NCBI GenBank assembly: GCA_030744755.1
Contig: JASLPY010000021.1
Coordinates: 1 to 64,000 of the forward strand
Reading direction: 5' to 3'
Source of the DNA: Kiritimatiellia bacterium
GTDB lineage: Bacteria; Verrucomicrobiota; Kiritimatiellia; UBA8416; JADHWI01
Length of the DNA: 64,000 bases
Positions 1 to 64,000 of the stretch are shown in pieces. Both the position numbers and the translations under genes were made by a program. Each line of letters starts with the position of its first letter. Position 1 is the first letter of the stretch. The notes under the pieces were generated by a model. The model did no database searches. It was given only the letters and a program-made list of their open reading frames with translations, and was not told the DNA's origin.

Positions 1-136
1 CATTTTCTCGGATGCCAATTCCCAAAATCATCAAAAACAACTGCAATTTCACGATTTTTAACCGGACACTAGTGACAGGGAATATCGAAGGCAGAAGTGT
101 TTGGGGCCTGAATTGCCGACTCAGCGTTCACTCCGG

Positions 137-1408
137 CTACACATCGTCAGCTTTCACGGGGTAGTCCATGTCAACGGGGGCCAGAATCCTTTGGCGAATG
201 CCCTGTACGATTATGGCTTTGCCTTCCACCGGGCAGACCACTTCGCACAGACCACAACCCCTGCATACGTCGGGATCCACAACTGGATAGTACCTGCCGA
301 AGATGTACTCCGTAGTTATCGCATTATAAGGGCATTGAATGACGCATAGCATGCAACGTATGCAGGTCTTGTGAATCACCGTCGCAAAGCCTATTGCAAC
401 GTTCTGTTTGTCTTCAAGGGCGAGCCGAGGAATCGCTCCTGCAGGGCACGCCTTGCCGCAGGCGTTGCAATGCTCAGAACAGTATCCCGGCGAGATTCTG
501 ATCCTCGGTGTAAGGAAAGCAAGCAACCCTGTGCCTCCCGGATCCTGGCTAATGATGCCCTGTGGGCATGCCGAGGAGCAGTTGCCGCATCTCACGCATA
601 AAGCTGAAAACCGTTCTTCCGTCACACCAGGTGGACGCATAGTCAGTCGCCGGCACGTATCAGATGGTCGTGCTGCGACAATGCAGCCGACTGTCGCTCC
701 CCCTGCAGCGGCCAGAAACCCCCGTCGGCTGACTCGCTTTTTCTCTGTGCTATTCCCGCCATTCGGCTGCATCCTCGATCTGCGAACCCGCCGGCCGACA
801 GAGCCAATGAGGTCTTGAGTGAATCCCAGGGGGCAAACCCGGTAGCACCACAGACCAGGGCTGACAAATGACAATACCACGACGACAATAAAGCAACCGG
901 CCGACAGAACGTTTGCGAGGATCAGGGGTTGGCGCCAGGCGGAAAGGAACCCATTAAAAATACTTAGTGGATCCATCCAAAGAAAAAGCGGGTATCCGGC
1001 AATGGCCGAGCCCAGCGAAAGCATGACTAACCAGGGTCCAAGATGAGGAACGCCGCCGATGCCCGACTTCTTACGAGTTTTGCCTATGAGTTCGACAATC
1101 AGCCCAACATGGCACAGATTGCGGCAGAACCAGCGACCGAACAGGAGTGAGAGAGTTGCCACGGGAAGACAGAGAAGCATCGACAGGTGGAGGGCACGAT
1201 CCCCAATTGCCGATGCCAGGCCGATGAAGGGGCTGAGTGCGGGCACAAAGGCCTCAGGGGCCAAGGGGAATACTGCGGCGGCTTCCCGGGATTGAGCGGC
1301 CAGCCAGCGCACGCCTAGAGCGATGGCGATTAACAGTACGACAAAACGAGAGAGAAGACGTATCTGCCGGGTAGTTATCCGTTCTTTTTCTGTAGAGCCT
1401 ATGGTCAT
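137..1408 (-). CDS. NapH/NapG-like membrane polyferredoxin (fusion)
   Basis: Predicted membrane-bound electron-transfer protein of 423 residues. The N-terminal half (about 20-200) has several hydrophobic segments and two Cys pairs, FCRNLCHVG near 95-99 and WCYRVCPLG near 188-192, as in NapH/MauN polyferredoxins. After a linker comes an internal twin-arginine-like stretch SRRGFLAAAG (228-237), then four Cys clusters (C271-C281, C310-C321, C349-C359, C382-C392) of the CxxCxxCxxxCP type, matching the NapG/MauM ferredoxin. It therefore looks like NapH joined to a NapG-like protein. The start overlaps the stop of the upstream pyrophosphorylase gene as ATGA, so translation is probably coupled. No napA or other terminal reductase is in view, so the electron acceptor is unknown. 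A second translation start near the internal RR motif cannot be excluded. Confidence 0.8.
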   Translation of the reverse strand: MTIGSTEKERITTRQIRLLSRFVVLLIAIALGVRWLAAQSREAAAVFPLAPEAFVPALSPFIGLASAIGDRALHLSMLLCLPVATLSLLFGRWFCRNLCHVGLIVELIGKTRKKSGIGGVPHLGPWLVMLSLGSAIAGYPLFLWMDPLSIFNGFLSAWRQPLILANVLSAGCFIVVVVLSFVSPGLWCYRVCPLGFTQDLIGSVGRRVRRSRMQPNGGNSTEKKRVSRRGFLAAAGGATVGCIVAARPSDTCRRLTMRPPGVTEERFSALCVRCGNCSSACPQGIISQDPGGTGLLAFLTPRIRISPGYCSEHCNACGKACPAGAIPRLALEDKQNVAIGFATVIHKTCIRCMLCVIQCPYNAITTEYIFGRYYPVVDPDVCRGCGLCEVVCPVEGKAIIVQGIRQRILAPVDMDYPVKADDV

Positions 1409-2817
1409 ACTAGCAATACGTCATCCGTGACCGCGAAATCCTGCGGGAGTTTCGATCTGAGATCCTGCACGTTTCCAGCGAAACGGGGATCGATCTCGAT
1501 TTTGTAGACCGGGGTTCCTGAGTCATCCTTCGGCACCTCGATGCCACAGGCTTCAAGCCACCTCGAGTACTTGCGTATCATATCACGCTGTGTGGTCTCC
1601 GGCGAGTCTGCCCCGGTGGCATTCTTGACTGGAGAAAACTCTTCCTCCCGCGCAAAAGCAAGGTTCAGAACAGTGTTCGCGTCCGGAAGTACATCGAAGA
1701 TGAATTTCTCGAACTTGAACGCGTTGGGCTCTCCGGGCCTGACGGTTTCGCCGTCGGCGTTGCAGTACGGGACCTTCTTGTGCGCGACGTGCAGGGGGAG
1801 TTCCGCATTCGCCTCCTGTTTGAGAAAGCCCAGCGAGAACACGTGGATTGCTACACTTCCGTACAAGAACTTGAGCGATCCATCCGGCAACGTGGCCGCT
1901 GCTTCCTCTTCCGGGAGATCGATGTACTCAATGACCATGTTGTGACCATCACGCGCTGCGACGACTCCAAGACCTTCACCGGCATCCCGCTTGGCACATA
2001 CCTTGACCGAGACGTCGGCTCCAGTGTTCGCATGCAGCCCGATGAACGCTGGATCGGCAATCTCTATGAGAGGGTTATCGACCTGGAAGTAGAAGAGGGT
2101 ATCCAGGCCCCGGGAGGCCATATCGTCAAGCGCTCCGGAGTTCTTCAATGCCGTGATTGTTCCACCGTGGCCATCCGGACTCATGAAGATGTGATGGGGA
2201 GAATCGAGAATGATTTTCCCCTCACCGGTGAGAGTCGGCCACATTCCCTGTATGAAGAAGAGAACGCGCTCCGGGTCTAGACCGAAGTAATTGTTCTCGG
2301 CGAAGAAATCGTGAGTCGGCTTGTTGTTTGTCTCGCTGGTCATGACATAGAAGGGAATCTGTGTGTCATACTTCTCCTCGAGCCGCAGGATCTTGTGGCA
2401 GTGGATTTCAAACAGTGTGGCGTTGGTAATCGGCGCAACGGGGAAGGCCCCCTTGGGGCCGTCGAAGCCCAGTCGTGAGCCCTGGCCGCCGGCGACGAGG
2501 ATTACTCCAACCCTGCCTTCGCTGAGAGAACTCTCGCCAATGTTAATGGCATCTGCGGTTTCTTGTTCTGAGGGCGTCATCACTTCTGCCGGTAGGGTAC
2601 CTGCGCCAAAAGCGGCTTGCGCAGCATCGCCTTGCCCGAGCATTGACTGCATTCTCGCTATGCTTGGAAAGTCGAGTGTTTCAATCTGACTGAGCAATGC
2701 AGACCGTTCGGTATCCGACAGCTTGTCCCAGAAATCCAGCAGTTGTCCCTGGCCATGCCTGTCCAGAAGTTCCTTCGCATCAGAGTATGAATCAATCGTC
2801 ACTTGTGTTGTCTCCAT
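1405..2817 (-). CDS. UDP-sugar pyrophosphorylase (UDPGP family, UAP1-like)
   Basis: Nucleotidyltransferase of 470 residues that should make UDP-GlcNAc or UDP-glucose from UTP and the sugar 1-phosphate. The nucleotide-binding signature LVAGGQGSRLGFDGPKG sits at about residues 107-123, followed by segments typical of the eukaryotic-style UDPGP/UAP family (GHGGTITALK, DNPLIEI, KFEKFIFD). This is not the GlmU or GalU fold family usual in bacteria. It starts 11 bases after the stop of the TPR/DUF2723 glycosyltransferase gene, and its stop overlaps the polyferredoxin start as ATGA. A role in sugar-nucleotide supply for glycosylation is an inference from this operon. The sugar specificity cannot be told from sequence alone. 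Confidence 0.85.
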   Translation of the reverse strand: METTQVTIDSYSDAKELLDRHGQGQLLDFWDKLSDTERSALLSQIETLDFPSIARMQSMLGQGDAAQAAFGAGTLPAEVMTPSEQETADAINIGESSLSEGRVGVILVAGGQGSRLGFDGPKGAFPVAPITNATLFEIHCHKILRLEEKYDTQIPFYVMTSETNNKPTHDFFAENNYFGLDPERVLFFIQGMWPTLTGEGKIILDSPHHIFMSPDGHGGTITALKNSGALDDMASRGLDTLFYFQVDNPLIEIADPAFIGLHANTGADVSVKVCAKRDAGEGLGVVAARDGHNMVIEYIDLPEEEAAATLPDGSLKFLYGSVAIHVFSLGFLKQEANAELPLHVAHKKVPYCNADGETVRPGEPNAFKFEKFIFDVLPDANTVLNLAFAREEEFSPVKNATGADSPETTQRDMIRKYSRWLEACGIEVPKDDSGTPVYKIEIDPRFAGNVQDLRSKLPQDFAVTDDVLLV

Positions 2818-2828
2818 CTGGATCCGGG

Positions 2829-5800
2829 TTATCCCCCGAGCTTCTCTCTAATATCCTTAAGTCGTGCCTGGTCCTCCGGCGGAAGTTGATGGCTTTGGGA
2901 TTGGACCCGTTCCAACATTTCCCGCGCCTGCTTCTTGTCGCCCTGCAAGGACTTGAGTTCAGCCATATTTAGAAGTACCCGCAGGTCGCCCTGGAAGAGT
3001 GACAGAGATTGCTTGAAGGCTTCCTCCGCTTCCTCAAGCCGTCCGATCCGCATCAATACCAGTCCCAGCGTATCCCACGTGGCGTAGATCTTCTTGTTCA
3101 ATTCAAGCGATTCCCGCGCCAGCTTCTCAGCTTCCTCGTAGCCGCGCTTTCGGAATACTAACCACGCAAGGTCGTTAAGGGCCTCGGGTGATCTCCGGGC
3201 ATCAAGACTCCTTCTCAATGAGTCTTCCGCAAGTTCGTATTCACGGGAGACAATATGCAACGATCCCATGGCGTAGTTGCCGAGAGGGTTCTGGGGGTCA
3301 AGTTTCAGAAGACGCAGGGCGTGGCGGCGTTGGCTGTCCTCTTCTCCCTCCAGCATGTCAAGCCTCAGGAGTTGCGAGATAAGCAATTGATGGGAAGGCC
3401 ATACCTGTAGGGCCTGTTCCAGCTCCCGGCGTGTAGTTGCCAGGTCTTGCTCCTTCCATGCCATCTGGGCGCGTACATACGAAGCAATTCCATCTCCTTG
3501 AGGCAGGCTATGCAGGTTCGCTATGAAGTCGGATAATTCATCCCGGTCATTCTGATGAAGAAGTGTATCCGCAAGCATCATTTGTGCGATAGTAAGTTTC
3601 GGGTGCAACGAGGTCAGTTCTTCCAGGACTATTCGCGCCTCGGCAATCTTACCTGCCGCAACGTTGAGGCTGGCCCACTCAAGAGATGCCTGAATGCGAT
3701 GTGCGCCTGCCTGCTCCGCTTTTTGGAGAAACAACTCTGCTCCGGACAGATCGCCTTTCTTGCGCAGTGCCCTGGTCATACCAAGTAAGGCTTTGGCGTT
3801 GTCGGGGTCTTCCTCCAGGATCTGTGCAAATATCGCCTCTCCCTTCTCTTCTTCCTGTTGTTTCAGGTACACGTCAGCCAGGGACAACTTAACAGTGTGC
3901 GACTGATCCCGCTCCGAAAGCTGAAGGGCGGTGCGCAGCCCAGATACAGCCACTCCTGGCCTGCCGGAAAGAGCCCAAGCCAGCCCAATCTGCGCAAACG
4001 TCTCGGGTGTACGCACGTATCCGTAATAGCGGGAGAGAGCCCAAAGCTTGCGTATTCCTGAGCCTCTCCTGTTCTTCAGAACTTTGACGCGTTGTTCAAT
4101 TCTGGCGGCCTCGTCAGTCTGGAATCCAGATGCTACCATGGCGGCCTGATTAAGCAGGGCGCTCAAGTTGCTCTCATCTATTTCAATTGCCTTGCTGTAC
4201 GCTTCGAAAGCCAGGGATGGTGATTCGAGGTCTTCAAGCAGTACACCCAGATTGTTTGCCACTAAACCAGTATGACGGATCAGCTGCGCACGGCTCCCTG
4301 CCAGCATTCTGTCTCCGGGTTCAGTTCCCTGGAGGAGGGGAAGTATCCGATCCCAGAAGGCTGAGTGATCCGACATCAGCTCGGCAGGGGAAATACCCAT
4401 GGCATCTGCAGAACCGAGGAAATTCATGTTGTTAGGAACAACTTTGAAACTCGCCCCTATCCAGAGATCAGGAATGGACATGATCGCAACTGTCGCGGTG
4501 ACGTCATCTTCGCTTGTCAACCATTCCTGCAGAAGAGTGAGTATGCCTATTTCGGCAAGATTGCGAAGCCGGGGTGAATCCAGTTTCTGGAGAGCGATCT
4601 TGTTGCCTACGCTGCTGGCGGGCTGTCGGGGGTTTATGATGCCCAGATCTGCACCAGCTTCATGCGCGGCAATGCGAATGTGATCGTCCATGAACCCATC
4701 GGTGACCAGCCATGATCGACCTTTCAGGTTTGTTACTATCTCGTTGGCTATCACGTTTATGAATCGACACTGCCGCCCATCTGCTTCATGAATGTTTCTA
4801 AACGGTGCCAAGCAGAGCACTATAAGACCGGCGATTGCGATAACAGGTCCCATACATTTGCGAAGGAAAGTGTGGATGCGCCAGTCTGAGCCCTGCCACA
4901 GTGCAGCGGGAAGGAGATACCAGTAGGCCAGGAGATAGCCGAAGACGCAAGCATTGAGGAGGTAGGGTGTCGTCTGAATCCTAGCGATCCCTGTCATGGA
5001 CCACGGTGCGAACCTGACGTTCAACAGTACGCATACGGCAAGGCCGGTCAGAACGACGTGGAGCAGGTAATAGGTCCAGTCCTTTTCTTCGTTGAGCGCT
5101 CTTCTTCCGACAGCAAGCGAAGTAAGAAAAGGCGTAACGGTCATGAATATCAGGATCATCCAGCCTATCTTAGGCAGGCTCCGCGTGAGCGACCACACCT
5201 GATCACGCCACATGAACCAGAGCACTTCGAAGTAGCCTATGTACTCTCGGACCAGATACCCTTCCGATCCCCAGAACAACCATGCAACGAGGAAGTAGAG
5301 AGACAAACCAATGAGGGTTGACAGCGACGTCACAATAATATGCGTCCTGTTTACATCCTCCCTGTGCCACATAGATGCGATTGTCACGAAGACGAATATG
5401 GGTGCAAACAAGACAAGGGACGCGAATTCAACAACGCCAATTCCGTAAAGAAAGCCAAGTATGCACAGAAGGACGCCCGAACCTGACCTCACATAGCGAA
5501 GAAGCAGGGCAAAGAGACACAGTAAAATGAGAATATGGAATGACAGTGGGATTGCCCTGTTTGAGGCAACCCAGAACGGTGTGCTGAATGCCAGGAAGAG
5601 TGCCGCGCCAAGTCCTGCGAGCCGAGCCGCCATCGCGGCCCTGGCGGCATTATCTCTGCCTGTTATGATAATTCCCGATACTACATCTGTCATTATGCGG
5701 TACAACAAGGCAACGGAGAATGATCCGGAGAGAGCACTCACTAGGTTCAGTCTCGTTACTACATCGCAGATTGGAACTTTCGTGGCTATCCATAACACGG

Positions 5801-5981
5801 TGGTCCACAGGGGGTAATCCGGCGTCAGCCTTGGTATAATGCCGGTATGCTGCAGGATCATAATCGCAGGTTTCCCAGGATACGCACCTGCGCTCAACGT
5901 GAGGTAGTAGAGGGCAAAAGCCGCAAATCCGAGGAAGGTAGACATAACGGTATCAAGAAGGCGCAAATGTGAGGTTTTCAT
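2829..5981 (-). CDS. DUF2723 (GT117-like) membrane glycosyltransferase with C-terminal TPRs
   Basis: Integral membrane protein of 1050 residues. The first ~450 residues are multi-spanning and begin with a segment (LGFAAFALYYLTLSAGAYPG) resembling the N-terminus of DUF2723 proteins, which are related to protein O-mannosyltransferases and classed as GT117. From about residue 570 to the end there are repeated TPR units, including NLGVLLEDLESPSLAFEAYS and DTLGLVLMRIGRLEEAEEAF. I place the start at the ATG at 5981 because the open frame extends 65 residues further upstream without resembling a signal or the family; its ribosome-binding site is weak. It is the first gene of a three-gene operon with the sugar-nucleotide pyrophosphorylase. 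The likely job is lipid-linked sugar transfer to exported proteins, but donor and target are unknown. Confidence 0.75.
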   Translation of the reverse strand: MKTSHLRLLDTVMSTFLGFAAFALYYLTLSAGAYPGKPAIMILQHTGIIPRLTPDYPLWTTVLWIATKVPICDVVTRLNLVSALSGSFSVALLYRIMTDVVSGIIITGRDNAARAAMAARLAGLGAALFLAFSTPFWVASNRAIPLSFHILILLCLFALLLRYVRSGSGVLLCILGFLYGIGVVEFASLVLFAPIFVFVTIASMWHREDVNRTHIIVTSLSTLIGLSLYFLVAWLFWGSEGYLVREYIGYFEVLWFMWRDQVWSLTRSLPKIGWMILIFMTVTPFLTSLAVGRRALNEEKDWTYYLLHVVLTGLAVCVLLNVRFAPWSMTGIARIQTTPYLLNACVFGYLLAYWYLLPAALWQGSDWRIHTFLRKCMGPVIAIAGLIVLCLAPFRNIHEADGRQCRFINVIANEIVTNLKGRSWLVTDGFMDDHIRIAAHEAGADLGIINPRQPASSVGNKIALQKLDSPRLRNLAEIGILTLLQEWLTSEDDVTATVAIMSIPDLWIGASFKVVPNNMNFLGSADAMGISPAELMSDHSAFWDRILPLLQGTEPGDRMLAGSRAQLIRHTGLVANNLGVLLEDLESPSLAFEAYSKAIEIDESNLSALLNQAAMVASGFQTDEAARIEQRVKVLKNRRGSGIRKLWALSRYYGYVRTPETFAQIGLAWALSGRPGVAVSGLRTALQLSERDQSHTVKLSLADVYLKQQEEEKGEAIFAQILEEDPDNAKALLGMTRALRKKGDLSGAELFLQKAEQAGAHRIQASLEWASLNVAAGKIAEARIVLEELTSLHPKLTIAQMMLADTLLHQNDRDELSDFIANLHSLPQGDGIASYVRAQMAWKEQDLATTRRELEQALQVWPSHQLLISQLLRLDMLEGEEDSQRRHALRLLKLDPQNPLGNYAMGSLHIVSREYELAEDSLRRSLDARRSPEALNDLAWLVFRKRGYEEAEKLARESLELNKKIYATWDTLGLVLMRIGRLEEAEEAFKQSLSLFQGDLRVLLNMAELKSLQGDKKQAREMLERVQSQSHQLPPEDQARLKDIREKLGG

Positions 5982-6127
5982 AGGGCAAATCGTATACAGG
6001 AGAGCCCGACTTTTTACAATGTCAAAATGGGTCTCTCGTAGAGCCGCGGAGATCGCAGATATGGCCTTCTGTCCAAGAAAGAAAGGCGGGAGCGCCATAC
6101 GCGTGATGCACTGGGACTGTATTAGAC

Positions 6128-6195
6128 AGCGTCCACCTCGTAGTGGTGGACGTATTTGGAGGCGGAGTAGGACCACCGCTACGAGGCGGAGACCA
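6128..6195. repeat. Inverted-repeat element in a divergent intergenic region
   Basis: The 325-base gap between the divergent genes at 5981 and 6307 holds a perfect 8-bp hairpin, CGTCCACC at 6130-6137 pairing with GGTGGACG at 6145-6152 around a 7-base loop. A second, related GC-rich block at 6173-6190 carries CCACCGCTACGAGGCGG, an approximate inverted copy of the first. No gene, RNA or clear promoter was recognised in the rest of the gap. Confidence 0.5.
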
Positions 6196-6306
6196 GACGA
6201 ATGAAACGTGACGATCCGTCGGCATGCAATCGTGCTGCACGCTGCAGAAGGTGAAATGCTCTAGACGATTGAATCTCACGGCTCGATTATCTAGAGTGTT
6301 ACTGCA

Positions 6307-7044
6307 ATGGAAGAACAAACAATCAGATTGCAGAAGTTCCTTTCTGAAAGGGGGTTCGGTTCCCGCCGGGGAGTGGTGACTTCTATTGAAGCGGGCAGGG
6401 TAAGGGTGAATGGCGAAACCGTGAGTGAGCGTGGCGCGCGTATCGTTCCGGGTGCAGATGCAGTGGAGGTCGACGGCGTTGTTGTTGCCACGGAAAAACC
6501 ACGATCCCGCACTATCATAATGTACAAACCCCGTGGGTATATCTGCAGCCGATCTTCGGCCCAGGGAAAGACGATCTATGACCTTTTGCCTCCCGAACTC
6601 TTCCAACTGCGACCAGTTGGCCGCCTTGATAAGGACAGCGAAGGGCTGCTGCTGCTGTCAAATGACGGAGAATTGATAGAATGTTTGACCCACCCGCGCT
6701 TCCAGCAGTCAAAGATCTATCGTGTAACAGTTTCCGGCAAGGTGTCTCCGCAAGTGCTGGCAAGACTCAGATCACGAATGGTCATTGACGGCTACAGAAT
6801 CCATCCGGTAGGAATCGTGGATGTAACCGCACAAGCTGACGCCGACAGGCGGGTCCTGGAGTTTACGCTCAAGGAGGGCAGAAACCGTCAGATCAGGAAG
6901 ATGTGTGCCGTCGTGAAACTGCGCGTGCACCGACTTGTCCGTGTGGGGATAAGGGGAATTCCGTCCACGGGTCAAACCACGGGCAAATGGCGTGAATTAA
7001 CGGCCGCGGAAGAATCACAACTCAAAGGCAGAGCTGATGCATAA
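6307..7044 (+). CDS. RsuA/RluB/RluE-family rRNA pseudouridine synthase
   Basis: Enzyme of 245 residues that converts a specific rRNA uridine to pseudouridine. An S4 RNA-binding domain occupies about residues 6-60 (IRLQKFLSERGFGSRRG, RVRVNGE), followed by the catalytic domain with the diagnostic GRLDKDSEGLLLLSNDG motif containing the nucleophilic Asp, and EGRNRQIRKMC near the C-terminus. Length and motifs fit RluB best, but RsuA and RluE share them. The gene overlaps the next one by 8 bases, so the two are probably cotranslated. It is transcribed away from the DUF2723 operon. Confidence 0.9.
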   Translation: MEEQTIRLQKFLSERGFGSRRGVVTSIEAGRVRVNGETVSERGARIVPGADAVEVDGVVVATEKPRSRTIIMYKPRGYICSRSSAQGKTIYDLLPPELFQLRPVGRLDKDSEGLLLLSNDGELIECLTHPRFQQSKIYRVTVSGKVSPQVLARLRSRMVIDGYRIHPVGIVDVTAQADADRRVLEFTLKEGRNRQIRKMCAVVKLRVHRLVRVGIRGIPSTGQTTGKWRELTAAEESQLKGRADA

Positions 7045-9187
7045 AAAGGGAAACTCTGGGTTTCGGTCGGTCGGGTCATGGCCTCTTATTACCGCCACTT
7101 TTGTCGGATCCTTCCTGCTGTTCCAGATCCAGCCCATAATGGGCAAGCGATTGCTTCCGCTGTTTGGTGGGGCCGCTCGAGTGTGGTCGGCATCGCTGCT
7201 TTTCTTCCAGCTCTTCCTTCTTGTCGGATACGTCTATGCTCACCTGGTTGCAAAGCTGGTGCCCCGTAGTCAGAAGTACGTGCACCAATGCATGGTGTTT
7301 GTTTCGCTCGTATCCGTCGTCGTGATGTTTCTCCGATGGGATTCATCGATGTTTCTCCAGGCGGGGGCAGCGACGGGAAGCAACCTCCTGTCAGTATACC
7401 AAGTGCTGCGAGTCCTGTTCGTGAGCATTGGGCTTCCTTACATGCTCATAGCCGCGGGAAGCCCGTTGCTCCAGGTATGGTATTCTCGAACGGCAAAAGG
7501 GTCGCCGTATCCGCTGTACGCCGTCTCCAACGCCGCATCATTGCTGGCACTTATCAGTTATCCTGTAATTGTGGAACCATTCTTCAGCCTGAGAATGCAG
7601 GCCAGAATCTGGATTACCGGATATGTTGCCTACGCGGTTCTGGTTGGCTGGTGCGCGATTCGTTTTGCATTAGTTACGCGGGTGGTGTCGGAGGATTCCC
7701 GTAAGGCACTGCCCAGGAAAGAAAACACCCGGTTGCCGGTTTTTCAGCACCTGCAGTGGATACTGATCGCCGCCGTACCTTCGTTCATGCTTCTTGCAGC
7801 AACGGAACACATCACCAGCAATGTTGCCGCGGTTCCGTTGCTGTGGATAATTCCGCTGACGATTTACCTGCTGACATTCATTCTGAGTTTCAGTGGCTAT
7901 TCTCCGCAAAAAGAACTCAGTGCCCTGCTGGTTCTCCTTACGTCGCTGGGAAGCTGGTATGCGCTCAAACATTCCCTCGCTATGCCCATAACGCACCAAG
8001 TGCTTTTGCACTCGGCAACGCTCTTCACGGGATGCACCCTTTTTCATTCACTTCTCTATGAAAGCAGGCCAGAACCTGCCAGGCTTACAGGTTTCTACAT
8101 GGCTATTGCTCTCGGTGGCGCCGTGGGTGGGGCATCAATGAGTCTCGCCGTGCCTTTGCTGAGCAGTACCGTTTGGGAGTTTCATCTAGCGATTATCGTC
8201 CTGTGTATGGCTGGAGCGGGCGTCTTATTCAGTGCCGACAATCATAGGATGAAAGCGTGGCGTTTTCCGCTTGGAGCCGTATTGATTCTAGTTGTGTCGC
8301 TCGTATGGCAGGACTACCGGCATCGGTGCGCGGATTCCGTGTTGTCAACGCGTAACTTCTACGGCGCACTGAAAGTTCACAGACAGGAAATACAGCCCGG
8401 AGGTAATATCTTCTCTCTGATGCATGGGAATGTATGCCACGGAATCCAGTATGATCGCTATCCAAGGAGACGTATCCCCACAGCTTACTTCTATGAAGAA
8501 AGCGGTCTTGGATTGGCGATTCGCTACAAGCAAGCCTTGTTGAAAGAGAAGGGGAGGGGAATAAGGATTGGGGCATTGGGGATGGGGATTGGTGTGGTTT
8601 CGGCGTACTGCGAACCGGGTGATCACGTCCGTTTCTATGAGCTCGATCCGGGAGTCGTGAAGATTGCTCAGAACAGGAAATACTTCACGTACCTGGGTGA
8701 TTGCCGCGGAACATTAGACATTGTGCTGGGCGATGCAAGAGTGTCACTTGAGCGTGAACTTGAGGAAGGTGATATCAAGAAGTTTGATGTTGTTGTTGTT
8801 GACGTCTTCAACGGTGACGCTATTCCGGTCCATCTGTTGACCGCCGAAGCGTTCTCTGTTTACCTCTCGCACCTCGCTGAAGACGGAATCCTTGCCCTCC
8901 ACATATCCAACGCGCACCTTGATCTGAGCGGCGTCGTATGGATCGCCAAAGAACTCAACTCGCTCCATGGGGCTATCGTACGAACAGAGGGAGACTTGAA
9001 ACTTTCCTCGAATGCAACCTGGGCCCTGCTATCCAGGGACAGAGGTCTTCTGAAAGCGCCGAGCATCAAAGAAGTCAGCCTGCCGGAATCGGACGTGCCA
9101 GTGCAGAGATATGCCTGGACAGATGAATACAGTAGTATTCTTAGGGTTCTGGGTAAGGCCACCGTCCCGCGGAAAAACCGCCTTTAA
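7037..9187 (+). CDS. Fused MFS-like transporter / spermidine synthase-like protein
   Basis: Protein of 716 residues. The N-terminal ~420 residues hold around twelve hydrophobic segments separated by short loops (for example FVGSFLLFQIQPIMGKRLLP, typical of this family). The C-terminal part, from about residue 440, is a spermidine-synthase-like Rossmann methyltransferase-fold domain with IGALGMGIGVVSAY, an acidic ribose-binding FYELDPGVV, and LGDARVSLE followed by FDVVVVDVFNGDAIPVHLLT. Such fused MFS/SpeE proteins are widespread, but the substrate is generally not known and they are often not true spermidine synthases. The start overlaps the pseudouridine synthase gene by 8 bases. Confidence 0.85.
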   Translation: MHKKGNSGFRSVGSWPLITATFVGSFLLFQIQPIMGKRLLPLFGGAARVWSASLLFFQLFLLVGYVYAHLVAKLVPRSQKYVHQCMVFVSLVSVVVMFLRWDSSMFLQAGAATGSNLLSVYQVLRVLFVSIGLPYMLIAAGSPLLQVWYSRTAKGSPYPLYAVSNAASLLALISYPVIVEPFFSLRMQARIWITGYVAYAVLVGWCAIRFALVTRVVSEDSRKALPRKENTRLPVFQHLQWILIAAVPSFMLLAATEHITSNVAAVPLLWIIPLTIYLLTFILSFSGYSPQKELSALLVLLTSLGSWYALKHSLAMPITHQVLLHSATLFTGCTLFHSLLYESRPEPARLTGFYMAIALGGAVGGASMSLAVPLLSSTVWEFHLAIIVLCMAGAGVLFSADNHRMKAWRFPLGAVLILVVSLVWQDYRHRCADSVLSTRNFYGALKVHRQEIQPGGNIFSLMHGNVCHGIQYDRYPRRRIPTAYFYEESGLGLAIRYKQALLKEKGRGIRIGALGMGIGVVSAYCEPGDHVRFYELDPGVVKIAQNRKYFTYLGDCRGTLDIVLGDARVSLERELEEGDIKKFDVVVVDVFNGDAIPVHLLTAEAFSVYLSHLAEDGILALHISNAHLDLSGVVWIAKELNSLHGAIVRTEGDLKLSSNATWALLSRDRGLLKAPSIKEVSLPESDVPVQRYAWTDEYSSILRVLGKATVPRKNRL

Positions 9188-9257
9188 CCCTGTGGCAGAG
9201 CCTTGTGAGTTGTGGGTCGGCTTTGCGACTCTCTATTCATATCCCCTACTCAGTCCT

Positions 9258-9881
9258 CTAGTTACCTTTGCTCGTCGGAGACAAGCTGAGCATTTCTTCG
9301 AATTCAGGAAGGCAGGCCGGGCAATAGTTGCGGCCTTGAACTGGGATGTGTGGTTTAGATTCCACGTCCGACAAGGCGCAAAATGGATTCTGGCAGCTAG
9401 GTAATCCGAACAGGGTGCCGACAGCCTTCATTGCCGCCCTATCAATTCTCTTCAAGCATTCGTCACTTATCTTGTCCGGCTGGTTGAGATACTTCTGGAA
9501 TGCATCCACATTGATAAGTGCTACGTTGTCCTTTGCCGAGATGATTACGCGTTCCGGTCTTTTGGCAACTTTGCCGACAAGAACCAGGAGGGGCGCTGGT
9601 GTCTTTGCAGCGGCCCTGGCATTGGCGACGTGAGTCTTACCCTCGACTTCGCCACCGGAGACAGGTTTAGACAGGGCTCGGGCCTTGAGGGGAGCATTGG
9701 CCTTCACATGAGAGACTATGCGAGCGAGAACCTTTGCAGGCACATCCTTCGACCTGACAATTCCTACAGCCTTGTATTTTGACGTGCTCCCTTGCTTCTT
9801 CTCGGCTGCATGGGTGCTAACTGCCGCTACGATTAGAAGCATTGTCAGTACTCTCAAGGTAATACGCATTGCCGTGCACAT
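9258..9881 (-). CDS. Exported degenerate archaemetzincin-like protein
   Basis: Small protein of 207 residues with an N-terminal signal peptide (hydrophobic 8-25, cleavage probably after THA). The C-terminal part keeps the Cys frame of archaemetzincin metallopeptidases: C163-x4-C168, then C187-x2-C190, with G159 in register. The family's zinc-binding HExxHxxGxxH is lost: the aligned positions are K152, A153, T156 and S162. The protein therefore probably cannot act as a metallopeptidase and may have a structural or binding role. A Shine-Dalgarno-like GGAGAAAG precedes the chosen ATG at 9881. The resemblance rests on spacing I aligned by eye, so the family call is moderate. Confidence 0.5.
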   Translation of the reverse strand: MCTAMRITLRVLTMLLIVAAVSTHAAEKKQGSTSKYKAVGIVRSKDVPAKVLARIVSHVKANAPLKARALSKPVSGGEVEGKTHVANARAAAKTPAPLLVLVGKVAKRPERVIISAKDNVALINVDAFQKYLNQPDKISDECLKRIDRAAMKAVGTLFGLPSCQNPFCALSDVESKPHIPVQGRNYCPACLPEFEEMLSLSPTSKGN

Positions 9882-9918
9882 TGTTCTTTCTCCGCAAAAA
9901 AAGAGATTAGGAAAAAGT

Positions 9919-9942
9919 AAGCCCCGCAGAAATGCGGGGCTT
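9919..9942 (-). terminator. Intrinsic terminator downstream of the PEP-CTERM gene
   Basis: A perfect 10-bp stem (AAGCCCCGCA pairing with TGCGGGGCTT, 4-base loop) lies 30 bases after the stop of the minus-strand PEP-CTERM gene. On the minus strand it is followed by ACTTTTTCC, as expected of a rho-independent terminator. Confidence 0.75.
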
Positions 9943-9971
9943 AAGTTCAGTTCAGATTCATGTCAGTTTGC

Positions 9972-10556
9972 TTAGCTCTTACGTCTACGAAGGCCCACGA
10001 TTGCCAGTCCGAGAGCCATCAGTCCCATGGTCCCCGGCTCAGGAACGACATTCAGAGGCTGCCAGCTTCCGTAGGGGGCTTCCTCTGGGAATGTGTAGCC
10101 ACCGTCTGAATCATCGCCCGGGAGCTGCGTGGGGTTGGAATCCATAACAAGGTATTGGGTTGCAGTAGCGAGGGCATCGCTGTTGAGTATTATCGTATAG
10201 ACAGAGTCGCCCCATCCGGGAGTGCCGCCGTCCGTGCTGGCAAAACTGGTGCCCCAAGCCAAGCCGGTCTTGGGTTGGAAGCTAAGGGCGTCAGACACAC
10301 CGGTGTCGGCATCATCACCTGGGTTCATTGTGCCCGTGTCGAAGAAAACAAGGTCGGCAAGGTCTGCAGACAGCCAGATATCGTCTATCCCATCGGCATT
10401 ACTATCTTGGACAAGAATCACAAGCCATGTATCGCTTCCTGAGTCTAATCCAGGATCCCCGTTGAGGTCAAACGTTCCCCAAGTGATTTGTCCTGCTCCA
10501 GCAGTCGCTACAACCAGCAGAACACCGCAAAGTGCCAGCATCACCTTCCTCAGCAT
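9972..10556 (-). CDS. PEP-CTERM sorting-domain exported protein
   Basis: Protein of 194 residues with an N-terminal signal peptide (hydrophobic 5-20, AGAG cleavage region) and a classic PEP-CTERM tail: VPEPGT near 171-176, a transmembrane stretch GLMALGLAIVGL, and the basic end RRRKS. The middle is rich in Asp and Gly and not assignable. Proteins with this tail are sorted by the exosortase/EpsH system, which in other bacteria goes with exopolysaccharide or cell-surface assembly; no exosortase gene lies in this window. A strong AGGGAGGGAT ribosome-binding site precedes the ATG. The gene has its own hairpin terminator. Confidence 0.85.
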   Translation of the reverse strand: MLRKVMLALCGVLLVVATAGAGQITWGTFDLNGDPGLDSGSDTWLVILVQDSNADGIDDIWLSADLADLVFFDTGTMNPGDDADTGVSDALSFQPKTGLAWGTSFASTDGGTPGWGDSVYTIILNSDALATATQYLVMDSNPTQLPGDDSDGGYTFPEEAPYGSWQPLNVVPEPGTMGLMALGLAIVGLRRRKS

Positions 10557-10637
10557 TGTATCATCCCTCCCTTATGCGTGCCTTATTATCGTCCTGCACA
10601 TATTTCGTGTACGATCCGGAACGAGTAAACCCTTTTC

Positions 10638-11414
10638 TTAGAGGTTACTCAAGTACTTATTTGTCTCACTCCACTGCCAGGTGCTCACGCTCTGTGAGAT
10701 GTACCAGGCGCCTTCGCCGAGTTCGAGAACTCTCTCTGTCTCGGCAACAGCAGTGTTCCACTCCGTGATGTTGTTGCAGGGGTACCAGCCGTTGTCGCCA
10801 TCGTACAGACCGTAAGCCTGATAGTGATCGCCTTCCCATACCACGATACGATCAGCGAACAGGTAGTTGGAGTGAGCCGTTGCGCCGTCGTTCTCGAAGT
10901 CGGTGTCCTTGATAGCAATCTTGGACGAGAACGGGTAGCCAATCAGCTGATATCCCTCGACGATATCAATCTCCTGGGTCTCGACGCTGACAATTTCACC
11001 CATGAGCGCGATCTCATTGGTGTCCGCCCCGGACACGATCCAGAAACCGACGCCCTCCGGTATGGGTGGATTGGTGGCAGAGGAAGTGTTCCATTCAGTG
11101 ATGTTGTTGCAGGGGTAGTACTGCGAGTCACCATCGTAGATGGCGTAGGCCTGATACTGGCCGGCAGCTATGTCGTACATGATCACACGGTCTGCAAAGA
11201 GATAGTTGGAGTGCGGAGTCAGTTGGTCTGTCCCCAAGACGCTCTCCAGGGTTTTCGTTCCGTCGATGATGTCGAACGGAGCAGATACAAGAACTCGGCT
11301 GCCAGTCTCAACCAGCTTCTTGGTGAATCCAACGACGTTTACGCTTGTGACTTCCTGAGCGACGGCTACTGCGGCTATCAGGACTACCATTGTTGCAATC
11401 AGCAGTTTCTTCAT
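10638..11414 (-). CDS. Secreted protein with an internal duplication, function unknown
   Basis: Protein of 258 residues with a clean signal peptide (MKKLLIATMVVLIAAVAVAQ). The mature part contains two similar halves. Residues about 68-134 (HSNYLFADRV, YQAYAIYDGD, YPCNNITEWNT, GVGFWI) recur at about 181-245 (HSNYLFADRI, YQAYGLYDGD, YPCNNITEWNT, GEGAWYI). The beginning EVTSVNVVGF followed by Lys is a pattern I associate with large families of exported proteins in Kiritimatiellota and Verrucomicrobia; that link is from memory. No catalytic motif was seen. A good GGAGGAAGG ribosome-binding site precedes the ATG. The 253 bases upstream hold no recognised feature other than the presumed promoter. 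Confidence 0.75.
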   Translation of the reverse strand: MKKLLIATMVVLIAAVAVAQEVTSVNVVGFTKKLVETGSRVLVSAPFDIIDGTKTLESVLGTDQLTPHSNYLFADRVIMYDIAAGQYQAYAIYDGDSQYYPCNNITEWNTSSATNPPIPEGVGFWIVSGADTNEIALMGEIVSVETQEIDIVEGYQLIGYPFSSKIAIKDTDFENDGATAHSNYLFADRIVVWEGDHYQAYGLYDGDNGWYPCNNITEWNTAVAETERVLELGEGAWYISQSVSTWQWSETNKYLSNL

Positions 11415-11667
11415 CTGACCTTCCTCCGTTTGTGCTACTAAATTCTGCAGAATCAGTTGCGGTTACCCTTCACTCTTCTGCGCACAGTATGAACTCTTAC
11501 GCCCAGCAGGTCAACATTAAATGTAGGCCTTTCTAGTTGGGCTTACCTGTGCGTCAAGACCCACCATCCAACGCAACAGATAGATTACGACTTTTCCCTA
11601 CCTCCCGTCAATTCATTTATTCCGTTTTTTCTCGTTCTTAAGCTCGAATCATCTGCGGGTGGTTCTT

Positions 11668-12384
11668 CTATTCCTGGGGAGGTAATACTCCCTCCCTCAC
11701 CAGCGTGTCATCGTTCTCCCTGGTTAACCGTACGGGAGGCGGCGGCATTTCTCCTTTACGTATCACGTCCACAGCGAAGTTCTGATTCCTCTCTGCCAGA
11801 TTCTCTCCTGTCAGCGGTGGCGGTTCAACGGTTCGTTTGCGCACGGCTTCGAGCCTGCTCTTCAGGCGGGAGCGGTGCGAGGTGGCGGGTGCCTTACTGC
11901 TCGCCGACTTTGAAGTTCTCGATGACGACTTGCTCGAGGCCGGCTGTGCAGTAGAACCTGCTATACCTGTTTGGCCATCCATGTAGATCCAGTGCTCCTC
12001 TCCGTCTTTCTCAAGCAGCGCCTTCTCTTCTTCGTAGCTTGCATCAACAACGTTGATTCCATCGCGCCCCTGGCCTACATACAGGAGATAGCTTACCCCT
12101 GCCTTGTTCTTGATGTCGACGAAGCCCACGCGGATGCCTCGCTTAGATTTCCTGATTCCAACGAGGCGCAGGTTGCGCGCGAACGATTGGGATAACGGCT
12201 TTTCTTTTGGAGCGACCTCCTGAGGTTTTCCGCTGCTGGATACTTTAGGGGCAGGAGGGACTCCGAACGGGTGGCTGTTGATGATAACATCGTAGTTCGC
12301 CCGTTTGTTGACGAATCCCAAAGAGGTACAGGTCGTAGCAATAATGAGAATGCAGAATGCCAAAGATGTGGCCAAGATGTTCAT
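11668..12384 (-). CDS. Exported hypothetical protein
   Basis: Protein of 238 residues that I do not recognise. I start it at the ATG at 12384 because GGGAGGGGA lies just upstream; a longer frame begins at 12417. The N-terminus is hydrophobic (about 3-22), consistent with a signal peptide or signal anchor. A Pro/Lys-rich linker leads to a compact beta-rich-looking segment of about 60-130 (LRLVGIRKSKRGIRVGFVDI, YLLYVGQG), followed by a Ser/Lys-rich low-complexity stretch and a Pro-rich end. The central segment is faintly like GspC/PilP-type periplasmic domains in size and position, which would fit the prepilin peptidase a few kilobases away, but this is only a suggestion. Confidence 0.55.
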   Translation of the reverse strand: MNILATSLAFCILIIATTCTSLGFVNKRANYDVIINSHPFGVPPAPKVSSSGKPQEVAPKEKPLSQSFARNLRLVGIRKSKRGIRVGFVDIKNKAGVSYLLYVGQGRDGINVVDASYEEEKALLEKDGEEHWIYMDGQTGIAGSTAQPASSKSSSRTSKSASSKAPATSHRSRLKSRLEAVRKRTVEPPPLTGENLAERNQNFAVDVIRKGEMPPPPVRLTRENDDTLVREGVLPPQE

Positions 12385-12631
12385 TCTGTCTCCCCTCCCG
12401 AGTTTCACACTGTTCATATTAGGCCAAATACAAGGGCCAAATCAATGCGAAACTATGCCTTTAAGGCGGTACGTCATTTGTAAGTCGTCCGCCGCTTAAT
12501 ATAAGCATAACACGTGCCACGGGGGCGGTTTATTGGTGTTTTTTGAGGCATATGTGAGGATGCAATACTGGAGAAGATTTCTATGTTTTGGGCCCTGGGG
12601 TCTGATTTGACTGGTGTTTTGCGGACATGGA

Positions 12632-12713
12632 CTACGGACGCCGAGGCCGGCGTCCCTCCCGCCGTAGGGGTTACTTGTGGTGGGCATAGGAATTCCGGCT
12701 AACCGGAATTCCT
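12632..12713. repeat. Two adjacent palindromes
   Basis: The first hairpin is GGACGCCG at 12636-12643 pairing with CGGCGTCC at 12648-12655, enclosed by CTACGG (12632-12637) and CCGTAG (12662-12667). The second is a perfect 11-bp inverted repeat, AGGAATTCCGG at 12688-12698 with its partner at 12703-12713 and a 4-base loop. They lie in the 700-base region between the exported protein gene and leuA. They look like dispersed extragenic repeats, but I have no second copy in the window. Confidence 0.5.
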
Positions 12714-12755
12714 CGTTGACCCCGGCTTCCCGGGTGGTGTAGAATTCCCGGCGTT

Positions 12756-12878
12756 ATGAGTAGTTTCGTTCTTATCGTGGCGTTGGCGTTGGCATCTTTC
12801 CTATTGTTGCTCGGGGGGCTTTTGAGCCTTGCCCCGAAGCCGGTGCGCGTCGCGGTAAGAAGCACTCTCAGGCACTGA
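12756..12878 (+). CDS. Small single-span membrane protein (40 aa)
   Basis: ATG-initiated frame of 40 codons with the sequence start MSSFVLIVALALASFLLLLG, a single strongly hydrophobic helix (about 3-27), then a basic tail containing KPVRVAVRS and ending RH. It is followed 26 bases later by a strong intrinsic terminator, which supports it being a real transcription unit. A canonical ribosome-binding site is not evident (ATTCCCGGCGTT precedes the ATG), which lowers confidence. I know no family for it. Candidates include a small membrane regulator, a type I toxin or a chance hydrophobic frame. Confidence 0.45.
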   Translation: MSSFVLIVALALASFLLLLGGLLSLAPKPVRVAVRSTLRH

Positions 12879-12904
12879 GAGCTTCATTACGAAAAGAATA
12901 GACG

Positions 12905-12936
12905 CCCACCGCGAGGGGATCGCGGTGGGTTTTTTT
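12905..12936 (+). terminator. Strong rho-independent terminator
   Basis: A perfect 9-bp stem, CCCACCGCG (12905-12913) with CGCGGTGGG (12921-12929), and a 7-base loop are followed by seven T residues on the plus strand. It ends the transcription unit of the 40-residue sORF and insulates leuA. Confidence 0.85.
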
Positions 12937-12971
12937 ATGGGTATGTCAAGAATCTGAGAAAGGAAGGAGAG

Positions 12972-13072
12972 TAACCACGGATGGGCGCGGATGGGCACGG
13001 ATTAGGGTGAGGCGGCATGAGGCAAGAGTCTTATCCGCGTTAATCCGGACAACCTGTGGTCAGAAGTGGTTA
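12972..13072. repeat. Imperfect inverted-repeat element upstream of leuA
   Basis: About 100 bases bounded by TAACCAC (12972-12978) and GTGGTTA (13066-13072), with internal repeats of CGGATGGGC and CGGATT and an opposing TTATCCGCGTTAATCCG. This kind of sequence is common as an extragenic repeat in environmental genomes. It ends right before the leuA ribosome-binding site. Confidence 0.45.
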
Positions 13073-13088
13073 TGAAAGGAGAGAACTA

Positions 13089-14744
13089 ATGAGCACCAGG
13101 AAGAAACGAATCAGCATATTTGATACTACACTGAGAGACGGTGAACAATCGCCGGGCGCCAGCCTGGATCACCGCGAAAAAGTGGAAATCGCACATCAGC
13201 TCGCCGCCCTGGGCGTGGACGTTATTGAAGCCGGATTCCCCATTGCTTCGCCAGGGGATTTCAATGCGGTAAGGGAAATCGCCGAGACGGTCAAGGGTCC
13301 CGAAATCTGCGGCCTCGCCCGTTGCGTGAATGCCGACATCGCCAGGTGCGGCGAAGCCGTGGCACCCGCAGAGAAGCCCCGGCTGCACGTTTTCCTGGCA
13401 ACTTCGGCCATTCACCGCAAGTTCAAGCTGCGTAAGGCCAGGAATGAAATACTGAAGCAGGCAGTCGCTTCCATTAAATACGCACGCAGGTTCTGCTCGA
13501 ACATCGAGTTCAGCCCCGAAGATGCTTCCCGGACCGAGCCCGATTTCCTCGCCCAGGTTGTTGAAGCTGCCATAGATGCAGGGGCGACGACTATCAATAT
13601 CCCAGACACGGTGGGCTACGCAGTTCCCGCCGAATTCGGTGCGCTGATCAGCTACCTCTTTGAGAACGTTCCTAATATTGACGACGGCGTGATAAGTGTT
13701 CACTGTCACAACGACCTGGGACTGGCAGTGGCTAACTCGCTGGCCGCAGTCGAGAATGGCGCCGGCGCAATAGAATGTACCATCAACGGGCTTGGGGAAC
13801 GCGCCGGCAATGCGGCCCTCGAAGAAATTGTTATGGCAATGAAGACCAGGGCCGACCAGTTGGGTGACCTGACAACGGGCGTGAAGACAGAAAAACTGGT
13901 CCCCGTGAGTCACATGGTGAGCCGCCTGACCGGTATGCAGGTTCAAAGGAACAAGGCTATCGTGGGCGCAAATGCGTTTGCTCACTCTTCCGGTGTTCAC
14001 CAGGACGGTGTGATCAAGAAGCGAGCCACTTACGAGATAATAACTCCCGAGGACGTGGGATGCCGCCACGAAGGTGGCGAGATCGTACTGAGCAAGCTTT
14101 CCGGTAAGCATGGCCTGAAACGGGCACTGAGCCGGATGGGAATGGACTTGAACGACGACGAGCTGGTGGGGGCCTACGAGAGCTTCATTGATCTCGCCGA
14201 TAAGAAGAAGGTCATCTATGACGACGATCTGCTGCTCATAGCCAGCGAGCAGATGGTAGATGCCTCCAGCGTTTACAAGCTGGAGCATCTGCATGTCTCA
14301 GCCGGAACGGGCACCGTGCCCACGGCGACCGTTCGACTGAGAAAAGGCGAAGACGTGCTGCAGGACGCCGCGTGCGGCGACGGGCCCGTCGATGCCGCGC
14401 TGAAGACAATAGACCGCTTGACCGGAATCCAGGGCAGACTGCTGGATTTCGCGCTGCAGGCGGTTACCGTGGGTAAGGACGCCATGGGCGAGGTCCACCT
14501 CAGTGTTGCCTTCGGAAAGGATGTAGTTAACGCGAAAGCTGCCAGCACCGATATCGTCGAAGCCGGCGCAAAGGCATACTTGTCATGCGTTAACCGTCTG
14601 CTTACCAACAGGGAATCCCAAAACCCGCCGAAACGCAAGTCTGCGCGCAAGAAGACGAAAGCAAAGAAAGCGGCAGGGAAGAACGCCGTGCGCAAGAAAA
14701 CTGTGCGCAAACCCGCGAAGAAGGCTGCCCGCCGGAAGAAGTAG
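13089..14744 (+). CDS. leuA: 2-isopropylmalate synthase with a basic C-terminal tail
   Basis: Enzyme of 551 residues that condenses acetyl-CoA with 2-oxoisovalerate, the first step of leucine synthesis. The TIM-barrel catalytic domain shows [12 protein letters not shown] near the N-terminus, [13 protein letters not shown] and [13 protein letters not shown], plus [11 protein letters not shown]-terminal allosteric (leucine-binding) domain follows, about 385-505. The last ~40 residues are an unusual Lys/Arg/Ala-rich tail (motifs such as [11 protein letters not shown] and [11 protein letters not shown]) not normal for LeuA. The start is the ATG at 13089, preceded by AAGGAG. LeuA is preferred over citramalate synthase or homocitrate synthase because of the full length and allosteric domain. 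No other leu genes are adjacent. Confidence 0.92.
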
Positions 14745-14822
14745 GGATTGGAACCGCAGAATATCGAACAGGGAATGTCGAGGGCTTTGAGTTTTGAGGA
14801 TCGGTCTTTATGGCGCATGGGG

Positions 14823-14907
14823 ATACTCCCGATTGGAATCGGGAGCTACGGGGATGGGAATATGTGAAGTGGCTCACTTTAGCGTAGCGCCCGACTCCGA
14901 TCGGGCG
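14823..14907. repeat. Inverted pair of REP-like palindromes
   Basis: CTCCCGATT/AATCGGGAG followed by CTAC (14826-14849) faces GTAG followed by the stem CGCCCGA/TCGGGCG (14884-14907). Related units occur near 18661, 23707, 23768, 45231, 45288, 50653 and 50702. It lies in the 286-base gap between leuA and aroE, where nothing else was seen. Confidence 0.7.
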
Positions 14908-15030
14908 TTCTTGTGATCATGTCGAAGGCTGGCTGCGCCGATTAGGTTGCGCATCCTCTTCTGTGGTGGCATAATGCGATCCCCAGTTCCCGATGGTATC
15001 GGGTAGTAAATGTCAGGAAAGGAGTGCTTC

Positions 15031-15894
15031 ATGAAGCTTAGTGGTTCAACAACGCCCTTTGCGGTGCTTGGACATCCCATAGGTCACACCCTGTCTCCCG
15101 TGATGCACAACAGCGCTTTCAAAGCGCTGGAGATGGATGCGGTTTATCTTGCGTTTGACGTGGCCCCCGAGAAACTGTCCGGCGTGCTGCCCGCAATGGC
15201 GGATATGGGGTTCGGAGGAGTGAACCTTACGGTTCCTCTAAAAGAAACTGCCTTCCATAATCTTGAACACATGGATGAGTCCGCCCGCAGACTCGGGGCG
15301 GTGAATACGGTCGAGTTCACGAACGAAGGATCGATCATCGGTCACAACACCGATGGTGACGGATTCGTCATGGCTGTGAAGGAAGCCTTCGGTGAATCAG
15401 TGTCGGGAGACCGGGTTCTTATCCTTGGTTGTGGTGGCGCCGGAAGAGCTGTTGCCATTACCTGTGCCGCCGAGAACTGTTCAGAGCTGATGTTGACTGA
15501 TGTGGACGGCGCGCGAACAGAAAGGCTGGCGGAGGAGCTGGCGGAAATCTCTCCGGATATCCCCGTTCATACGATTGCCCCAGACAAGGATGCCTGGGCA
15601 GAGGCCGCCGGAAGGTCCAATATCGTTGTACAGGCTACGCCAGTAGGCATGAAGGAAACGGACGAGCCATTGCTGCCGCCGTCAGCGTTTCACCCGGGCC
15701 AGGTGGTTTTCGACCTGATCTACATGTATCCCGAGACCGCTTTCATGAAAGCGGCACTTGAGGCCGGAGCTTCCGCATCGAACGGTCTCGCGATGCTACT
15801 CTACCAGGGAGCGAAGGCCTTTAATATCTGGACGGGACGCGAACCGGCCGTCCAGGCAATGAGAACAGCTCTTGAATCCGAAGTATATGCGTGA
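15031..15894 (+). CDS. aroE: Shikimate dehydrogenase
   Basis: NADPH-dependent enzyme of 287 residues converting 3-dehydroshikimate to shikimate in chorismate synthesis. Substrate-binding motifs are visible: HTLSPVMHN near residue 20, NLTVPLKE, NTDGDGF. The nucleotide-binding GCGGAGRA lies near 132, followed by QATPVGM and GLAMLLYQGAKAF near the C-terminus. I choose the ATG at 15031, which follows AAAGGAG; a frame extension to 15010 lacks such a site. The stop overlaps the start of the prepilin peptidase gene as GTGA, so these unrelated functions are cotranscribed. Confidence 0.93.
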   Translation: MKLSGSTTPFAVLGHPIGHTLSPVMHNSAFKALEMDAVYLAFDVAPEKLSGVLPAMADMGFGGVNLTVPLKETAFHNLEHMDESARRLGAVNTVEFTNEGSIIGHNTDGDGFVMAVKEAFGESVSGDRVLILGCGGAGRAVAITCAAENCSELMLTDVDGARTERLAEELAEISPDIPVHTIAPDKDAWAEAAGRSNIVVQATPVGMKETDEPLLPPSAFHPGQVVFDLIYMYPETAFMKAALEAGASASNGLAMLLYQGAKAFNIWTGREPAVQAMRTALESEVYA

Positions 15895-16799
15895 TGGATA
15901 TGCCGAGTGAAGTCCTGATGCCACCGCTTCCGCTAACCGATTTTCCCATGTGGCACTTCATGTTCAGCGCTCTCGCGCTCACATGGGGAACCTGTATCGG
16001 GAGCTTCCTTAACGCGTGCATTTACCGAATACCTAACGAGCTCTCGGTCGTGCATCCCCGCTCGTTCTGCCCGATATGCCGCATGAAGGTAGCGTGGTAT
16101 GACAACATTCCAGTCTTCAGTTGGATGAACCTCCGCGGCCGCTGCCGGAGCTGCCGGACGTTCATCAGTCCCAGGTATCTCCTCGTTGAATGCCTGGTAG
16201 GGGTACTGTTCTTTCTTGCCTGGTTGAAGTTTGATCTAGTTGATGGAACCCGCCCGCTGGGATTGGTGGCGGTGTGCGACTGGCAACTGGTGCCTGTGTA
16301 CTGGCTGGTGATATCGGGCCTGGTTCTCGGAACCTTCGTTGATTTTGAACATCTGATCATTCCGGACCGAGTGACGCTTGGCGGTATCGCGGCGGGGCTG
16401 ACCATCAGCATTATGGTTCCGCAGCTTCACAATGCTGCGGGTCCGGTGACGGGGCTGTTGTGGTCGGCAGTAGGAGCTGTCTCCGGGTGGGGGCTTTTGT
16501 GGGGCGTGGCCGTCATGGGTCGGCTGATGTTCAAAAAAGAGGCTATGGGCTTCGGTGACGTCAAGCTGCTGGGCGCTATCGGCGCTTTCCTTGGTTGGCG
16601 GGCCGTTCTCTTTACGATTGTCATATCGTCTCTTCTTGGCTCGATAGTCGGAATCACACTGGTCTTGATACGCGCGCGCAGACTTCAGAGCAAGATCCCT
16701 TACGGCCCTTACATTGCCCTCGCCGCTGTTCTGTGGATCTACTGGGGCCCCGTAGTATGGCAGGCTTACATGGGCCTTATGCGTCCGGCAGGTTTGTGA
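15891..16799 (+). CDS. pilD: Type IV prepilin peptidase / N-methyltransferase (A24)
   Basis: Inner-membrane aspartic peptidase of up to 302 residues that cleaves and N-methylates type IV pilin and pseudopilin leaders. The N-terminal domain has the GSFLNACIYRIP motif and a zinc-binding pair of Cys pairs (CPIC and CRSC, about 60-90). The catalytic aspartates are visible in DFEHLIIPD and in GFGDVKLLGAIGAFLGW. Multiple transmembrane segments follow. GTG at 15891 overlaps the aroE stop; ATG at 15894 or 15900 are alternatives. The gene implies type IV pili or a type II secretion system encoded elsewhere. Confidence 0.9.
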   Translation: MMDMPSEVLMPPLPLTDFPMWHFMFSALALTWGTCIGSFLNACIYRIPNELSVVHPRSFCPICRMKVAWYDNIPVFSWMNLRGRCRSCRTFISPRYLLVECLVGVLFFLAWLKFDLVDGTRPLGLVAVCDWQLVPVYWLVISGLVLGTFVDFEHLIIPDRVTLGGIAAGLTISIMVPQLHNAAGPVTGLLWSAVGAVSGWGLLWGVAVMGRLMFKKEAMGFGDVKLLGAIGAFLGWRAVLFTIVISSLLGSIVGITLVLIRARRLQSKIPYGPYIALAAVLWIYWGPVVWQAYMGLMRPAGL

Positions 16800-16840
16800 G
16801 GATTGCGCTCTGTATTGCACTGGAGACGGCTGTTCTTTCC

Positions 16841-17257
16841 TCAGTCCTCTACTTCCTGCTTCCGTTTCTTTCCGTTCTTTTTGAAACGCCAGTTCATGCC
16901 CATCTTGTCGAGGTATGCCTCGAAGTCCACGGCAGTTGAAAAACGTACTACGTGCGGTTCCTGCTCGGATATGAACTCGCACATACTTCTGCCTTCACCA
17001 TGCTTAATGCAGATCTTGGGGCGGTCATCATAGTTCCCGCATAGGTTGCTTTTCTGCAGTGCCGAGCAGCTTGTTTCGAATTCAAGATACCACTCTTCAT
17101 CGTGATCGATGAAGACGAACACATTCTTGTGAAGCAGGTACCAGCGAATGTGGTCATAATCGCGCTTGCGGACCGGTGGATCAATCTGGGTTGCTACGTA
17201 CCGGCAGCATTGCGCCCTGCAGCTGTCGCATATCAGAGTCTTGGCTTTACCGCTCAT
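16841..17257 (-). CDS. YkgJ-family cysteine-cluster protein
   Basis: Small cytoplasmic protein of 138 residues with the YkgJ/UPF0153 cysteine pattern thought to bind zinc or an Fe-S cluster: C10-x2-C13-x3-C17-C18 near the N-terminus, then C and C around NLCGNYDDRPKIC and a further Cys in RSMC. The biochemical role of this family is not established. Its ATG overlaps the stop of the upstream TPR gene as ATGA. A Lys-rich tail (KKNGKKRKQE) closes the protein. Confidence 0.8.
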   Translation of the reverse strand: MSGKAKTLICDSCRAQCCRYVATQIDPPVRKRDYDHIRWYLLHKNVFVFIDHDEEWYLEFETSCSALQKSNLCGNYDDRPKICIKHGEGRSMCEFISEQEPHVVRFSTAVDFEAYLDKMGMNWRFKKNGKKRKQEVED

Positions 17258-18564
17258 TCTGCCTTCTCTTGCGGTCCACGCTTGATCTTCTCAAGCAGCT
17301 CTTTTGCGTCTCCGGTGCCTTCGAAGTCCTTGCCCTGCGAAAGTGCGATGGTGATCTGCTTGAGGGCCTGCTCTTCCAGTCCGCGTGCAAAGAGAGCCGC
17401 GGCAAAATGATACCTTATCTCGGGATCGCGGGGCCGCTTGCGGACCGCGTATCCGAGCATCACGGTCGCCCGGTTGTGGTCGCCGCCGTGGTACGACAGC
17501 CAGCCCAGCGTATCGGCTATGCTCGGTGCGTCGGGAGAAATCTGCCACGCGCGGGCCGCAAGGCGTGTGGCTTCAGTCAGGTCGTTCTTATGCTTGTGAA
17601 TAAGCAGCGCAAGGTTGTTAAGCGCAACTGGATGTGTCGGAGTGATCGACAGAACTTTCCTGTAACTCGCAATGGCTTCATCAACGGCCCCGCTCTTGAG
17701 GTGTAACTGGCCGAGTGCCATGTGTACAGAAGAGGAAGCGGGCTGCATTTCCTCAGCCTTCCTGAAGACGCTCATCGCGAGCTCGTCCTTGCCCGATTGG
17801 ATGTACGCCGTGCCAAGGCCGAGGACAACGTCAATGTCATTCGGCGTCAAGAGTACCAGTTCCTCAAACTGCGTGCGGGCCTCATCCGACGATCCCTCGG
17901 CAAGATATGCCTGGGCAAGCAGCTTGCGGGTCTGGGGTATGTGTCCCGCTTCTGATACCGCCTTCTTCGCATGATCAACTGCCAGTGACGGGAGACCCGT
18001 CTTCAGGAATGCTTCCGCCATGGCAAGGTGCGCGTAGAAGTTGTCGGGGTCCTTCTCGAGAATGGCACCCGATTCTTTACAGGCTTCGTTGAACCTGCCC
18101 TGCATGGTAAGCAGGCTGCTCAGCCTGATCCTTACATTGGTACGCTCGGGATTCCGTTCCAGCAGTTCTCGGCATACAGCCTCAGCCTTGTTGATATCCC
18201 CGGCCTTCACGTGCAGGTCGATCAGCTTAATCAGCTTGTCATCCTGGTCAATATCCTTGGCTCCCACGATATCTGCAAGTGGGCCGGTGATTTCTTCGAC
18301 ACCAGGAACTTCGGAAGCGGGCAGAATTACTTGGTGCTCGGCCACTGGTTCTTCAGCGGCGGGGCGGCCTGGCAAGTCGGTCGATATCTCGCTTGCTTCG
18401 CCCGTTGAGGATCCTACATCAGTGGAGTCCACGGCAGCGGCTTCAGGACGAAACACCTGTGGGTTGTAACGGCCGAAACCTGTATAGAGGAGAATGGCGA
18501 GAACGCCCATTACCAAAATCAGAAAGACGATAATGCCTGCATAACGAAGAAGTGGCCTGAACAT
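17254..18564 (-). CDS. Membrane-anchored TPR protein
   Basis: Protein of 436 residues with one N-terminal transmembrane helix (YAGIIVFLILVMGVLAILLY, about 7-27), an acidic linker and about eight TPR units from residue 110 to 420 (for example LAMAEAFLKTGLPSLAVDHA, MALGQLHLKSGAVDEAIASY). I start it at the ATG at 18564, preceded by CCGGAGGC; the open frame runs further upstream but through a palindromic repeat. TPR proteins of this build often act as scaffolds for envelope or secretion machinery. The specific partner is unknown. It is coupled to the YkgJ-like gene. Confidence 0.8.
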   Translation of the reverse strand: MFRPLLRYAGIIVFLILVMGVLAILLYTGFGRYNPQVFRPEAAAVDSTDVGSSTGEASEISTDLPGRPAAEEPVAEHQVILPASEVPGVEEITGPLADIVGAKDIDQDDKLIKLIDLHVKAGDINKAEAVCRELLERNPERTNVRIRLSSLLTMQGRFNEACKESGAILEKDPDNFYAHLAMAEAFLKTGLPSLAVDHAKKAVSEAGHIPQTRKLLAQAYLAEGSSDEARTQFEELVLLTPNDIDVVLGLGTAYIQSGKDELAMSVFRKAEEMQPASSSVHMALGQLHLKSGAVDEAIASYRKVLSITPTHPVALNNLALLIHKHKNDLTEATRLAARAWQISPDAPSIADTLGWLSYHGGDHNRATVMLGYAVRKRPRDPEIRYHFAAALFARGLEEQALKQITIALSQGKDFEGTGDAKELLEKIKRGPQEKAE

Positions 18565-18660
18565 ATGACAGCCTCCGGATCGGATATAGTGGCTCACGAA
18601 AAACAAAGCGAGCTTGCTGCAACACCATGAACAAGTCAAGCGGCGAAGGTGGGAGAGGGG

Positions 18661-18691
18661 ATACTCCCGATTGGAATCGGGAGCTACGGGG
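18661..18691. repeat. Single REP-like palindrome
   Basis: One unit with the stem CTCCCGATT/AATCGGGAG followed by CTAC, as at 14823 and 50700. It lies between the TPR gene and the end of the DUF1015 gene. Confidence 0.65.
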
Positions 18692-18725
18692 AGTTGAAAG
18701 GGATGAAGGCCGGTCTCTGATCTTC

Positions 18726-19967
18726 CTACAGCGTGTGAATCAGCAGGCCTGACCTCAGCTTGGGTTCGAACCACGTGCTCTTGGGAGGCATGATTTCTCC
18801 AGCATCGGCAATGGCCATCATCTGTTCAACCGTTACAGGATACATGGAGAAGGCGACTGCACCCTTGCCGCTGTCTACCAGGTTGGCAAGCTCTTCGGTA
18901 CCGCGAATGCCGCCGACGAAACTTATCCTGTCCGACGTGCGCGGATCATCTATGTCAAGAATGGGTTTCAGCAGGTTGTCCTGCAGGTAGCTTACATCAA
19001 GCGAATCCACCGGACCCGCACCATCGGGAATGGTCCAGCGCAGACCGTACCACTTCTCAGCCATGTACATGCATGCGTGACAAGGCGACCCAGGGCAGGG
19101 CGAAACCATTTCGGTTACCGAGAACTTCTCGCGGATGGACACCAGTAATTCGGCTTCCGTTTTACCGTTGAGATCCGTAACGCACCGGTTGTAGGGCATA
19201 ATCTGCAGCTGGCTGGAAGGAAAAAGAACAGTCAGAAACCACTCGTACTCCCCGCTGTCCGTGCCGTCATCATCCTGCCGTCGCTCCAACGCGACGCGTA
19301 CAGCCGCGGCCGAACGATGATGCCCATCGGCTATAAATGCCACCGGTACACTCTCGAATGCCCGCATAAGGTCATGACCTTCGGGTGCGCGCCATATGGT
19401 ATGAGTGACCCCATCGTCCGCGACTATGTCGAACATCGGCTCACCGGATTCAACTTCGGCGACCAGCCTATCCACTTCCGCAACATCGCGGTACGCCAGG
19501 AACACCGGCCCGGTGTTTGCGTTGAGCGTATTGATGTGGCGCGTACGGTCGTCCTCTTTGTCGGCGCGGGTTCTCTCGTGCTTCAGAATCAAGTTGTCCA
19601 AGCAGTCGTTCACGTGACAACAGGCAACGATCCCACTTTGCACGTGGCCACCCATTTTCTGACGGTAAACGTAGAGGCAAGGAGTTTCTTCCCTGACCAG
19701 AACTCCCTGGTGTTGGAATTGCCGAAAATTCTCCGCCGACTTGGAATAGGCTTCGTCGCAGTGGGGGTCAAGACCTTCCGGAAGGTCCACTTCAGGGCGT
19801 ACGATTCTAAGGAAGCTCCAGGGGTTACCGCTGGCCAGTTTGCGGGCCTCGTCCGAATCCACCGTATCATACGGCACCGAGGCCACAAGTCGGACAATGT
19901 CTTCTCTTGGTCGCAACGCTTTGAACGGCTTTATTCGCACCGGATTCTCCCATGAATGAGACGGCAT
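18726..19967 (-). CDS. DUF1015 family protein
   Basis: Cytoplasmic protein of 413 residues matching the DUF1015 family: the N-terminal IKPFKALRPREDIVRLVAS, VPYDTV, and the central DGHHRSAAA with YEWFLTVLFPS are family hallmarks. The family is widespread and has no settled function; it is often found near serine or amino-acid metabolism genes. It is transcribed in the same direction as the downstream TPR and YkgJ genes, but a 160-base gap with a palindrome separates them. Confidence 0.82.
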   Translation of the reverse strand: MPSHSWENPVRIKPFKALRPREDIVRLVASVPYDTVDSDEARKLASGNPWSFLRIVRPEVDLPEGLDPHCDEAYSKSAENFRQFQHQGVLVREETPCLYVYRQKMGGHVQSGIVACCHVNDCLDNLILKHERTRADKEDDRTRHINTLNANTGPVFLAYRDVAEVDRLVAEVESGEPMFDIVADDGVTHTIWRAPEGHDLMRAFESVPVAFIADGHHRSAAAVRVALERRQDDDGTDSGEYEWFLTVLFPSSQLQIMPYNRCVTDLNGKTEAELLVSIREKFSVTEMVSPCPGSPCHACMYMAEKWYGLRWTIPDGAGPVDSLDVSYLQDNLLKPILDIDDPRTSDRISFVGGIRGTEELANLVDSGKGAVAFSMYPVTVEQMMAIADAGEIMPPKSTWFEPKLRSGLLIHTL

Positions 19968-20003
19968 TCAACACCAATGGTGTCACCGGGGCAAGTATCA
20001 AAA

Positions 20004-20030
20004 GGAGTTTCCGCGTTGCGCGGAAACTCC
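20004..20030. repeat. Perfect 12-bp hairpin between divergent genes
   Basis: GGAGTTTCCGCG (20004-20015) pairs with CGCGGAAACTCC (20019-20030) around a 3-base loop. On the minus strand it is followed by TTTT, but no minus-strand gene ends here, so a terminator role is not evident. It may be an operator or an extragenic repeat. Confidence 0.5.
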
Positions 20031-20177
20031 CATGGCTGATGGCTGATGGTTTATGGGGAGGCGTGGGTAATGTTTGCCGTTGAGTTCTCTACAAAGGAAA
20101 ACCGTTTACACTCACTCATGCCATCGCTATGGTCTGGATTGATCGAGACAAACATCCCATGGAGGTCTGTACAAACA

Positions 20178-21071
20178 ATGGCCGCTGAGCACCACTGCAC
20201 GAAAAAGGATCTTCTGAACCTGCGTCCGAGACACGACTCAATCGTCTGCATCGATTCCGACGGCTGTGTTTTTGACACGATGGAACTCAAGCAGAAGGTC
20301 TGTTTCCACCCGCAGATAATATCGCACTGGCACCTTGAGCCCATCGCCCGGTACGTTCGGGAGACCGCGGAGTTCGTGAACCTGTATTCAAAGGGCCGCG
20401 GCCGAAACCGCTTTCTGTGCCTGGTTGACACGTTTGATCTCTTGCGGAACCGCCCCGAAGTCGTGGCCTCCGGGGTTCAGGTTCCTGAATTCAGGCGGCT
20501 GCGCCAATGGATGGCTTCCGGCAAGGTGCTTGGAAATCCGGCACTCCGGAAAGAAGTTGAGAAATCCGGGGATCCTGAATCTGCAGACCTCTTGGAATGG
20601 AGCCTGGCGGTAAACGAACGCGTGGCTGCTGACGCGAAAGATGTCCCCTGTTTCAAATGGGTCAGGGAAAGCCTGGAGAAGATGCAAAGCCACTCGGACC
20701 TGATAGTGGTGTCCCAGACTCCCGTTGAAGCTCTCGCGCGTGAATGGCGGGAAAACGATCTGGATGGTTACGTGTCCTTGATCGGCGGCCAGGAACTGGG
20801 AACCAAAACCGAGCAGATTTCCATGGCCACGGAGGGGCGCTACTCCCCCGAGCAGATTCTCATGCTGGGAGACGCACCGGGTGACCGGAAGGCGGCAAAG
20901 GATAACGGCGCACTTTTCTATGCAATCAATCCTGCCCATGAAGAGAAGTCCTGGGAATGTTTCTACTCAGACGCGTACGACATGTTTCTTGCCGGTGAAT
21001 ACAGGGGAGAATATGAGCAACGCATAATAGAGGAGTTCGAGGCTCTTCTTCCTGAAAACCCGCCGTGGTGA
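20178..21071 (+). CDS. HAD-superfamily hydrolase
   Basis: Protein of about 297 residues with the haloacid dehalogenase fold. Motif I is DSDGCVFDTM near the N-terminus, containing the nucleophilic Asp; motif II is VVSQTP; the C-terminal motif is LGDAPGDRKAAKD. A long cap domain of about 130 residues lies between motifs I and II. The substrate is unknown. I prefer the ATG at 20178 (GGAGG about 12 bases upstream), because the 44 extra residues available from 20046 precede the fold and look non-conserved. It is divergent from the DUF1015 gene and converges on the subtilase gene. Confidence 0.72.
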   Translation: MAAEHHCTKKDLLNLRPRHDSIVCIDSDGCVFDTMELKQKVCFHPQIISHWHLEPIARYVRETAEFVNLYSKGRGRNRFLCLVDTFDLLRNRPEVVASGVQVPEFRRLRQWMASGKVLGNPALRKEVEKSGDPESADLLEWSLAVNERVAADAKDVPCFKWVRESLEKMQSHSDLIVVSQTPVEALAREWRENDLDGYVSLIGGQELGTKTEQISMATEGRYSPEQILMLGDAPGDRKAAKDNGALFYAINPAHEEKSWECFYSDAYDMFLAGEYRGEYEQRIIEEFEALLPENPPW

Positions 21072-21117
21072 GAGGCCGTCCTTCGGCGTCCGGAGTCGAT
21101 CTGGGCCGCAGGTTTTA

Positions 21118-22698
21118 CTACTGGGCCGTGATTGATGTCTGGAGTGAATTGTTCTCCGGGTGGCTATCGGTAGCGCCGTTTATCTCCACGTCGCACGAGA
21201 TGCTGACGTTGCCGTAACTTTGCAGGTTTGCCTCGTTCAGTTCAAACTCACGGCTTACGGTCTGTCCGACACCTACTCCGTAGAAACTCACCGTCCAGGT
21301 TACGCCGTCCACGTTGACTTTCATGTCCACATCGGCGATTTCTTCGGTTCCACGGTTCTGAATATACAGAACCAACGTAGGTGCCGTGGCATCAGGGTCA
21401 AGATAAGGATCGCCTATGGCCGCGTCGTATATACCAGGTACGTCACGGTTCTCGACGCGTTCCATGTTCAGGACTCCATTGCCGTATTCGTCGTCTGGAC
21501 CGGGAGCCCCGCGGTCGTCGGCGTTTGCCACAAGAATCTCCACCGCTTCATCGGTGGTCAGTGAACTGTCTTGTGAAAGCACAGAGGCAATCGCGCCACT
21601 TACGTATGGCGCCGAGGCTGATGTCCCCGTGAAATCTGCTGTCCCGCCGTCCGGTGTCGCCGCCTCTACGGCGACACCCGGTGCCACGAGATCAACTTCA
21701 TCTCCGCGGTTCGAGAAGTAAACGTGCTGCCCTGTTCCATCAATCGCTCCCACCGCCACGACACTGTCATAAGCGGCAGGATACACGACTCCTTCAACCG
21801 CATCATTGCCCGCTGACGCCACGATTACCGCGCCGTTTTCGGCTGCATATGCAACGGCTTCCGCAAGAATGGAGCTGTCCCCGTATGTCCCGAGACTCAG
21901 GTTCAGAACCTTTCCCCCGGCGTCCACTATATCGACGATAGTGGATGCCAATGTGAACGTATCACCCGTACTGCCGTCTTTCATTACTTCCACGCCCAGC
22001 AGATTAGCTCCCGGGGCAATGCCCTGAACGTTCTCTCCTTTGCCGGTGATCAGTGACGCAACCGCAGTTCCATGACTGCCCGCCCCGGAATCCAGAACGG
22101 CTACATTGATGCCCTTTCCCCATGATCCGTTATCTTCAGGAACACCAAGCCATGCCAGTGCCTTGTCGCCAAAGGCAACGTACTCGCCCTCGGGCGCCCT
22201 GGGATCTTTCCCTGCAACAGGTTCAGGTTTCCTGACGAAGTAGTTCGGTGACCGGCTGACCGGTTCCGGGCTTTCTGCCAGTACAGCCGCGAGTTCAGCC
22301 TCCGACGCTGTCCTGATTCTCACGGAGTTTCCGAAGTCGATCACGCCCAGGATCTCTATGCCCCTCGCCCTGGCGAGGGCGATGAACGCATCGCGGTCGG
22401 CCTTGCTGTAGAAACTGAAGACATGTTCTCCGGGGATGACATCGCGTTCCCCGTTGGGCGGGATCTCACGGTCACGCCCCTCGGGAGCCTCGGCGCCGTC
22501 CGGTGTTTCTGTGGTTCGGGCGGCAGTGGTCTGCGACACGTCTCTCCCCGAGACCTCCAGAGGTGCGTGTCCGGAGTAAGTTCCCTGGCTGATCCGGGGT
22601 GGGGCAGGGGGAATGACAGTGCCCTTATAAAGGAAAACGAGAAACCCTGTGACGCCGGCGATGAGAAGCACCACGCAGAATATGAGTGTATTCCTCAT
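21118..22698 (-). CDS. Exported subtilisin-family (S8) peptidase with a CARDB-like domain
   Basis: Predicted secreted or membrane-tethered serine peptidase of 526 residues. An N-terminal hydrophobic segment (4-23) acts as signal or anchor. A proline-rich and inhibitor-I9-like region (90-155) precedes the S8 domain with Asp203 (VAVLDSG), His209 (SHGTAVAS), oxyanion Asn299 (SAGND) and Ser360 (GTSASAP). Only five residues separate Asp203 from His209, whereas subtilases normally have some thirty. The C-terminal ~100 residues resemble a CARDB/Ig-like domain (LVLYIQNRGTEEIADVDMKV). All triad residues are present, so activity is plausible, but the missing loop is odd. Confidence 0.82.
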   Translation of the reverse strand: MRNTLIFCVVLLIAGVTGFLVFLYKGTVIPPAPPRISQGTYSGHAPLEVSGRDVSQTTAARTTETPDGAEAPEGRDREIPPNGERDVIPGEHVFSFYSKADRDAFIALARARGIEILGVIDFGNSVRIRTASEAELAAVLAESPEPVSRSPNYFVRKPEPVAGKDPRAPEGEYVAFGDKALAWLGVPEDNGSWGKGINVAVLDSGAGSHGTAVASLITGKGENVQGIAPGANLLGVEVMKDGSTGDTFTLASTIVDIVDAGGKVLNLSLGTYGDSSILAEAVAYAAENGAVIVASAGNDAVEGVVYPAAYDSVVAVGAIDGTGQHVYFSNRGDEVDLVAPGVAVEAATPDGGTADFTGTSASAPYVSGAIASVLSQDSSLTTDEAVEILVANADDRGAPGPDDEYGNGVLNMERVENRDVPGIYDAAIGDPYLDPDATAPTLVLYIQNRGTEEIADVDMKVNVDGVTWTVSFYGVGVGQTVSREFELNEANLQSYGNVSISCDVEINGATDSHPENNSLQTSITAQ

Positions 22699-22862
22699 AA
22701 TACGATCCTCAACCAGAATGGAGCTTACTTAACCCCACATACCTTGCGGCATTGCCTGCAAATGCTGTCTCGTCCTCGCCATGTTTGTAGTTAAGCCCGT
22801 AAGGGCTGTTCTCCGAGACTACGCTAATAACGTTTTAAGTAAGTGCCAACTATCTCCGGGTG

Positions 22863-23621
22863 TCAGAATCCTATTCCCATGTCCAGGAACTCGGTCTTCA
22901 CGCCGAACTTCTTTCTGAGTATTCCGCCGAGGGCTCTGACGCCGAAGGTTTCCGTTGCATAGTGCCCTGCAAAGACGCCGTTGAGTCCATATTCCTCGGC
23001 CAGGTTCCTGGCTGCAAGGTTAGGTTCTCCCGAGACGTACACATCAATGCCTTCAAGTGCGGCGCCTTCTATGTCACCCGCTGCGCCCCCCGACACGATC
23101 GCTACAGACCGTATGGTCTTCTTTCCAAAGTCCATGGTCTGTATCTCATTGCCGGCGACTTTTCTGACGAGCTTCTTGAATGAGTCGTAGCGCATTGGTT
23201 TGGGCAATTCACCGGCATAACCTATAAGCGCCCCCCGGTGCTCCCCGAATCCGCGACGCTTGACCAATCCCAGTTTCTTGAAGATGAGGGCGTTATTACC
23301 GTATCGGGGATGAGCGTCCAGCGGCAGGTGACAGGCGTAAAGCGCCATATCATTCTGCAGCAAGCACCGAACGCGATTGTAATTCATGCCGGTCAGGTAC
23401 TTCAGCGAATCCCCCCAGCTCATGCCGTGATGACACACGAGGAGGTCTGCCCCCGAGTCGGCGGCCCTTTCGAAAAAGGGAATGGAGGCGTCCACACCGC
23501 AGCAGACTTTCTTCACTTCTTCTGAGCTTCCAACCTGAAGCCCGTTGTTCGAGGAGTCCTCGAACTTGTCGATGCGGAGCTCCTTGTCGAGATACGATAC
23601 GATTGCAGATAGCTTTGCCAT
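22863..23621 (-). CDS. Nif3-like dinuclear metal-centre protein
   Basis: Protein of 252 residues of the Nif3/YbgI family, which forms toroidal hexamers with two metals per subunit. Metal ligands are visible in LVCHHGMSWG (residues about 66-75), HLPLDAHP and near the C-terminus AGHYATE. It is the short form without the central PII-like insertion. The ATG at 23621 follows TTGCAGGAG; upstream extension has no such site. Family members are proposed GTP cyclohydrolase I-like or metal chaperone proteins, but a firm role is lacking. It lies downstream of the giant amylase gene, with a palindrome pair between them. Confidence 0.88.
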   Translation of the reverse strand: MAKLSAIVSYLDKELRIDKFEDSSNNGLQVGSSEEVKKVCCGVDASIPFFERAADSGADLLVCHHGMSWGDSLKYLTGMNYNRVRCLLQNDMALYACHLPLDAHPRYGNNALIFKKLGLVKRRGFGEHRGALIGYAGELPKPMRYDSFKKLVRKVAGNEIQTMDFGKKTIRSVAIVSGGAAGDIEGAALEGIDVYVSGEPNLAARNLAEEYGLNGVFAGHYATETFGVRALGGILRKKFGVKTEFLDMGIGF

Positions 23622-23706
23622 GTTGTTTCTCCTGCAATAAGTCTGACAGGTGGTGGAGGGGATTGCAATCCTATGGTTCGCGGTTCGGGGCAAGTGTTCG
23701 CATCCC

Positions 23707-23791
23707 GTAGCTGGATTCGTGAGAATCCAGATCTTCTTGCCGGATCGCCACGTTGTTGGTGGCTCTTCTGAATCCTCAGGGATTCAGCTAC
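23707..23791. repeat. Inverted pair of REP-like palindromes (variant stem)
   Basis: GTAG plus the perfect stem CTGGATTC/GAATCCAG (23707-23730) faces the stem CTGAATC/GATTCAG plus CTAC (23768-23791). The GTAG foot and the inverted layout match the other units in this window, but the stem sequences differ, keeping pairing. Confidence 0.65.
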
Positions 23792-23829
23792 AGGGGGAGT
23801 CCCGGCTGCGGGTGAGCTTTCCCTCATGT

Positions 23830-26800
23830 TCATGGCCTGGCCTTTACTCGGTAGAGCAGGTTGCTCTGGTTGGCTCCGGGGTCATTTATCTCTGACGACT
23901 TCCCTGTTTGGAATGTTCCCAGCTCCTGCCAGTAGGCGGGTGACGTGGAGATATCGTCTGTGACTTCAACCTTGTAGTCCCTGTCGGACTTGCCTGGCCA
24001 GGTTATCGTGACATCACCGTTATCCATCTGGATGGTGTCGACATACAGCACGTCGTTGGGATCGTTCGCCGATGTGCCGGCGGCCAGCTCTTCGGCGTTG
24101 GTTGCGCCATCACCGTCCTTGTCCCCGTCGGCCCCGTTGATTCCCGTGGCATCATTGGGGTCCAGGCCGTTGGCGACCTCGTAATCGTCGGGCAGCCCAT
24201 CGTTGTCGTCATCCCAGTCGGAACTGTCGGGATCGCCGTCGGCATCAGCATCCGGGTATGCCGGCCCGACTGCAACGTCCACGAGTTTCAGGTACTGGGC
24301 CTGGCCTCCGTTCGTCGCGCTCTGGTTTAGCCAGACAGTGATGCCATTGCTGATGAGATCACTCCCGTTGGTGTCAGCGCCCCAGACGTAATCGGTTGGG
24401 TTTGTGGAGAGCAGGTTAACAAGGTTGTACTGCTTGCCGGTTTCAATCCCAAACCAGTTTGAACCGTTGTAATCTGCATCCAGATCGAACGTAACCAGTA
24501 CATCTTCACCGTTGCCGCCGGGGTTTGAATCAGCCCAGTAGTTGTTGTTCACAAACGCAAAGACAACGTCTTGTGTCGAGGCACTCACACCCGGCTGTTC
24601 GTATTTCGCCACGGCAAAAACGGCAGGGCTGTAACCCCCTCCGGTCAGCGAAAGGAAATACAGTCCCTGGCTCCGGAGGGCAGGGGATGACTTGCGCGCC
24701 GCGTTCACGCGCCCGTACAGATTCTGAAGCCCCCAATCCCGATTGTTCCATATGTTGAGCATATGGTTGTAACGTTTGAAGTGGGGAATGGACTTGCCGA
24801 AGTTCGTCTCGTAGCGCGCGAAGTTGTGGTCGTCATTGGGTATCCAGGCGTCGATATTATGATCGTTCTGTGCACCGGCTTCCTGTCCATAGAACATCAT
24901 TGGCACACCGTCAATTGCGGCCAATTCGCAGTAAGCGTAGAACACACGGTACGGGTCGTGCGCCGGATAGATCTCGTCGTGGCTCGTCAGGTTCAGCAGG
25001 ATTGGCGACAGGTCGTAAGCCTGCCTCCTTTGATCCAGGGCCTCCCGTGTGGGATTAGTGTAAGGCGCCGCATTGTCGCGGTCGAAGTAGTTGAAGAACT
25101 GGTCACGCCAGTAGAAAACCAGGTTCTCATTCAATATGTCGAAATGCCTGCTGGAACGATAGCCCACTCCGTGACGCTTGCTGCCACCCACCTCGCGGTT
25201 GCCGTCCAGAGACTCAGCCATGAAGATGAAATCCCATTTCACGCTTCGCGTCCTGTTGATGCAGTACTCCCAGAACTGCGAGGGCAGTCCCTGTGCGAAA
25301 TCGCATCGCAACCCGTCAATTCCTTTGTTCGACTCGTCTTTTGGAGTGCCCAACGGATGCCCGGTTTTTTCCAGCCAGTATCGCGGGTAAGCCGCAAAAT
25401 ACTCCCAGATTTCCCGCGTGTATTGATCGTGTCCGTCGAAGCGATCTTCTTCCAGCAGGAACCGGTTGTACCATGGGCTTGCCCACGCGTTGTTCGTGTC
25501 TGCCACGGGTCCCTGGACCAGTGCGTCATAGGTGCCGAAGAAGAAGTCAGCCGCGTCAGGCCATTTCCCGAAGTCAACGCGGTCAGGCGCGGTCGCAACG
25601 TCCTTGTCAAGGCCCTCGTAACGCGAGGCATGCTTACCGTACTCGTTGCGCTTGGAATACCATTGCGGCCGTACCTCTCGAATCAGCTTGTTGGGATCGT
25701 TAGTGATGCCCATCTCGACACCCTTGATGCCGATCTGGCAATCCCAGGCACTGTGGTTGAAGGTACCGTCCAGCATGACACCCACTCCCACTCCATCCAT
25801 TCTCTGGACGAAATTCGTGAATTCCATCATTGCCTGTTCGTCCGTGGATGGGTCGCCATGCACCGAATTCACCTTCCAGTAGTTCTGTACGGCGTAAGGA
25901 CTGCCCGGCTGGTATGCCTCATCTGTGTCGGGATCGATTTCCCGTCCTTCGCCGCCGATCGGGTGTATCGGCTGCAGCCAGATCATGTTGACTCCCAGCG
26001 ACGTGAAGTGGTTCGTATTGACGAAATCATCATGGTTCGTGTTGGAAAGGTACATATCCCGGAACGTGCTGCGCCCGGGGAAGGTATCGTCACTTGCCTC
26101 TGCAACCAGCGGGTTAAGTTCGTACATGCACACATCCAGGGCCTTCGTCGGTGATACGACAACCGAGCAGTCGCGTCGCAAACCATTGTCCGTGTAGTAC
26201 TCATAGTCACCGCCATTGACGCGGTACCGTGCGTTGATTCGGTATGCTCCGCATTTCCTTACGGTGATGGTGCAGGAAAACTGGCCACTACCGATGCTTG
26301 TCATCGAGTACGCACGGTAGTAGGTGTCACCGCCTGTTGTCACGGTCGAGGGATCTTCTTCGATGACGGCAAAGTCGCGCCGGTTGATATTGGAGAAGAT
26401 TTCAACTTCGCTTACGGTTTCGCTTCCCGCATTGGGTTGCAGGATGACGGTGATCTCTTGCGTTTCGCCGGCCAGTTCATTGATCATGAACCGGCGCAGT
26501 CCGTAGTTGGCATCGTTAGTATCGGCACCGACAACGGTCCACATCTCGGGCTTGCCCATGTCGAACGTGCCGTCAAGGTCCTCGTCACGCACCGAGGCGA
26601 TGGGCACGCGCAGGAGTTCCATGATGTCGACGTTTCCATCGCTGTTCCACGTATATGGTCCCTGGCTGAAAAGTGTGCCGGTGTCCCACGTTTCGTGAGC
26701 GACGGCCGCGATATACACGGCGCTCGGAACTGTGCCGAATGCATCGACAAGGTTGATCTCCCCCTCAAGTACGCCACTCGGATCATCTGCCGAGTCACCG

Positions 26801-29800
26801 GTAACATTGTGCCATGCCGTCCATCCGCTTTCGCTTTCGCCTGCAAGGTAAGGTTTGTGTGCGGTGTCGCAGAAGATAAGCCCCGACTTGTTCCATGCCG
26901 GCGCAAGGGCAGTGGCGTCTCCCAGTTCATCCGTAACGTAGACGAAGTGGTCATTTCCACCGGAGTCGCCCGTTCCCCACGTGGCGACATACAGATTATC
27001 CCCTTTCACGGCGGCAAGAATCTTCATGTCGGGAGAAAAAATCTCGTAGTCGTCACTGTCCGCGTCTCCATCCATAGTGAAGTACCGGTTGGTGTCGGCC
27101 TGGACGCCTGCCTGCCAGTCCTGGCCGTTGTTGTTGTCCCAGGTGTCTGTCTCGTCGAAGAATACGAAGTCAACCGACGTGGCATTTGACGGTACAACGT
27201 AGGAAACCTGCCAAGTGTTGACGACCGGGCTCATCGTCTTGTTAGTTACGTCCTGCCATTCACCAAAAGATCTCAGGGAATGGCCCACATGGATGGACAC
27301 CTGCGTGGAGACCTGGAGCGGGCCTTCATTGGGCGTGTAGGTAATTGTCAGCGTATCACCCCGCTCCGCGTACTCCGGAACCCATACCGCGGTTGCCGCG
27401 ACTATCTGGTTCGATGGAGGCACGGAGGAAGGGTCGTAAATGTCGTAAGCGTATATGTTGCCGTCATGATACCCTGCCAGAACTTCTTCACCGTTCTTGA
27501 ATCCATCACCGTCAAAGTCGCCGTTGTCGTCCCAGCTTTCCGTGTAGAATGTCGAATGGTTGTACGGGTTGAGCTTGCTCCAATTCTCCCCGTAGTTGGG
27601 AACAAAATCCTTGTTGTCGTCGCCGGGCCAAGGCGCGTCTGCTCCAGGTGCGCCATCGGAATCTATACCCGGCATTTCCACGTTGTCGGGCAGGGCGTCG
27701 CCATCAGAGTCAATGGCATTGATCCCGTAGAGGTTAAACGTTACACGACGAGACACGCGACTCGTCACGCTGCCGTCTACGCGCTCGGCTTCGAAGAAGT
27801 GCTGGCCATTACAGAATGCGCCCCACAAGCGCTCTTCTGCAACGTTGCTGTCGTTATCCCTGTAAGTCACTTCCCCGTTGAACGTGTTAGTGTAGTCGCC
27901 ATCGTTGAAGGGAAGCTCATAACCGTCCCAGTAGAGCTTCACGCTGGAAGGTGAATCATCGACTGCAACCACGGTCTTGAAAAACGGCAGTTCCAGGGTA
28001 GACCCTTCCCCATGGTTCAGGGCGATGTAGTTGACGTTGCTGACCACGTTGAAGACACGGTCGTATGTGCTCGTGTTGATGACCTGCCGCGGCTCGTCCC
28101 AGTCTGCCTCGGTACAGGTTACGGTCATCGTGTGGCTTCCGGAACTCAGGCCATCGAGATTGAACTTCCACAGCCCCTTCATTATCTCGTGCGCTGTCTC
28201 CGGTGTGTCGCCGTCCACCGACACGGTCATTCCGTGGGCGGTGTAGTCCGTGTTTCGAATGACCGCTACACCTTCACCCCGGATTGTTTCATTGTGTGCG
28301 GGATACTCGATGTCGAGATCGGGGCCGCGTGTGTCAACGTACACGAGTTTCGTAAACGTGTTGAAACGGTCCGGCAGCGAATCGCTGTCGTCATCGTTGA
28401 ATGCCCGTGCCTTCAGGACTGTCAGGCCTTCGGGGATGTTCGCGTACCCAAAATCTATGTCCAGGTACCAGTTTGTGGCATTGCGCTGGTTGCATTCGGT
28501 GTAATGCCCCCTCGTGGAGCCGTTCCCTGAATCATAGAAGTTGGAAGCGTTAAGGGAAGACTTGCCCTGCCCCCATTTCATTCTCACTATTTCCACCGGG
28601 CCGCCCTGCGGATCGAAAAAGACGTCGACAGTTGTGTTGGAGGATGTAACGCGGGTTATCTCGCGCGTTTTCGGGTCCGCGTGAAGGCCACCGGGCACAA
28701 CCCAGGTTATCGTTCCTGCGGGGGATCCGCCATCGTCGATCGACACCGTGCTGTCACCCACACCCTCGGGGATCTTCGGCGCGTAGCACACCCATCCCTG
28801 TCCGGAATTGCCCGGTACGGTGATGTTGACTTGCGGGAGTCCGCCTCCTCCGTCGTACACCGTTACGTCCGTCAGATTGTGGCCACTATAGTCGTGCAGC
28901 ACGGTGCCGATACGGAAACTGCACGTGACGTTATTGCGTGTCTGGTCCTGCCCCGAGTCGTTAAGGGCAACAAGGAGGAGACCTTCACCTTCATTGGGTG
29001 ACGAGTTGCTGTTCTTGTCGAAATACCGCTCGTATGCGAAGAAGTCATTCTCGTTCCAGCGGTCGTACTCGCTGTCACGTGCGAACTGCTGGTGAATCCA
29101 TACGAGGTTGGCAATCTCGTTGCCTCCGTCCGCAAGGGCCTGGCTGTCGTACCCGGGACGCATCCATGTGCGGGTGCCGTTGTCATCCCACGTTATGTTA
29201 TTGCCGGTGAAATAGACCATTGGAAAGCCCACGTGGGTAAGGATATAGGCGTAAGCCAGGTCTATCTTGCTTGGCCCGGCTTCGTCATGTCCCCATGCGT
29301 ACATGATTCCCAGTTGGGGATCTATGCCACCACCACCTGCCGTGAGCGATGCCAGGTTGCCGTTGTTGAAGGCGTCGTAGAGTTTCTGCTTCAGAGGGTA
29401 GTCGATGAAGCGCATAGGGTTGCGACTGTTGTTTGCCACGCTGGTCAGTTCGCCGCCGTACCAGTATTGAAGCTCGGGCTGGTAGCTGAGAATCTCGGCG
29501 AAGATCAGGAGATCGTCACGTTCGGACAGGTAGTTCTCGAAAAGCTCGTTGGCTTCGTCGTTGTCCCCGTCGCTGTATCCCCGCCGTGCGTTGTAATTGT
29601 ACTGGGCCTCGTGAAGGAAGCCCCACCCATGGTCTCCGAAGAATTCCCAGTTAACATGTTTTGCTGCATCCAGTCTGAGTCCGTCATAATCCATGGCGTT
29701 GCCCAGCCACACGATCCACCGGTCCAGCATCTCGGCTGATGTCTCGTTCTGATATTTGCCTAAGTAGGGATACTTGTCGTATTGACCGACATGCCTGAGG

Positions 29801-30435
29801 AATGAGGTCCCGCCGACGAAGTTCCACCCCGGCGTGTTGTTGCCGGCGTCAAACCGGTTGTCGGTTTCAGTGCGGATATCAATGAGGCTGACCAGCTCCT
29901 GCCAGATCGTGCCGCCGTAACCTTCGCCATGGTGCCATTCGTACATGCGTGGGCCGCGCTTGTAGTTAAGGGCGTTGGCATGGCCCGGCTCCCATTGAAC
30001 ATGGAAGTCCTCGGGCTTCATGCCGGGGTAATGACGGAAGTCGGGACCGTTGCCGTTGTGGTTCATTATGACGTCGGGAATGATCTTCACATCGCATTGG
30101 TGAGCCTTGTCCACCATGTTGCGCAGCGAGCCGCGTGTTCCATAGCGTGTTGCAAGTGAGCCGCGCTGTGGGATGTCGCCTATATCGAAGCGATCATAGA
30201 GGTTATATCCGACGTTACCCCACTTGGTGCCTTGTCCTGTTGGCGCCTTGGTTGGAGGTGGAACCCATATGTAGTCGTAGCCGATCTCGGCGACTTCGGG
30301 CATGCGTTGGTAGATTTCGTCCCACTCGGTCTCGAACCACTGGAGCATGACCTCCGCCGGCGATGAAAAAGGGAAAAGGCAGGCAAGGATTGTCAGGAGG
30401 AAAAGGCAGGCGGTTCTCTTTTTCGGTCTTCTCAC
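23830..30435 (-). CDS. Giant secreted alpha-amylase with two GH13 domains, CBM and TSP3 repeats
   Basis: Protein of 2201 residues with a signal peptide (about 8-27). A first GH13 catalytic domain spans about 28-480: nucleophile D256 in GLRLDAAKH, acid/base E314 in IFAEIL, D384 in GHDEA. Ig-like modules follow, then Ca-binding thrombospondin type-3 repeats (about 910-985). Next is a CBM25/53-like starch-binding module near 1010-1110 (FVFFDETDTWDNNNGQDW). A second GH13 domain lies at about 1425-2000: D near 1713 in GIDGLRCDFAQG, E near 1737 in FMAES, D near 1820 in SHDE. The C-terminus has more TSP3 repeats (about 2058-2135) and a small beta domain. It should hydrolyse alpha-1,4-glucans outside the cytoplasm. 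The start is GTG, preceded by AGGAAGGGAT. Its N-terminus is paralogous to that of the 2891-residue protein at 33317. Confidence 0.88.
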   Translation of the reverse strand: MRRPKKRTACLFLLTILACLFPFSSPAEVMLQWFETEWDEIYQRMPEVAEIGYDYIWVPPPTKAPTGQGTKWGNVGYNLYDRFDIGDIPQRGSLATRYGTRGSLRNMVDKAHQCDVKIIPDVIMNHNGNGPDFRHYPGMKPEDFHVQWEPGHANALNYKRGPRMYEWHHGEGYGGTIWQELVSLIDIRTETDNRFDAGNNTPGWNFVGGTSFLRHVGQYDKYPYLGKYQNETSAEMLDRWIVWLGNAMDYDGLRLDAAKHVNWEFFGDHGWGFLHEAQYNYNARRGYSDGDNDEANELFENYLSERDDLLIFAEILSYQPELQYWYGGELTSVANNSRNPMRFIDYPLKQKLYDAFNNGNLASLTAGGGGIDPQLGIMYAWGHDEAGPSKIDLAYAYILTHVGFPMVYFTGNNITWDDNGTRTWMRPGYDSQALADGGNEIANLVWIHQQFARDSEYDRWNENDFFAYERYFDKNSNSSPNEGEGLLLVALNDSGQDQTRNNVTCSFRIGTVLHDYSGHNLTDVTVYDGGGGLPQVNITVPGNSGQGWVCYAPKIPEGVGDSTVSIDDGGSPAGTITWVVPGGLHADPKTREITRVTSSNTTVDVFFDPQGGPVEIVRMKWGQGKSSLNASNFYDSGNGSTRGHYTECNQRNATNWYLDIDFGYANIPEGLTVLKARAFNDDDSDSLPDRFNTFTKLVYVDTRGPDLDIEYPAHNETIRGEGVAVIRNTDYTAHGMTVSVDGDTPETAHEIMKGLWKFNLDGLSSGSHTMTVTCTEADWDEPRQVINTSTYDRVFNVVSNVNYIALNHGEGSTLELPFFKTVVAVDDSPSSVKLYWDGYELPFNDGDYTNTFNGEVTYRDNDSNVAEERLWGAFCNGQHFFEAERVDGSVTSRVSRRVTFNLYGINAIDSDGDALPDNVEMPGIDSDGAPGADAPWPGDDNKDFVPNYGENWSKLNPYNHSTFYTESWDDNGDFDGDGFKNGEEVLAGYHDGNIYAYDIYDPSSVPPSNQIVAATAVWVPEYAERGDTLTITYTPNEGPLQVSTQVSIHVGHSLRSFGEWQDVTNKTMSPVVNTWQVSYVVPSNATSVDFVFFDETDTWDNNNGQDWQAGVQADTNRYFTMDGDADSDDYEIFSPDMKILAAVKGDNLYVATWGTGDSGGNDHFVYVTDELGDATALAPAWNKSGLIFCDTAHKPYLAGESESGWTAWHNVTGDSADDPSGVLEGEINLVDAFGTVPSAVYIAAVAHETWDTGTLFSQGPYTWNSDGNVDIMELLRVPIASVRDEDLDGTFDMGKPEMWTVVGADTNDANYGLRRFMINELAGETQEITVILQPNAGSETVSEVEIFSNINRRDFAVIEEDPSTVTTGGDTYYRAYSMTSIGSGQFSCTITVRKCGAYRINARYRVNGGDYEYYTDNGLRRDCSVVVSPTKALDVCMYELNPLVAEASDDTFPGRSTFRDMYLSNTNHDDFVNTNHFTSLGVNMIWLQPIHPIGGEGREIDPDTDEAYQPGSPYAVQNYWKVNSVHGDPSTDEQAMMEFTNFVQRMDGVGVGVMLDGTFNHSAWDCQIGIKGVEMGITNDPNKLIREVRPQWYSKRNEYGKHASRYEGLDKDVATAPDRVDFGKWPDAADFFFGTYDALVQGPVADTNNAWASPWYNRFLLEEDRFDGHDQYTREIWEYFAAYPRYWLEKTGHPLGTPKDESNKGIDGLRCDFAQGLPSQFWEYCINRTRSVKWDFIFMAESLDGNREVGGSKRHGVGYRSSRHFDILNENLVFYWRDQFFNYFDRDNAAPYTNPTREALDQRRQAYDLSPILLNLTSHDEIYPAHDPYRVFYAYCELAAIDGVPMMFYGQEAGAQNDHNIDAWIPNDDHNFARYETNFGKSIPHFKRYNHMLNIWNNRDWGLQNLYGRVNAARKSSPALRSQGLYFLSLTGGGYSPAVFAVAKYEQPGVSASTQDVVFAFVNNNYWADSNPGGNGEDVLVTFDLDADYNGSNWFGIETGKQYNLVNLLSTNPTDYVWGADTNGSDLISNGITVWLNQSATNGGQAQYLKLVDVAVGPAYPDADADGDPDSSDWDDDNDGLPDDYEVANGLDPNDATGINGADGDKDGDGATNAEELAAGTSANDPNDVLYVDTIQMDNGDVTITWPGKSDRDYKVEVTDDISTSPAYWQELGTFQTGKSSEINDPGANQSNLLYRVKARP

Positions 30436-30840
30436 AAATACATCCCTTCCTAATACGTTCCGGGCACAACACGAATGTTGAACTTATCGCGCAACAAGCG
30501 TCTCGAATTACCGAGGTTGCTTCAAACGGTACCTTCTAAAGTTAGCCGTTTGAAGTCAGTGCCTTCTGGATGTCAGAACGACGCCGGTGTCAGACGCCTC
30601 TGCCCAGTCGGAATTGGATGAAGGCAGATTGCCTTCTTCCGGAAAGGATTGCAGTGGTCCCTGAGAAAGAACGGTTTTCACGACGTCTGCCATCGTCGTA
30701 TGGGAGAATGGTATAACACTGGGGAGCCAAACGTCAAGTAGGCTCGAACCGGATTCACACCCCTTCCTGCGATGGGCCGAGACATCACACCGCCGAGCTG
30801 CGGCCGGGCCGCTGCCCCTCCCAAGGCATGCCTTCGGGGC
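30436..30840. other. Gene-free leader region of the tandem-GH13 gene
   Basis: About 400 bases upstream of the giant amylase gene. The 14-base string GCCTTCTGGATGTC at 30561-30574 also occurs at 42260-42273, upstream of the second giant hydrolase gene. No gene or RNA was recognised. Confidence 0.4.
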
Positions 30841-31413
30841 TCAGAAACTCACTATCAATTCGTCCAGTGTTCGTTTCGGTACATGGTGAACATCATCGGC
30901 ATCACGGTAATAATCGACGTTTCCATCGGGGCCGATATTCTCCGTGACGACAGTCTCACCCGGGACACCGAGTGCAATGGCAAGGGGTATGATGCACCGG
31001 CCGGGTATGTTGAATTCCTGCGCGAGCCGGGGCCGTTCGAGCGAGGCAATCATGCAGGCGCCTATTCCATTTTCCATGGCTCCGAGCACGATACTTTGCG
31101 CCGCGATGCCCACATTGTGGCCGGGCTCTTTCCAGATATCTGTGTCGACAAGTATGAGGATATAAGCAGTGGGGCGTTCGCCTTCGCCGGGTCCATCCCA
31201 GTCACTGATACTTCCCGCCCAGGCAAGGCAGGGGAAGATCCTCGCGTTCGTTTCGGCGGTCCATGAAAGAAAGAACTTCAAAGGCTGAAGGTTGCTTCCA
31301 GTTGGCGACATCCGTGCCAGGTCCACCAGCCCGCGCAGCGTCTCCTCCGGGATAGGGTCTTGTTTGAATCTGCGGTAGCTGCGGGTCTTTGCGACGAGTT
31401 CTCTCAGTTGCAT
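30841..31413 (-). CDS. Nitroreductase-family FMN oxidoreductase
   Basis: Protein of 190 residues of the nitroreductase fold, with the FMN-contacting TRSYRRF near the N-terminus, MSPTGSNLQPLKF near 35-47, and the C-terminal GVPGETV region. It should bind FMN and use NAD(P)H to reduce a small substrate, which cannot be named. The ATG at 31413 is chosen because the family begins directly with the RELVAKTRSYRRF helix; an upstream extension to 31461 has no resemblance. It is preceded by a 31497-31580 inverted repeat. Confidence 0.85.
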   Translation of the reverse strand: MQLRELVAKTRSYRRFKQDPIPEETLRGLVDLARMSPTGSNLQPLKFFLSWTAETNARIFPCLAWAGSISDWDGPGEGERPTAYILILVDTDIWKEPGHNVGIAAQSIVLGAMENGIGACMIASLERPRLAQEFNIPGRCIIPLAIALGVPGETVVTENIGPDGNVDYYRDADDVHHVPKRTLDELIVSF

Positions 31414-31496
31414 GATTGTAATCCCATAATTACACGCACCCGGAACGATCGATACCGCCACTCCGGGAGTCAGTTCTAAAACACGCCATAGTCAAC

Positions 31497-31580
31497 GTCA
31501 TCCCGAGCTTGTCGAGGGATCTAATGGCCGACTCAGTGCCATTAGATCCTTCGGCTCCGCTCCGCTTCGCTCAGGATGAC
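31497..31580. repeat. Imperfect inverted-repeat element
   Basis: About 84 bases starting GTCATCCCGAGC and ending GCTCAGGATGAC, with matching inner arms GGATCTAATGGC and GCCATTAGATCC. This looks like the widespread GTCATCC...GGATGAC class of extragenic repeats in environmental bacterial genomes. It sits in the gap between the ceramidase-like gene and the nitroreductase gene. Confidence 0.65.
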
Positions 31581-31687
31581 AGGCGGCTTTCTAAGCGTCT
31601 TGCCTAACCCTCGCTGGCAAGGTGAGCAAACAACCGAGTGTATGCCGAAAACGGACAATAGCACTTTAGGCTCGGCCCCGATGCGCT

Positions 31688-33172
31688 TCAGCCCAGCCAG
31701 GAAACACCCCCGTTTGGCCGGTCCTCCTCCTTGGCCAGGGCCTGGCGTCGGAGCCGTTCGGCTTCGGATTCCAGGCGCTGCTGCTCGACTTCTCCCTCGA
31801 GCTTTCTGAGATTGGGGCGAAGAGCCGACTGCCTGAGGGTATCGGGGTCTGCCTTTCTGTTGAGCAGATCCACTGCGCCATCGATCAACTTCGTTGCCGC
31901 CTCGGGAGGGAAGAGCGCATTGAGTGCCTCATACTTTCCTGTTGTTGCTACCTCTGCAGTAGGTATGTATCCCTGGAGCTCTCCGTTTACTAAATTCACC
32001 ACGAACGTCTTGCGCTCTGCACGCTCCTTTATCTGCAAGCCATGCTCGGCAAAGAGCTCTCCCGGAACCCCGACAATACAGGTGCCTGCGATTTCCAATG
32101 CCTGGATTTCCACTGTCTTGTAGAGTGGCAGAGCCGCGGCTATTTCGCCTTTGCCCTCGAGGCGAAGGAGAGCCATGGTCCCTTCGGCACCCACAATGGC
32201 GCGCTGGGCCACACGCAGAATCGCGGGATCCGCGCCGGCGCTGCTCAATTCCTCGTATCTCGCCCGGCACTCGCCCAAGAAGACTTTTGCATCCCAGAGT
32301 GAAGGAAGTTCTCTGGCGTTCGGCAACTCGGCAAGGCCGTGCCTTGCCGACAGCTCACAGTCCATGGCGAACGCCTCATCGGGAATCAACCTGGCCCGCT
32401 CAGCCACCAGCTCGCCGAGCTGCCGCCCGAAACGTTCAGCTTCTTCGAAGGTGTGCTCCTTGACGAAGTGGCGCGGCCCCTGGTCGGCACATGGGCCCTG
32501 GCAATAGAGAACGGCAAGAGAATCGCCGAAACATTCGCGGAGATGCAAACGTGTGTAATGTGGAAAATCGGCTGAGACGAGTTTGGAGTCCTCGAGCAGC
32601 ACCGTCGGGTGCATCCCGTAAACCATGACCATAGCGAACATCTGTCCGGTGCCCTGCTCCCTGATGCAGAGTGCTCCTACCTCCGGATCTGTTGGCCCGT
32701 CCTTCGAGTTGCGGTTCCCGCCGATGCCCGTTGCATCGGCGCTCATCCACGCAAGTTCAGCAGTGCAGGTGGATGCGCATGCCTTGGCCGTCACGTTCAT
32801 GGCCTTGCGCTTCACAAAACCCAGGTATTCGGGGGAGGGGGGGGCTACGTTGTTGTCGCCGCTCCATGCAAGATGTGTCACCGTGGGTGGCCCCGAGTGG
32901 GTGTGTGTACAGGTGATAAAGATCTACTCCTCCTTCAGTCCGGTTTGATCTGAAATGGAGCGACGAAACGACCGAACCGTCGTCGGGTCGAGGCACAACA
33001 GGTCGATGGAAACCAGGATAAGGGCCGACGAACCGTTGCGAAGATGGAGTGCCGATACCTGGAGTGGATCGTGAACCCCGGTTGAGATACGCTTCACACG
33101 GGGATACCCGGACAGAGGCGTTAATTCTTCCGGCGTTATGTCTACCGTACCTACACCCGCTCTGAGCGACAT
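31688..33172 (-). pseudogene. Neutral ceramidase-like gene interrupted by an in-frame TAG
   Basis: Two open segments in the same frame, 32927-33172 and 31688-32923, are divided by a single TAG codon at 32924-32926. Read through, they give about 494 residues of the neutral/alkaline non-lysosomal ceramidase N-terminal family: GVGTVDITPEELTPLSGYP, STGVHDPLQVSALHL, VSIDLL, and directly after the stop IFITCTHTHSGP, the metal-binding HxH region. MVYGMHPTVL and a later GPCADQGPRH follow. The ATG at 33172 has a strong AGGAGGAAGG site. No signal peptide is seen. The residues on both sides of the TAG belong to one conserved motif, so either the gene is freshly broken, the base is a sequencing error, or the stop is read through. 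TAG is used as a normal stop by several neighbours. Confidence 0.7.
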
Positions 33173-33316
33173 AATACTAACCTTCCTCCTTGAAGGTATC
33201 GGAGCCCACGAATAGAAATCATTGTATGTGCTGATGATAAGACTGCAAGCCCCCTCGTACAATAGTTTTTCCATTCACGCTCATTAAGGAAAAGGCTCGG
33301 CCCCGATGTGTTCAGG

Positions 33317-36300
33317 CTATTCCGGCACGCTGACGGTGACTTTGTAGAGCCTGTTGGTGACGGTGGAGGGGTGGGGGAATGTCATGGTGCCGTCGTCCAG
33401 CCATTCAACCGTCTGATCGGATTCCACGGTGATTGCATTCGGCGTGGCGTTGGACCATTGCGGCTGGTCAATACCGTCGTCGTCGTACCATACGTGGTAT
33501 TCACGTTCCGCCTTGGCCGGGAATGTCACGAGGAAGCCGGTTACCTGGGACTGGAGCGAAGTTATGGACAGGAAATCGGTGTCATCGCCGGGTCCGGTGT
33601 TTGACGTGTACTCGTCGGTGTTCGACACCCCGTCTTCGTCTTCGTCCAGGTCTCCGTCGGAATCATCAAGAGGGTCAAGGAATCCGAAACCGTCTTCCCA
33701 GTTGTTCGGCATGCCGTCACCATCCCAGTCTGATGCGTCCGCGTGGAATCCAAGGGAGAACGTGAAACTGCCCGTGCCGGACAGCTCAACCTGGTGGGTC
33801 TGGGCCTGGTTACGCATTGTCAGAGTGTCGAATTCAACTCCCTGCCCGGGGTCGTCGTCTAGGGCGTTCGTGTTCAAAGACGCGCTGTGCCCCATGTCTC
33901 CGTAGCCGATGTAGGCGTAAACGGTCGTGCTGTAATTCGTGTTGGCCAGCATGACCACGCCGGCATCAAGGGCCTCTTCTCCCAGCGTGCTCTGTCCGCC
34001 GGTCAACAGATCATACAGGTTGGGCGAAAGCCCGTTCCTGACATAGAGCGTCTTTCCTGAGAGGTCTCCCGACAGCTCGTACAATACCTCGAACTGCCAA
34101 CTGCCCGGCGCGAGCGTTACTGTCTTGTGCACATACCCGAACGGCTCAGAGCTTACTTGCCATCCGTTGGATACGCTCGTGAACGAATAAGACTGGTTGA
34201 CGTACTGGGGGGTTCCAAGCGACGGAGTAAACTCGGCGTACCAGTCCTTGAGGCCGGATGTCCGGTGCGACACGACGGTGCCATCGGCTTCTACGTTGTA
34301 ACTGCCCTCGTGTTCTGTTTCGGATCCCGAGTAGCTCACGGCATTCCCCATGGACTGGAATACATCTCCCGTGAGTATGTCTCTTACCCAGGCCCCGATC
34401 ATTCTCCCGCCCGCAGTTTCAAATACCGCGAACAGGCGATCGTTGAAGAGCAGGTACTCGTTCTCTCCGTCGAGATCCACGTCCTGCTGTTGCACCTGCG
34501 TTGTGGTAATCGATGCGGCAGCTGTCTTCCAGTCATCGACCTCCTCGTAAATCGCAGCAACCCGTGTTTGCGACTGCGCGTATTTCGCAAGCGTAGCCAG
34601 TGTATTGGAGCCCGATGCGGGGTACATGTAGTCACCGGTACTGTACCGGCTCAGATCGTGTTCGGACTCGTCGTGGAATGCGGTCTGGAATACTGATGCA
34701 TGCATAACGGCCCGGGCCAGGGATGCAACATCGTCGTTTGCCAGGGCAGAGACCTTGCTCCAGGTGTCGGCTATTGTCCCGGCGCTGTACATCATTCCGT
34801 ACCTCTTGGATACGGGTGTGCCGGGCCTTATTTCGAAGAACTTGTCTTCCAGGCTTTCCTCCAGCACGGAACCGACGTACCAGTTGTCATAGTCCTCGTC
34901 GGTGGCGTGGTTGACCCAGTTGTGACTCTGCTTGGATGCCGCGTCGCCGGGGTCTCGCCATACCGCGCCCCACGTGTCGCCCGCGTCATCCCCCGTTACG
35001 TCGATCTCATCCGATGCAATCTGCTGCAGGGTGACGATCGGTGTCCAGGGCCGGTTTGCCAGCCAGCGGATGTTGGCATCGTAGGCGTCGGCATCATCGT
35101 TGTCTGTGAACGTTTCCCAGTTGCTGAAGAGAACGACCACCTGGTCCTGGGTTCCGCTCAGGGCTTTCCGGATGAGAAGAGACCTCAGCGCCATGTCCAG
35201 TCCCGAGTCATGGTTGGCAAAGAGGTAGGAAGTGGCGATATCGTTGATTACGAAACATTTCACCCCGCCAATGTCGTTTATGCGGTAGCCGCCGTCGATT
35301 AGCGACTCGGTGCGGCCGAACCAGTTGAACAGGTGAGTGTTCTGGTCCAGCACCGTATAGCCGTAACCTATGTCCAGAATCTTTCCGAACACATCGGAAT
35401 CCAGCACACGTTCCGGTGTCCAGAAGACAGCGTTCTCATGATCTATGTTGACGCCGTAAATATCCCAAATGAACTCCCTGGCAAGCGTCTCGTTGTCGCT
35501 GTTGAATTCCTCCGTGAAGTACGGAATGATGTGACCGGAGAACGTGCTTCCCATAAGGTCCACAATGTTTGTCGCGGCAAGTCGCCCAATGTGGTCGTTG
35601 AGGGAGGGGCCGTCCAGCCATGATTTCCCGGCGGCTGGATCAACGCGGGCCCATTCGATGGCGGATGCAAGCGTGGGCGTAACATGCAGGTTGAGGGGTT
35701 TGCCGAAAAGTTCGTGGGTTTCCAGCGGACGGTAATAGCCGGCACCCGATCCCGTATTGATCAGTTCCTGCATCCTGTTCCCCGGCCGGATAGCCTGGTT
35801 GCCGTGAACTATTACCGAGACCTTTGCACGTCCGGACTTCGAACTCCCCGGTATCCAGTACTTCAATATGCTCTCCAGCCCGTCCTGCGACTGCCAGTAG
35901 TCTTCGGCAATGAAGTCGTTGTAGATTGCGTCGCGCACATCGCTTCGTCCGCCTATATCGCCATCACCCACGGGGCTGTTTCCCGTTCCATCTTTTGTTG
36001 TGAATACCTGGTAGTTGAAATTGCTTGCGCCCGATCCGCTCCAGCCTGCATCGATCAAGGCCTGCCGGCTGACACAGAATTCAACCGAGTCCAGTTCGGC
36101 GTTGAAGTACGCGTCGATGAATCCGTTGGGATTTCCCTGGCCACGGACTTCGACTCCGTACGAGGTGAGTTCCTGCCCCCAGGTCGTAGTGTTGTTCCCT
36201 GAATCCCTGACCAGGTCGACATAGACTCGTCCCTGGCTGGACTGGTACACAGCGATGACGGCCTCCCACCTGTTCCATGTGATGGTATCCACGTCGTCGG

Positions 36301-39300
36301 GCAGGTTCATCTCGCCTTCGTCCGGATTGCCCGTATCGATTACCACGTAAAGATCCAGGTTGCCTTCCTCGGCATGTGACTTGAGATCGTAGAAATCCAC
36401 GCGGAAGTAGAACTTGCCGTCGCCGCCGTTGCCGGTGTCGCCACCGTCGTGAGCATAGAATGCAACTATGTCCCTCGATCCGTCCCATCCGTCCCACCCA
36501 AGGTAGACATCACCGCCCTGGTTGTTCTGACCTGCGCCTTCGTACTCGTCGACAACAAGACAGTCGTTCCAGCTCCAGTCCATGAATTCCTGGTAGTTGG
36601 TCACACCATGAATGCTTCCGAGTGCGGGTCCCGGCCCGACGACAATGGTGCCTTCGGGCGGTGGTTCGCCGGTATTGGCGTACCGCGGATTGGTTCCGTT
36701 CTGCAGCTCCATGAGGTTAGTGTATTCATTGGTTACATTGCCGAGGATGATCGTGTCGCCGTCGGGATTCCCCGAAGCCCCGTGCTCTAGACTTGCTATT
36801 ACAGCTCCGGTCGAGAGGTTGGTGTGCCCCAGGATTCCGTTATCGAAGGGGTCCAGGCTGTACTGGGCTTCCCAGCCGTCCGGCAGCCCGTCGCCGTCGG
36901 TGTCCGGGTTCAGCGGATCGGTCTCCTGCCAGAGTTCACCTGTCTCATGCGTCCGGTTGGAATTAGAGTCGCCGTCGATCCACCCGTTGAAGTTCTTATC
37001 CTCTCCGTACCCGTCGCTTGCGCCGTCTTCATCGGTGTCGGCTACGTTTGGATCGGTTTCTCTGCCCGGGTAAACGGCCCAGGCTGCATCCCATTCGCTG
37101 TCCGGCCAATCGCGTTCGGCCCACGGATCCCAGGTCGGGGGCAGAGGTTCTCCATCACCGTCGGCCCAGCCGTTCCGGTTTGCATCTTCGACGCCATCGG
37201 GAATGCCGTCATAGTCGGTGTCTGCCCGGCTTGCGTCGGTCATGGTTCCTTGAATCAGCTTTGTACGGGGGTCGTTGAAAACGTATTCGGGAAGGTTCCA
37301 GTTGTCAGGGACGGTGTTGTAGAACGGCGGGTCATAGTCGGCAAGGAAGTTAGGCCATCCATCTCCGTTGGTGTCCACGTTTGTGTCGGTCTGGCTCGGA
37401 TCGATTGGTACGCGCCAGCCGGACTCCAGGCCATCGGGCAGGCCGTCGCCGTCGGTGTCCGGAAGGAGCGGCGCCGTGCGGCCGAATATTTTCCAGGCAT
37501 GAACGTCCCCATTCAGCCATGTTTCGGCGTTACTGTCGGGAAGGTCCACCGGTGTGTTTTCGTCGCTGTCGTAAATACCGTCATCATCATCATCCAGATC
37601 GGATTCGTCGGACTCCACCATTTCTCTCAGGATAACCGTGATATTACGAATGGCGTACGCCTCCACGGTTGAAGTGTTGCCGTCGGTGTCGACCATCGCC
37701 ATAAATGTGAAGTAGCCCGCGGTCATATTGGTCCAGAAGAACTGCCATGTCTGTACGGAGCCGTTGACGGATGGGTTCCCGTCTATTCTGTAAGCCTGCA
37801 GGCCCGAGGCAGTCGTACCCGGATAATTGCCCATCGTGAAGAAGTTCGAGCTCGACTCTATCGAACTGACATTCAGGAAACTGCTGTCTATCAACAGGCG
37901 ATCCCCAGCACTCAATTCCGAATCGAAGGCGGACTGCTGGAATGCTGCGACGCCGGTCACCGAAGTGCCGGGGTAGGGGACGTTGACATACAGATCCGTA
38001 CTGGAAACGATCTGCGTGACAACCATCAGGTTGGTTTCAATCCGGATCACCTGGTTCGCGGTCAGGTCGCCCTCGAAATCCGTTCCGCTGCCGCTAACCG
38101 CCCTGTTGCTGAACACGGCACTGACCGTTCCGTTGATGGCCAACTCCTGTCCGATCACGGCATTAGTGCCTGTAGTGACGGCAACCCGTCCTGCCAGCGC
38201 GTTGGTGGTTGATGGATAGGCAATCGTCTGCCCAACAGAGTTGTTCGTGAAAACGATCCAGACATGCTGTGCGTCCAGGTCTGTTTCCACGCGAATGGTG
38301 ATCTGGCGATCCTCCGGGTCGGGATTCCCGACGTCCGGAAGTACGATTTCGAACGGCTTGCCGTCGGAATCAAATTCCGGAGGGTAAACAATATCCACGT
38401 AAGGCCCGGCGTCCGTTTCGTCCGCAATGACCATTCGCGTGGCTTCCAGGGTTACGCCCCCGCCCCCGGCGTTGGTGTGCGTGATCTCTATCTCGTGCTG
38501 GTAATTCGGGTCCCCGTTGTAAAGGTCCGGCAGGGAGTAAACCAGTGCATGGTGGTTGTCGTCCTGGTTCCAGGTGACGCTGTAGTTGTCGCGTCCCTGG
38601 GCGTTGCCGTCGATAGTGATAAGGAAGCGGTCAACCAGGTCATCGGGAGAAACCCCGTCAGCCAGGTTCTTGCTGAATAGCACCTTGAGGTCGTACCCGA
38701 GGGATACATGATCGCCGTCATTCTGTGGCCAGGCCACGAACATGCGGTAGTCGGGACCGTTGGCGATCACGTTTCTTTCCAGCGTCGTGAAATGACCTTC
38801 AACATCCGAAAGGAGCGGGTTGGTCGATGAAGAAAGCTCCGCCAGTCTGACATAGATTGTCGCGTTCGAAGCCCCGGGCGCAATGTTGCTGTAGTTGAAT
38901 CTCCATTCGTCGGGGTACGGGCTGAAAATCTGCAAACCAGGCGATACTTCGGACGCCTGGATCCAGGACCATTGACCAAGCTCATTTGTTCCATTGCCCA
39001 ATTCACGTCCCGTCATTGCATCGTCGTTTGCGGGATCGGCATCCTCGATGTGGAACCATACATCTGAAACCGTGGGGTCGGTACGTACGACGACCCCGTA
39101 TTCGTTTCCAGTGAGCCAGTCATTTTCCGCGGGGTACTTTATTTCTCCGCCTGGCGTTTCAACATCGTAGTAGAACGTCTGCACGAACGTGTTGTATATC
39201 GAAGCCTTGTCGTCCCGTTCCAGGAATGCCCTTGCCCTTGCCACGTGGAAGCCTTCCACGAGCCCGGTTGAAACCAGGCTGTAATCAACGTGGGGCCGGT

Positions 39301-41992
39301 ATTCCACTGCCGACGCATCGAAGCCGTCCAGTTCCCATACGCTCATCATGCTCTTCTTGTTGCCAATGTTGTAATCGTCGCTAGGAAAGAGAACGTTCCA
39401 TGCAACGTTGCTGCCGTTCTGTTGTTTGAATCCGCCTATTTTGTACCGCAGCGGAGTGCCGTCGGGTTGGGCGGGAATGACACAGGTCCACCAGTCGATT
39501 GAACTGTTGGTGTTGTCGGAATGACCGAACGTCATTTCCACGACTTTCGTATTCTCCCGGCCTTCGCCACCGGCCCCTTCGGGAAAAGTCTCGCCATCGG
39601 TCGTGTAGTAGAGATACATCCTGTTGATGTCCGAGGCGTAACCCATCTTCGCCCAGACGTGGATATTTGAGCCTGCGGCGTTTTCGGGGAACGGCCAGAA
39701 TTGATCTTCGGATTGATCATTCTCCTCCTCCGGATCGTGGAAGAGCCAGTCGGCGGTGTTGTCATCGCTGTCGCGTCCCGTCAGCCCGTCATTCACCGAA
39801 AAGCCCGAGGAGCCTATGGTGCAGGTATAGGTTTCCGCGCCGTCGGATCCAATAACGTTGTGGATCGGAGTGTCGCGCGCCGCAAACTTCTCACGATACT
39901 GCCGATGCACGAAGTCTATCTGCTCGTATCCCAGGAACAGGTCTGTAGCTATCGCGGGCGGGTTGTCCCTGGGATCACCACCGCTGTGATTCACGCCGTT
40001 GAGATCCATGCCACCGTCCAGTTTCATGAGGACATTCTTGGCGGAACCGTCAACCCGCACGGCAAAGCGGAGGTTTGTTGCCGAAGTTACCCGTGGCACG
40101 TAGTAGGTGTAAGTGAAGTCTGTTGGATCGTCATCGGCAACGCCGTAAGGATTAAAGCCGGGATCACCGTCCGGCCCGTCCTGCCGGTCATATGCAATCC
40201 ACCCGGTCTTCTTCCCGTTCTCTTGGATGGTAATGGGTTCCCCGCCATTTCCGGACCAGAGGTCGGATTCCTCCGGACTGCGCCATGAGAATGCGAAGTA
40301 GCCGCCTGGTGGCACTATGACTTTTATCATGCCGTTGCCGTACCCGGAGTAATCAGGTTCGACCGTGTAGTACCATCCGCCGGCGGAGCTGGAGTACTGC
40401 CACAGCTTTGCTCCGGAAGGGAAAGAAGTAGGAATCTCGCGATATTGTCCAGACGAATAATCGTCGTTCATAACGAAGAACAAAACGGCGCCGTTTGCGT
40501 CATCCATACTTCCGTTCTCGCGCTTGTCGATCCTGTCGTAAGCAACGACATCTGAGTCGCCCCAGCGCGGAGTCTGGTATCCCCGGGCAAAGTGGTTGTG
40601 GATCTGCACCAGGTTGGGGACACGGTTATCGCCCCATTGCCCCAGGAAGGCGGTGTTCGAGTGCCTCGGGAACGCGCCGCCGCTCTCGCCCAGGGTCTCG
40701 GCCTGGTAGTTTCCGTCGGTATATATGTTGGGCAGGCCCTCTCTAGTGAGTGTCAGGCCGTATTGCAGTTCGGGGCGGGTGGCGTAGTCATCGTCGTGGC
40801 TTTTTGTGTACATCACTCCAGAGCCGGCGCTGAATCCCTGGCCCCCGGCGTACTGCAGACCATCAAGGTTGCCCCAGGACTCCCCAAGGTTTCCGTTAAG
40901 GAATCCGTGAAGCTGGCTGTCGACGAGTCGCATGCCGGCGTTGATGTATCCGTCGAATCCAGGTGGCTCGCCGAGATGCTCCCCGAACATCATGAGGTCG
41001 TCGCGCGACTGCGAGGTGTTGAAGACGCTGTCGCGGTGGTTGTCCCAGTCACTGAACCCCCTGGTGATGTTGAACTGCTCCTGGGCCTGACCGAGGTAGC
41101 CCGCCCCGCTGGAGTCCTTGTCTTCGCCGGACTGCAGGCCGAAGAAGTAATCGGGCACGTGCTTGACGGCGTCGAGCCTGAGTCCGTCGATCTTTGAATA
41201 GTCCACCAACCACCTGGCCGCGCGGATGAGGTATGAGTTCACGTCTTCTTCGTAAAGCCACGCATTCGCGGAGTTGGTGAGCAGAGCCGTTGTGATCTGG
41301 CTGCTGCCGAATCCAACATATTCTGCCCCACTCTCGCCGGGATAGAAGCAGTAGAGCTCGGGGTTATTGGGGTGTCGAACGAACTTTATCTTGGGGACGT
41401 GGTCTCCCTCGGAAGTTCCAAAGTTGCCATTGTCGGGCGACTCCTGGGCGATGTCTATGAGGTCGGAGAAATTGCGGTACTGGATCTGCCAGGTATCGCC
41501 CCAGTTGGCGATGTTGTCCCACTTGCGGTAGAAACCTTCCTCGGTTACACGCAGATGAAAATCCTCCGGCACCGTGCCGGGATAGATGTCAATGGGCGTG
41601 TGCTCGTCGAAGCCGGGGACATCAAATGCCCGGTGGTTCATTATGTTGTCAACATACACGCGGATACCGAAGCGGTGTGCAGTTTCAATCAACCGCAGGA
41701 GTTCTGCTTCGGTGCCGTAGCGTGTGCGAACGGTTCCTCTCTGGTCCTTTCCTCCTATATCAAAAGGGTCCCAGAGGTCGTATCCTACCGAAAGCGCGCC
41801 GCTGCCCTTCGTCGGTGGCGGCAGCCACAGTGCACTGTAGCCGGCCTCGGCAATTTCCGGCATCTTGTGGGCCAATTCTTCCCACGTGGTGTTGAAATAC
41901 TGCAGCATGACTTCTGCGCGGGCGGGTTGTCGGCAGCAGGCCAGCAGAAGTCCGACGTATGCAAGAATCCTGAAGCAGAATCTTCTATTCAC
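33317..41992 (-). CDS. Giant secreted GH13-GH57 alpha-glucan hydrolase with TSP3 repeats
   Basis: Protein of 2891 residues with a signal peptide (about 8-26). The N-terminal GH13 domain (27-560) has D274 in GLRLDAVKH, E338 in FGEHL and D400 in SHD. Several Ig/beta modules follow. A long series of thrombospondin type-3 Ca-binding repeats occupies about 1450-1730, and a DOMON-like or glucodextranase-type beta domain about 1805-1960. A GH57-like domain starts near 2050 with VSVIVHGNQ, contains FWTPERVL near 2190 (nucleophile Glu expected here) and VLDQNTHLFNWFG, and runs on into a beta-rich region. A last TSP3 block lies near 2755-2805. The start is GTG behind GAGGAGCC. Having two unrelated amylolytic folds in one chain suggests attack on both alpha-1,4 and alpha-1,6 bonds, which is inference. 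Confidence 0.85.
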   Translation of the reverse strand: MNRRFCFRILAYVGLLLACCRQPARAEVMLQYFNTTWEELAHKMPEIAEAGYSALWLPPPTKGSGALSVGYDLWDPFDIGGKDQRGTVRTRYGTEAELLRLIETAHRFGIRVYVDNIMNHRAFDVPGFDEHTPIDIYPGTVPEDFHLRVTEEGFYRKWDNIANWGDTWQIQYRNFSDLIDIAQESPDNGNFGTSEGDHVPKIKFVRHPNNPELYCFYPGESGAEYVGFGSSQITTALLTNSANAWLYEEDVNSYLIRAARWLVDYSKIDGLRLDAVKHVPDYFFGLQSGEDKDSSGAGYLGQAQEQFNITRGFSDWDNHRDSVFNTSQSRDDLMMFGEHLGEPPGFDGYINAGMRLVDSQLHGFLNGNLGESWGNLDGLQYAGGQGFSAGSGVMYTKSHDDDYATRPELQYGLTLTREGLPNIYTDGNYQAETLGESGGAFPRHSNTAFLGQWGDNRVPNLVQIHNHFARGYQTPRWGDSDVVAYDRIDKRENGSMDDANGAVLFFVMNDDYSSGQYREIPTSFPSGAKLWQYSSSAGGWYYTVEPDYSGYGNGMIKVIVPPGGYFAFSWRSPEESDLWSGNGGEPITIQENGKKTGWIAYDRQDGPDGDPGFNPYGVADDDPTDFTYTYYVPRVTSATNLRFAVRVDGSAKNVLMKLDGGMDLNGVNHSGGDPRDNPPAIATDLFLGYEQIDFVHRQYREKFAARDTPIHNVIGSDGAETYTCTIGSSGFSVNDGLTGRDSDDNTADWLFHDPEEENDQSEDQFWPFPENAAGSNIHVWAKMGYASDINRMYLYYTTDGETFPEGAGGEGRENTKVVEMTFGHSDNTNSSIDWWTCVIPAQPDGTPLRYKIGGFKQQNGSNVAWNVLFPSDDYNIGNKKSMMSVWELDGFDASAVEYRPHVDYSLVSTGLVEGFHVARARAFLERDDKASIYNTFVQTFYYDVETPGGEIKYPAENDWLTGNEYGVVVRTDPTVSDVWFHIEDADPANDDAMTGRELGNGTNELGQWSWIQASEVSPGLQIFSPYPDEWRFNYSNIAPGASNATIYVRLAELSSSTNPLLSDVEGHFTTLERNVIANGPDYRMFVAWPQNDGDHVSLGYDLKVLFSKNLADGVSPDDLVDRFLITIDGNAQGRDNYSVTWNQDDNHHALVYSLPDLYNGDPNYQHEIEITHTNAGGGGVTLEATRMVIADETDAGPYVDIVYPPEFDSDGKPFEIVLPDVGNPDPEDRQITIRVETDLDAQHVWIVFTNNSVGQTIAYPSTTNALAGRVAVTTGTNAVIGQELAINGTVSAVFSNRAVSGSGTDFEGDLTANQVIRIETNLMVVTQIVSSTDLYVNVPYPGTSVTGVAAFQQSAFDSELSAGDRLLIDSSFLNVSSIESSSNFFTMGNYPGTTASGLQAYRIDGNPSVNGSVQTWQFFWTNMTAGYFTFMAMVDTDGNTSTVEAYAIRNITVILREMVESDESDLDDDDDGIYDSDENTPVDLPDSNAETWLNGDVHAWKIFGRTAPLLPDTDGDGLPDGLESGWRVPIDPSQTDTNVDTNGDGWPNFLADYDPPFYNTVPDNWNLPEYVFNDPRTKLIQGTMTDASRADTDYDGIPDGVEDANRNGWADGDGEPLPPTWDPWAERDWPDSEWDAAWAVYPGRETDPNVADTDEDGASDGYGEDKNFNGWIDGDSNSNRTHETGELWQETDPLNPDTDGDGLPDGWEAQYSLDPFDNGILGHTNLSTGAVIASLEHGASGNPDGDTIILGNVTNEYTNLMELQNGTNPRYANTGEPPPEGTIVVGPGPALGSIHGVTNYQEFMDWSWNDCLVVDEYEGAGQNNQGGDVYLGWDGWDGSRDIVAFYAHDGGDTGNGGDGKFYFRVDFYDLKSHAEEGNLDLYVVIDTGNPDEGEMNLPDDVDTITWNRWEAVIAVYQSSQGRVYVDLVRDSGNNTTTWGQELTSYGVEVRGQGNPNGFIDAYFNAELDSVEFCVSRQALIDAGWSGSGASNFNYQVFTTKDGTGNSPVGDGDIGGRSDVRDAIYNDFIAEDYWQSQDGLESILKYWIPGSSKSGRAKVSVIVHGNQAIRPGNRMQELINTGSGAGYYRPLETHELFGKPLNLHVTPTLASAIEWARVDPAAGKSWLDGPSLNDHIGRLAATNIVDLMGSTFSGHIIPYFTEEFNSDNETLAREFIWDIYGVNIDHENAVFWTPERVLDSDVFGKILDIGYGYTVLDQNTHLFNWFGRTESLIDGGYRINDIGGVKCFVINDIATSYLFANHDSGLDMALRSLLIRKALSGTQDQVVVLFSNWETFTDNDDADAYDANIRWLANRPWTPIVTLQQIASDEIDVTGDDAGDTWGAVWRDPGDAASKQSHNWVNHATDEDYDNWYVGSVLEESLEDKFFEIRPGTPVSKRYGMMYSAGTIADTWSKVSALANDDVASLARAVMHASVFQTAFHDESEHDLSRYSTGDYMYPASGSNTLATLAKYAQSQTRVAAIYEEVDDWKTAAASITTTQVQQQDVDLDGENEYLLFNDRLFAVFETAGGRMIGAWVRDILTGDVFQSMGNAVSYSGSETEHEGSYNVEADGTVVSHRTSGLKDWYAEFTPSLGTPQYVNQSYSFTSVSNGWQVSSEPFGYVHKTVTLAPGSWQFEVLYELSGDLSGKTLYVRNGLSPNLYDLLTGGQSTLGEEALDAGVVMLANTNYSTTVYAYIGYGDMGHSASLNTNALDDDPGQGVEFDTLTMRNQAQTHQVELSGTGSFTFSLGFHADASDWDGDGMPNNWEDGFGFLDPLDDSDGDLDEDEDGVSNTDEYTSNTGPGDDTDFLSITSLQSQVTGFLVTFPAKAEREYHVWYDDDGIDQPQWSNATPNAITVESDQTVEWLDDGTMTFPHPSTVTNRLYKVTVSVPE

Positions 41993-42434
41993 AGTGGCTC
42001 CTCGTCATCGAGAAACAGTCTTTGCGAGCTTCTTTGGTCGGACCCTGTGAAGGAAAGTCACGGCGGGAGATCGAAAACAGGGCCAAAGCTTGATCCTGTT
42101 GAAATCCATAGGCCACCGCCGTACCTGCCAACCACCAGAAACGCCCAGTGAAGGGCTCGGCCAAGAACTATCTGGTTCGCGAGGTTCCTTCAGGCCGCGC
42201 CGGCCGGCAAATGCCGACCGTCAGAGCGTTTCAAAAAAAACACCGGCTCCTGACGGATTGCCTTCTGGATGTCCTTCTTCCTTAATACAGGCTAAGCATA
42301 CTACATAACGCTCGCCACGTTCAAGGCATTAGGGCGAAGAGGAATTCTTGTCTCTGTAAAGGAAACGCTTGAAAAGCGACGGCATATTCGAGCAGAATGC
42401 GCTCAACACCCTGTACCAGGGGGGGGAGAAGCAC
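41993..42434. other. Gene-free region between the GH13-GH57 gene and nrdR
   Basis: About 440 bases between divergent genes. It holds GCCTTCTGGATGTC at 42260-42273, shared with the leader of the other giant hydrolase gene, and an A-rich run at 42232-42240. No RNA gene or open frame is supported, and no convincing NrdR box was seen. Confidence 0.4.
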
Positions 42435-42890
42435 ATGCGCTGTCCAAAATGCTCGCATACCGAGGACAAGGTGATAGATAGCCGTGGTGCACGAAGCGGT
42501 TCGGTTATTCGCCGCCGCCGCATGTGCCTCAGGTGCGGGTACCGCTTCACAACCTATGAAGAAATCGTGAAAACAAAGCTTCGCGTGATTAAGCGCGACG
42601 GAACACACGAGGACTTTGACCGGCAGAAAATGATTGGCGGGATTATGCGGGCATGTGAGAAGCGTCCCGTCAGCGCGGAAAGTATTGATGCCATGGTCGA
42701 CGGAATCATGGACGCGCTGGAAAGCGAGTTTGAGAGGGAAGTTCCCGGCCAGGCAATCGGTAAAAAGGTTATGGAAGGGCTGGAGAAGCTTGACGAGGTA
42801 GCGTACGTAAGGTTTGCTTCTGTCTACAGGCGCTTCAAGGACGTGAACCAGTTCCTGAGTGCCGTGGAAGGATTGATAGGTGATAGGTAA
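42435..42890 (+). CDS. nrdR: Transcriptional repressor NrdR
   Basis: Regulator of ribonucleotide reductase genes, 151 residues, acting in the cytoplasm. The N-terminal zinc ribbon has C3-x2-C6 and C31-x2-C34, and the ATP-cone domain covers about 45-140 (VIKRDGTHEDFDRQKM, then ALESEFEREVP). Length and both domains are canonical. The ATG at 42435 follows a GGGGGGAGAA site and begins exactly with the family signature MRCPKC; the longer frame from 42369 is not conserved. No ribonucleotide reductase gene is adjacent. Confidence 0.95.
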   Translation: MRCPKCSHTEDKVIDSRGARSGSVIRRRRMCLRCGYRFTTYEEIVKTKLRVIKRDGTHEDFDRQKMIGGIMRACEKRPVSAESIDAMVDGIMDALESEFEREVPGQAIGKKVMEGLEKLDEVAYVRFASVYRRFKDVNQFLSAVEGLIGDR

Positions 42891-42893
42891 GGT

Positions 42894-43523
42894 ATGATTT
42901 GCTACCAGAACAGGCTTTCGGGGGAACAGGAAGACTCGGCGCTGGTCTCCCATATTTCTGAACAGGTCGCCGAGATCTGCGGGCATGAACATCTTATCCA
43001 ATCCGGGAACATTTATGACATCGCGCACGCGGTCGCGAGTTTCATAGACGATTCGGATCATTCCCATTCCGTTGATTCCAGTTACCTGGTGATGCTCGCA
43101 TCACAAGCCCTTTCTTCAATTGGAGAAGGTGAAGCAGCTCACAGGGTCTACCTTTTCGGCACCGGAATGGTCAGGCCGGCACAGTGGGAGGTCTCCGGCA
43201 GCGAAGCCATGTGGGTGCTCGACCTAAGGGAAATGACCGTGCTTGCCGATGCAGATCTCGAAATAGTTTTCTTTAACAGCCTTGCAATGATACTGGATTC
43301 GATCGCCGCGGTCTGGGATGAGACCGGCGGCAACGGAGTCCTGGGGCTTCGTCATGTATCCTCCGCGGTGGCAGCCCTGCTGGGTGGGTTCGAAAGCAAG
43401 AACCAGATGCAGGATCTCACTTCGGAGATCAAGGACATGTGCACGTGCAAGCTTGAGTCGGTATCCCAGGACAGAAACTGGGAATCTGTTCCGCTGGTTA
43501 TGGATCTTGACGTTAACAGTTGA
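42894..43523 (+). CDS. Hypothetical protein downstream of nrdR
   Basis: Soluble protein of 209 residues, acidic and without signal or transmembrane segments; I do not recognise the family. It starts 3 bases after nrdR stops. The middle (AMWVLDLREMTVLADADLEI) resembles alternating beta strands, and the region 145-175 is helical and Ala/Gly-rich. A Cys pair appears in DMCTCKLESV. The tight spacing to nrdR and the following amidase gene suggests an operon, but a shared function cannot be stated. Confidence 0.7.
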   Translation: MICYQNRLSGEQEDSALVSHISEQVAEICGHEHLIQSGNIYDIAHAVASFIDDSDHSHSVDSSYLVMLASQALSSIGEGEAAHRVYLFGTGMVRPAQWEVSGSEAMWVLDLREMTVLADADLEIVFFNSLAMILDSIAAVWDETGGNGVLGLRHVSSAVAALLGGFESKNQMQDLTSEIKDMCTCKLESVSQDRNWESVPLVMDLDVNS

Positions 43524-43543
43524 TAATAGTTCCCGGAGAAACC

Positions 43544-44194
43544 GTGACTGCTGAAATCCAACAAACACGACGCACCTTTCTGAAAGGCTCTGTTCTGCCG
43601 GTCTTCGGCACCATGTTGTGCGGAGACATGATCCTGGCTGCGCCGGAAGATGAGAAGCCCCAACCCGATGTGCTTTCTTCAATAGAGAGGAATGTTCCCC
43701 TGATGCGCCGTTCCGAGTGGACAGTCGTGGCCCCACGACTGGATCGCATGCGAAAGGCCGGAAGATTCCACCGCCTGACCATTCACCACTCGGGAAGCAC
43801 GAAAGCCGTTCATACGATCAAGAATGCAGTGATCCACGATCTTGACGGGGTTCTTACATCTCACCGGCAGAGACGGTACGGGGACATAGGGTACCATTTC
43901 ATCATCGACTACGCGGGCCGGGTCTGGGAAGGACGCTCGCATGCGTTTCAAGGGGCACATGTCCTCGGTGAAAACGAGGGAAACCTGGCGGTAATGCTGC
44001 TGGGCAACTTTGATAAGCAGAAACCCTCCGAACAGCAGTTGGCCTCCATGTACAAGACGATTCATGCCCTCAGGAAGCAGTACGTGATTCCTTCAAAGAA
44101 TGTCTATGGTCACCGTGATCTCGGGGCGAGCGCGTGCCCTGGGAAACACGTATATTCTCATATTCTAAAGCTGAGGAAGATAGCCTCGGTGTGA
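43544..44194 (+). CDS. Tat-exported N-acetylmuramoyl-L-alanine amidase (amidase_2/PGRP fold)
   Basis: Peptidoglycan hydrolase of about 216 residues. An N-terminal twin-arginine signal is visible (TRRTFLKGSVLPVFG). The amidase_2 domain includes RLTIHHSGS with the first zinc His, a mid-domain YGDIGYHFIIDYAGRVWEGR, NEGNLAVMLLGNF, and YGHRDLGASACPGKH with the last zinc ligands (His and Cys). I choose GTG at 43544 because GGAGAA lies at the right distance upstream; a TTG at 43520 would add 8 residues. It cleaves the amide between muramic acid and the peptide stem, in periplasm. It lies 20 bases after the unknown gene. Confidence 0.85.
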   Translation: MTAEIQQTRRTFLKGSVLPVFGTMLCGDMILAAPEDEKPQPDVLSSIERNVPLMRRSEWTVVAPRLDRMRKAGRFHRLTIHHSGSTKAVHTIKNAVIHDLDGVLTSHRQRRYGDIGYHFIIDYAGRVWEGRSHAFQGAHVLGENEGNLAVMLLGNFDKQKPSEQQLASMYKTIHALRKQYVIPSKNVYGHRDLGASACPGKHVYSHILKLRKIASV

Positions 44195-44250
44195 TTTCTA
44201 CTTAACTCAAACCCGGCCCCTGGGTACGGGGGTTCCCGAAAGGACATCAG

Positions 44251-45204
44251 ATGATATCTGAAGATAAAATCCGCTCCGCACTAGGCAACGTTCTTGAAAC
44301 AACCGAGTTCAGCGGTCTTGGCGAAGTAGAACACGGGAAAGTTCGCGACAGCTACAAACAGGACGGCCGGCGGATCATTATCGTGACCGACCGCATTTCG
44401 TGCTTCGATTGCATCATGGGAACCGTACCGTACAAGGGGCAGGTTCTGAACCAGATGGCGGCTTTCTGGTTCGATAACACCAGGGACATCGTTGATAACC
44501 ATGTTATCGACGTTCCTGATCCGAACGCCATGATCGTTAAGGAATGCGAGCAGCTCCCGATAGAGTTCGTCGTCAGGGGCTACATCACGGGTGTCACAAA
44601 GACGTCGGCCTGGTACAACTACGATAAGGGTGTGCGCAACTTCTGCGGCAATCCTATGCCCGAAGGCCTTGTCAAGGATCAGAAGCTGGACGCGCCGATT
44701 CTCACGCCTACCACGAAGCACGAGAAGCACGACCGTCCCATATCGAGAGACGAGGCAATTGCCGAGGGACTGATCGACGGCGATACCTTTGATGCCGCCG
44801 CGGAGATATGTTTCAAGCTGTACGCACGCGGCGTGGAACACGCCGCCAAGCAAGGACTGATCTTCGTTGACACCAAGTACGAAATCGGCCGCTACAACGG
44901 TGAGCTTGTTGTGACCGACGAGATCCACACACCTGACTCCTCCCGCTACTGGTTCTCCGACACTTACGAAGAACTCTTTGCCGCGAGGCAGGAGCAGCGG
45001 AAGCTCGACAAGGAGTATGTGCGGCAGTGGTTGGCGAAGCAGGGCTTCCTGGGTGACGGACCTCTTCCTCCACTGAGCGAGGAAGTTCGCATTGAAGCAG
45101 CCAGGCGCTACATCAACGCGTACGAGCTCATTGCCGGCCAGGAATTCGTCGTTTCCGATGAACCCGTTCTCCAGCGCATTGAGAAGGCACTTGAGGGGAA
45201 ATAG
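44251..45204 (+). CDS. purC: SAICAR synthase
   Basis: Phosphoribosylaminoimidazole-succinocarboxamide synthase of 317 residues, which joins aspartate to CAIR with ATP in purine synthesis. The start GKVRDSY, then IVTDRISCFDCIMGTVPYKG (nucleotide-binding), EFVVRGYITG, and DTKYEIG are all family signatures. The length is that of the long form found in eukaryote-like and many PVC/Bacteroidota enzymes. ATG at 44251 follows AGGACATC. It stands alone among purine genes here and converges on dapL, with a palindromic pair between. Confidence 0.95.
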   Translation: MISEDKIRSALGNVLETTEFSGLGEVEHGKVRDSYKQDGRRIIIVTDRISCFDCIMGTVPYKGQVLNQMAAFWFDNTRDIVDNHVIDVPDPNAMIVKECEQLPIEFVVRGYITGVTKTSAWYNYDKGVRNFCGNPMPEGLVKDQKLDAPILTPTTKHEKHDRPISRDEAIAEGLIDGDTFDAAAEICFKLYARGVEHAAKQGLIFVDTKYEIGRYNGELVVTDEIHTPDSSRYWFSDTYEELFAARQEQRKLDKEYVRQWLAKQGFLGDGPLPPLSEEVRIEAARRYINAYELIAGQEFVVSDEPVLQRIEKALEGK

Positions 45205-45230
45205 GGCCGGGAGAGACTGGCGCCAGGGGA

Positions 45231-45317
45231 GTCGCCCGATCAGAATCGGGCGCTACATGGGACAGCGATTCGGGGAACCTCCCCCTGTAGCTCCCGATTC
45301 CAATCGGGAGTATCGCT
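45231..45317. repeat. Inverted pair of REP-like palindromes between purC and dapL
   Basis: CGCCCGAT/ATCGGGCG followed by CTAC (45233-45255) faces GTAG followed by CTCCCGATT/AATCGGGAG (45287-45310). An outer pair, GGGACAGCGAT (45259-45269) and ATCGCTGTGTCCC (45312-45324), could extend the fold. It may also act as a bidirectional terminator of the converging genes. Confidence 0.65.
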
Positions 45318-45343
45318 GTGTCCCGCCCGGCATCGAGCTTCCA

Positions 45344-46567
45344 CTATCCCAGTGCAGCCGATATCCGATCTAGCGCTTCTTCCACGTTTTCGTAGCTGTT
45401 GAACGCGCTGATGCGTATGTATCCCTGTCCGCATGCACCGAACCCGCTTCCCGGCGTGGTTACCACGGAAGCCTTGTTCAGCAGCAGGTCGAAGAATTCC
45501 CACGAATCGGTTCCGGTTCTCACCCAGATGTAGGGAGAGTTCTTGCCGCCTGCCAGGTCGTATCCCAGGGCCGAGATTCGTTCGCGAATCAATGCGGCGT
45601 TGTTCAGGTAGTAGTCGGTGAGCTCTTTTACCTCTGCCTTGCCCTGTTCTGTGTACACGGCTTCGGCGGCCCTCTGAACCGGGTAGGATACCCCGTTAAA
45701 CTTGGTAGTGTGCCGGCGGTTCCACAGGGGGTGGACGTCTTGGCGGTTTCCTTCCGCGTCAAAGGCCCTGCATTCCTTGGGGACTACCGTGTATGCACAT
45801 CGCGTGCCCGTGAATCCGGCCGTTTTCGAGTAGCTGCGGAACTCGATGGCCACTTCCCTTGCGCCGTCGATTTCGTAGATACTTTTTGGGATCGACTCGT
45901 CCCTGATATAGGCCACGTAGGCGGCATCGTAGAGAATAAGGGCGTCGTTCTCACGTGCGTAATCAACCCACTGCTTGAGCTCGTCTTTTGTGACGGTTGC
46001 CCCGGTGGGGTTGTTCGGGAAACACAGGTAGATCAGGTCAACCGGCTCCGAGGGCAGCGCCGGTACGTAATGATTGTCCGCAGTGCTCTCGAGATAGACC
46101 AGTCCGCCATACCTGCCCTCGCTCCACGCGGCCGTGCGGCCTGCCATGACGTTTGTATCGACGTAAACCGGGTACACGGGGTCAGGTACCGCTATCTTTG
46201 CGTTGACGGCAAACAGCTCCTGCATGTTCCCGCAGTCGCACTTGGATCCGTCGCTGATGAAGACCTCGTCCGCCTGGACTTCAGCACCGGCAGATTGATA
46301 ATCGTTCACCGCGACCGCTTCGCGAAGGAAGTCGTAGCCCTGTTCGGGGCCATAGCCTCTGAATGTAGAATCGGCGGCCATTTCCTCGACACCCTTGTGC
46401 AGGGCCGTGATACAGCTTTCGGGCAGCGCCCTTGTGACATCACCGATGCCCAGTTTTATGACGCCGGCGTCAGGGTTGGCTTCCTCGAACCCGGCTACGC
46501 GTTTTGCGATGTCCGAAAAGAGATACGAAGCCTGAAGTTTCAGGTAGTTGTCGTTTATCCTTATCAT
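45344..46567 (-). CDS. dapL: LL-diaminopimelate aminotransferase
   Basis: PLP enzyme of 407 residues that converts tetrahydrodipicolinate directly to LL-diaminopimelate, the shortcut lysine/peptidoglycan route used in plants, chlamydiae and other PVC bacteria. [13 protein letters not shown] near the N-terminus is diagnostic of Dap[13 protein letters not shown] follows, and the Schiff-base Lys is in [15 protein letters not shown] at 46567 follows GAGGAGC. Length equals the family norm. The gene supports a Gram-negative PVC assignment. Confidence 0.95.
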
Positions 46568-46651
46568 TCTTTGCTGCTCCTCTTTGCTTGTCTCTCTCAA
46601 AGGTGGTGAGGGCAGACCTCAATCACCCTTGTATTCAAAGTGTGTCCCGCT

Positions 46652-47569
46652 CTATGCCGGGGGGTCGGTTTCTTCCACGGGATCCAGTACCCACCTCTTG
46701 TTGTACCAGAACCACTGATCAGGATTCTCCCTGATTGCTTTGTCAAAAATGCTGAAAACTTCACTGGTCATGCGCTGAATATCTGCATCCCTTTGCAGCT
46801 CCGGTTCCGGGTACACAGGATCCAGCACGTGTAGCGCGTGCCTGGTCAGTCCCTTTCTTGTTATGTAGCAAGGGAAGATCGGGACCTTTCCCATCTTGGC
46901 GAAGAACGCCATTCCGTTGGCAACGTTGGCTTCGGCTCCCAGGAAGCGAACTTTCACCGCAGCGACCCGCCGCCTGAGATCCGGAAGAATCGCCAGAACA
47001 TTTCCCTTTCTCAGCATCCGGATAACTTGCCGGATCGTACCGTCGCCGCGCATTATTACGGGAGTGCCGGCCTTTCGCCGGGTATCATTTATGTACTGGT
47101 CCACCAGCGTGTTCTTCTGTGGCGCGGCGATTGTGAAGAGCGGAACGCCATGCGTTCTGGCCGTGGCGGCAGCCATTTCCCATGACCCCATATGCGGCAG
47201 GGCGAGGATGGCGCCTACGCCGGTGTCACGATGCGTGGTCAGACGATCCATAGCATCGCCGCACTGGCTGACCTTCTTTGCCATGGATAACGTTACTCGC
47301 GAGATTCGCATCAGCTCAGTCGCTGTCAGAACAACATTGAGCCACGATTTCCAGACGATTCGGCTGACTTCGCTTTCCGGGATATCCGCGCCGAAAACTT
47401 CCTTAACGCGTTTCCGGGCCTTTGCCTTGCGCTTTCCTATGACACAAAAGGAAGCCCTGGCAAGCACCCAGCCTATGAATGCGGCAAGACGGTAGGGAAG
47501 GAGATTCACAAATCCCCCCATGGCCCTCACGGCGAAGTACTCTACAAGGTGTTTCGTTCTCTTGCTCAC
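46652..47569 (-). CDS. Lipid A biosynthesis acyltransferase-like protein (LpxL/LpxM/HtrB)
   Basis: Membrane-associated acyltransferase of 305 residues that should add a secondary acyl chain to lipid A or a similar lipid. The N-terminus has a hydrophobic segment (AAFIGWVLARASFCVIG), and the H-x4-E catalytic motif is HMGSWE near residue 125. Further matches include ILPDLRRR (corresponding to the usual DQ region), PIFPCYITR and the C-terminal PDQWFWYNKRW. Start is GTG, overlapping the stop of the DUF362 gene by one base. It implies an outer membrane with lipid A. Confidence 0.88.
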   Translation of the reverse strand: MSKRTKHLVEYFAVRAMGGFVNLLPYRLAAFIGWVLARASFCVIGKRKAKARKRVKEVFGADIPESEVSRIVWKSWLNVVLTATELMRISRVTLSMAKKVSQCGDAMDRLTTHRDTGVGAILALPHMGSWEMAAATARTHGVPLFTIAAPQKNTLVDQYINDTRRKAGTPVIMRGDGTIRQVIRMLRKGNVLAILPDLRRRVAAVKVRFLGAEANVANGMAFFAKMGKVPIFPCYITRKGLTRHALHVLDPVYPEPELQRDADIQRMTSEVFSIFDKAIRENPDQWFWYNKRWVLDPVEETDPPA

Positions 47570-48699
47570 TAGGGCTGTCTTCCTCTACGAATAAGGTTAA
47601 GCAAAGGGCTTTGCGCCATCTTTATAGCCTTTTCCGGACATATTTCGTGACAACAGCAGCATCCTATGCATTTTTCCGGTTCCAGGCGCGGTTTTTCTTT
47701 GGGTGCCATCGACAACGCCGCAACCGGGCACGATGCAACGCATCTGCCGCAGGAAATGCATGCATCCATCACTGCCGGCCGGATCCACAGGAAACGCTCC
47801 AGCAGGTTCACTAGAAAAGCCGGTACCAGTCGTGCTCCAAGCGTGCTTGGCACGTCGAAGTCCGCCGGGGAGAGATCATCGATAGACGACGCACCGATCA
47901 CCTGTATATCCGGTAAGCCTGACGGAACACCGGCGCCATTGAGATACGAGACAGCCTTCGGGTCGATCCCCAGCACTTTGCATATGGCCAGGTCCAGAGA
48001 GAACGCGTCCGTTGATGCCGCGAGGAAATTCAACCTGGCGGGACGGCCTCCTGTCCCGGGACCATCTCCCTGCAGTCCCACGACTGCGTCGGCGACACTC
48101 AGGGCCGGGGGAACAGTTCTGCAAATCGCCGCAACGAGCCGTCCGAAGTCCGGTACGGCAGGATGTTCCTTGTGAAGATTCGCTTTCAGAAAACCCGGTA
48201 TGGTTCCGTACATGTTCTTCACGCCGGCTGTCAATACGGTCAGCACGTGAGTTTTGACCTTTGGCGCACTGATCACCACGTCGGCGTCCAGCACGGGCTT
48301 GGCTATGTGAAAAGTGTAGCCGTCGCGTTTGATCTCGACACTGCCCGACTGCTCCATGTTCAGCAGGGGCACTTCTTCTTCCCTGCACATGTCCAGGAAT
48401 CCGGTTTTTTCCTGTACCCTCGACAGTTTAACCGTTGACGCCGGGCTGTCGCCCACGCTGGGCGTTCCTCCACAATCCCGTACCATTCTAACCAAGTGCC
48501 TCACCACCTCGGGATGAGTCGTAATGGCTTCGTCGGGGTGCCTATCGGTAAGGAGGTTAGGCTTTATCAGTACGTTGCTGCCCTGCGATACAAAGGAGGA
48601 AAGGCCCCCAATGGGCTCCAGAAGCGACTCGATGCATTCCGGAAAGCCGGAAACATACGAATCGCAGGGAATAACGGTTACTTTGGCCGGATCACTCAT
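47569..48699 (-). CDS. DUF362 protein with a C-terminal 2x[4Fe-4S] ferredoxin domain
   Basis: Iron-sulfur protein of 376 residues. The N-terminal DUF362 domain shows VLIKPNLLTDRHPDEAITTH, GDSPAS, and APKVKTHVLTVLT. Two Cys motifs near the C-terminus, CISCGRCVASCP and CIGCCCCHEICP, should bind two [4Fe-4S] clusters. The family has no agreed function; members occur with many redox systems. It is in an operon with the LpxL-like gene. An unusual four-Cys run GCCCCHE is present in the second cluster. Confidence 0.85.
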   Translation of the reverse strand: MSDPAKVTVIPCDSYVSGFPECIESLLEPIGGLSSFVSQGSNVLIKPNLLTDRHPDEAITTHPEVVRHLVRMVRDCGGTPSVGDSPASTVKLSRVQEKTGFLDMCREEEVPLLNMEQSGSVEIKRDGYTFHIAKPVLDADVVISAPKVKTHVLTVLTAGVKNMYGTIPGFLKANLHKEHPAVPDFGRLVAAICRTVPPALSVADAVVGLQGDGPGTGGRPARLNFLAASTDAFSLDLAICKVLGIDPKAVSYLNGAGVPSGLPDIQVIGASSIDDLSPADFDVPSTLGARLVPAFLVNLLERFLWIRPAVMDACISCGRCVASCPVAALSMAPKEKPRLEPEKCIGCCCCHEICPEKAIKMAQSPLLNLIRRGRQP

Positions 48700-48808
48700 G
48701 CGGCGAGAGTAAACTTTAAAACCCCCGCCAACTCAAGCACATTAGGCTGGAGAGAGCCCACTTTGGGGTTTTCCTTTAGTCCCTCAATGCGGTGTTGCAG
48801 ACGTCTTG

Positions 48809-48942
48809 GTAGGTCCCGGCGGCCCGACGGGACCAGGTAACAAGGTCGTGCATTCTATGTACACAGAAGGCGAAAGTTCTTATGAGTGCGCTGATTGATG
48901 CGCCTGAAACACACTTGGCGCCGTCGGGCCGCCGGCGCCTAC
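48809..48942 (-). repeat. 134-bp REPIN-like element, copy 1
   Basis: The element is bounded by GTAG plus the stem GTCCCG/CGGGAC with loop GCGGCCCGA at one end (48809-48836) and by the stem GGCGCCG/CGGCGCC plus CTAC at the other (48915-48942). Its reverse complement aligns without gaps over the whole length to 53081-53214. The interior is about three-quarters identical by hand count. It lies between the DUF362 gene and the phosphatase-like gene. Confidence 0.8.
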
Positions 48943-49226
48943 TTTTCCCGACAATCAGCTAGCCAACAACAGGCACCCGCTGAGATTCCTCCGCCCTGAG
49001 TGCCCTTGACTTAGGCTCAATACCCACGCAGAATCAGCCCATGCATGTACTCAAATAGCATCTTGCTATAGCCGCAGCCATTCTTCTGGCCACACTCGCC
49101 GCCATTGGAGATACATCAGCGAAACGATCGGCTTCCCGGGCTAAACCGGTCAAGCTTGATGGCGTCCCCAACCTCCATGAGGTATCCCCAAATCTGTATC
49201 GCAGTGCCCAGCCCACTGCGCAGGGC

Positions 49227-49652
49227 ATGAAGGAACTTAAGCACATGGGCGTGGAGACAATCGTCAACCTGCGTTCGTTTCATTCGGACCGTGACGAGAT
49301 TGGCAAAACCGGACTCGGGTATGAACATATCTACATGAAGGCATGGCATCCGGAACGAAAGGAAGTAGTTCGTTTCCTGCGAATTGTCACGAATCCGAAG
49401 CGCACGCCAGTCCTGGTCCACTGCCTGCACGGTGCTGACCGCACCGGAACAATGTGTGCCCTCTACCGTGTTGCTGTCCAGGGCTGGAAGAAAGAGGCCG
49501 CGCTGAAAGAAATGACAGAAGGCGGCTTCGGATTTCATGCGGTCTTCGAAAATCTTCCAAAATGGATTGATGAACTGGATATAGAAGCCCTCAGGAAAGA
49601 TGTGGGGATTAAGACCGTCAAAGAACAGGCAAAGGACAGTGACGGGCGTTAG
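49227..49652 (+). CDS. Dual-specificity-type protein phosphatase, 5' end disrupted
   Basis: The intact frame gives 141 residues with the phosphatase loop VHCLHGADRTG (HCx5R: catalytic Cys and Arg) and the expected WHPE general-acid region. Homology visibly continues upstream in the same frame: NLYRSAQPTAQGM lies at 49191-49229 and is typical of this family, but no ATG, GTG or TTG start occurs between it and a TAG at 49056. An upstream ATG at 49041 begins a signal-peptide-like reading only if that TAG and two 1-base shifts (near 49080 and 49138) are ignored. The gene is therefore probably a damaged exported phosphatase, or the consensus contains indels. The following TraB gene starts 13 bases after its stop. 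Confidence 0.6.
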   Translation: MKELKHMGVETIVNLRSFHSDRDEIGKTGLGYEHIYMKAWHPERKEVVRFLRIVTNPKRTPVLVHCLHGADRTGTMCALYRVAVQGWKKEAALKEMTEGGFGFHAVFENLPKWIDELDIEALRKDVGIKTVKEQAKDSDGR

Positions 49653-49665
49653 GAAGGAGAATTCG

Positions 49666-50562
49666 ATGAAAAGTATGAGAAGGCGTGTGTTTCTGGCCGG
49701 TTTATGTGCATCGGCCCTTTTGGTTCAACTATGTTCGGGTGCCCCGGCACAGGATACGGGGAAGCATTCCTTGTGGAAGGTTTCCTCCGGCTCCAATGCC
49801 GTTTATCTTCTCGGGTCCATACACCTGCTTAAAGAAGAGCATTACCCGCTGCCGGGTGCCATGAACAAGGCTTTTGAAGACAGCGGCAGTCTCGTTCTGG
49901 AGGTGAATCTTGAGGATGCCACGAGCGTAAAAGCGCAGATGGCGATGATGACCCGGGCGATGCTTCAGCCCCCGGAAACTCTGAAGGATAAACTGAGCGA
50001 GGAAACCTACAGCATTGCAGCACGCGAGATGAAGGCCCTGGGGCTTGATATTTCGGCCCTGGGACAGTTAAAACCATGGATGGTCATGCTTACCATGGCC
50101 CAGCTGAAGCTTCAGAAGCTCGGATTCCGCCCCGATCTCGGCCTGGACATGCACTTCTTCGGCAAAGCCAAAAAGGCAGGGAAGAAGATCATCGGCCTTG
50201 AGACTCTCGAGTTCCAGATAAATCTCTTTGACAACCTCACCGATAAGCAGCAGGAAGAGTTGATCAAACAGACGGTCGAAGACCTGGGTGTTCTGGAATC
50301 GGAGATGAAGACTGTCCTCGAAGCATGGTCCACAGGGAACGGCGAGAAACTGTCTGCCGTGCTCTCGAAGAGCTTCGACAAGTTCCCGGAACTCAAGAAG
50401 TCTCTGTTCACTGACCGGAACGATGCCTGGATCGGCAAGATCGAACCCTTACTCAAGGAAGATAAGAACTACCTGGTAGTCGTTGGCGCAGGACACCTTG
50501 TCGGCAAAGAAGGCCTGGTCGCCGCATTCAGGAAGAAAGGGTTCAAGGTCGAGCAGCTGTGA
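49666..50562 (+). CDS. TraB/GumN-family exported protein
   Basis: Protein of 298 residues beginning with a signal peptide that has a twin-arginine-like RRRVFLAGL. The TraB/GumN fold shows its paired motifs VYLLGSIHLLKEEHYPL near residue 45 and VVVGAGHLVGKEGL near the C-terminus; the GxxH and GxH residues are thought to bind metal or act in catalysis. Relatives include the Tiki metallopeptidases, but bacterial members mostly lack a known role. ATG at 49666 follows AGGAAGGAGA. It probably shares a transcript with the phosphatase-like gene. Confidence 0.85.
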   Translation: MKSMRRRVFLAGLCASALLVQLCSGAPAQDTGKHSLWKVSSGSNAVYLLGSIHLLKEEHYPLPGAMNKAFEDSGSLVLEVNLEDATSVKAQMAMMTRAMLQPPETLKDKLSEETYSIAAREMKALGLDISALGQLKPWMVMLTMAQLKLQKLGFRPDLGLDMHFFGKAKKAGKKIIGLETLEFQINLFDNLTDKQQEELIKQTVEDLGVLESEMKTVLEAWSTGNGEKLSAVLSKSFDKFPELKKSLFTDRNDAWIGKIEPLLKEDKNYLVVVGAGHLVGKEGLVAAFRKKGFKVEQL

Positions 50563-50652
50563 CCTGAGAATCCCGAGTTTCGGCCAGTTTGCCGGCGGGA
50601 TGGCCGTCTCATTATGTGGACGGGTTACAAACGTAGGACCCCCTTGTCTCAC

Positions 50653-50731
50653 GTAGCGCCCGACTCCGATCGGGAGAAGACTGAGCGGTGCCGCGAGAGA
50701 TACTCCCGATTGGAATCGGGAGCTACGGGGA
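50653..50731. repeat. Inverted pair of REP-like palindromes
   Basis: GTAG plus the stem CGCCCGA/TCGGGAG (one mismatch; 50653-50676) faces the stem CTCCCGATT/AATCGGGAG plus CTAC (50703-50726). It lies between the converging traB-like and thiH genes and may help terminate both. Confidence 0.65.
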
Positions 50732-50768
50732 GCAGGGCGAGAGTGAGTTCAGCCGCATGCCAACTCTC

Positions 50769-51881
50769 TCACGCCTGAAAGACAGCGTCCCAATTCTTGA
50801 ATACCGGGTCGAGACCCTTGCTTTCAAGCATTTGACAGAACTTGGCCACGTCGCGGGTGTCGCTCACGCTGAACTGACCGCCGGTGTCTACATCCTCAGG
50901 GACATAGCCGCCGACTGTCGTTCGACTGGCAGCACTCATGCGGGAGATGCCCACTCCGGCCATGCCGTCGCGGAAAGCAGGGTGTTCGCGGGTCGAAAGA
51001 ACGAGTGGAACATCCGGCATGCAGATCCTGAATGCAAAAACGATTTGCGCGAGTTGACGGTCATTTATGGAATAGGGGGGAGAGAAATCTCCCCGCTGTT
51101 CGCAAATCCTTGGAAACGAGATCATTACGCCGGATCGCCAGAAGCTCCTTTGCAGGTGCCTGGCGTGCTGGTACAGGGCTATCATGTCGCTCACCGGATC
51201 GGCGAGTCCGAGAAGCGCGCCTAAGCCCGCCGAGCGCATTCCGGCAGCCAGAGCCCGGTCCTGGGCTTCCAGGCGGGCAGCGTAGTCGCGCTTCGGGCCC
51301 CATCGATGGAGCTCTTCGTAAACGTCGGGATCGTAAGTTTCCTGGTACAGCGTGATGCTGTTGCACCCTGCCTTGGCAAGTTGTTCGTATTCGTCGGCAG
51401 TCATGGCGAAAGACTCCACCGATACGTTGTGTACGATGGGTGAAGCAACCTCTACACATTTCTTCAGGTATTCGAAGTCGGCCTCCGGGGTACGCTCCCC
51501 GGTGAGCAGGAGGATGTCCTCGAACCCCATTTTCTTGAGGGCCAGTACCTCGGCTCTCACCTGGTCTCTGGACAGGCGGTAACGCCGTTGTTCACGATCC
51601 GAGGCGAATCCGCAGTAGGAACAACCCCCGGTACAATAGTTGGACAGGTAGAGCGGAACATACAGTGAAACCGTGTTTCCGAAATGGTGCATTGTCAGGG
51701 AGTGAGCCTTCTGCGCCATTTCCTCCAGGCGCTTGGCGGCCGTTTCGGAAAGGAGTATGGCGAATTCTTTTGCAGATGGCCGCGTGGCCGTCAGGGCGGA
51801 TTGCACTGTGCCGTCCCTGGCTGACATGCAAATATCGGCAAGCTGGAGAGGATCAAGCCAATCTGGGGTAATGTGTTGCAT
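50769..51881 (-). CDS. thiH: 2-iminoacetate synthase (radical SAM)
   Basis: Radical S-adenosylmethionine enzyme of 370 residues that splits tyrosine to give dehydroglycine for the thiamine thiazole. The cluster motif is C83-x3-C87-x2-C90 (NYCTGGCSYCGF), followed by LLLTGE, SITLYQETYDP and PYSINDRQLAQ, all ThiH-like. It is the last gene of the thiS-thiG-thiH set, 13 bases after thiG. Use of ThiH rather than ThiO fits an anaerobic or facultative lifestyle. Confidence 0.94.
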   Translation of the reverse strand: MQHITPDWLDPLQLADICMSARDGTVQSALTATRPSAKEFAILLSETAAKRLEEMAQKAHSLTMHHFGNTVSLYVPLYLSNYCTGGCSYCGFASDREQRRYRLSRDQVRAEVLALKKMGFEDILLLTGERTPEADFEYLKKCVEVASPIVHNVSVESFAMTADEYEQLAKAGCNSITLYQETYDPDVYEELHRWGPKRDYAARLEAQDRALAAGMRSAGLGALLGLADPVSDMIALYQHARHLQRSFWRSGVMISFPRICEQRGDFSPPYSINDRQLAQIVFAFRICMPDVPLVLSTREHPAFRDGMAGVGISRMSAASRTTVGGYVPEDVDTGGQFSVSDTRDVAKFCQMLESKGLDPVFKNWDAVFQA

Positions 51882-51894
51882 ATGTTCTGCTGCT

Positions 51895-52743
51895 TCAGGA
51901 ATCTCTGGAAAGGAACGAGGTCAACGGACTGGTGGCAGTTGCCGCATCGCTTTGAGGCATTATGCCGGCCCGCCACGCCCGGCGTCCGGACTCGACAGCT
52001 GTTGAAAACGCCTGCGCCATTTCAACGGGGTCATCGGCTGCTGCTATGGCGCTGTTGACCAGAACGGCTCCGCACCCCATCTCTATCGCTGCTGCGGCTT
52101 CCGACGGTGCCCGCAACCCTGCATCTATGATGACGGGCACGTTGCTGTCCCTGACAATCAGGGAGACCATTTCGTGCGTGCCGAGTCCGTGTCCGCTTCC
52201 GATGGCTGAACCCAACGGCATTACCGATGCACAGCCGATTTCTTCAAGGCGCTTGGCAAGAACGGGATCGGCGGGCATGTAAGGCATCACTACAAAACCC
52301 TGGGACGCCAGTTCTTTTGAAGCCTCATAGGTTTCTATCGGGTCCGGCATGAGGTGATGGGGATTCGGGTGAATCTCCACCTTGACGAAATCGCTGCCGC
52401 TGAGTTCGCGTGCAAGGACGGCAGCTTTGATTGCTTCGGCAGCAGTGCGTGCTCCCGATGTGTTGGGCATGAGCGTAACTCCCTCCAGGGCTGATAGGGG
52501 AGACAGGAGGTCGTCGGAAACTCGGTCCGGGTTGAATCTTCTAAGAGCAACGGTGACCAGCTGCGTACCGGACGCCTCTATGGCCGCAAGCATGGTTTCC
52601 GCGTCCGAGAACTTACCTGTCCCCATTATCAGGCGGGAGCTGAACTCGTATGAGCCAAGCTTCAATTTATCGGTTTCTGGTTCAATGTCTGACATATGCA
52701 CTGGTCCATCCAATTTCTCTAAAGTGGCCCTACTCTCTCTCAT
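51895..52743 (-). CDS. thiG: Thiazole synthase
   Basis: Enzyme that builds the thiamine thiazole phosphate from deoxyxylulose phosphate, dehydroglycine and the ThiS thiocarboxylate. [31 protein letters not shown], the Schiff-base Lys in FVKVEIHPN, and [20 protein letters not shown] are visible. I use the ATG at 52743 because it overlaps the thiS stop as ATGA; the ATG at 52695 would remove 16 residues that are not conserved and is a real alternative (266 residues). No TPP riboswitch was found upstream of the operon. Confidence 0.93.
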
Positions 52744-52940
52744 CCACCGGCGGCGAAGACAAGGATTTCTACACAATCGTTTTCTTTCAGCCTGACATTC
52801 GTTCTCTCGGCCCTGGGTATGACATCATCGTTGACGGCTACGGCCACTTTGTCGGCATTGGCCCCCATGGCAGCCAGGAGCCCGGCAATCGTGTTGTCAC
52901 CGTCGTGCTCATAATTATTGCCATTCACTATCAGCTTCAC
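52740..52940 (-). CDS. thiS: Sulfur carrier ThiS
   Basis: Ubiquitin-like protein of 66 residues that carries sulfur as a C-terminal thiocarboxylate. It starts [11 protein letters not shown] and ends exactly with Gly-Gly (FAAGG), so no processing is needed. It heads thiS-thiG-thiH. The usual activating enzyme ThiF is not in this operon. The two E1-like proteins nearby (55622-57802 and 60314-61117) are candidates. Confidence 0.92.
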
Positions 52941-53080
52941 TGCAGCTCCTCGTGCGCCGATCTATCTCACGTTCAGATTGTTCGGCAACCTTATACTGTT
53001 TATCCGGGCTGTTTTCCAGCCGAGAGTGGGGCGAGCGTTTTCCGCTGTTACTGTTGCTGGCTACCGGATTGTCGGGAGAA

Positions 53081-53214
53081 GTAGGCGTCGGCGGCCCGAC
53101 GGCGCCACGTGGGATGCAAGTGCATGAATCAGTGCACTTACAAGAGTCTTCGCCTGCTGTGCATGTAGAATGCACGAGCATGTCACTTGGTCCCGTCGGG
53201 CCGCCGGGACCTAC
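53081..53214 (+). repeat. 134-bp REPIN-like element, copy 2
   Basis: GTAG plus the stem GGCGTCG/CGGCGCC (one G-T wobble) at 53081-53107 faces TTGGTCCCG...CGGGACC plus CTAC at 53187-53214. The interior holds two further small hairpins (AAGTGCA/TGCACTT and GTGCAT/ATGCAC). Same length as copy 1 at 48809-48942, in the opposite orientation. It fills most of the 322-base gap between mnmA and thiS. Confidence 0.8.
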
Positions 53215-53262
53215 TACGAAGCCGTCCGGCGCGGTATTGATTGCCGGCAGGAAAGCGCATTC

Positions 53263-54312
53263 TTATTGAATCCAGCCGCCTCCGAGCAGCTCGTCGTCGC
53301 GGTAGAATGCCGCGATCTGGCCGGGCGCAACGGCGAATTGCGGCTCATCGAATACGACGGATGCCGAACCGTCCTCGTTCGGTGTCACGGTCGACGCGGC
53401 TCCGGCGTGATTGTATCTTATGAGGGTGGTGGCGGGAAAAGGACTCGCAGGCTTCCGATCGGATATCCAGTTTACTCGTCCGACGGTGGCCGACGGCATA
53501 TCAAGCTCGCTTCTTTTGCCGACCACAACCGTATTCGTGTCCGCGTCAAGGCGAACCACGTACATTGGCTCGCCCAGGGCGATACCAAGACCCCGACGCT
53601 GGCCAACCGTGAACCTGTGAATCCCTTCATGTTCGCCCACCTTGTGTCCACCGGTGTCCAGAATGTCGCCGCGCTTCCTGACGTCGGGACGGAGTTTCTC
53701 GGTGAGTTCGTAATGCTCTCCGTCGGTCACGAAACACAACTCCTGACTTTCTCCCCTGTTCGCCAGGGGTATGCCCCTTTTCTCCGTATAGTCACGTACT
53801 TCCCGTTTGGTCATCCCGCCAACCGGGAAGATAGAGGAGCTCAGCTGCTCTTGCGACAGATCAAAGAGAAAATAGGACTGATCCTTGTTTTTGTCCTGAC
53901 CCGAAAACAGGTGGCAAATCCCGGAGTCGTCCTTGTGGAGGCGGACATAGTGACCGGTCGCCAGGAGCTCAGCGCCCAGCGTGCGGGCTTTATCCATAAG
54001 CAACCCAAACTTGATAAGCGGGTTGCACAGTCCGCAGGGCGAAGGTGTTCTGCCGGCCACGTATTCATCGGCAAAGTACCCGACGATCTGCTCGCTGAAC
54101 GGTTCGTGAAGGTCTATGACGTAATGCGGAATCTCCAGGACGGCAGCAACCCGTTGCGCCTGCCTGATATCCTCATCCGAACAGCAACGGGAGCCGGAGG
54201 ACCACATCTTGGCGGTGAGACCGAAGACCTTGTGTCCCCTGTCGATAAGCAGCGCAGCCGCGGCCGAACTATCCATCCCCCCGCTCATTGCAACTGCTAC
54301 GATTGGTTTCAT
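53263..54312 (-). CDS. mnmA: tRNA-specific 2-thiouridylase
   Basis: Enzyme of 349 residues that puts sulfur on U34 of tRNAs for Lys, Glu and Gln, using ATP. The PP-loop is AMSGGMDSSAAA near the N-terminus. The catalytic Cys pair is in SPCGLCNPLIKFG (about 99-105 region) and in SQELCFV (about 200). The start is ATG at 54312, five bases after the metY stop; TTG at 54321 is less likely. It is cotranscribed with metY and the E1-lyase fusion, which points to a shared sulfur supply. Confidence 0.93.
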   Translation of the reverse strand: MKPIVAVAMSGGMDSSAAAALLIDRGHKVFGLTAKMWSSGSRCCSDEDIRQAQRVAAVLEIPHYVIDLHEPFSEQIVGYFADEYVAGRTPSPCGLCNPLIKFGLLMDKARTLGAELLATGHYVRLHKDDSGICHLFSGQDKNKDQSYFLFDLSQEQLSSSIFPVGGMTKREVRDYTEKRGIPLANRGESQELCFVTDGEHYELTEKLRPDVRKRGDILDTGGHKVGEHEGIHRFTVGQRRGLGIALGEPMYVVRLDADTNTVVVGKRSELDMPSATVGRVNWISDRKPASPFPATTLIRYNHAGAASTVTPNEDGSASVVFDEPQFAVAPGQIAAFYRDDELLGGGWIQ

Positions 54313-54317
54313 TCCTC

Positions 54318-55619
54318 TCAACCCACGCTGGCCGCCAGGGCCTGTGTGAAGTCGGCCTTAATGTCCTCGACGTTCTCGAGACCAACGGCCACACGGACAA
54401 ACTCGGGTGTTACGCCCGAGGCTCTCTGGGCTTCTTCGGTCATCTGCTGGTGGCTCGTCGATGCCGGATGCAGCACAAGCGTTTTCGCGTCACCGACGTT
54501 TGCCAGGTGGCTTGCGAGCTGGACGGAATCTATGAACTTGCGGCCGGCATCGCCGCCGCCCTTGATGCCAAACCCTAGAACAGCACCGTATCCACCTTTG
54601 AGATAGCGTGACGCCATTTCGTGATAAGGGTGATCTTCGAGGCCGGTGTAATTAACCCATTCGACGCTGTCCTGGGCTTTCAGCCATTGTGCCAGTTCGA
54701 GTGAGTTGGCGCACTGGCGTTCAATTCGCAGCGGCAGTGTTTCCAATCCCTGCAGAAACAGGAAAGAGTTGAACGGGCTCGGGCACATGCCTATATTCCT
54801 CATGCCGTCAACGCGTGCCTTTATTATGTAAGCAACGTTGCCCATCCCGGGTACATCCTTCAGCGCGTCCCAGTAGACAATCCCGTGATAGGCTCCATCC
54901 GGTTCGGTGAATCCAGGAAAGCGACCGGAACCCCAATCGAACTTCCCGCTGTCCACAATCACGCCACCTATAGATGTGCCGTGGCCGCCGATCCATTTCG
55001 TGCATGAATGAACGACAATATCCACCCCGTACTCGATTGGGCGGCACAGGATGGGTGTGAATGTGTTGTCCACCATGACCGGTACGTTCTCTGCGTGGGC
55101 CACGTCGGAGATCCCTGCAAGGTCCGCTACATCACCCTTGGGATTGCCGAGGCTCTCCAGGTATACGACCTTCGTGTTCGGCTTGATGGTCGCTTTTACC
55201 TTCTCTGGAGTGATGTCGTCGATGAACGTTACTTCAATTCCCAGTTTCGGGAGAGTATACCGCAGGTAGGTGTCAGTTCCGCCATAGAGCGAAGCCGAGG
55301 CCACAACATGATCGCCTGCTGCGGTGATATTGTGAATGGCCAGAAAAATGGCGCCCATGCCACTTGATGTCAGAAGTGCGCCGACTCCCCCTTCGAGGGC
55401 GGCAATTCGTTTCTCTACAACGTCGGAAGTGGGGTTCATCAGCCGTGTGTAGATGTTGCCGAATTCTTTCAGTGCAAACAGATTCGCGGCATGCTCCGAG
55501 TCGTTGAACACGTAGCTTGTGGTCTGGTATATCGGGACGGCTCGTGCACCTGTTGTCGGATCGGGCGTTTGTCCCGCGTGCAGGGCCAATGTTTCGGGAT
55601 TGTTGGTTTCTATGTTCAT
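54318..55619 (-). CDS. metY: O-acetylhomoserine sulfhydrylase (MetY type), copy 1
   Basis: PLP enzyme of 433 residues of the Cys/Met metabolism family, adding sulfide (or a protein thiocarboxylate) to O-acetylhomoserine. The N-terminus ETLALHAGQTPDPTTGARAVP and YQTTSYVFND are MetY-like; the PLP Lys lies in VHSCTKWIGGHGTSIGG. ATG at 55619 follows GAGGAGC and lies 2 bases after the stop of the E1-lyase gene. A long upstream frame extension is an overlap with that gene and is not coding. A second, more divergent copy is at 58775-60082. Confidence 0.9.
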   Translation of the reverse strand: MNIETNNPETLALHAGQTPDPTTGARAVPIYQTTSYVFNDSEHAANLFALKEFGNIYTRLMNPTSDVVEKRIAALEGGVGALLTSSGMGAIFLAIHNITAAGDHVVASASLYGGTDTYLRYTLPKLGIEVTFIDDITPEKVKATIKPNTKVVYLESLGNPKGDVADLAGISDVAHAENVPVMVDNTFTPILCRPIEYGVDIVVHSCTKWIGGHGTSIGGVIVDSGKFDWGSGRFPGFTEPDGAYHGIVYWDALKDVPGMGNVAYIIKARVDGMRNIGMCPSPFNSFLFLQGLETLPLRIERQCANSLELAQWLKAQDSVEWVNYTGLEDHPYHEMASRYLKGGYGAVLGFGIKGGGDAGRKFIDSVQLASHLANVGDAKTLVLHPASTSHQQMTEEAQRASGVTPEFVRVAVGLENVEDIKADFTQALAASVG

Positions 55620-55621
55620 TG

Positions 55622-57802
55622 TCACTTGCTCCTCGGCTTGTATTGGGCGGCAAACTGTCCGATCATGCCCGGAGGGCCGCCCACCTTTTCCAGTCCGTCG
55701 ATGTTCTCTATGTCTTTCTGCAGTTCCGCAAATGTGTCCGTAATGTGCTGGACGAGGTTCCCGTAATCCACGCCTACCGGAATGGTCAGGCGGAGAAGAG
55801 AAGTTCCTCGTTTCGCCTGTTCGGGTGAGATCAAATTTACTCCCCCGCGTATCCCGCCTGCAACGAAAAGCGCGTTGGACAAAGCCGCCGCCGGATGGTG
55901 TTCGGCCGGAACATGAGGCAGCATAGCCGCGGCGTCGACAAATACGCCGTGTCCGCCGCAGGGGCGTGTCAGCGGTACCCCCAGGGCGTCGAGCGATTCC
56001 CATAGTTCCCGAACCACCCTCATGCGGCCGGCGGAGGATTCAGGGGTTTCGGGAGATACCTGCAGTGACCGTGAGATGTTGTATCGGTCGGTTTCCGAAA
56101 GGCCGCTGCCGATGCCGAGAGTGGCAAGGTCCCGCAGCTGCACGAAGACGTCTTCGCTGTTCGTTGCGATGAAGGCGCCGTCGCGACAGAGGAAATCCTT
56201 GCTGAGGCTGGCGGCACACATATCCGAGTTGGCACATATCTCTCTCGTTATTGCCAGCATGCTCCTGTCGCCGAAGCCCGGCTCTCTCTCTCGCACCTGT
56301 TCGGCATTCTCAAACACGCGCGTGGCGTCAAGAATCACGGAAACACCATGTTCCGTCGCGATCGAGCGTACTGCCCTGAGATTTTCAATGGAAACGGGAT
56401 GTCCTCCCAGCGCATTCACGCACAGTTCCATATACACGGCCTGGACGTCTTCACTGTTCAGCAGGGCCCTGAACGCCTCAATGTCGATGTTTCCTTTAAA
56501 AGGGTGGGGCGATGATATGTCGTAGGCTTCCGGGATGCCAATCTCTACGACCTTGGCGCCGTTGGAAACCAGATGGTAACGCGTCGTGGGGAAGAGAGCG
56601 TTGGTGGCGATGGTCCTGCCCGGTTTGACGACAGACTTTGCCAGAAGTGCTTCGGCGAACCGTCCACGAAACACGGGGACAAAGAACTTGTAGTCATAGA
56701 ACCCCTGCAACAGCTGCTTTGACCGATCGCCGCCTTCAGGCTTGCCGGGTTCAGGTGCGCTTGGTCGGGGCAGGTCATGCCAGCTATCCGTCAGCATTTC
56801 CGCGGCAATGGTGTCGGGAGGCACGAGGTTCGTGTTGTATCCGACACGGGCCAGCCATTCGGATCGTTCGTTTCGTGCCTCGCCAGCTTCGGTGATCCTG
56901 TAGGACAGTCCGGTGTCTACCGGCTTTTCGGGGGTACTCTCCTTGTCACCGCTCTCACTCAGTTCTTTTATGTCCATCACCCTGTATTGGAGAGTAAGCG
57001 GTTCTACGGCGAGGACTTGTGGCAGGCATATGGGAGGACGCCACCCCGGCATGGACGCGCCGAGGAGTACAAGAGTGGCCTCCGTACACACAAGGGAAGT
57101 TGCCAGCACGGGAGAAATGGACAGCGATGGCACTTTGTGCTTCGGCAGGAGTTTTTCCGTTGCGGCCAGGTGCTCTTTGACGAACACGTTTCCCAGTCCT
57201 TCCGGTAACTGGGCCTTTTCGCTTGCGTCGGAAACGAATTCGCCGAATACGGCTTCCATCGGCATACCATCGGGGGCCGCGAGGACAATAACGGTTCCAA
57301 AACCGATCACGGGTGCCGAAATGCAATGGATGCCCTGTGATCTGGCCTGTCGGTACATCTCGTTTCGGATTGCCGTCGGGACCACGATGTCAAGACAGTC
57401 TATCAAGAAATCGGCGCCGTTCAGAAAGTCCCCGATGTTCGTTTCGGTCACTCCTTCGCAGAACTTCCGCACGTTAATGGCGGGATTTATCGAGCGTAGC
57501 ATCTCGTCGTATACTTCGGCCTTGTTTCTGCCCAGCGTGCCGGTTGTGGCGCCCCATTGACGGTTGATATCCGGTTCGTCGAAAGACCCGGGATCAGCGA
57601 GTACGAAATTGCTGACTCCCATCCTCGCCATGCTTATAGCTGCCGCGGCACCGACTCCTCCGCACCCGGCAACGGTTATGGTCTTGGTCTTCAGTGTCTG
57701 TACGGCATCCTCGCCCATGAGCAGCAGGGTACGATTCAGGAACTCCGTGAAGAACTCGTCTGCGCTGCTCTTGTGCGGCTGTTGTGTTTTGTCTGATGTC
57801 AT
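55622..57802 (-). CDS. ThiF/MoeB-like E1 fused to a tryptophanase-family beta-lyase
   Basis: Fusion protein of 726 residues. The N-terminal part (about 20-290) is an E1-like adenylyltransferase: GCGGVGAAAA nucleotide loop, DEPDINRQW with the conserved Arg, GRNKAEV and LIDCLDIVVP. It has no CxxC zinc pairs. The C-terminal part (about 350-726) is a tryptophanase or tyrosine phenol-lyase homologue: TTRYHL, LGGHPVSIENLRAVR, VILDATRVFENAE, and the PLP Lys in SLSKDFL. Both halves keep key residues, so both may work. The lyase could free sulfide from cysteine (tryptophanases do this) for a carrier adenylated by the E1 half; that is inference. It heads an operon with metY and mnmA. I do not know a studied protein of this architecture. 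Confidence 0.82.
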   Translation of the reverse strand: MTSDKTQQPHKSSADEFFTEFLNRTLLLMGEDAVQTLKTKTITVAGCGGVGAAAAISMARMGVSNFVLADPGSFDEPDINRQWGATTGTLGRNKAEVYDEMLRSINPAINVRKFCEGVTETNIGDFLNGADFLIDCLDIVVPTAIRNEMYRQARSQGIHCISAPVIGFGTVIVLAAPDGMPMEAVFGEFVSDASEKAQLPEGLGNVFVKEHLAATEKLLPKHKVPSLSISPVLATSLVCTEATLVLLGASMPGWRPPICLPQVLAVEPLTLQYRVMDIKELSESGDKESTPEKPVDTGLSYRITEAGEARNERSEWLARVGYNTNLVPPDTIAAEMLTDSWHDLPRPSAPEPGKPEGGDRSKQLLQGFYDYKFFVPVFRGRFAEALLAKSVVKPGRTIATNALFPTTRYHLVSNGAKVVEIGIPEAYDISSPHPFKGNIDIEAFRALLNSEDVQAVYMELCVNALGGHPVSIENLRAVRSIATEHGVSVILDATRVFENAEQVREREPGFGDRSMLAITREICANSDMCAASLSKDFLCRDGAFIATNSEDVFVQLRDLATLGIGSGLSETDRYNISRSLQVSPETPESSAGRMRVVRELWESLDALGVPLTRPCGGHGVFVDAAAMLPHVPAEHHPAAALSNALFVAGGIRGGVNLISPEQAKRGTSLLRLTIPVGVDYGNLVQHITDTFAELQKDIENIDGLEKVGGPPGMIGQFAAQYKPRSK

Positions 57803-57987
57803 TGTCCATTAGCCTTCCGGATACATGATTGATACGCTCATATATATCCAGCGTGTGTAAGTCATCAGCAGGTCAAGTGCAATAAAAAAGCGAGGCGGAT
57901 GCCGACGGAGCAAGGGTGTGCGTTTTTCGTAAGTAACTCCGACGGAGCCAAATGCATGATCATGCGAACGAAACATGAACTAGGATA

Positions 57988-58068
57988 ACGATAACGGCGA
58001 CGATAGCGGTGGACGATTCCGTGATTCTCCTCCTCGTTCTCCGTTATCGTCGCCGTTATCGTCCACCG
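57988..58068. repeat. Nested inverted repeats upstream of the Rrf2 gene
   Basis: In the 431-base gap between the divergent E1-lyase and Rrf2 genes, a 21-base arm at 57988-58008 is an inverted copy, with one mismatch, of 58042-58062. A second perfect 10-base pair, CGGTGGACGA at 58007-58016 with TCGTCCACCG at 58059-58068, overlaps it, so the two folds compete. It may be a mobile repeat or a regulatory structure. Confidence 0.55.
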
Positions 58069-58233
58069 ATTCGAGTGTTGAGCAGTGCACGACTGTGAGC
58101 ACAGCACGCGTTGACCGTAGCACCGCGCCACATAACAGGTTGATAATCAATTGCCCGTTGCCTTTTTCTAGTTGACCACCACGAAACAGCATCATATCCT
58201 ACTAACACGATAGGCATAATGGAGTTTTTATTT

Positions 58234-58683
58234 ATGAGGGTTTCTTCGAAAACTGATTACGCATTGAGAACGGTCATAGACCTCGCGTTGCATATGGATG
58301 ACGGGGTTAGTGCAGCTGCGCGGATCGCTGAGAGGCAGGACATTCCTGTAAAATTCCTTGAGCAGATTCTCATGATATTGAAGGCAGGTGGCATAGTCGA
58401 AAGCAAGCGGGGGGCCGGTGGAGGGTACTTCCTTGCGGACCCTCCTTCACATATATCAGTGGCTTCGGTGATGAGATTGATGGAGGGAAGGCTTTTTGGA
58501 CCACCGGTTTCGGCACAGAGACGGCGTGCCGGTTCAGTTTCATCTTCCAAAGAGTTACCATTCGAAGAACTGTGGGCGAATGTAGAGGCAGCGGTTGCGG
58601 AGAACCTGGAGAAAATCTCTATCAGTGAAATGAGCGATAGGGTCAGGAAGCATTCGCATACGTCCTTGGATTTCTCGATCTAG
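58234..58683 (+). CDS. Rrf2-family regulator, cysteine-free (CymR-like)
   Basis: Winged-helix regulator of 149 residues. SSKTDYALRTVIDLA and the RGAGGGYFLADP wing are typical of Rrf2 proteins. The three Cys that bind Fe-S in IscR are absent; the whole protein has no Cys. This resembles CymR, which senses cysteine status through a complex with CysK, but the match is by inference. ATG at 58234 follows GGAG. It sits immediately upstream of the metY/carrier/E1/sulfite-reductase/cysteine synthase genes, its likely targets. Confidence 0.82.
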   Translation: MRVSSKTDYALRTVIDLALHMDDGVSAAARIAERQDIPVKFLEQILMILKAGGIVESKRGAGGGYFLADPPSHISVASVMRLMEGRLFGPPVSAQRRRAGSVSSSKELPFEELWANVEAAVAENLEKISISEMSDRVRKHSHTSLDFSI

Positions 58684-58774
58684 CGATGCGTAAAGAAAGA
58701 GCGTGTGGGTTGCACGTTAAGCACGAGAATAGCCGATGTTTTACTGACCAATCACGAAATCCACGAGATTAAGG

Positions 58775-60082
58775 ATGAATGAAGCGATAATGCATGTTGA
58801 AACGGAAGTGATTCACGGAGGCTTCAGTCCCGACAAGGAGACGGGTGCGACGACTACGCCAATAGTGCAGAGTACGTCGTTCTCCCACGAAACTGCAGAG
58901 GAGTTGGCCCACATATTTGAGGGCCGTGCCCCCGGGTACGTCTACTCCCGAATCAGCAACCCCACGGTCATTTCGTTCGAAAGGAGAATGACCGCCCTGG
59001 AACAAGGGTTGGGAGCGGTGGCTTGTGCATCTGGAATGGCGGCAATTAGTACTACTGCACTCGCGCTGGCTGGCGAGGGAGACGAGATTGTATCCGGGAA
59101 CAGCATATTCGGAGGCACCTACTCCCTGTTCAAAAACACACTCAGCCGCTTCGGTATCAGGCCGGTGTTTGTTGAATCAACGGATGTTCACGCTTACAAA
59201 GACGCGATTACGGACCGAACGAAACTTATCTTTGTTGAAACTATCGGCAATCCAAAGATGGACGTTCCGGACATAGAGGCCATTTCGAAGGTGGCGAAAG
59301 AACACGGCGTTCCTTTCGTTGTAGACAGCACTGTTACAACTCCGGTGCTGTTACGTCCCAGGGAATTCGGTGCCGACATCGTAATCCACTCGACATCGAA
59401 GTTCGTGAGTGGCCATGGCAACGCGATTGGTGGCATCATAATAGACTCGGGTACGTTCGATTGGTCGAACGATCGTTACCCGCAGCTGGCGCCTTTCTAC
59501 AAGAAGACCCGCCAGTTCGCATTCCTTGCATCTCTGCGAAGCCTCTTCTATCGTGATTTGGGCTGCTGTCTTTCGCCTTTCAACGCCTTCCTAATGCTTA
59601 CGAGCATTGAATCCCTTGCAGTGCGCATGGAACGACAGTGCGCCAATACCCATGAGATAGCATTGCGATTGTCGCGAGACAAGAGAGTTGAAAATGTCAG
59701 GTATCCTGGGTTAGCATCCCATCCCGATAATGAAACGGCGGAGAGACAGTTCTCGTGCGGTTACGGCGCGGTGTTAACACTCACGCTGGGTTCGAAGCAG
59801 AGAGGCTTTGAGTTCATCAACGGACTTCAGCGAGTCCAGAATCTTGCGAATATCGGGGATGCAAAGACCCTGGTCATTCATCCGGCGTCGACGTTCTGCC
59901 TTGATGCGACCGATGCGGAACGCGTTGCGATGGGCGTGAGCGATGACATGGTGAGATTGTCAATAGGTCTGGAACACGTTGATGACATATGGCTGGACAT
60001 CGACCAGGCACTTGACGGAATGACGGAAGAGACAACTGACATGAAAGACTCGAAAGAAGAGGAGCAGAACAGTGCAGATTGA
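58775..60082 (+). CDS. O-acetylhomoserine sulfhydrylase-like enzyme, copy 2
   Basis: PLP enzyme of 435 residues of the Cys/Met metabolism family: ETEVIHGGFSPDKETGATTT, VYSRISNPT, the cofactor Lys in IHSTSKFVSGHGNAIGG, and NIGDAKTLVIHPAST. It is MetY-like, distinct from the copy at 54318. The C-terminal end is acidic (MTEETTDMKDSKEEE). Its stop overlaps the GTG start of the carrier gene by 11 bases, a strong coupling. In the Wolinella pathway a MetY uses the carrier thiocarboxylate rather than free sulfide, which I infer for this copy. ATG at 58790 is an alternative start. Confidence 0.88.
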   Translation: MNEAIMHVETEVIHGGFSPDKETGATTTPIVQSTSFSHETAEELAHIFEGRAPGYVYSRISNPTVISFERRMTALEQGLGAVACASGMAAISTTALALAGEGDEIVSGNSIFGGTYSLFKNTLSRFGIRPVFVESTDVHAYKDAITDRTKLIFVETIGNPKMDVPDIEAISKVAKEHGVPFVVDSTVTTPVLLRPREFGADIVIHSTSKFVSGHGNAIGGIIIDSGTFDWSNDRYPQLAPFYKKTRQFAFLASLRSLFYRDLGCCLSPFNAFLMLTSIESLAVRMERQCANTHEIALRLSRDKRVENVRYPGLASHPDNETAERQFSCGYGAVLTLTLGSKQRGFEFINGLQRVQNLANIGDAKTLVIHPASTFCLDATDAERVAMGVSDDMVRLSIGLEHVDDIWLDIDQALDGMTEETTDMKDSKEEEQNSAD

Positions 60083-60317
60083 AATAAACGGTGAAGGAAC
60101 AGCTATCGATGATGGCCTGAATGTTGCAAGCCTGCTCAAGGTCCAAGACGTCAAGATGCCGGACATGGTCTCTGTGGAACTGAACGATGAGATTCTGGAG
60201 CGCGAAGATTTTGAAACGACCACTTTGAAGGAAGGAGACAGGGTAGAGCTCCTCTATTTCATGGGGGGTGGCGCTTTGCCGGAACACGGAGAATGCGGAA
60301 CAGGAGATTGGAAGTGA
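60072..60317 (+). CDS. ThiS-like sulfur carrier with a 14-residue C-terminal tail (HcyS/CysO-like)
   Basis: Small ubiquitin-like protein of 81 residues starting with GTG behind AGGAG. The beta-grasp core (MQIEINGEGTAIDD... GDRVELLYF) ends in Gly65-Gly66-Gly67, followed by ALPEHGECGTGDWK. Carriers are active only with a free C-terminal Gly, so the tail must be cut off; a JAMM peptidase domain for this is encoded two genes downstream. HcyS of Wolinella is made with one extra Ala and QbsE of Pseudomonas with two extra residues, both removed by JAMM enzymes. The Gly codons contain a run of six G, so frame errors are conceivable, but no shifted frame ends at the glycines. It is distinct from ThiS at 52740. 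Confidence 0.8.
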   Translation: MQIEINGEGTAIDDGLNVASLLKVQDVKMPDMVSVELNDEILEREDFETTTLKEGDRVELLYFMGGGALPEHGECGTGDWK

Positions 60318-61117
60318 ATCTGACTGGCGAACAGGTAGAGCGTTACTCACGGCACATAATCCTCTCGGAGGTAGGTGGACGCGGGCAGGAACAGCTCTTG
60401 GCAGGAAGAGTACTTCTGGTGGGGGCTGGGGGACTTGGCTCACCGGCCGGATTGTATCTTGCAGCCGCAGGAGTGGGAACGATAGGCGTTATTGACTCCG
60501 ATGTCGTGGACCTGACCAACCTGCAGCGTCAGGTGCTTCATGGAACCAGTGACGTGGGTAAACCCAAGGTCGAATCCGCGGAAGCGTCCATGGCAGAGAT
60601 CAACCCCGATGTACAGATTCGTACGTACCGGGAGCGGCTGACGACGGATAATGCTTCTGAGATTCTGGCGGACTACGACTTCATTATAGACGGCACAGAC
60701 AACTTCCCTTCGAAGTTCCTCGTGGCCGATGCATGTCATTTTGCCGGCAAGCCGTACTCGCACGCTGGAATCCTCAGGTTCGAAGGCCAGACCATAACAG
60801 TGCTGCCGGGGCAGACCACGTGTTACCGATGCGTGTTCAAGCAAGCGCCGCCGGATGGAGCAGTTCCTTCCTGTTCCCAGGCTGGAGTCCTTGGCGTTCT
60901 TGCGGGAGTTATCGGCAGCATCCAGGCCACGGAGGCAGTCAAGTTCCTGCTTGGCATAGGTGAGCTTCTTACGGGTCGCCTCCTGGTTTACGATGCCCTG
61001 AAAATGAAGATCAGGACGATACATGTGAATCGGAATCGGGACTGCCCGCTATGCGGATCGAATCCGACTATTACCGAATTGATCGAAGAAGCCCAACCCG
61101 CGTGTGATTTGAAATGA
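60314..61117 (+). CDS. MoeB/ThiF-type E1 adenylyltransferase (HcyF/MoeZ-like)
   Basis: Enzyme of 267 residues that adenylates the C-terminal Gly of a carrier protein. It shows ERYSRHIIL, GAGGLGSPAGLYL, DLTNLQRQ with the catalytic Arg, KPKVESA, the mid-chain DGTDNFP, the Cys in SCSQAGVLG, and two CxxC zinc pairs (CYRC and CPLC). There is no rhodanese domain, so sulfide is likely the direct sulfur source. GTG at 60314 follows GGAG, overlaps the carrier stop as GTGA, and the stop overlaps the next ATG as ATGA. Confidence 0.92.
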   Translation: MNLTGEQVERYSRHIILSEVGGRGQEQLLAGRVLLVGAGGLGSPAGLYLAAAGVGTIGVIDSDVVDLTNLQRQVLHGTSDVGKPKVESAEASMAEINPDVQIRTYRERLTTDNASEILADYDFIIDGTDNFPSKFLVADACHFAGKPYSHAGILRFEGQTITVLPGQTTCYRCVFKQAPPDGAVPSCSQAGVLGVLAGVIGSIQATEAVKFLLGIGELLTGRLLVYDALKMKIRTIHVNRNRDCPLCGSNPTITELIEEAQPACDLK

Positions 61118-63909
61118 CACTTGAAATAGACAGTTCTGTGTACGAAGCAATGATTCTGGCGTCAAACAAGGCGTTGCCCATAGAGGCCTGTGGTCTACTG
61201 GCGGGCAGTGATGGCAGGGCCACTAAGTTGTATGAGCTGACCAACGCTGATGCATCGGCTAAGCACTTCAGCTTTCTGCCGGAGGAACAGTTTGCAGCCA
61301 TAAAGGATATGCGCTCCTGCGGAATGGAAATGCTTGCAATATGGCACAGTCATCCTGATACGCCCGCGCGCATGTCTGAGGAAGATCTAAGGCTTGCCCT
61401 GACGCCGGGCGTTGTCTACGTGATCCTCTCTATGATGGACGGCCTTCCTGCAATGCGTGGGTTTGAGCCCGACGAAGGCGTTGCGATAAGCGTTCCCGTA
61501 GAGATAGTTTCTTGTGGTGTCAAATCAGAGGCGGACGAATGCGATGTGAAAGCGCCGCGGAGTTTCTACAGTTTGCCCGCTGATCTGTCCGAGGACATTG
61601 AACAGCATGCGGCAGACGTGGCGCGCTTCCTTGACGGCGACCTCTTGCCGGGGGTTCTGAAGGCAAGGCGAGTGCCCAGGGGAATGTACGAGCAGAGGCA
61701 AGACGGCACCTTCATGATTCGTGTCCGCGTGGCAGGTGGATCCTTAACGACCGATCAAGCTCGAGCCCTGGCCGACTTGAGCCGTGAGTTTGGAAACGGG
61801 AAGCTGCACGTAACAACTCGACAGGACGTACAGATCCACGATGTCGACATAAAGGATACACCCGACATTCTTCGGCGCTTGATGGATGCCGGTCTCAGCA
61901 GTAAGGGGGGAGGAGGAAACACGGTTCGCAATGTCACGGCTTGTCCGTACGCCGGTACCTGTTGCTCCGAGCTCTTTGATGTGACCCCCTTTTCTTACGC
62001 GGTCACACAGTACCTCATTGGGTTGCCCGGCAGCTACAAGCTCCCCCGGAAATACAAGATCGCCTTCAGTGGATGCGGGGCCGACTGTGCATTGGCGCAG
62101 GTCAACGATCTGGGGTTCATTGCCAAGGAAAAAGACGGGGCTCCTGGCTTTGCTTTGTACGTGGGTGGAGGAATGGGCGCCAAGTCCAGGACTGGTGATA
62201 CCCTTGACGCCTGGGTTCCCGCCAAAGACGTAATCAGGGTGGCGGAAACGGTGCGGCGTCTGTTCGACCGGATGGGTGATCGCCACAATCGGCAGCGTGC
62301 ACGTCTTCGTTTTGTGCTGGATCGCATAGGAGCGGAAGCTTTTCGCGGGGACTACCGCGATGAACTGAAACGAGTGGAAGCGGATTCGGTACCCGACTGC
62401 ACCGTTGAGGCGGCAGTCAGAAAGCCTGAAAAGCAGACTCCCCCCGAAGAGGAGTTCGGGGCAGGGGGATCTGTCCGATTCATGCGTCAGCGCCAGGACG
62501 GATATGCGATGGTCCGCATTTACACGCCGATGGGCTTCATCTTGTCGGAAGAACTGGCGAGACTGGCGGATACGGCTGACAGATTCAGTTCGGAAAGAGC
62601 GCTGCGCACTGTGCAGGTTCAAGACTTCCTTCTGCGGTACGTAAAGGAAGAGGATCTTCCCGACTTAAAAGAGCGTCTTGTCGGCGAGGATTATGATTTC
62701 ATTTCTGCGCGTGCTCTAAACCATTTCATTTCCTGCGCAGGAGCGTCCACGTGCAGAATGGGGCTTTGTCTTTCGAGGAATGCCACCGAGGCCTGTGCCG
62801 ATGCGATTGACCGGTCGGAAATAGACCTGTCCATCCTGGGGGATGATGGAATTAACATCAGTGGCTGCGCGAATGCGTGCGGTCAGCATCCTATCGCGGC
62901 GATTGGGTTTCACGGTGTTACGCAACGGAAAGGCGGTCGTCTGGTACCGTCCTACCGCGTGTCGCTCGGCGCTCAACACGTTGAGCCGGAGGCACGTCTC
63001 AGCAGTGATATGGGTGCTGTTCCTGCTCGGGCCCTACCCGCCTTCCTCGTCGATCTGCTGAAAGAGTTTCAGGCAGGGCAGCAGGACAGGGAGGGTTTTG
63101 CCTGCTTTTATGACCGTATGGGGGGAGAGCACTTCAAAGCCCTGGTAAAGCGTCATTGCGAGATCCCGGAATACGATGATAACAGCGATTTCTACAGGGA
63201 CTGGGGAAGCGATGAGGACTTCTCTCTTGCAGGTCGTGGTGCGGGTGAGTGCGGTGCCGGGGTCTTCGAACTTATAAAGAACGATATCGCCGAGGCAAGA
63301 CGTGCAGTCCTGTCGGCTTCTGCGACTGAGGGTTCGGGTTTGTTCGGCGCGCTGCTGCCGGCCGTGCGTGCACTGTTGATAACGCGCGGAATCGACACCG
63401 TGAAGCCGGAGGAAATCTTCAGCCAATTCGCCGGTCATTTCATGGATACCGGTCTCGTTCACGCTGAATACAGGTCACTCCTGACGCGCGCGGAAGAATA
63501 CATGGCTGGTGAAACCGGCTCACTGGACGGTACTGCCAAGGAAGTCAGCCGCCTGATCGACAGTATCGACGCGTTGTACTCAACGCTGGATTCCAGTCTC
63601 CAGTTTCATCCGTCAACCGTGGAAGACACGGTTGCGCCTGATGTTTCGCAGGCTGCACCCGAGGCGCAGGACGGGAACGCAGGCACTGTAGAAATTGATC
63701 TGTGCGGTGTGGCATGTCCAATGAACTTCGTAAAGGCAAAGCTCAGGCTGGAATCAATGCAGATCGGAGAAATGCTCGGCATCGTACTCGACGAAGGCGA
63801 ACCGGTCCGTAACGTGCCGGAGAGTTTTCGCGGTGAAGGACAGGAAGTGGTGGATATGGCCAGGCTCGACGGTGAGCACTGGCGAGTGGTTATAAAGAAG
63901 AAGAGATAG
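61114..63909 (+). CDS. JAMM peptidase - siroheme sulfite reductase - helical domain - TusA fusion
   Basis: Polypeptide of 931 residues. Residues 1-130 form a JAMM metalloprotease (E24, H78-x-H80-x7-S88-x2-D91). Residues about 155-650 are a siroheme sulfite reductase of single-chain type with both ferredoxin-like halves; the C-terminal half has CAGASTC (about 539) and GCANACG (about 583) for the coupled 4Fe-4S/siroheme site. A helical region of about 700-830 resembles a HEPN-like domain. Residues about 860-931 are a TusA domain with DLCGVACPMNF. It would make sulfide, pass it as persulfide, and cut the carrier. The gene overlaps the E1 gene by ATGA and precedes cysteine synthase. HcyD and Sir are separate proteins in Wolinella, so this joins pathway steps. 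Confidence 0.88.
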   Translation: MTLEIDSSVYEAMILASNKALPIEACGLLAGSDGRATKLYELTNADASAKHFSFLPEEQFAAIKDMRSCGMEMLAIWHSHPDTPARMSEEDLRLALTPGVVYVILSMMDGLPAMRGFEPDEGVAISVPVEIVSCGVKSEADECDVKAPRSFYSLPADLSEDIEQHAADVARFLDGDLLPGVLKARRVPRGMYEQRQDGTFMIRVRVAGGSLTTDQARALADLSREFGNGKLHVTTRQDVQIHDVDIKDTPDILRRLMDAGLSSKGGGGNTVRNVTACPYAGTCCSELFDVTPFSYAVTQYLIGLPGSYKLPRKYKIAFSGCGADCALAQVNDLGFIAKEKDGAPGFALYVGGGMGAKSRTGDTLDAWVPAKDVIRVAETVRRLFDRMGDRHNRQRARLRFVLDRIGAEAFRGDYRDELKRVEADSVPDCTVEAAVRKPEKQTPPEEEFGAGGSVRFMRQRQDGYAMVRIYTPMGFILSEELARLADTADRFSSERALRTVQVQDFLLRYVKEEDLPDLKERLVGEDYDFISARALNHFISCAGASTCRMGLCLSRNATEACADAIDRSEIDLSILGDDGINISGCANACGQHPIAAIGFHGVTQRKGGRLVPSYRVSLGAQHVEPEARLSSDMGAVPARALPAFLVDLLKEFQAGQQDREGFACFYDRMGGEHFKALVKRHCEIPEYDDNSDFYRDWGSDEDFSLAGRGAGECGAGVFELIKNDIAEARRAVLSASATEGSGLFGALLPAVRALLITRGIDTVKPEEIFSQFAGHFMDTGLVHAEYRSLLTRAEEYMAGETGSLDGTAKEVSRLIDSIDALYSTLDSSLQFHPSTVEDTVAPDVSQAAPEAQDGNAGTVEIDLCGVACPMNFVKAKLRLESMQIGEMLGIVLDEGEPVRNVPESFRGEGQEVVDMARLDGEHWRVVIKKKR

Positions 63910-63919
63910 GAGGAAAGTC

Positions 63920-64000
63920 ATGAAGTACTACGCAGATAATTCTCTATCCATAGGTAATACGCCTCTCGTGCAGTTGCAGAAGGTGGTAGGCAGTAACGCT
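63920..64000 (+). CDS. Cysteine synthase (partial, runs off the window)
   Basis: The first 27 codons only, beginning MKYYADNSLSIGNTPLVQLQ. The IGNTPLV motif is the opening of O-acetylserine sulfhydrylases (CysK/CysM). ATG at 63920 follows AGGAGGAAA, ten bases after the fusion gene stops. It is the last visible member of the sulfur operon and could use free sulfide or a thiocarboxylate carrier, as CysM does in mycobacteria. The class cannot be decided from this fragment. Confidence 0.85.
   Translation, partial: MKYYADNSLSIGNTPLVQLQKVVGSNA

Follow-up and report, generated by a model that had tools for sequence, protein, structure and literature searches.

A rare protein joining an E1-like domain to a thiocysteine lyase-like domain, encoded among sulfur-assimilation genes in two uncultured bacteria

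Results

A conserved fusion of an E1-like domain and a PLP lyase domain

We identified, in a 64,000-nucleotide stretch of Kiritimatiellia DNA (the whole stretch analysed, hereafter the window), a fusion gene (55622-57802, reverse strand) whose 726-aa product joins an E1-like domain to a PLP lyase domain. The gene lies among sulfur-assimilation genes here and in a second, distantly related uncultured bacterium, and its product may transfer sulfur from cysteine to an activated carboxyl. Judged by its active-site residues, the closest functional match of the lyase half is a cysteine/thiocysteine lyase domain; the coupled mechanism as a whole, in which the two halves would work together, we hold at moderate probability.

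The reading frame runs for 726 codons from an ATG without internal stops, and the Pfam search found a ThiF domain at residues 23-279 (56966-57736, reverse strand; E 2e-33) and a Beta_elim_lyase match at residues 366-579 (E 2e-30), both far over cut-off, so the preliminary description of one 726-residue chain with E1-like and tryptophanase-type parts is borne out. The lyase domain as we delimit it spans residues 309-723 (55634-56878, reverse strand): in a search of PDB sequences, residues 309-713 align with tyrosine phenol-lyase (TPL; E 4e-59), while the ThiF part matches tRNA t6A dehydratase, ThiF, MoeB, and E1 chains. The AlphaFold model has high confidence in the lyase half (pLDDT mostly 85-98), for which the best PDB folds are tyrosine phenol-lyases, with the SH (thiocysteine lyase) domain 9cen also among the matches; confidence in the ThiF half is moderate to low, and residues 187-307 are low.

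A co-linear homologue of 723 aa is encoded in another genome of the class (G324; CALHGX010000048.1), sharing 51% identity along its length, with both halves conserved (59% over 272 aa in the E1 half, above the 47% of the lyase half). This disposes of two objections that had been anticipated, namely a frame error joining two genes and homologues that always occur as two genes: both full-length matches in the class (346 genomes) are single chains, and no split pair of ThiF and lyase genes was seen there, the other strong lyase matches being stand-alone tryptophanase-type enzymes. Both source genomes are incomplete metagenome assemblies, which would favour an artefact, but the assemblies are independent and the gene order around the two copies is unlike, which excludes inherited assembly noise as the origin of the joining; we regard an assembly or frame artefact as ruled out for practical purposes.

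Judged from these comparisons, the fusion is real, conserved, and rare. It occurs in 2 of the 346 genomes of the class, each from a different order; no further copy turned up among the remaining 30 genomes of the order to which the window belongs or when the lyase half was used to search a sample of 388 genomes from the phylum, and viral contigs, phages, and plasmids contained none. A scan of 84,980 species genomes matched only CALHGX, but it used two exact peptide patterns and may have missed divergent fusions, so rarity is established within the class only. A literature search, confined to open-access papers, turned up no description of an E1 fused to a PLP lyase.

The lyase half resembles thiocysteine lyase domains

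Aligned with TPL (whose numbering is used here, with the fusion residue in brackets), both fusions retain Lys257 (K535, the PLP Schiff-base lysine in SLSKDF, 56198-56200, reverse strand), Asp214 (D492), Arg217 (R495), Asn185 (N463), Phe123 (F404), Arg100 (R381), and Arg404 (R671); the PLP lysine and the DATR (492-495) and HPVS (468-471) regions are thus kept, as first noticed from the sequence. Both lack Tyr71 with its loop, Phe36, Phe448, and the Arg381 loop, and have Pro405 in place of Thr124 and Ser or Thr534 in place of Lys256. Tyr71, Phe36, and Gly52 are kept by every one of the 45 remaining family members aligned, stand-alone relatives of the same class among them; at fusion position 341 these 45 have Gly, whereas the fusions and the SH domains have Trp. 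Trp341, Pro405, Ser534, and Phe537 are common to the fusions and four polyketide-synthase SH domains, which likewise lack the Tyr71 and Arg381 features, and nearly all changes in the lyase half of the fusion are shared with such domains. The same letters are found in 9cen, whose record describes it as the thiocysteine lyase domain from the guangnanmycin pathway, when read from its alignment to the Kitasatospora SH domain.

In polyketide-synthase lyase domains the Tyr is replaced and Arg381 deleted, and changes at Arg381 impair activity on tyrosine, not on other substrates (PMC3870968); SH domains are biochemically shown cysteine/thiocysteine lyases (PMC8479088). The SH-like active-site changes, taken with this proven activity, make it most probable that the lyase half cleaves the C-S bond of a cysteine-type substrate. 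Of the SH-type features, the PLP lysine, the Asp, and the carboxylate Arg (K535, D492, R671) are kept, and the loss of Tyr71 and the deletion at Arg381 are present; the polyketide synthase module context is absent and an E1-like partner stands in its place, so we file the domain as SH-like rather than as an SH domain.

The maximum-likelihood tree agrees, setting the fusions and the SH domains together apart from the other sequences by a branch with 100/99 support; since the tree is unrooted and both sets of branches are long, part of the grouping could be attraction, and we therefore give more weight to the common active-site changes than to the branch. Could the lyase half instead be an ordinary tyrosine phenol-lyase or tryptophanase, joined to an E1 by accident? 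Its best PDB sequence and fold matches are indeed tyrosine phenol-lyases, and its sequence scores higher against TPL than against SH, which would fit an early branch. However, neither fusion has Tyr71, Thr124, the Arg381 loop, or Phe448, the scores fall under the equivalog cut-offs (235 against 721 for TPL; 168 against 826 for tryptophanase TnaA, with the catalytic Tyr absent), and AU tests rejected trees forcing the fusions together with TPL (p 0.0014) or with TnaA-like rows (p 0.001). Residues and tests together reject either identity, and we consider an accidental joining of this kind very improbable.

A clade with an altered active site is formed by 24 tryptophanase-like proteins, mostly from this phylum (L070-L074, L041-L053, L103), in which Arg217 is replaced by Leu, Lys256 by Arg, Asp258 mostly by Val, and His343 by Leu.

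The E1 half belongs with PRK08223 and PRK14852 proteins

The E1 half keeps the Gly-rich ATP loop (residues 46-51), R81, K94, and D138 (the Arg finger, Lys, and catalytic Asp); the zinc CxxC pairs seen in the MoeB of the window are absent. Among NCBIfam models it scores best against PRK08223 (164 bits, where the cut-off is 266), followed by PRK14851 and PRK14852; it falls inside the PRK08223/PRK14852 clade with 99/97 support and carries the PDGM..E..FG segment of these proteins. Joining it with MoeB was rejected (AU p 2e-7), and with that its identity as MoeB/ThiF. The label "ThiF/MoeB-like" initially given to it therefore survives in part: the Pfam ThiF domain, the ATP loop, and D138 are there, but the grouping with ThiF/MoeB and the zinc CxxC pairs are not. 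Anti-phage E1 systems gave only weak, general E1 matches. One genome, G022, encodes five PRK08223-like ThiF paralogues (L006, L066, L067, L068, G022:C290).

One PRK14852 protein is a FeeM-ThiF-nitroreductase, and OxzB and TyzB, ThiF proteins found together with nitroreductase domains, use ATP to cyclise N-acyl amino acids (PMC10404671). From the common domain partners we infer that OxzB and TyzB (whose sequences lie outside our tree) belong to the same clade as the E1 half. The E1 half is thus apparently a working adenylating domain, but the proteins nearest to it probably use small carboxylates, and here lies our chief reservation about a carrier protein as the acceptor. This kinship also opens a small-molecule route, in which an OxzB/TyzB-like E1 half would activate a small carboxylate and the SH-like half would add sulfur to yield a thioacid or some similar sulfur metabolite, with the sulfur genes only supplying cysteine. 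The clade placement, the shared segment, the FeeM-ThiF-nitroreductase, and the chemistry of TyzB/OxzB all favour such a route, as does the work of SH domains on carrier-bound small molecules (PMC8479088). Against it, neither an acyltransferase nor a nitroreductase was seen beside the fusion in the window locus or in the G324 locus, and ThiS-family carriers, MetY, and PP-loop thiolases are found instead; overall we judge it somewhat unlikely.

Sulfur genes surround the fusion in both genomes

In the window the fusion heads a reverse-strand operon with metY and mnmA, as the preliminary description had proposed. Its stop lies 2 nt from the ATG of metY (O-acetylhomoserine sulfhydrylase type; 54318-55619), and about 5 nt separate the metY stop from the ATG of mnmA (tRNA 2-thiouridine synthase, by profile matches; 53263-54312). 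Then follow, on the same strand, thiS (52740-52940; GTG start, 66 aa, ending GG), thiG (51895-52695; Pfam), and thiH (50769-51881; profile matches). Divergent from the fusion, on the forward strand, are a Rrf2-family regulator (58219-58683; profile matches), a second metY of the Hcy (protein-thiocarboxylate) type (metY2; 58775-60082), an HcyS-like sulfur carrier of the ThiS family whose GGG is followed by a tail (60072-60317), a MoeB/HcyF-like E1 with CxxC zinc motifs (60293-61117; profile matches and residues), one 931-aa chain with JAB, nitrite/sulfite reductase, and TusA parts (61114-63909; Pfam), and the start of a cysK-like gene (63911-63997; 60% identity over 30 aa), truncated where the window stops. 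The HcyS-like carrier here adjoins its own MoeB, and the genome has further E1s; in the window, the fusion would be an additional E1.

Several observations concern the window and the families in it. The JAB-reductase-TusA chain, with which L149 3289-6072 (reverse strand) is listed, is one 955-aa frame in G202, and in G185 the JAB part (148 aa) stands apart from the reductase-TusA part (809 aa). In the HcyS-like carriers of the class (60072-60317; L129, L130, L132, L136, L142, L148, L150), a terminal GGG is followed by tails variable in length and sequence, which fits trimming by a JAB protease. A small frame with a Cys-rich start between mnmA and thiS (52915-53181, reverse strand) may be due to chance. 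Farther away, an open frame of 2891 residues (33317-41992, reverse strand) begins, as read by eye, like an alpha-amylase-type glycoside hydrolase. An Rfam search of the window gave no matches.

The G324 locus has the order Rrf2, cysK, larE, fusion, thiI-like, cysH, cysD, cysN, tauE, metY2, hcyS, the fusion overlapping larE and the thiI-like gene by 4 nt on each side; it is thus translationally coupled inside sulfur loci in both genomes. Relatives without the fusion are informative: in G001, from the window's family, thiH-thiG-thiS-mnmA-metY-Rrf2 is followed by moeB-cysK, and the operon of G190 matches that of G324 except that mnmA occupies the position of the fusion, so the fusion gene is found in two differently ordered sulfur loci. 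A replacement of MnmA by the fusion in G324 is rejected, since G324 keeps mnmA elsewhere.

The metY2 module is found in 19 of the 346 class genomes, both fusion genomes among them, a co-occurrence that in two genomes is suggestive only. Most metY2 modules continue with hcyS and then moeB and JAB. The hcyS gene of G324 has no E1 after it, and the single MoeB homologue detected in that genome is without its N-terminal ATP-binding part and frameshifted (L078 8037-8584, contig C43, in two frames), which makes the fusion a natural E1 for HcyS there, although at 89% the assembly is incomplete. Elsewhere in G324 (C2, L079 7721-11185) are a TcdA-like E1, metY, a ThiS-like carrier ending GGG, and cysK.

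A proposed mechanism and its alternatives

In both genomes a single chain, with both predicted active sites intact and SH-like lyase residues, lies in a sulfur operon. Our best reading, to which we give a probability of roughly 0.45, is that of a two-headed enzyme: the E1 half would adenylate a carboxylate, most probably that of the glycine which ends a sulfur carrier of the ThiS/HcyS family, and the SH-like half would cut the C-S bond of cysteine by beta-lyase chemistry, acting on free cysteine, thiocysteine, or cysteine on the activated carboxyl. The sulfur would end on the carboxyl as a thiocarboxylate, pyruvate and ammonia being released alongside, and the thiocarboxylate could feed homocysteine formation by MetY, or the nearby PP-loop thiolases. 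Cysteine could be cleaved first, followed by attack of sulfide or persulfide, or only after an S-cysteinyl thioester has formed. Cysteine as substrate, the carrier as acceptor, and the order of steps are all points that we infer; a carrier protein is moderately likely as the acceptor, and a small molecule less so. In the second order, which would be free of sulfide, cysteine would displace AMP from carrier-CO-AMP, and the SH-like lyase would beta-eliminate the S-cysteinyl thioester to carrier-COSH, pyruvate, and ammonia. This order resembles the one proposed for SH domains, whose substrate would be a cysteine or thiocysteine adduct bound to a carrier; taken as a specific route we find it fairly unlikely.

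The earlier suggestion that cysteine sulfur is channelled to a carrier acyl-adenylate accordingly stays our best reading in view of the SH-like lyase residues, except for thiazole-ThiS as common acceptor: thiG is not detectable in G324 (89% complete), which excludes thiazole synthesis as the role common to both. Several findings count against this reading, namely that the E1 half is closest to N-acyl amino acid activators and without the MoeB zinc site, that the window's HcyS-like carrier has its own MoeB, that a NifS/IscS-type cysteine desulfurase is present in both genomes, and that only the two fusions were found, both in incomplete metagenome assemblies. Given the NifS/IscS-type enzymes, the fusion is rejected as sole cysteine-sulfur enzyme and is rather an additional source of cysteine sulfur.

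Two further alternatives retain the lyase chemistry and change its purpose. The lyase could be a desulfhydrase that frees sulfide or persulfide for MetY, MnmA, LarE, and the ThiI-like protein, with the E1 acting separately and the fusion serving for co-expression without channelling. PP-loop thiolases are indeed among the neighbours of the fusion in both genomes (mnmA; LarE and the ThiI-like protein), and free sulfide is usable by sulfhydrylases; but the surrounding operons already provide sulfide from sulfate or sulfite (through cysHDN in G324 and a sulfite reductase in the window), and it is the E1 half that is the better conserved, so that we think this unlikely. Alternatively, the lyase might run in the reverse direction, using beta-replacement of serine or O-acetylserine with a thiocarboxylated carrier to make cysteine or a derivative, like CysM with CysO. 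TPL and tryptophanase do catalyse beta-replacement, and the context is biosynthetic; yet cysK lies in the same locus in G324 and adjoins the locus in the window, and we consider this direction quite improbable.

Comparison with known systems

If the proposed coupling of E1 and lyase is true, the fusion would be a self-contained route from cysteine to an activated thiocarboxylate, in one chain with its own cysteine-type lyase; thiocysteine-lyase-like chemistry, so far from polyketide synthases, would enter primary sulfur metabolism, and the OxzB/TyzB branch of E1-like enzymes would be tied to sulfur transfer.

The sulfur-carrier E1 enzymes known so far get their sulfur via a rhodanese, a cysteine desulfurase partner, or free sulfide. 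In MoeZ, MOCS3, and Uba4 the E1 is joined to a sulfur-donating rhodanese, which takes sulfur as persulfide, whereas the fusion has a non-MoeB E1 and a PLP lyase that would take sulfur from cysteine. The protein-thiocarboxylate methionine pathway of Wolinella (HcyS, HcyF, HcyD, MetY) has its counterpart in the divergent carrier, MetY, E1, and JAB genes of the window, and its carrier and MetY also in the G324 operon; unlike the fusion, it relies on a stand-alone E1 of MoeB type and has no PLP lyase. Operons of this type were noted in PMC1779556.

PRK14852 proteins, and probably OxzB and TyzB with them (ThiF-nitroreductase, FeeM-ThiF-nitroreductase), are the closest relatives of the E1 half, and several likewise combine an E1 with a second enzyme. 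Their partner is a flavin oxidoreductase and their products N-acyl amino acid oxazolones, in contrast to the PLP lyase and sulfur genes of the fusion, which shows an E1 of the PRK08223 clade, scoring below the cut-off of that model, without acyltransferase or nitroreductase partners.

TPL and tryptophanase (PF01212) share the fold and the PLP site with the lyase half, which lacks their leaving-group residues and sits on a separate tree branch. The SH domains of leinamycin-type polyketide synthases (LnmJ, GnmT; 9cen) share with it the fold, the PLP residues, the losses of Tyr71 and the Arg381 loop, and the four residues named above, and in both cases the lyase is part of a larger chain; at about 32% identity, however, SH domains reside inside polyketide synthases and act on carrier-bound polyketide adducts, whereas the lyase of the fusion is paired with an E1-like domain and encoded among sulfur genes.
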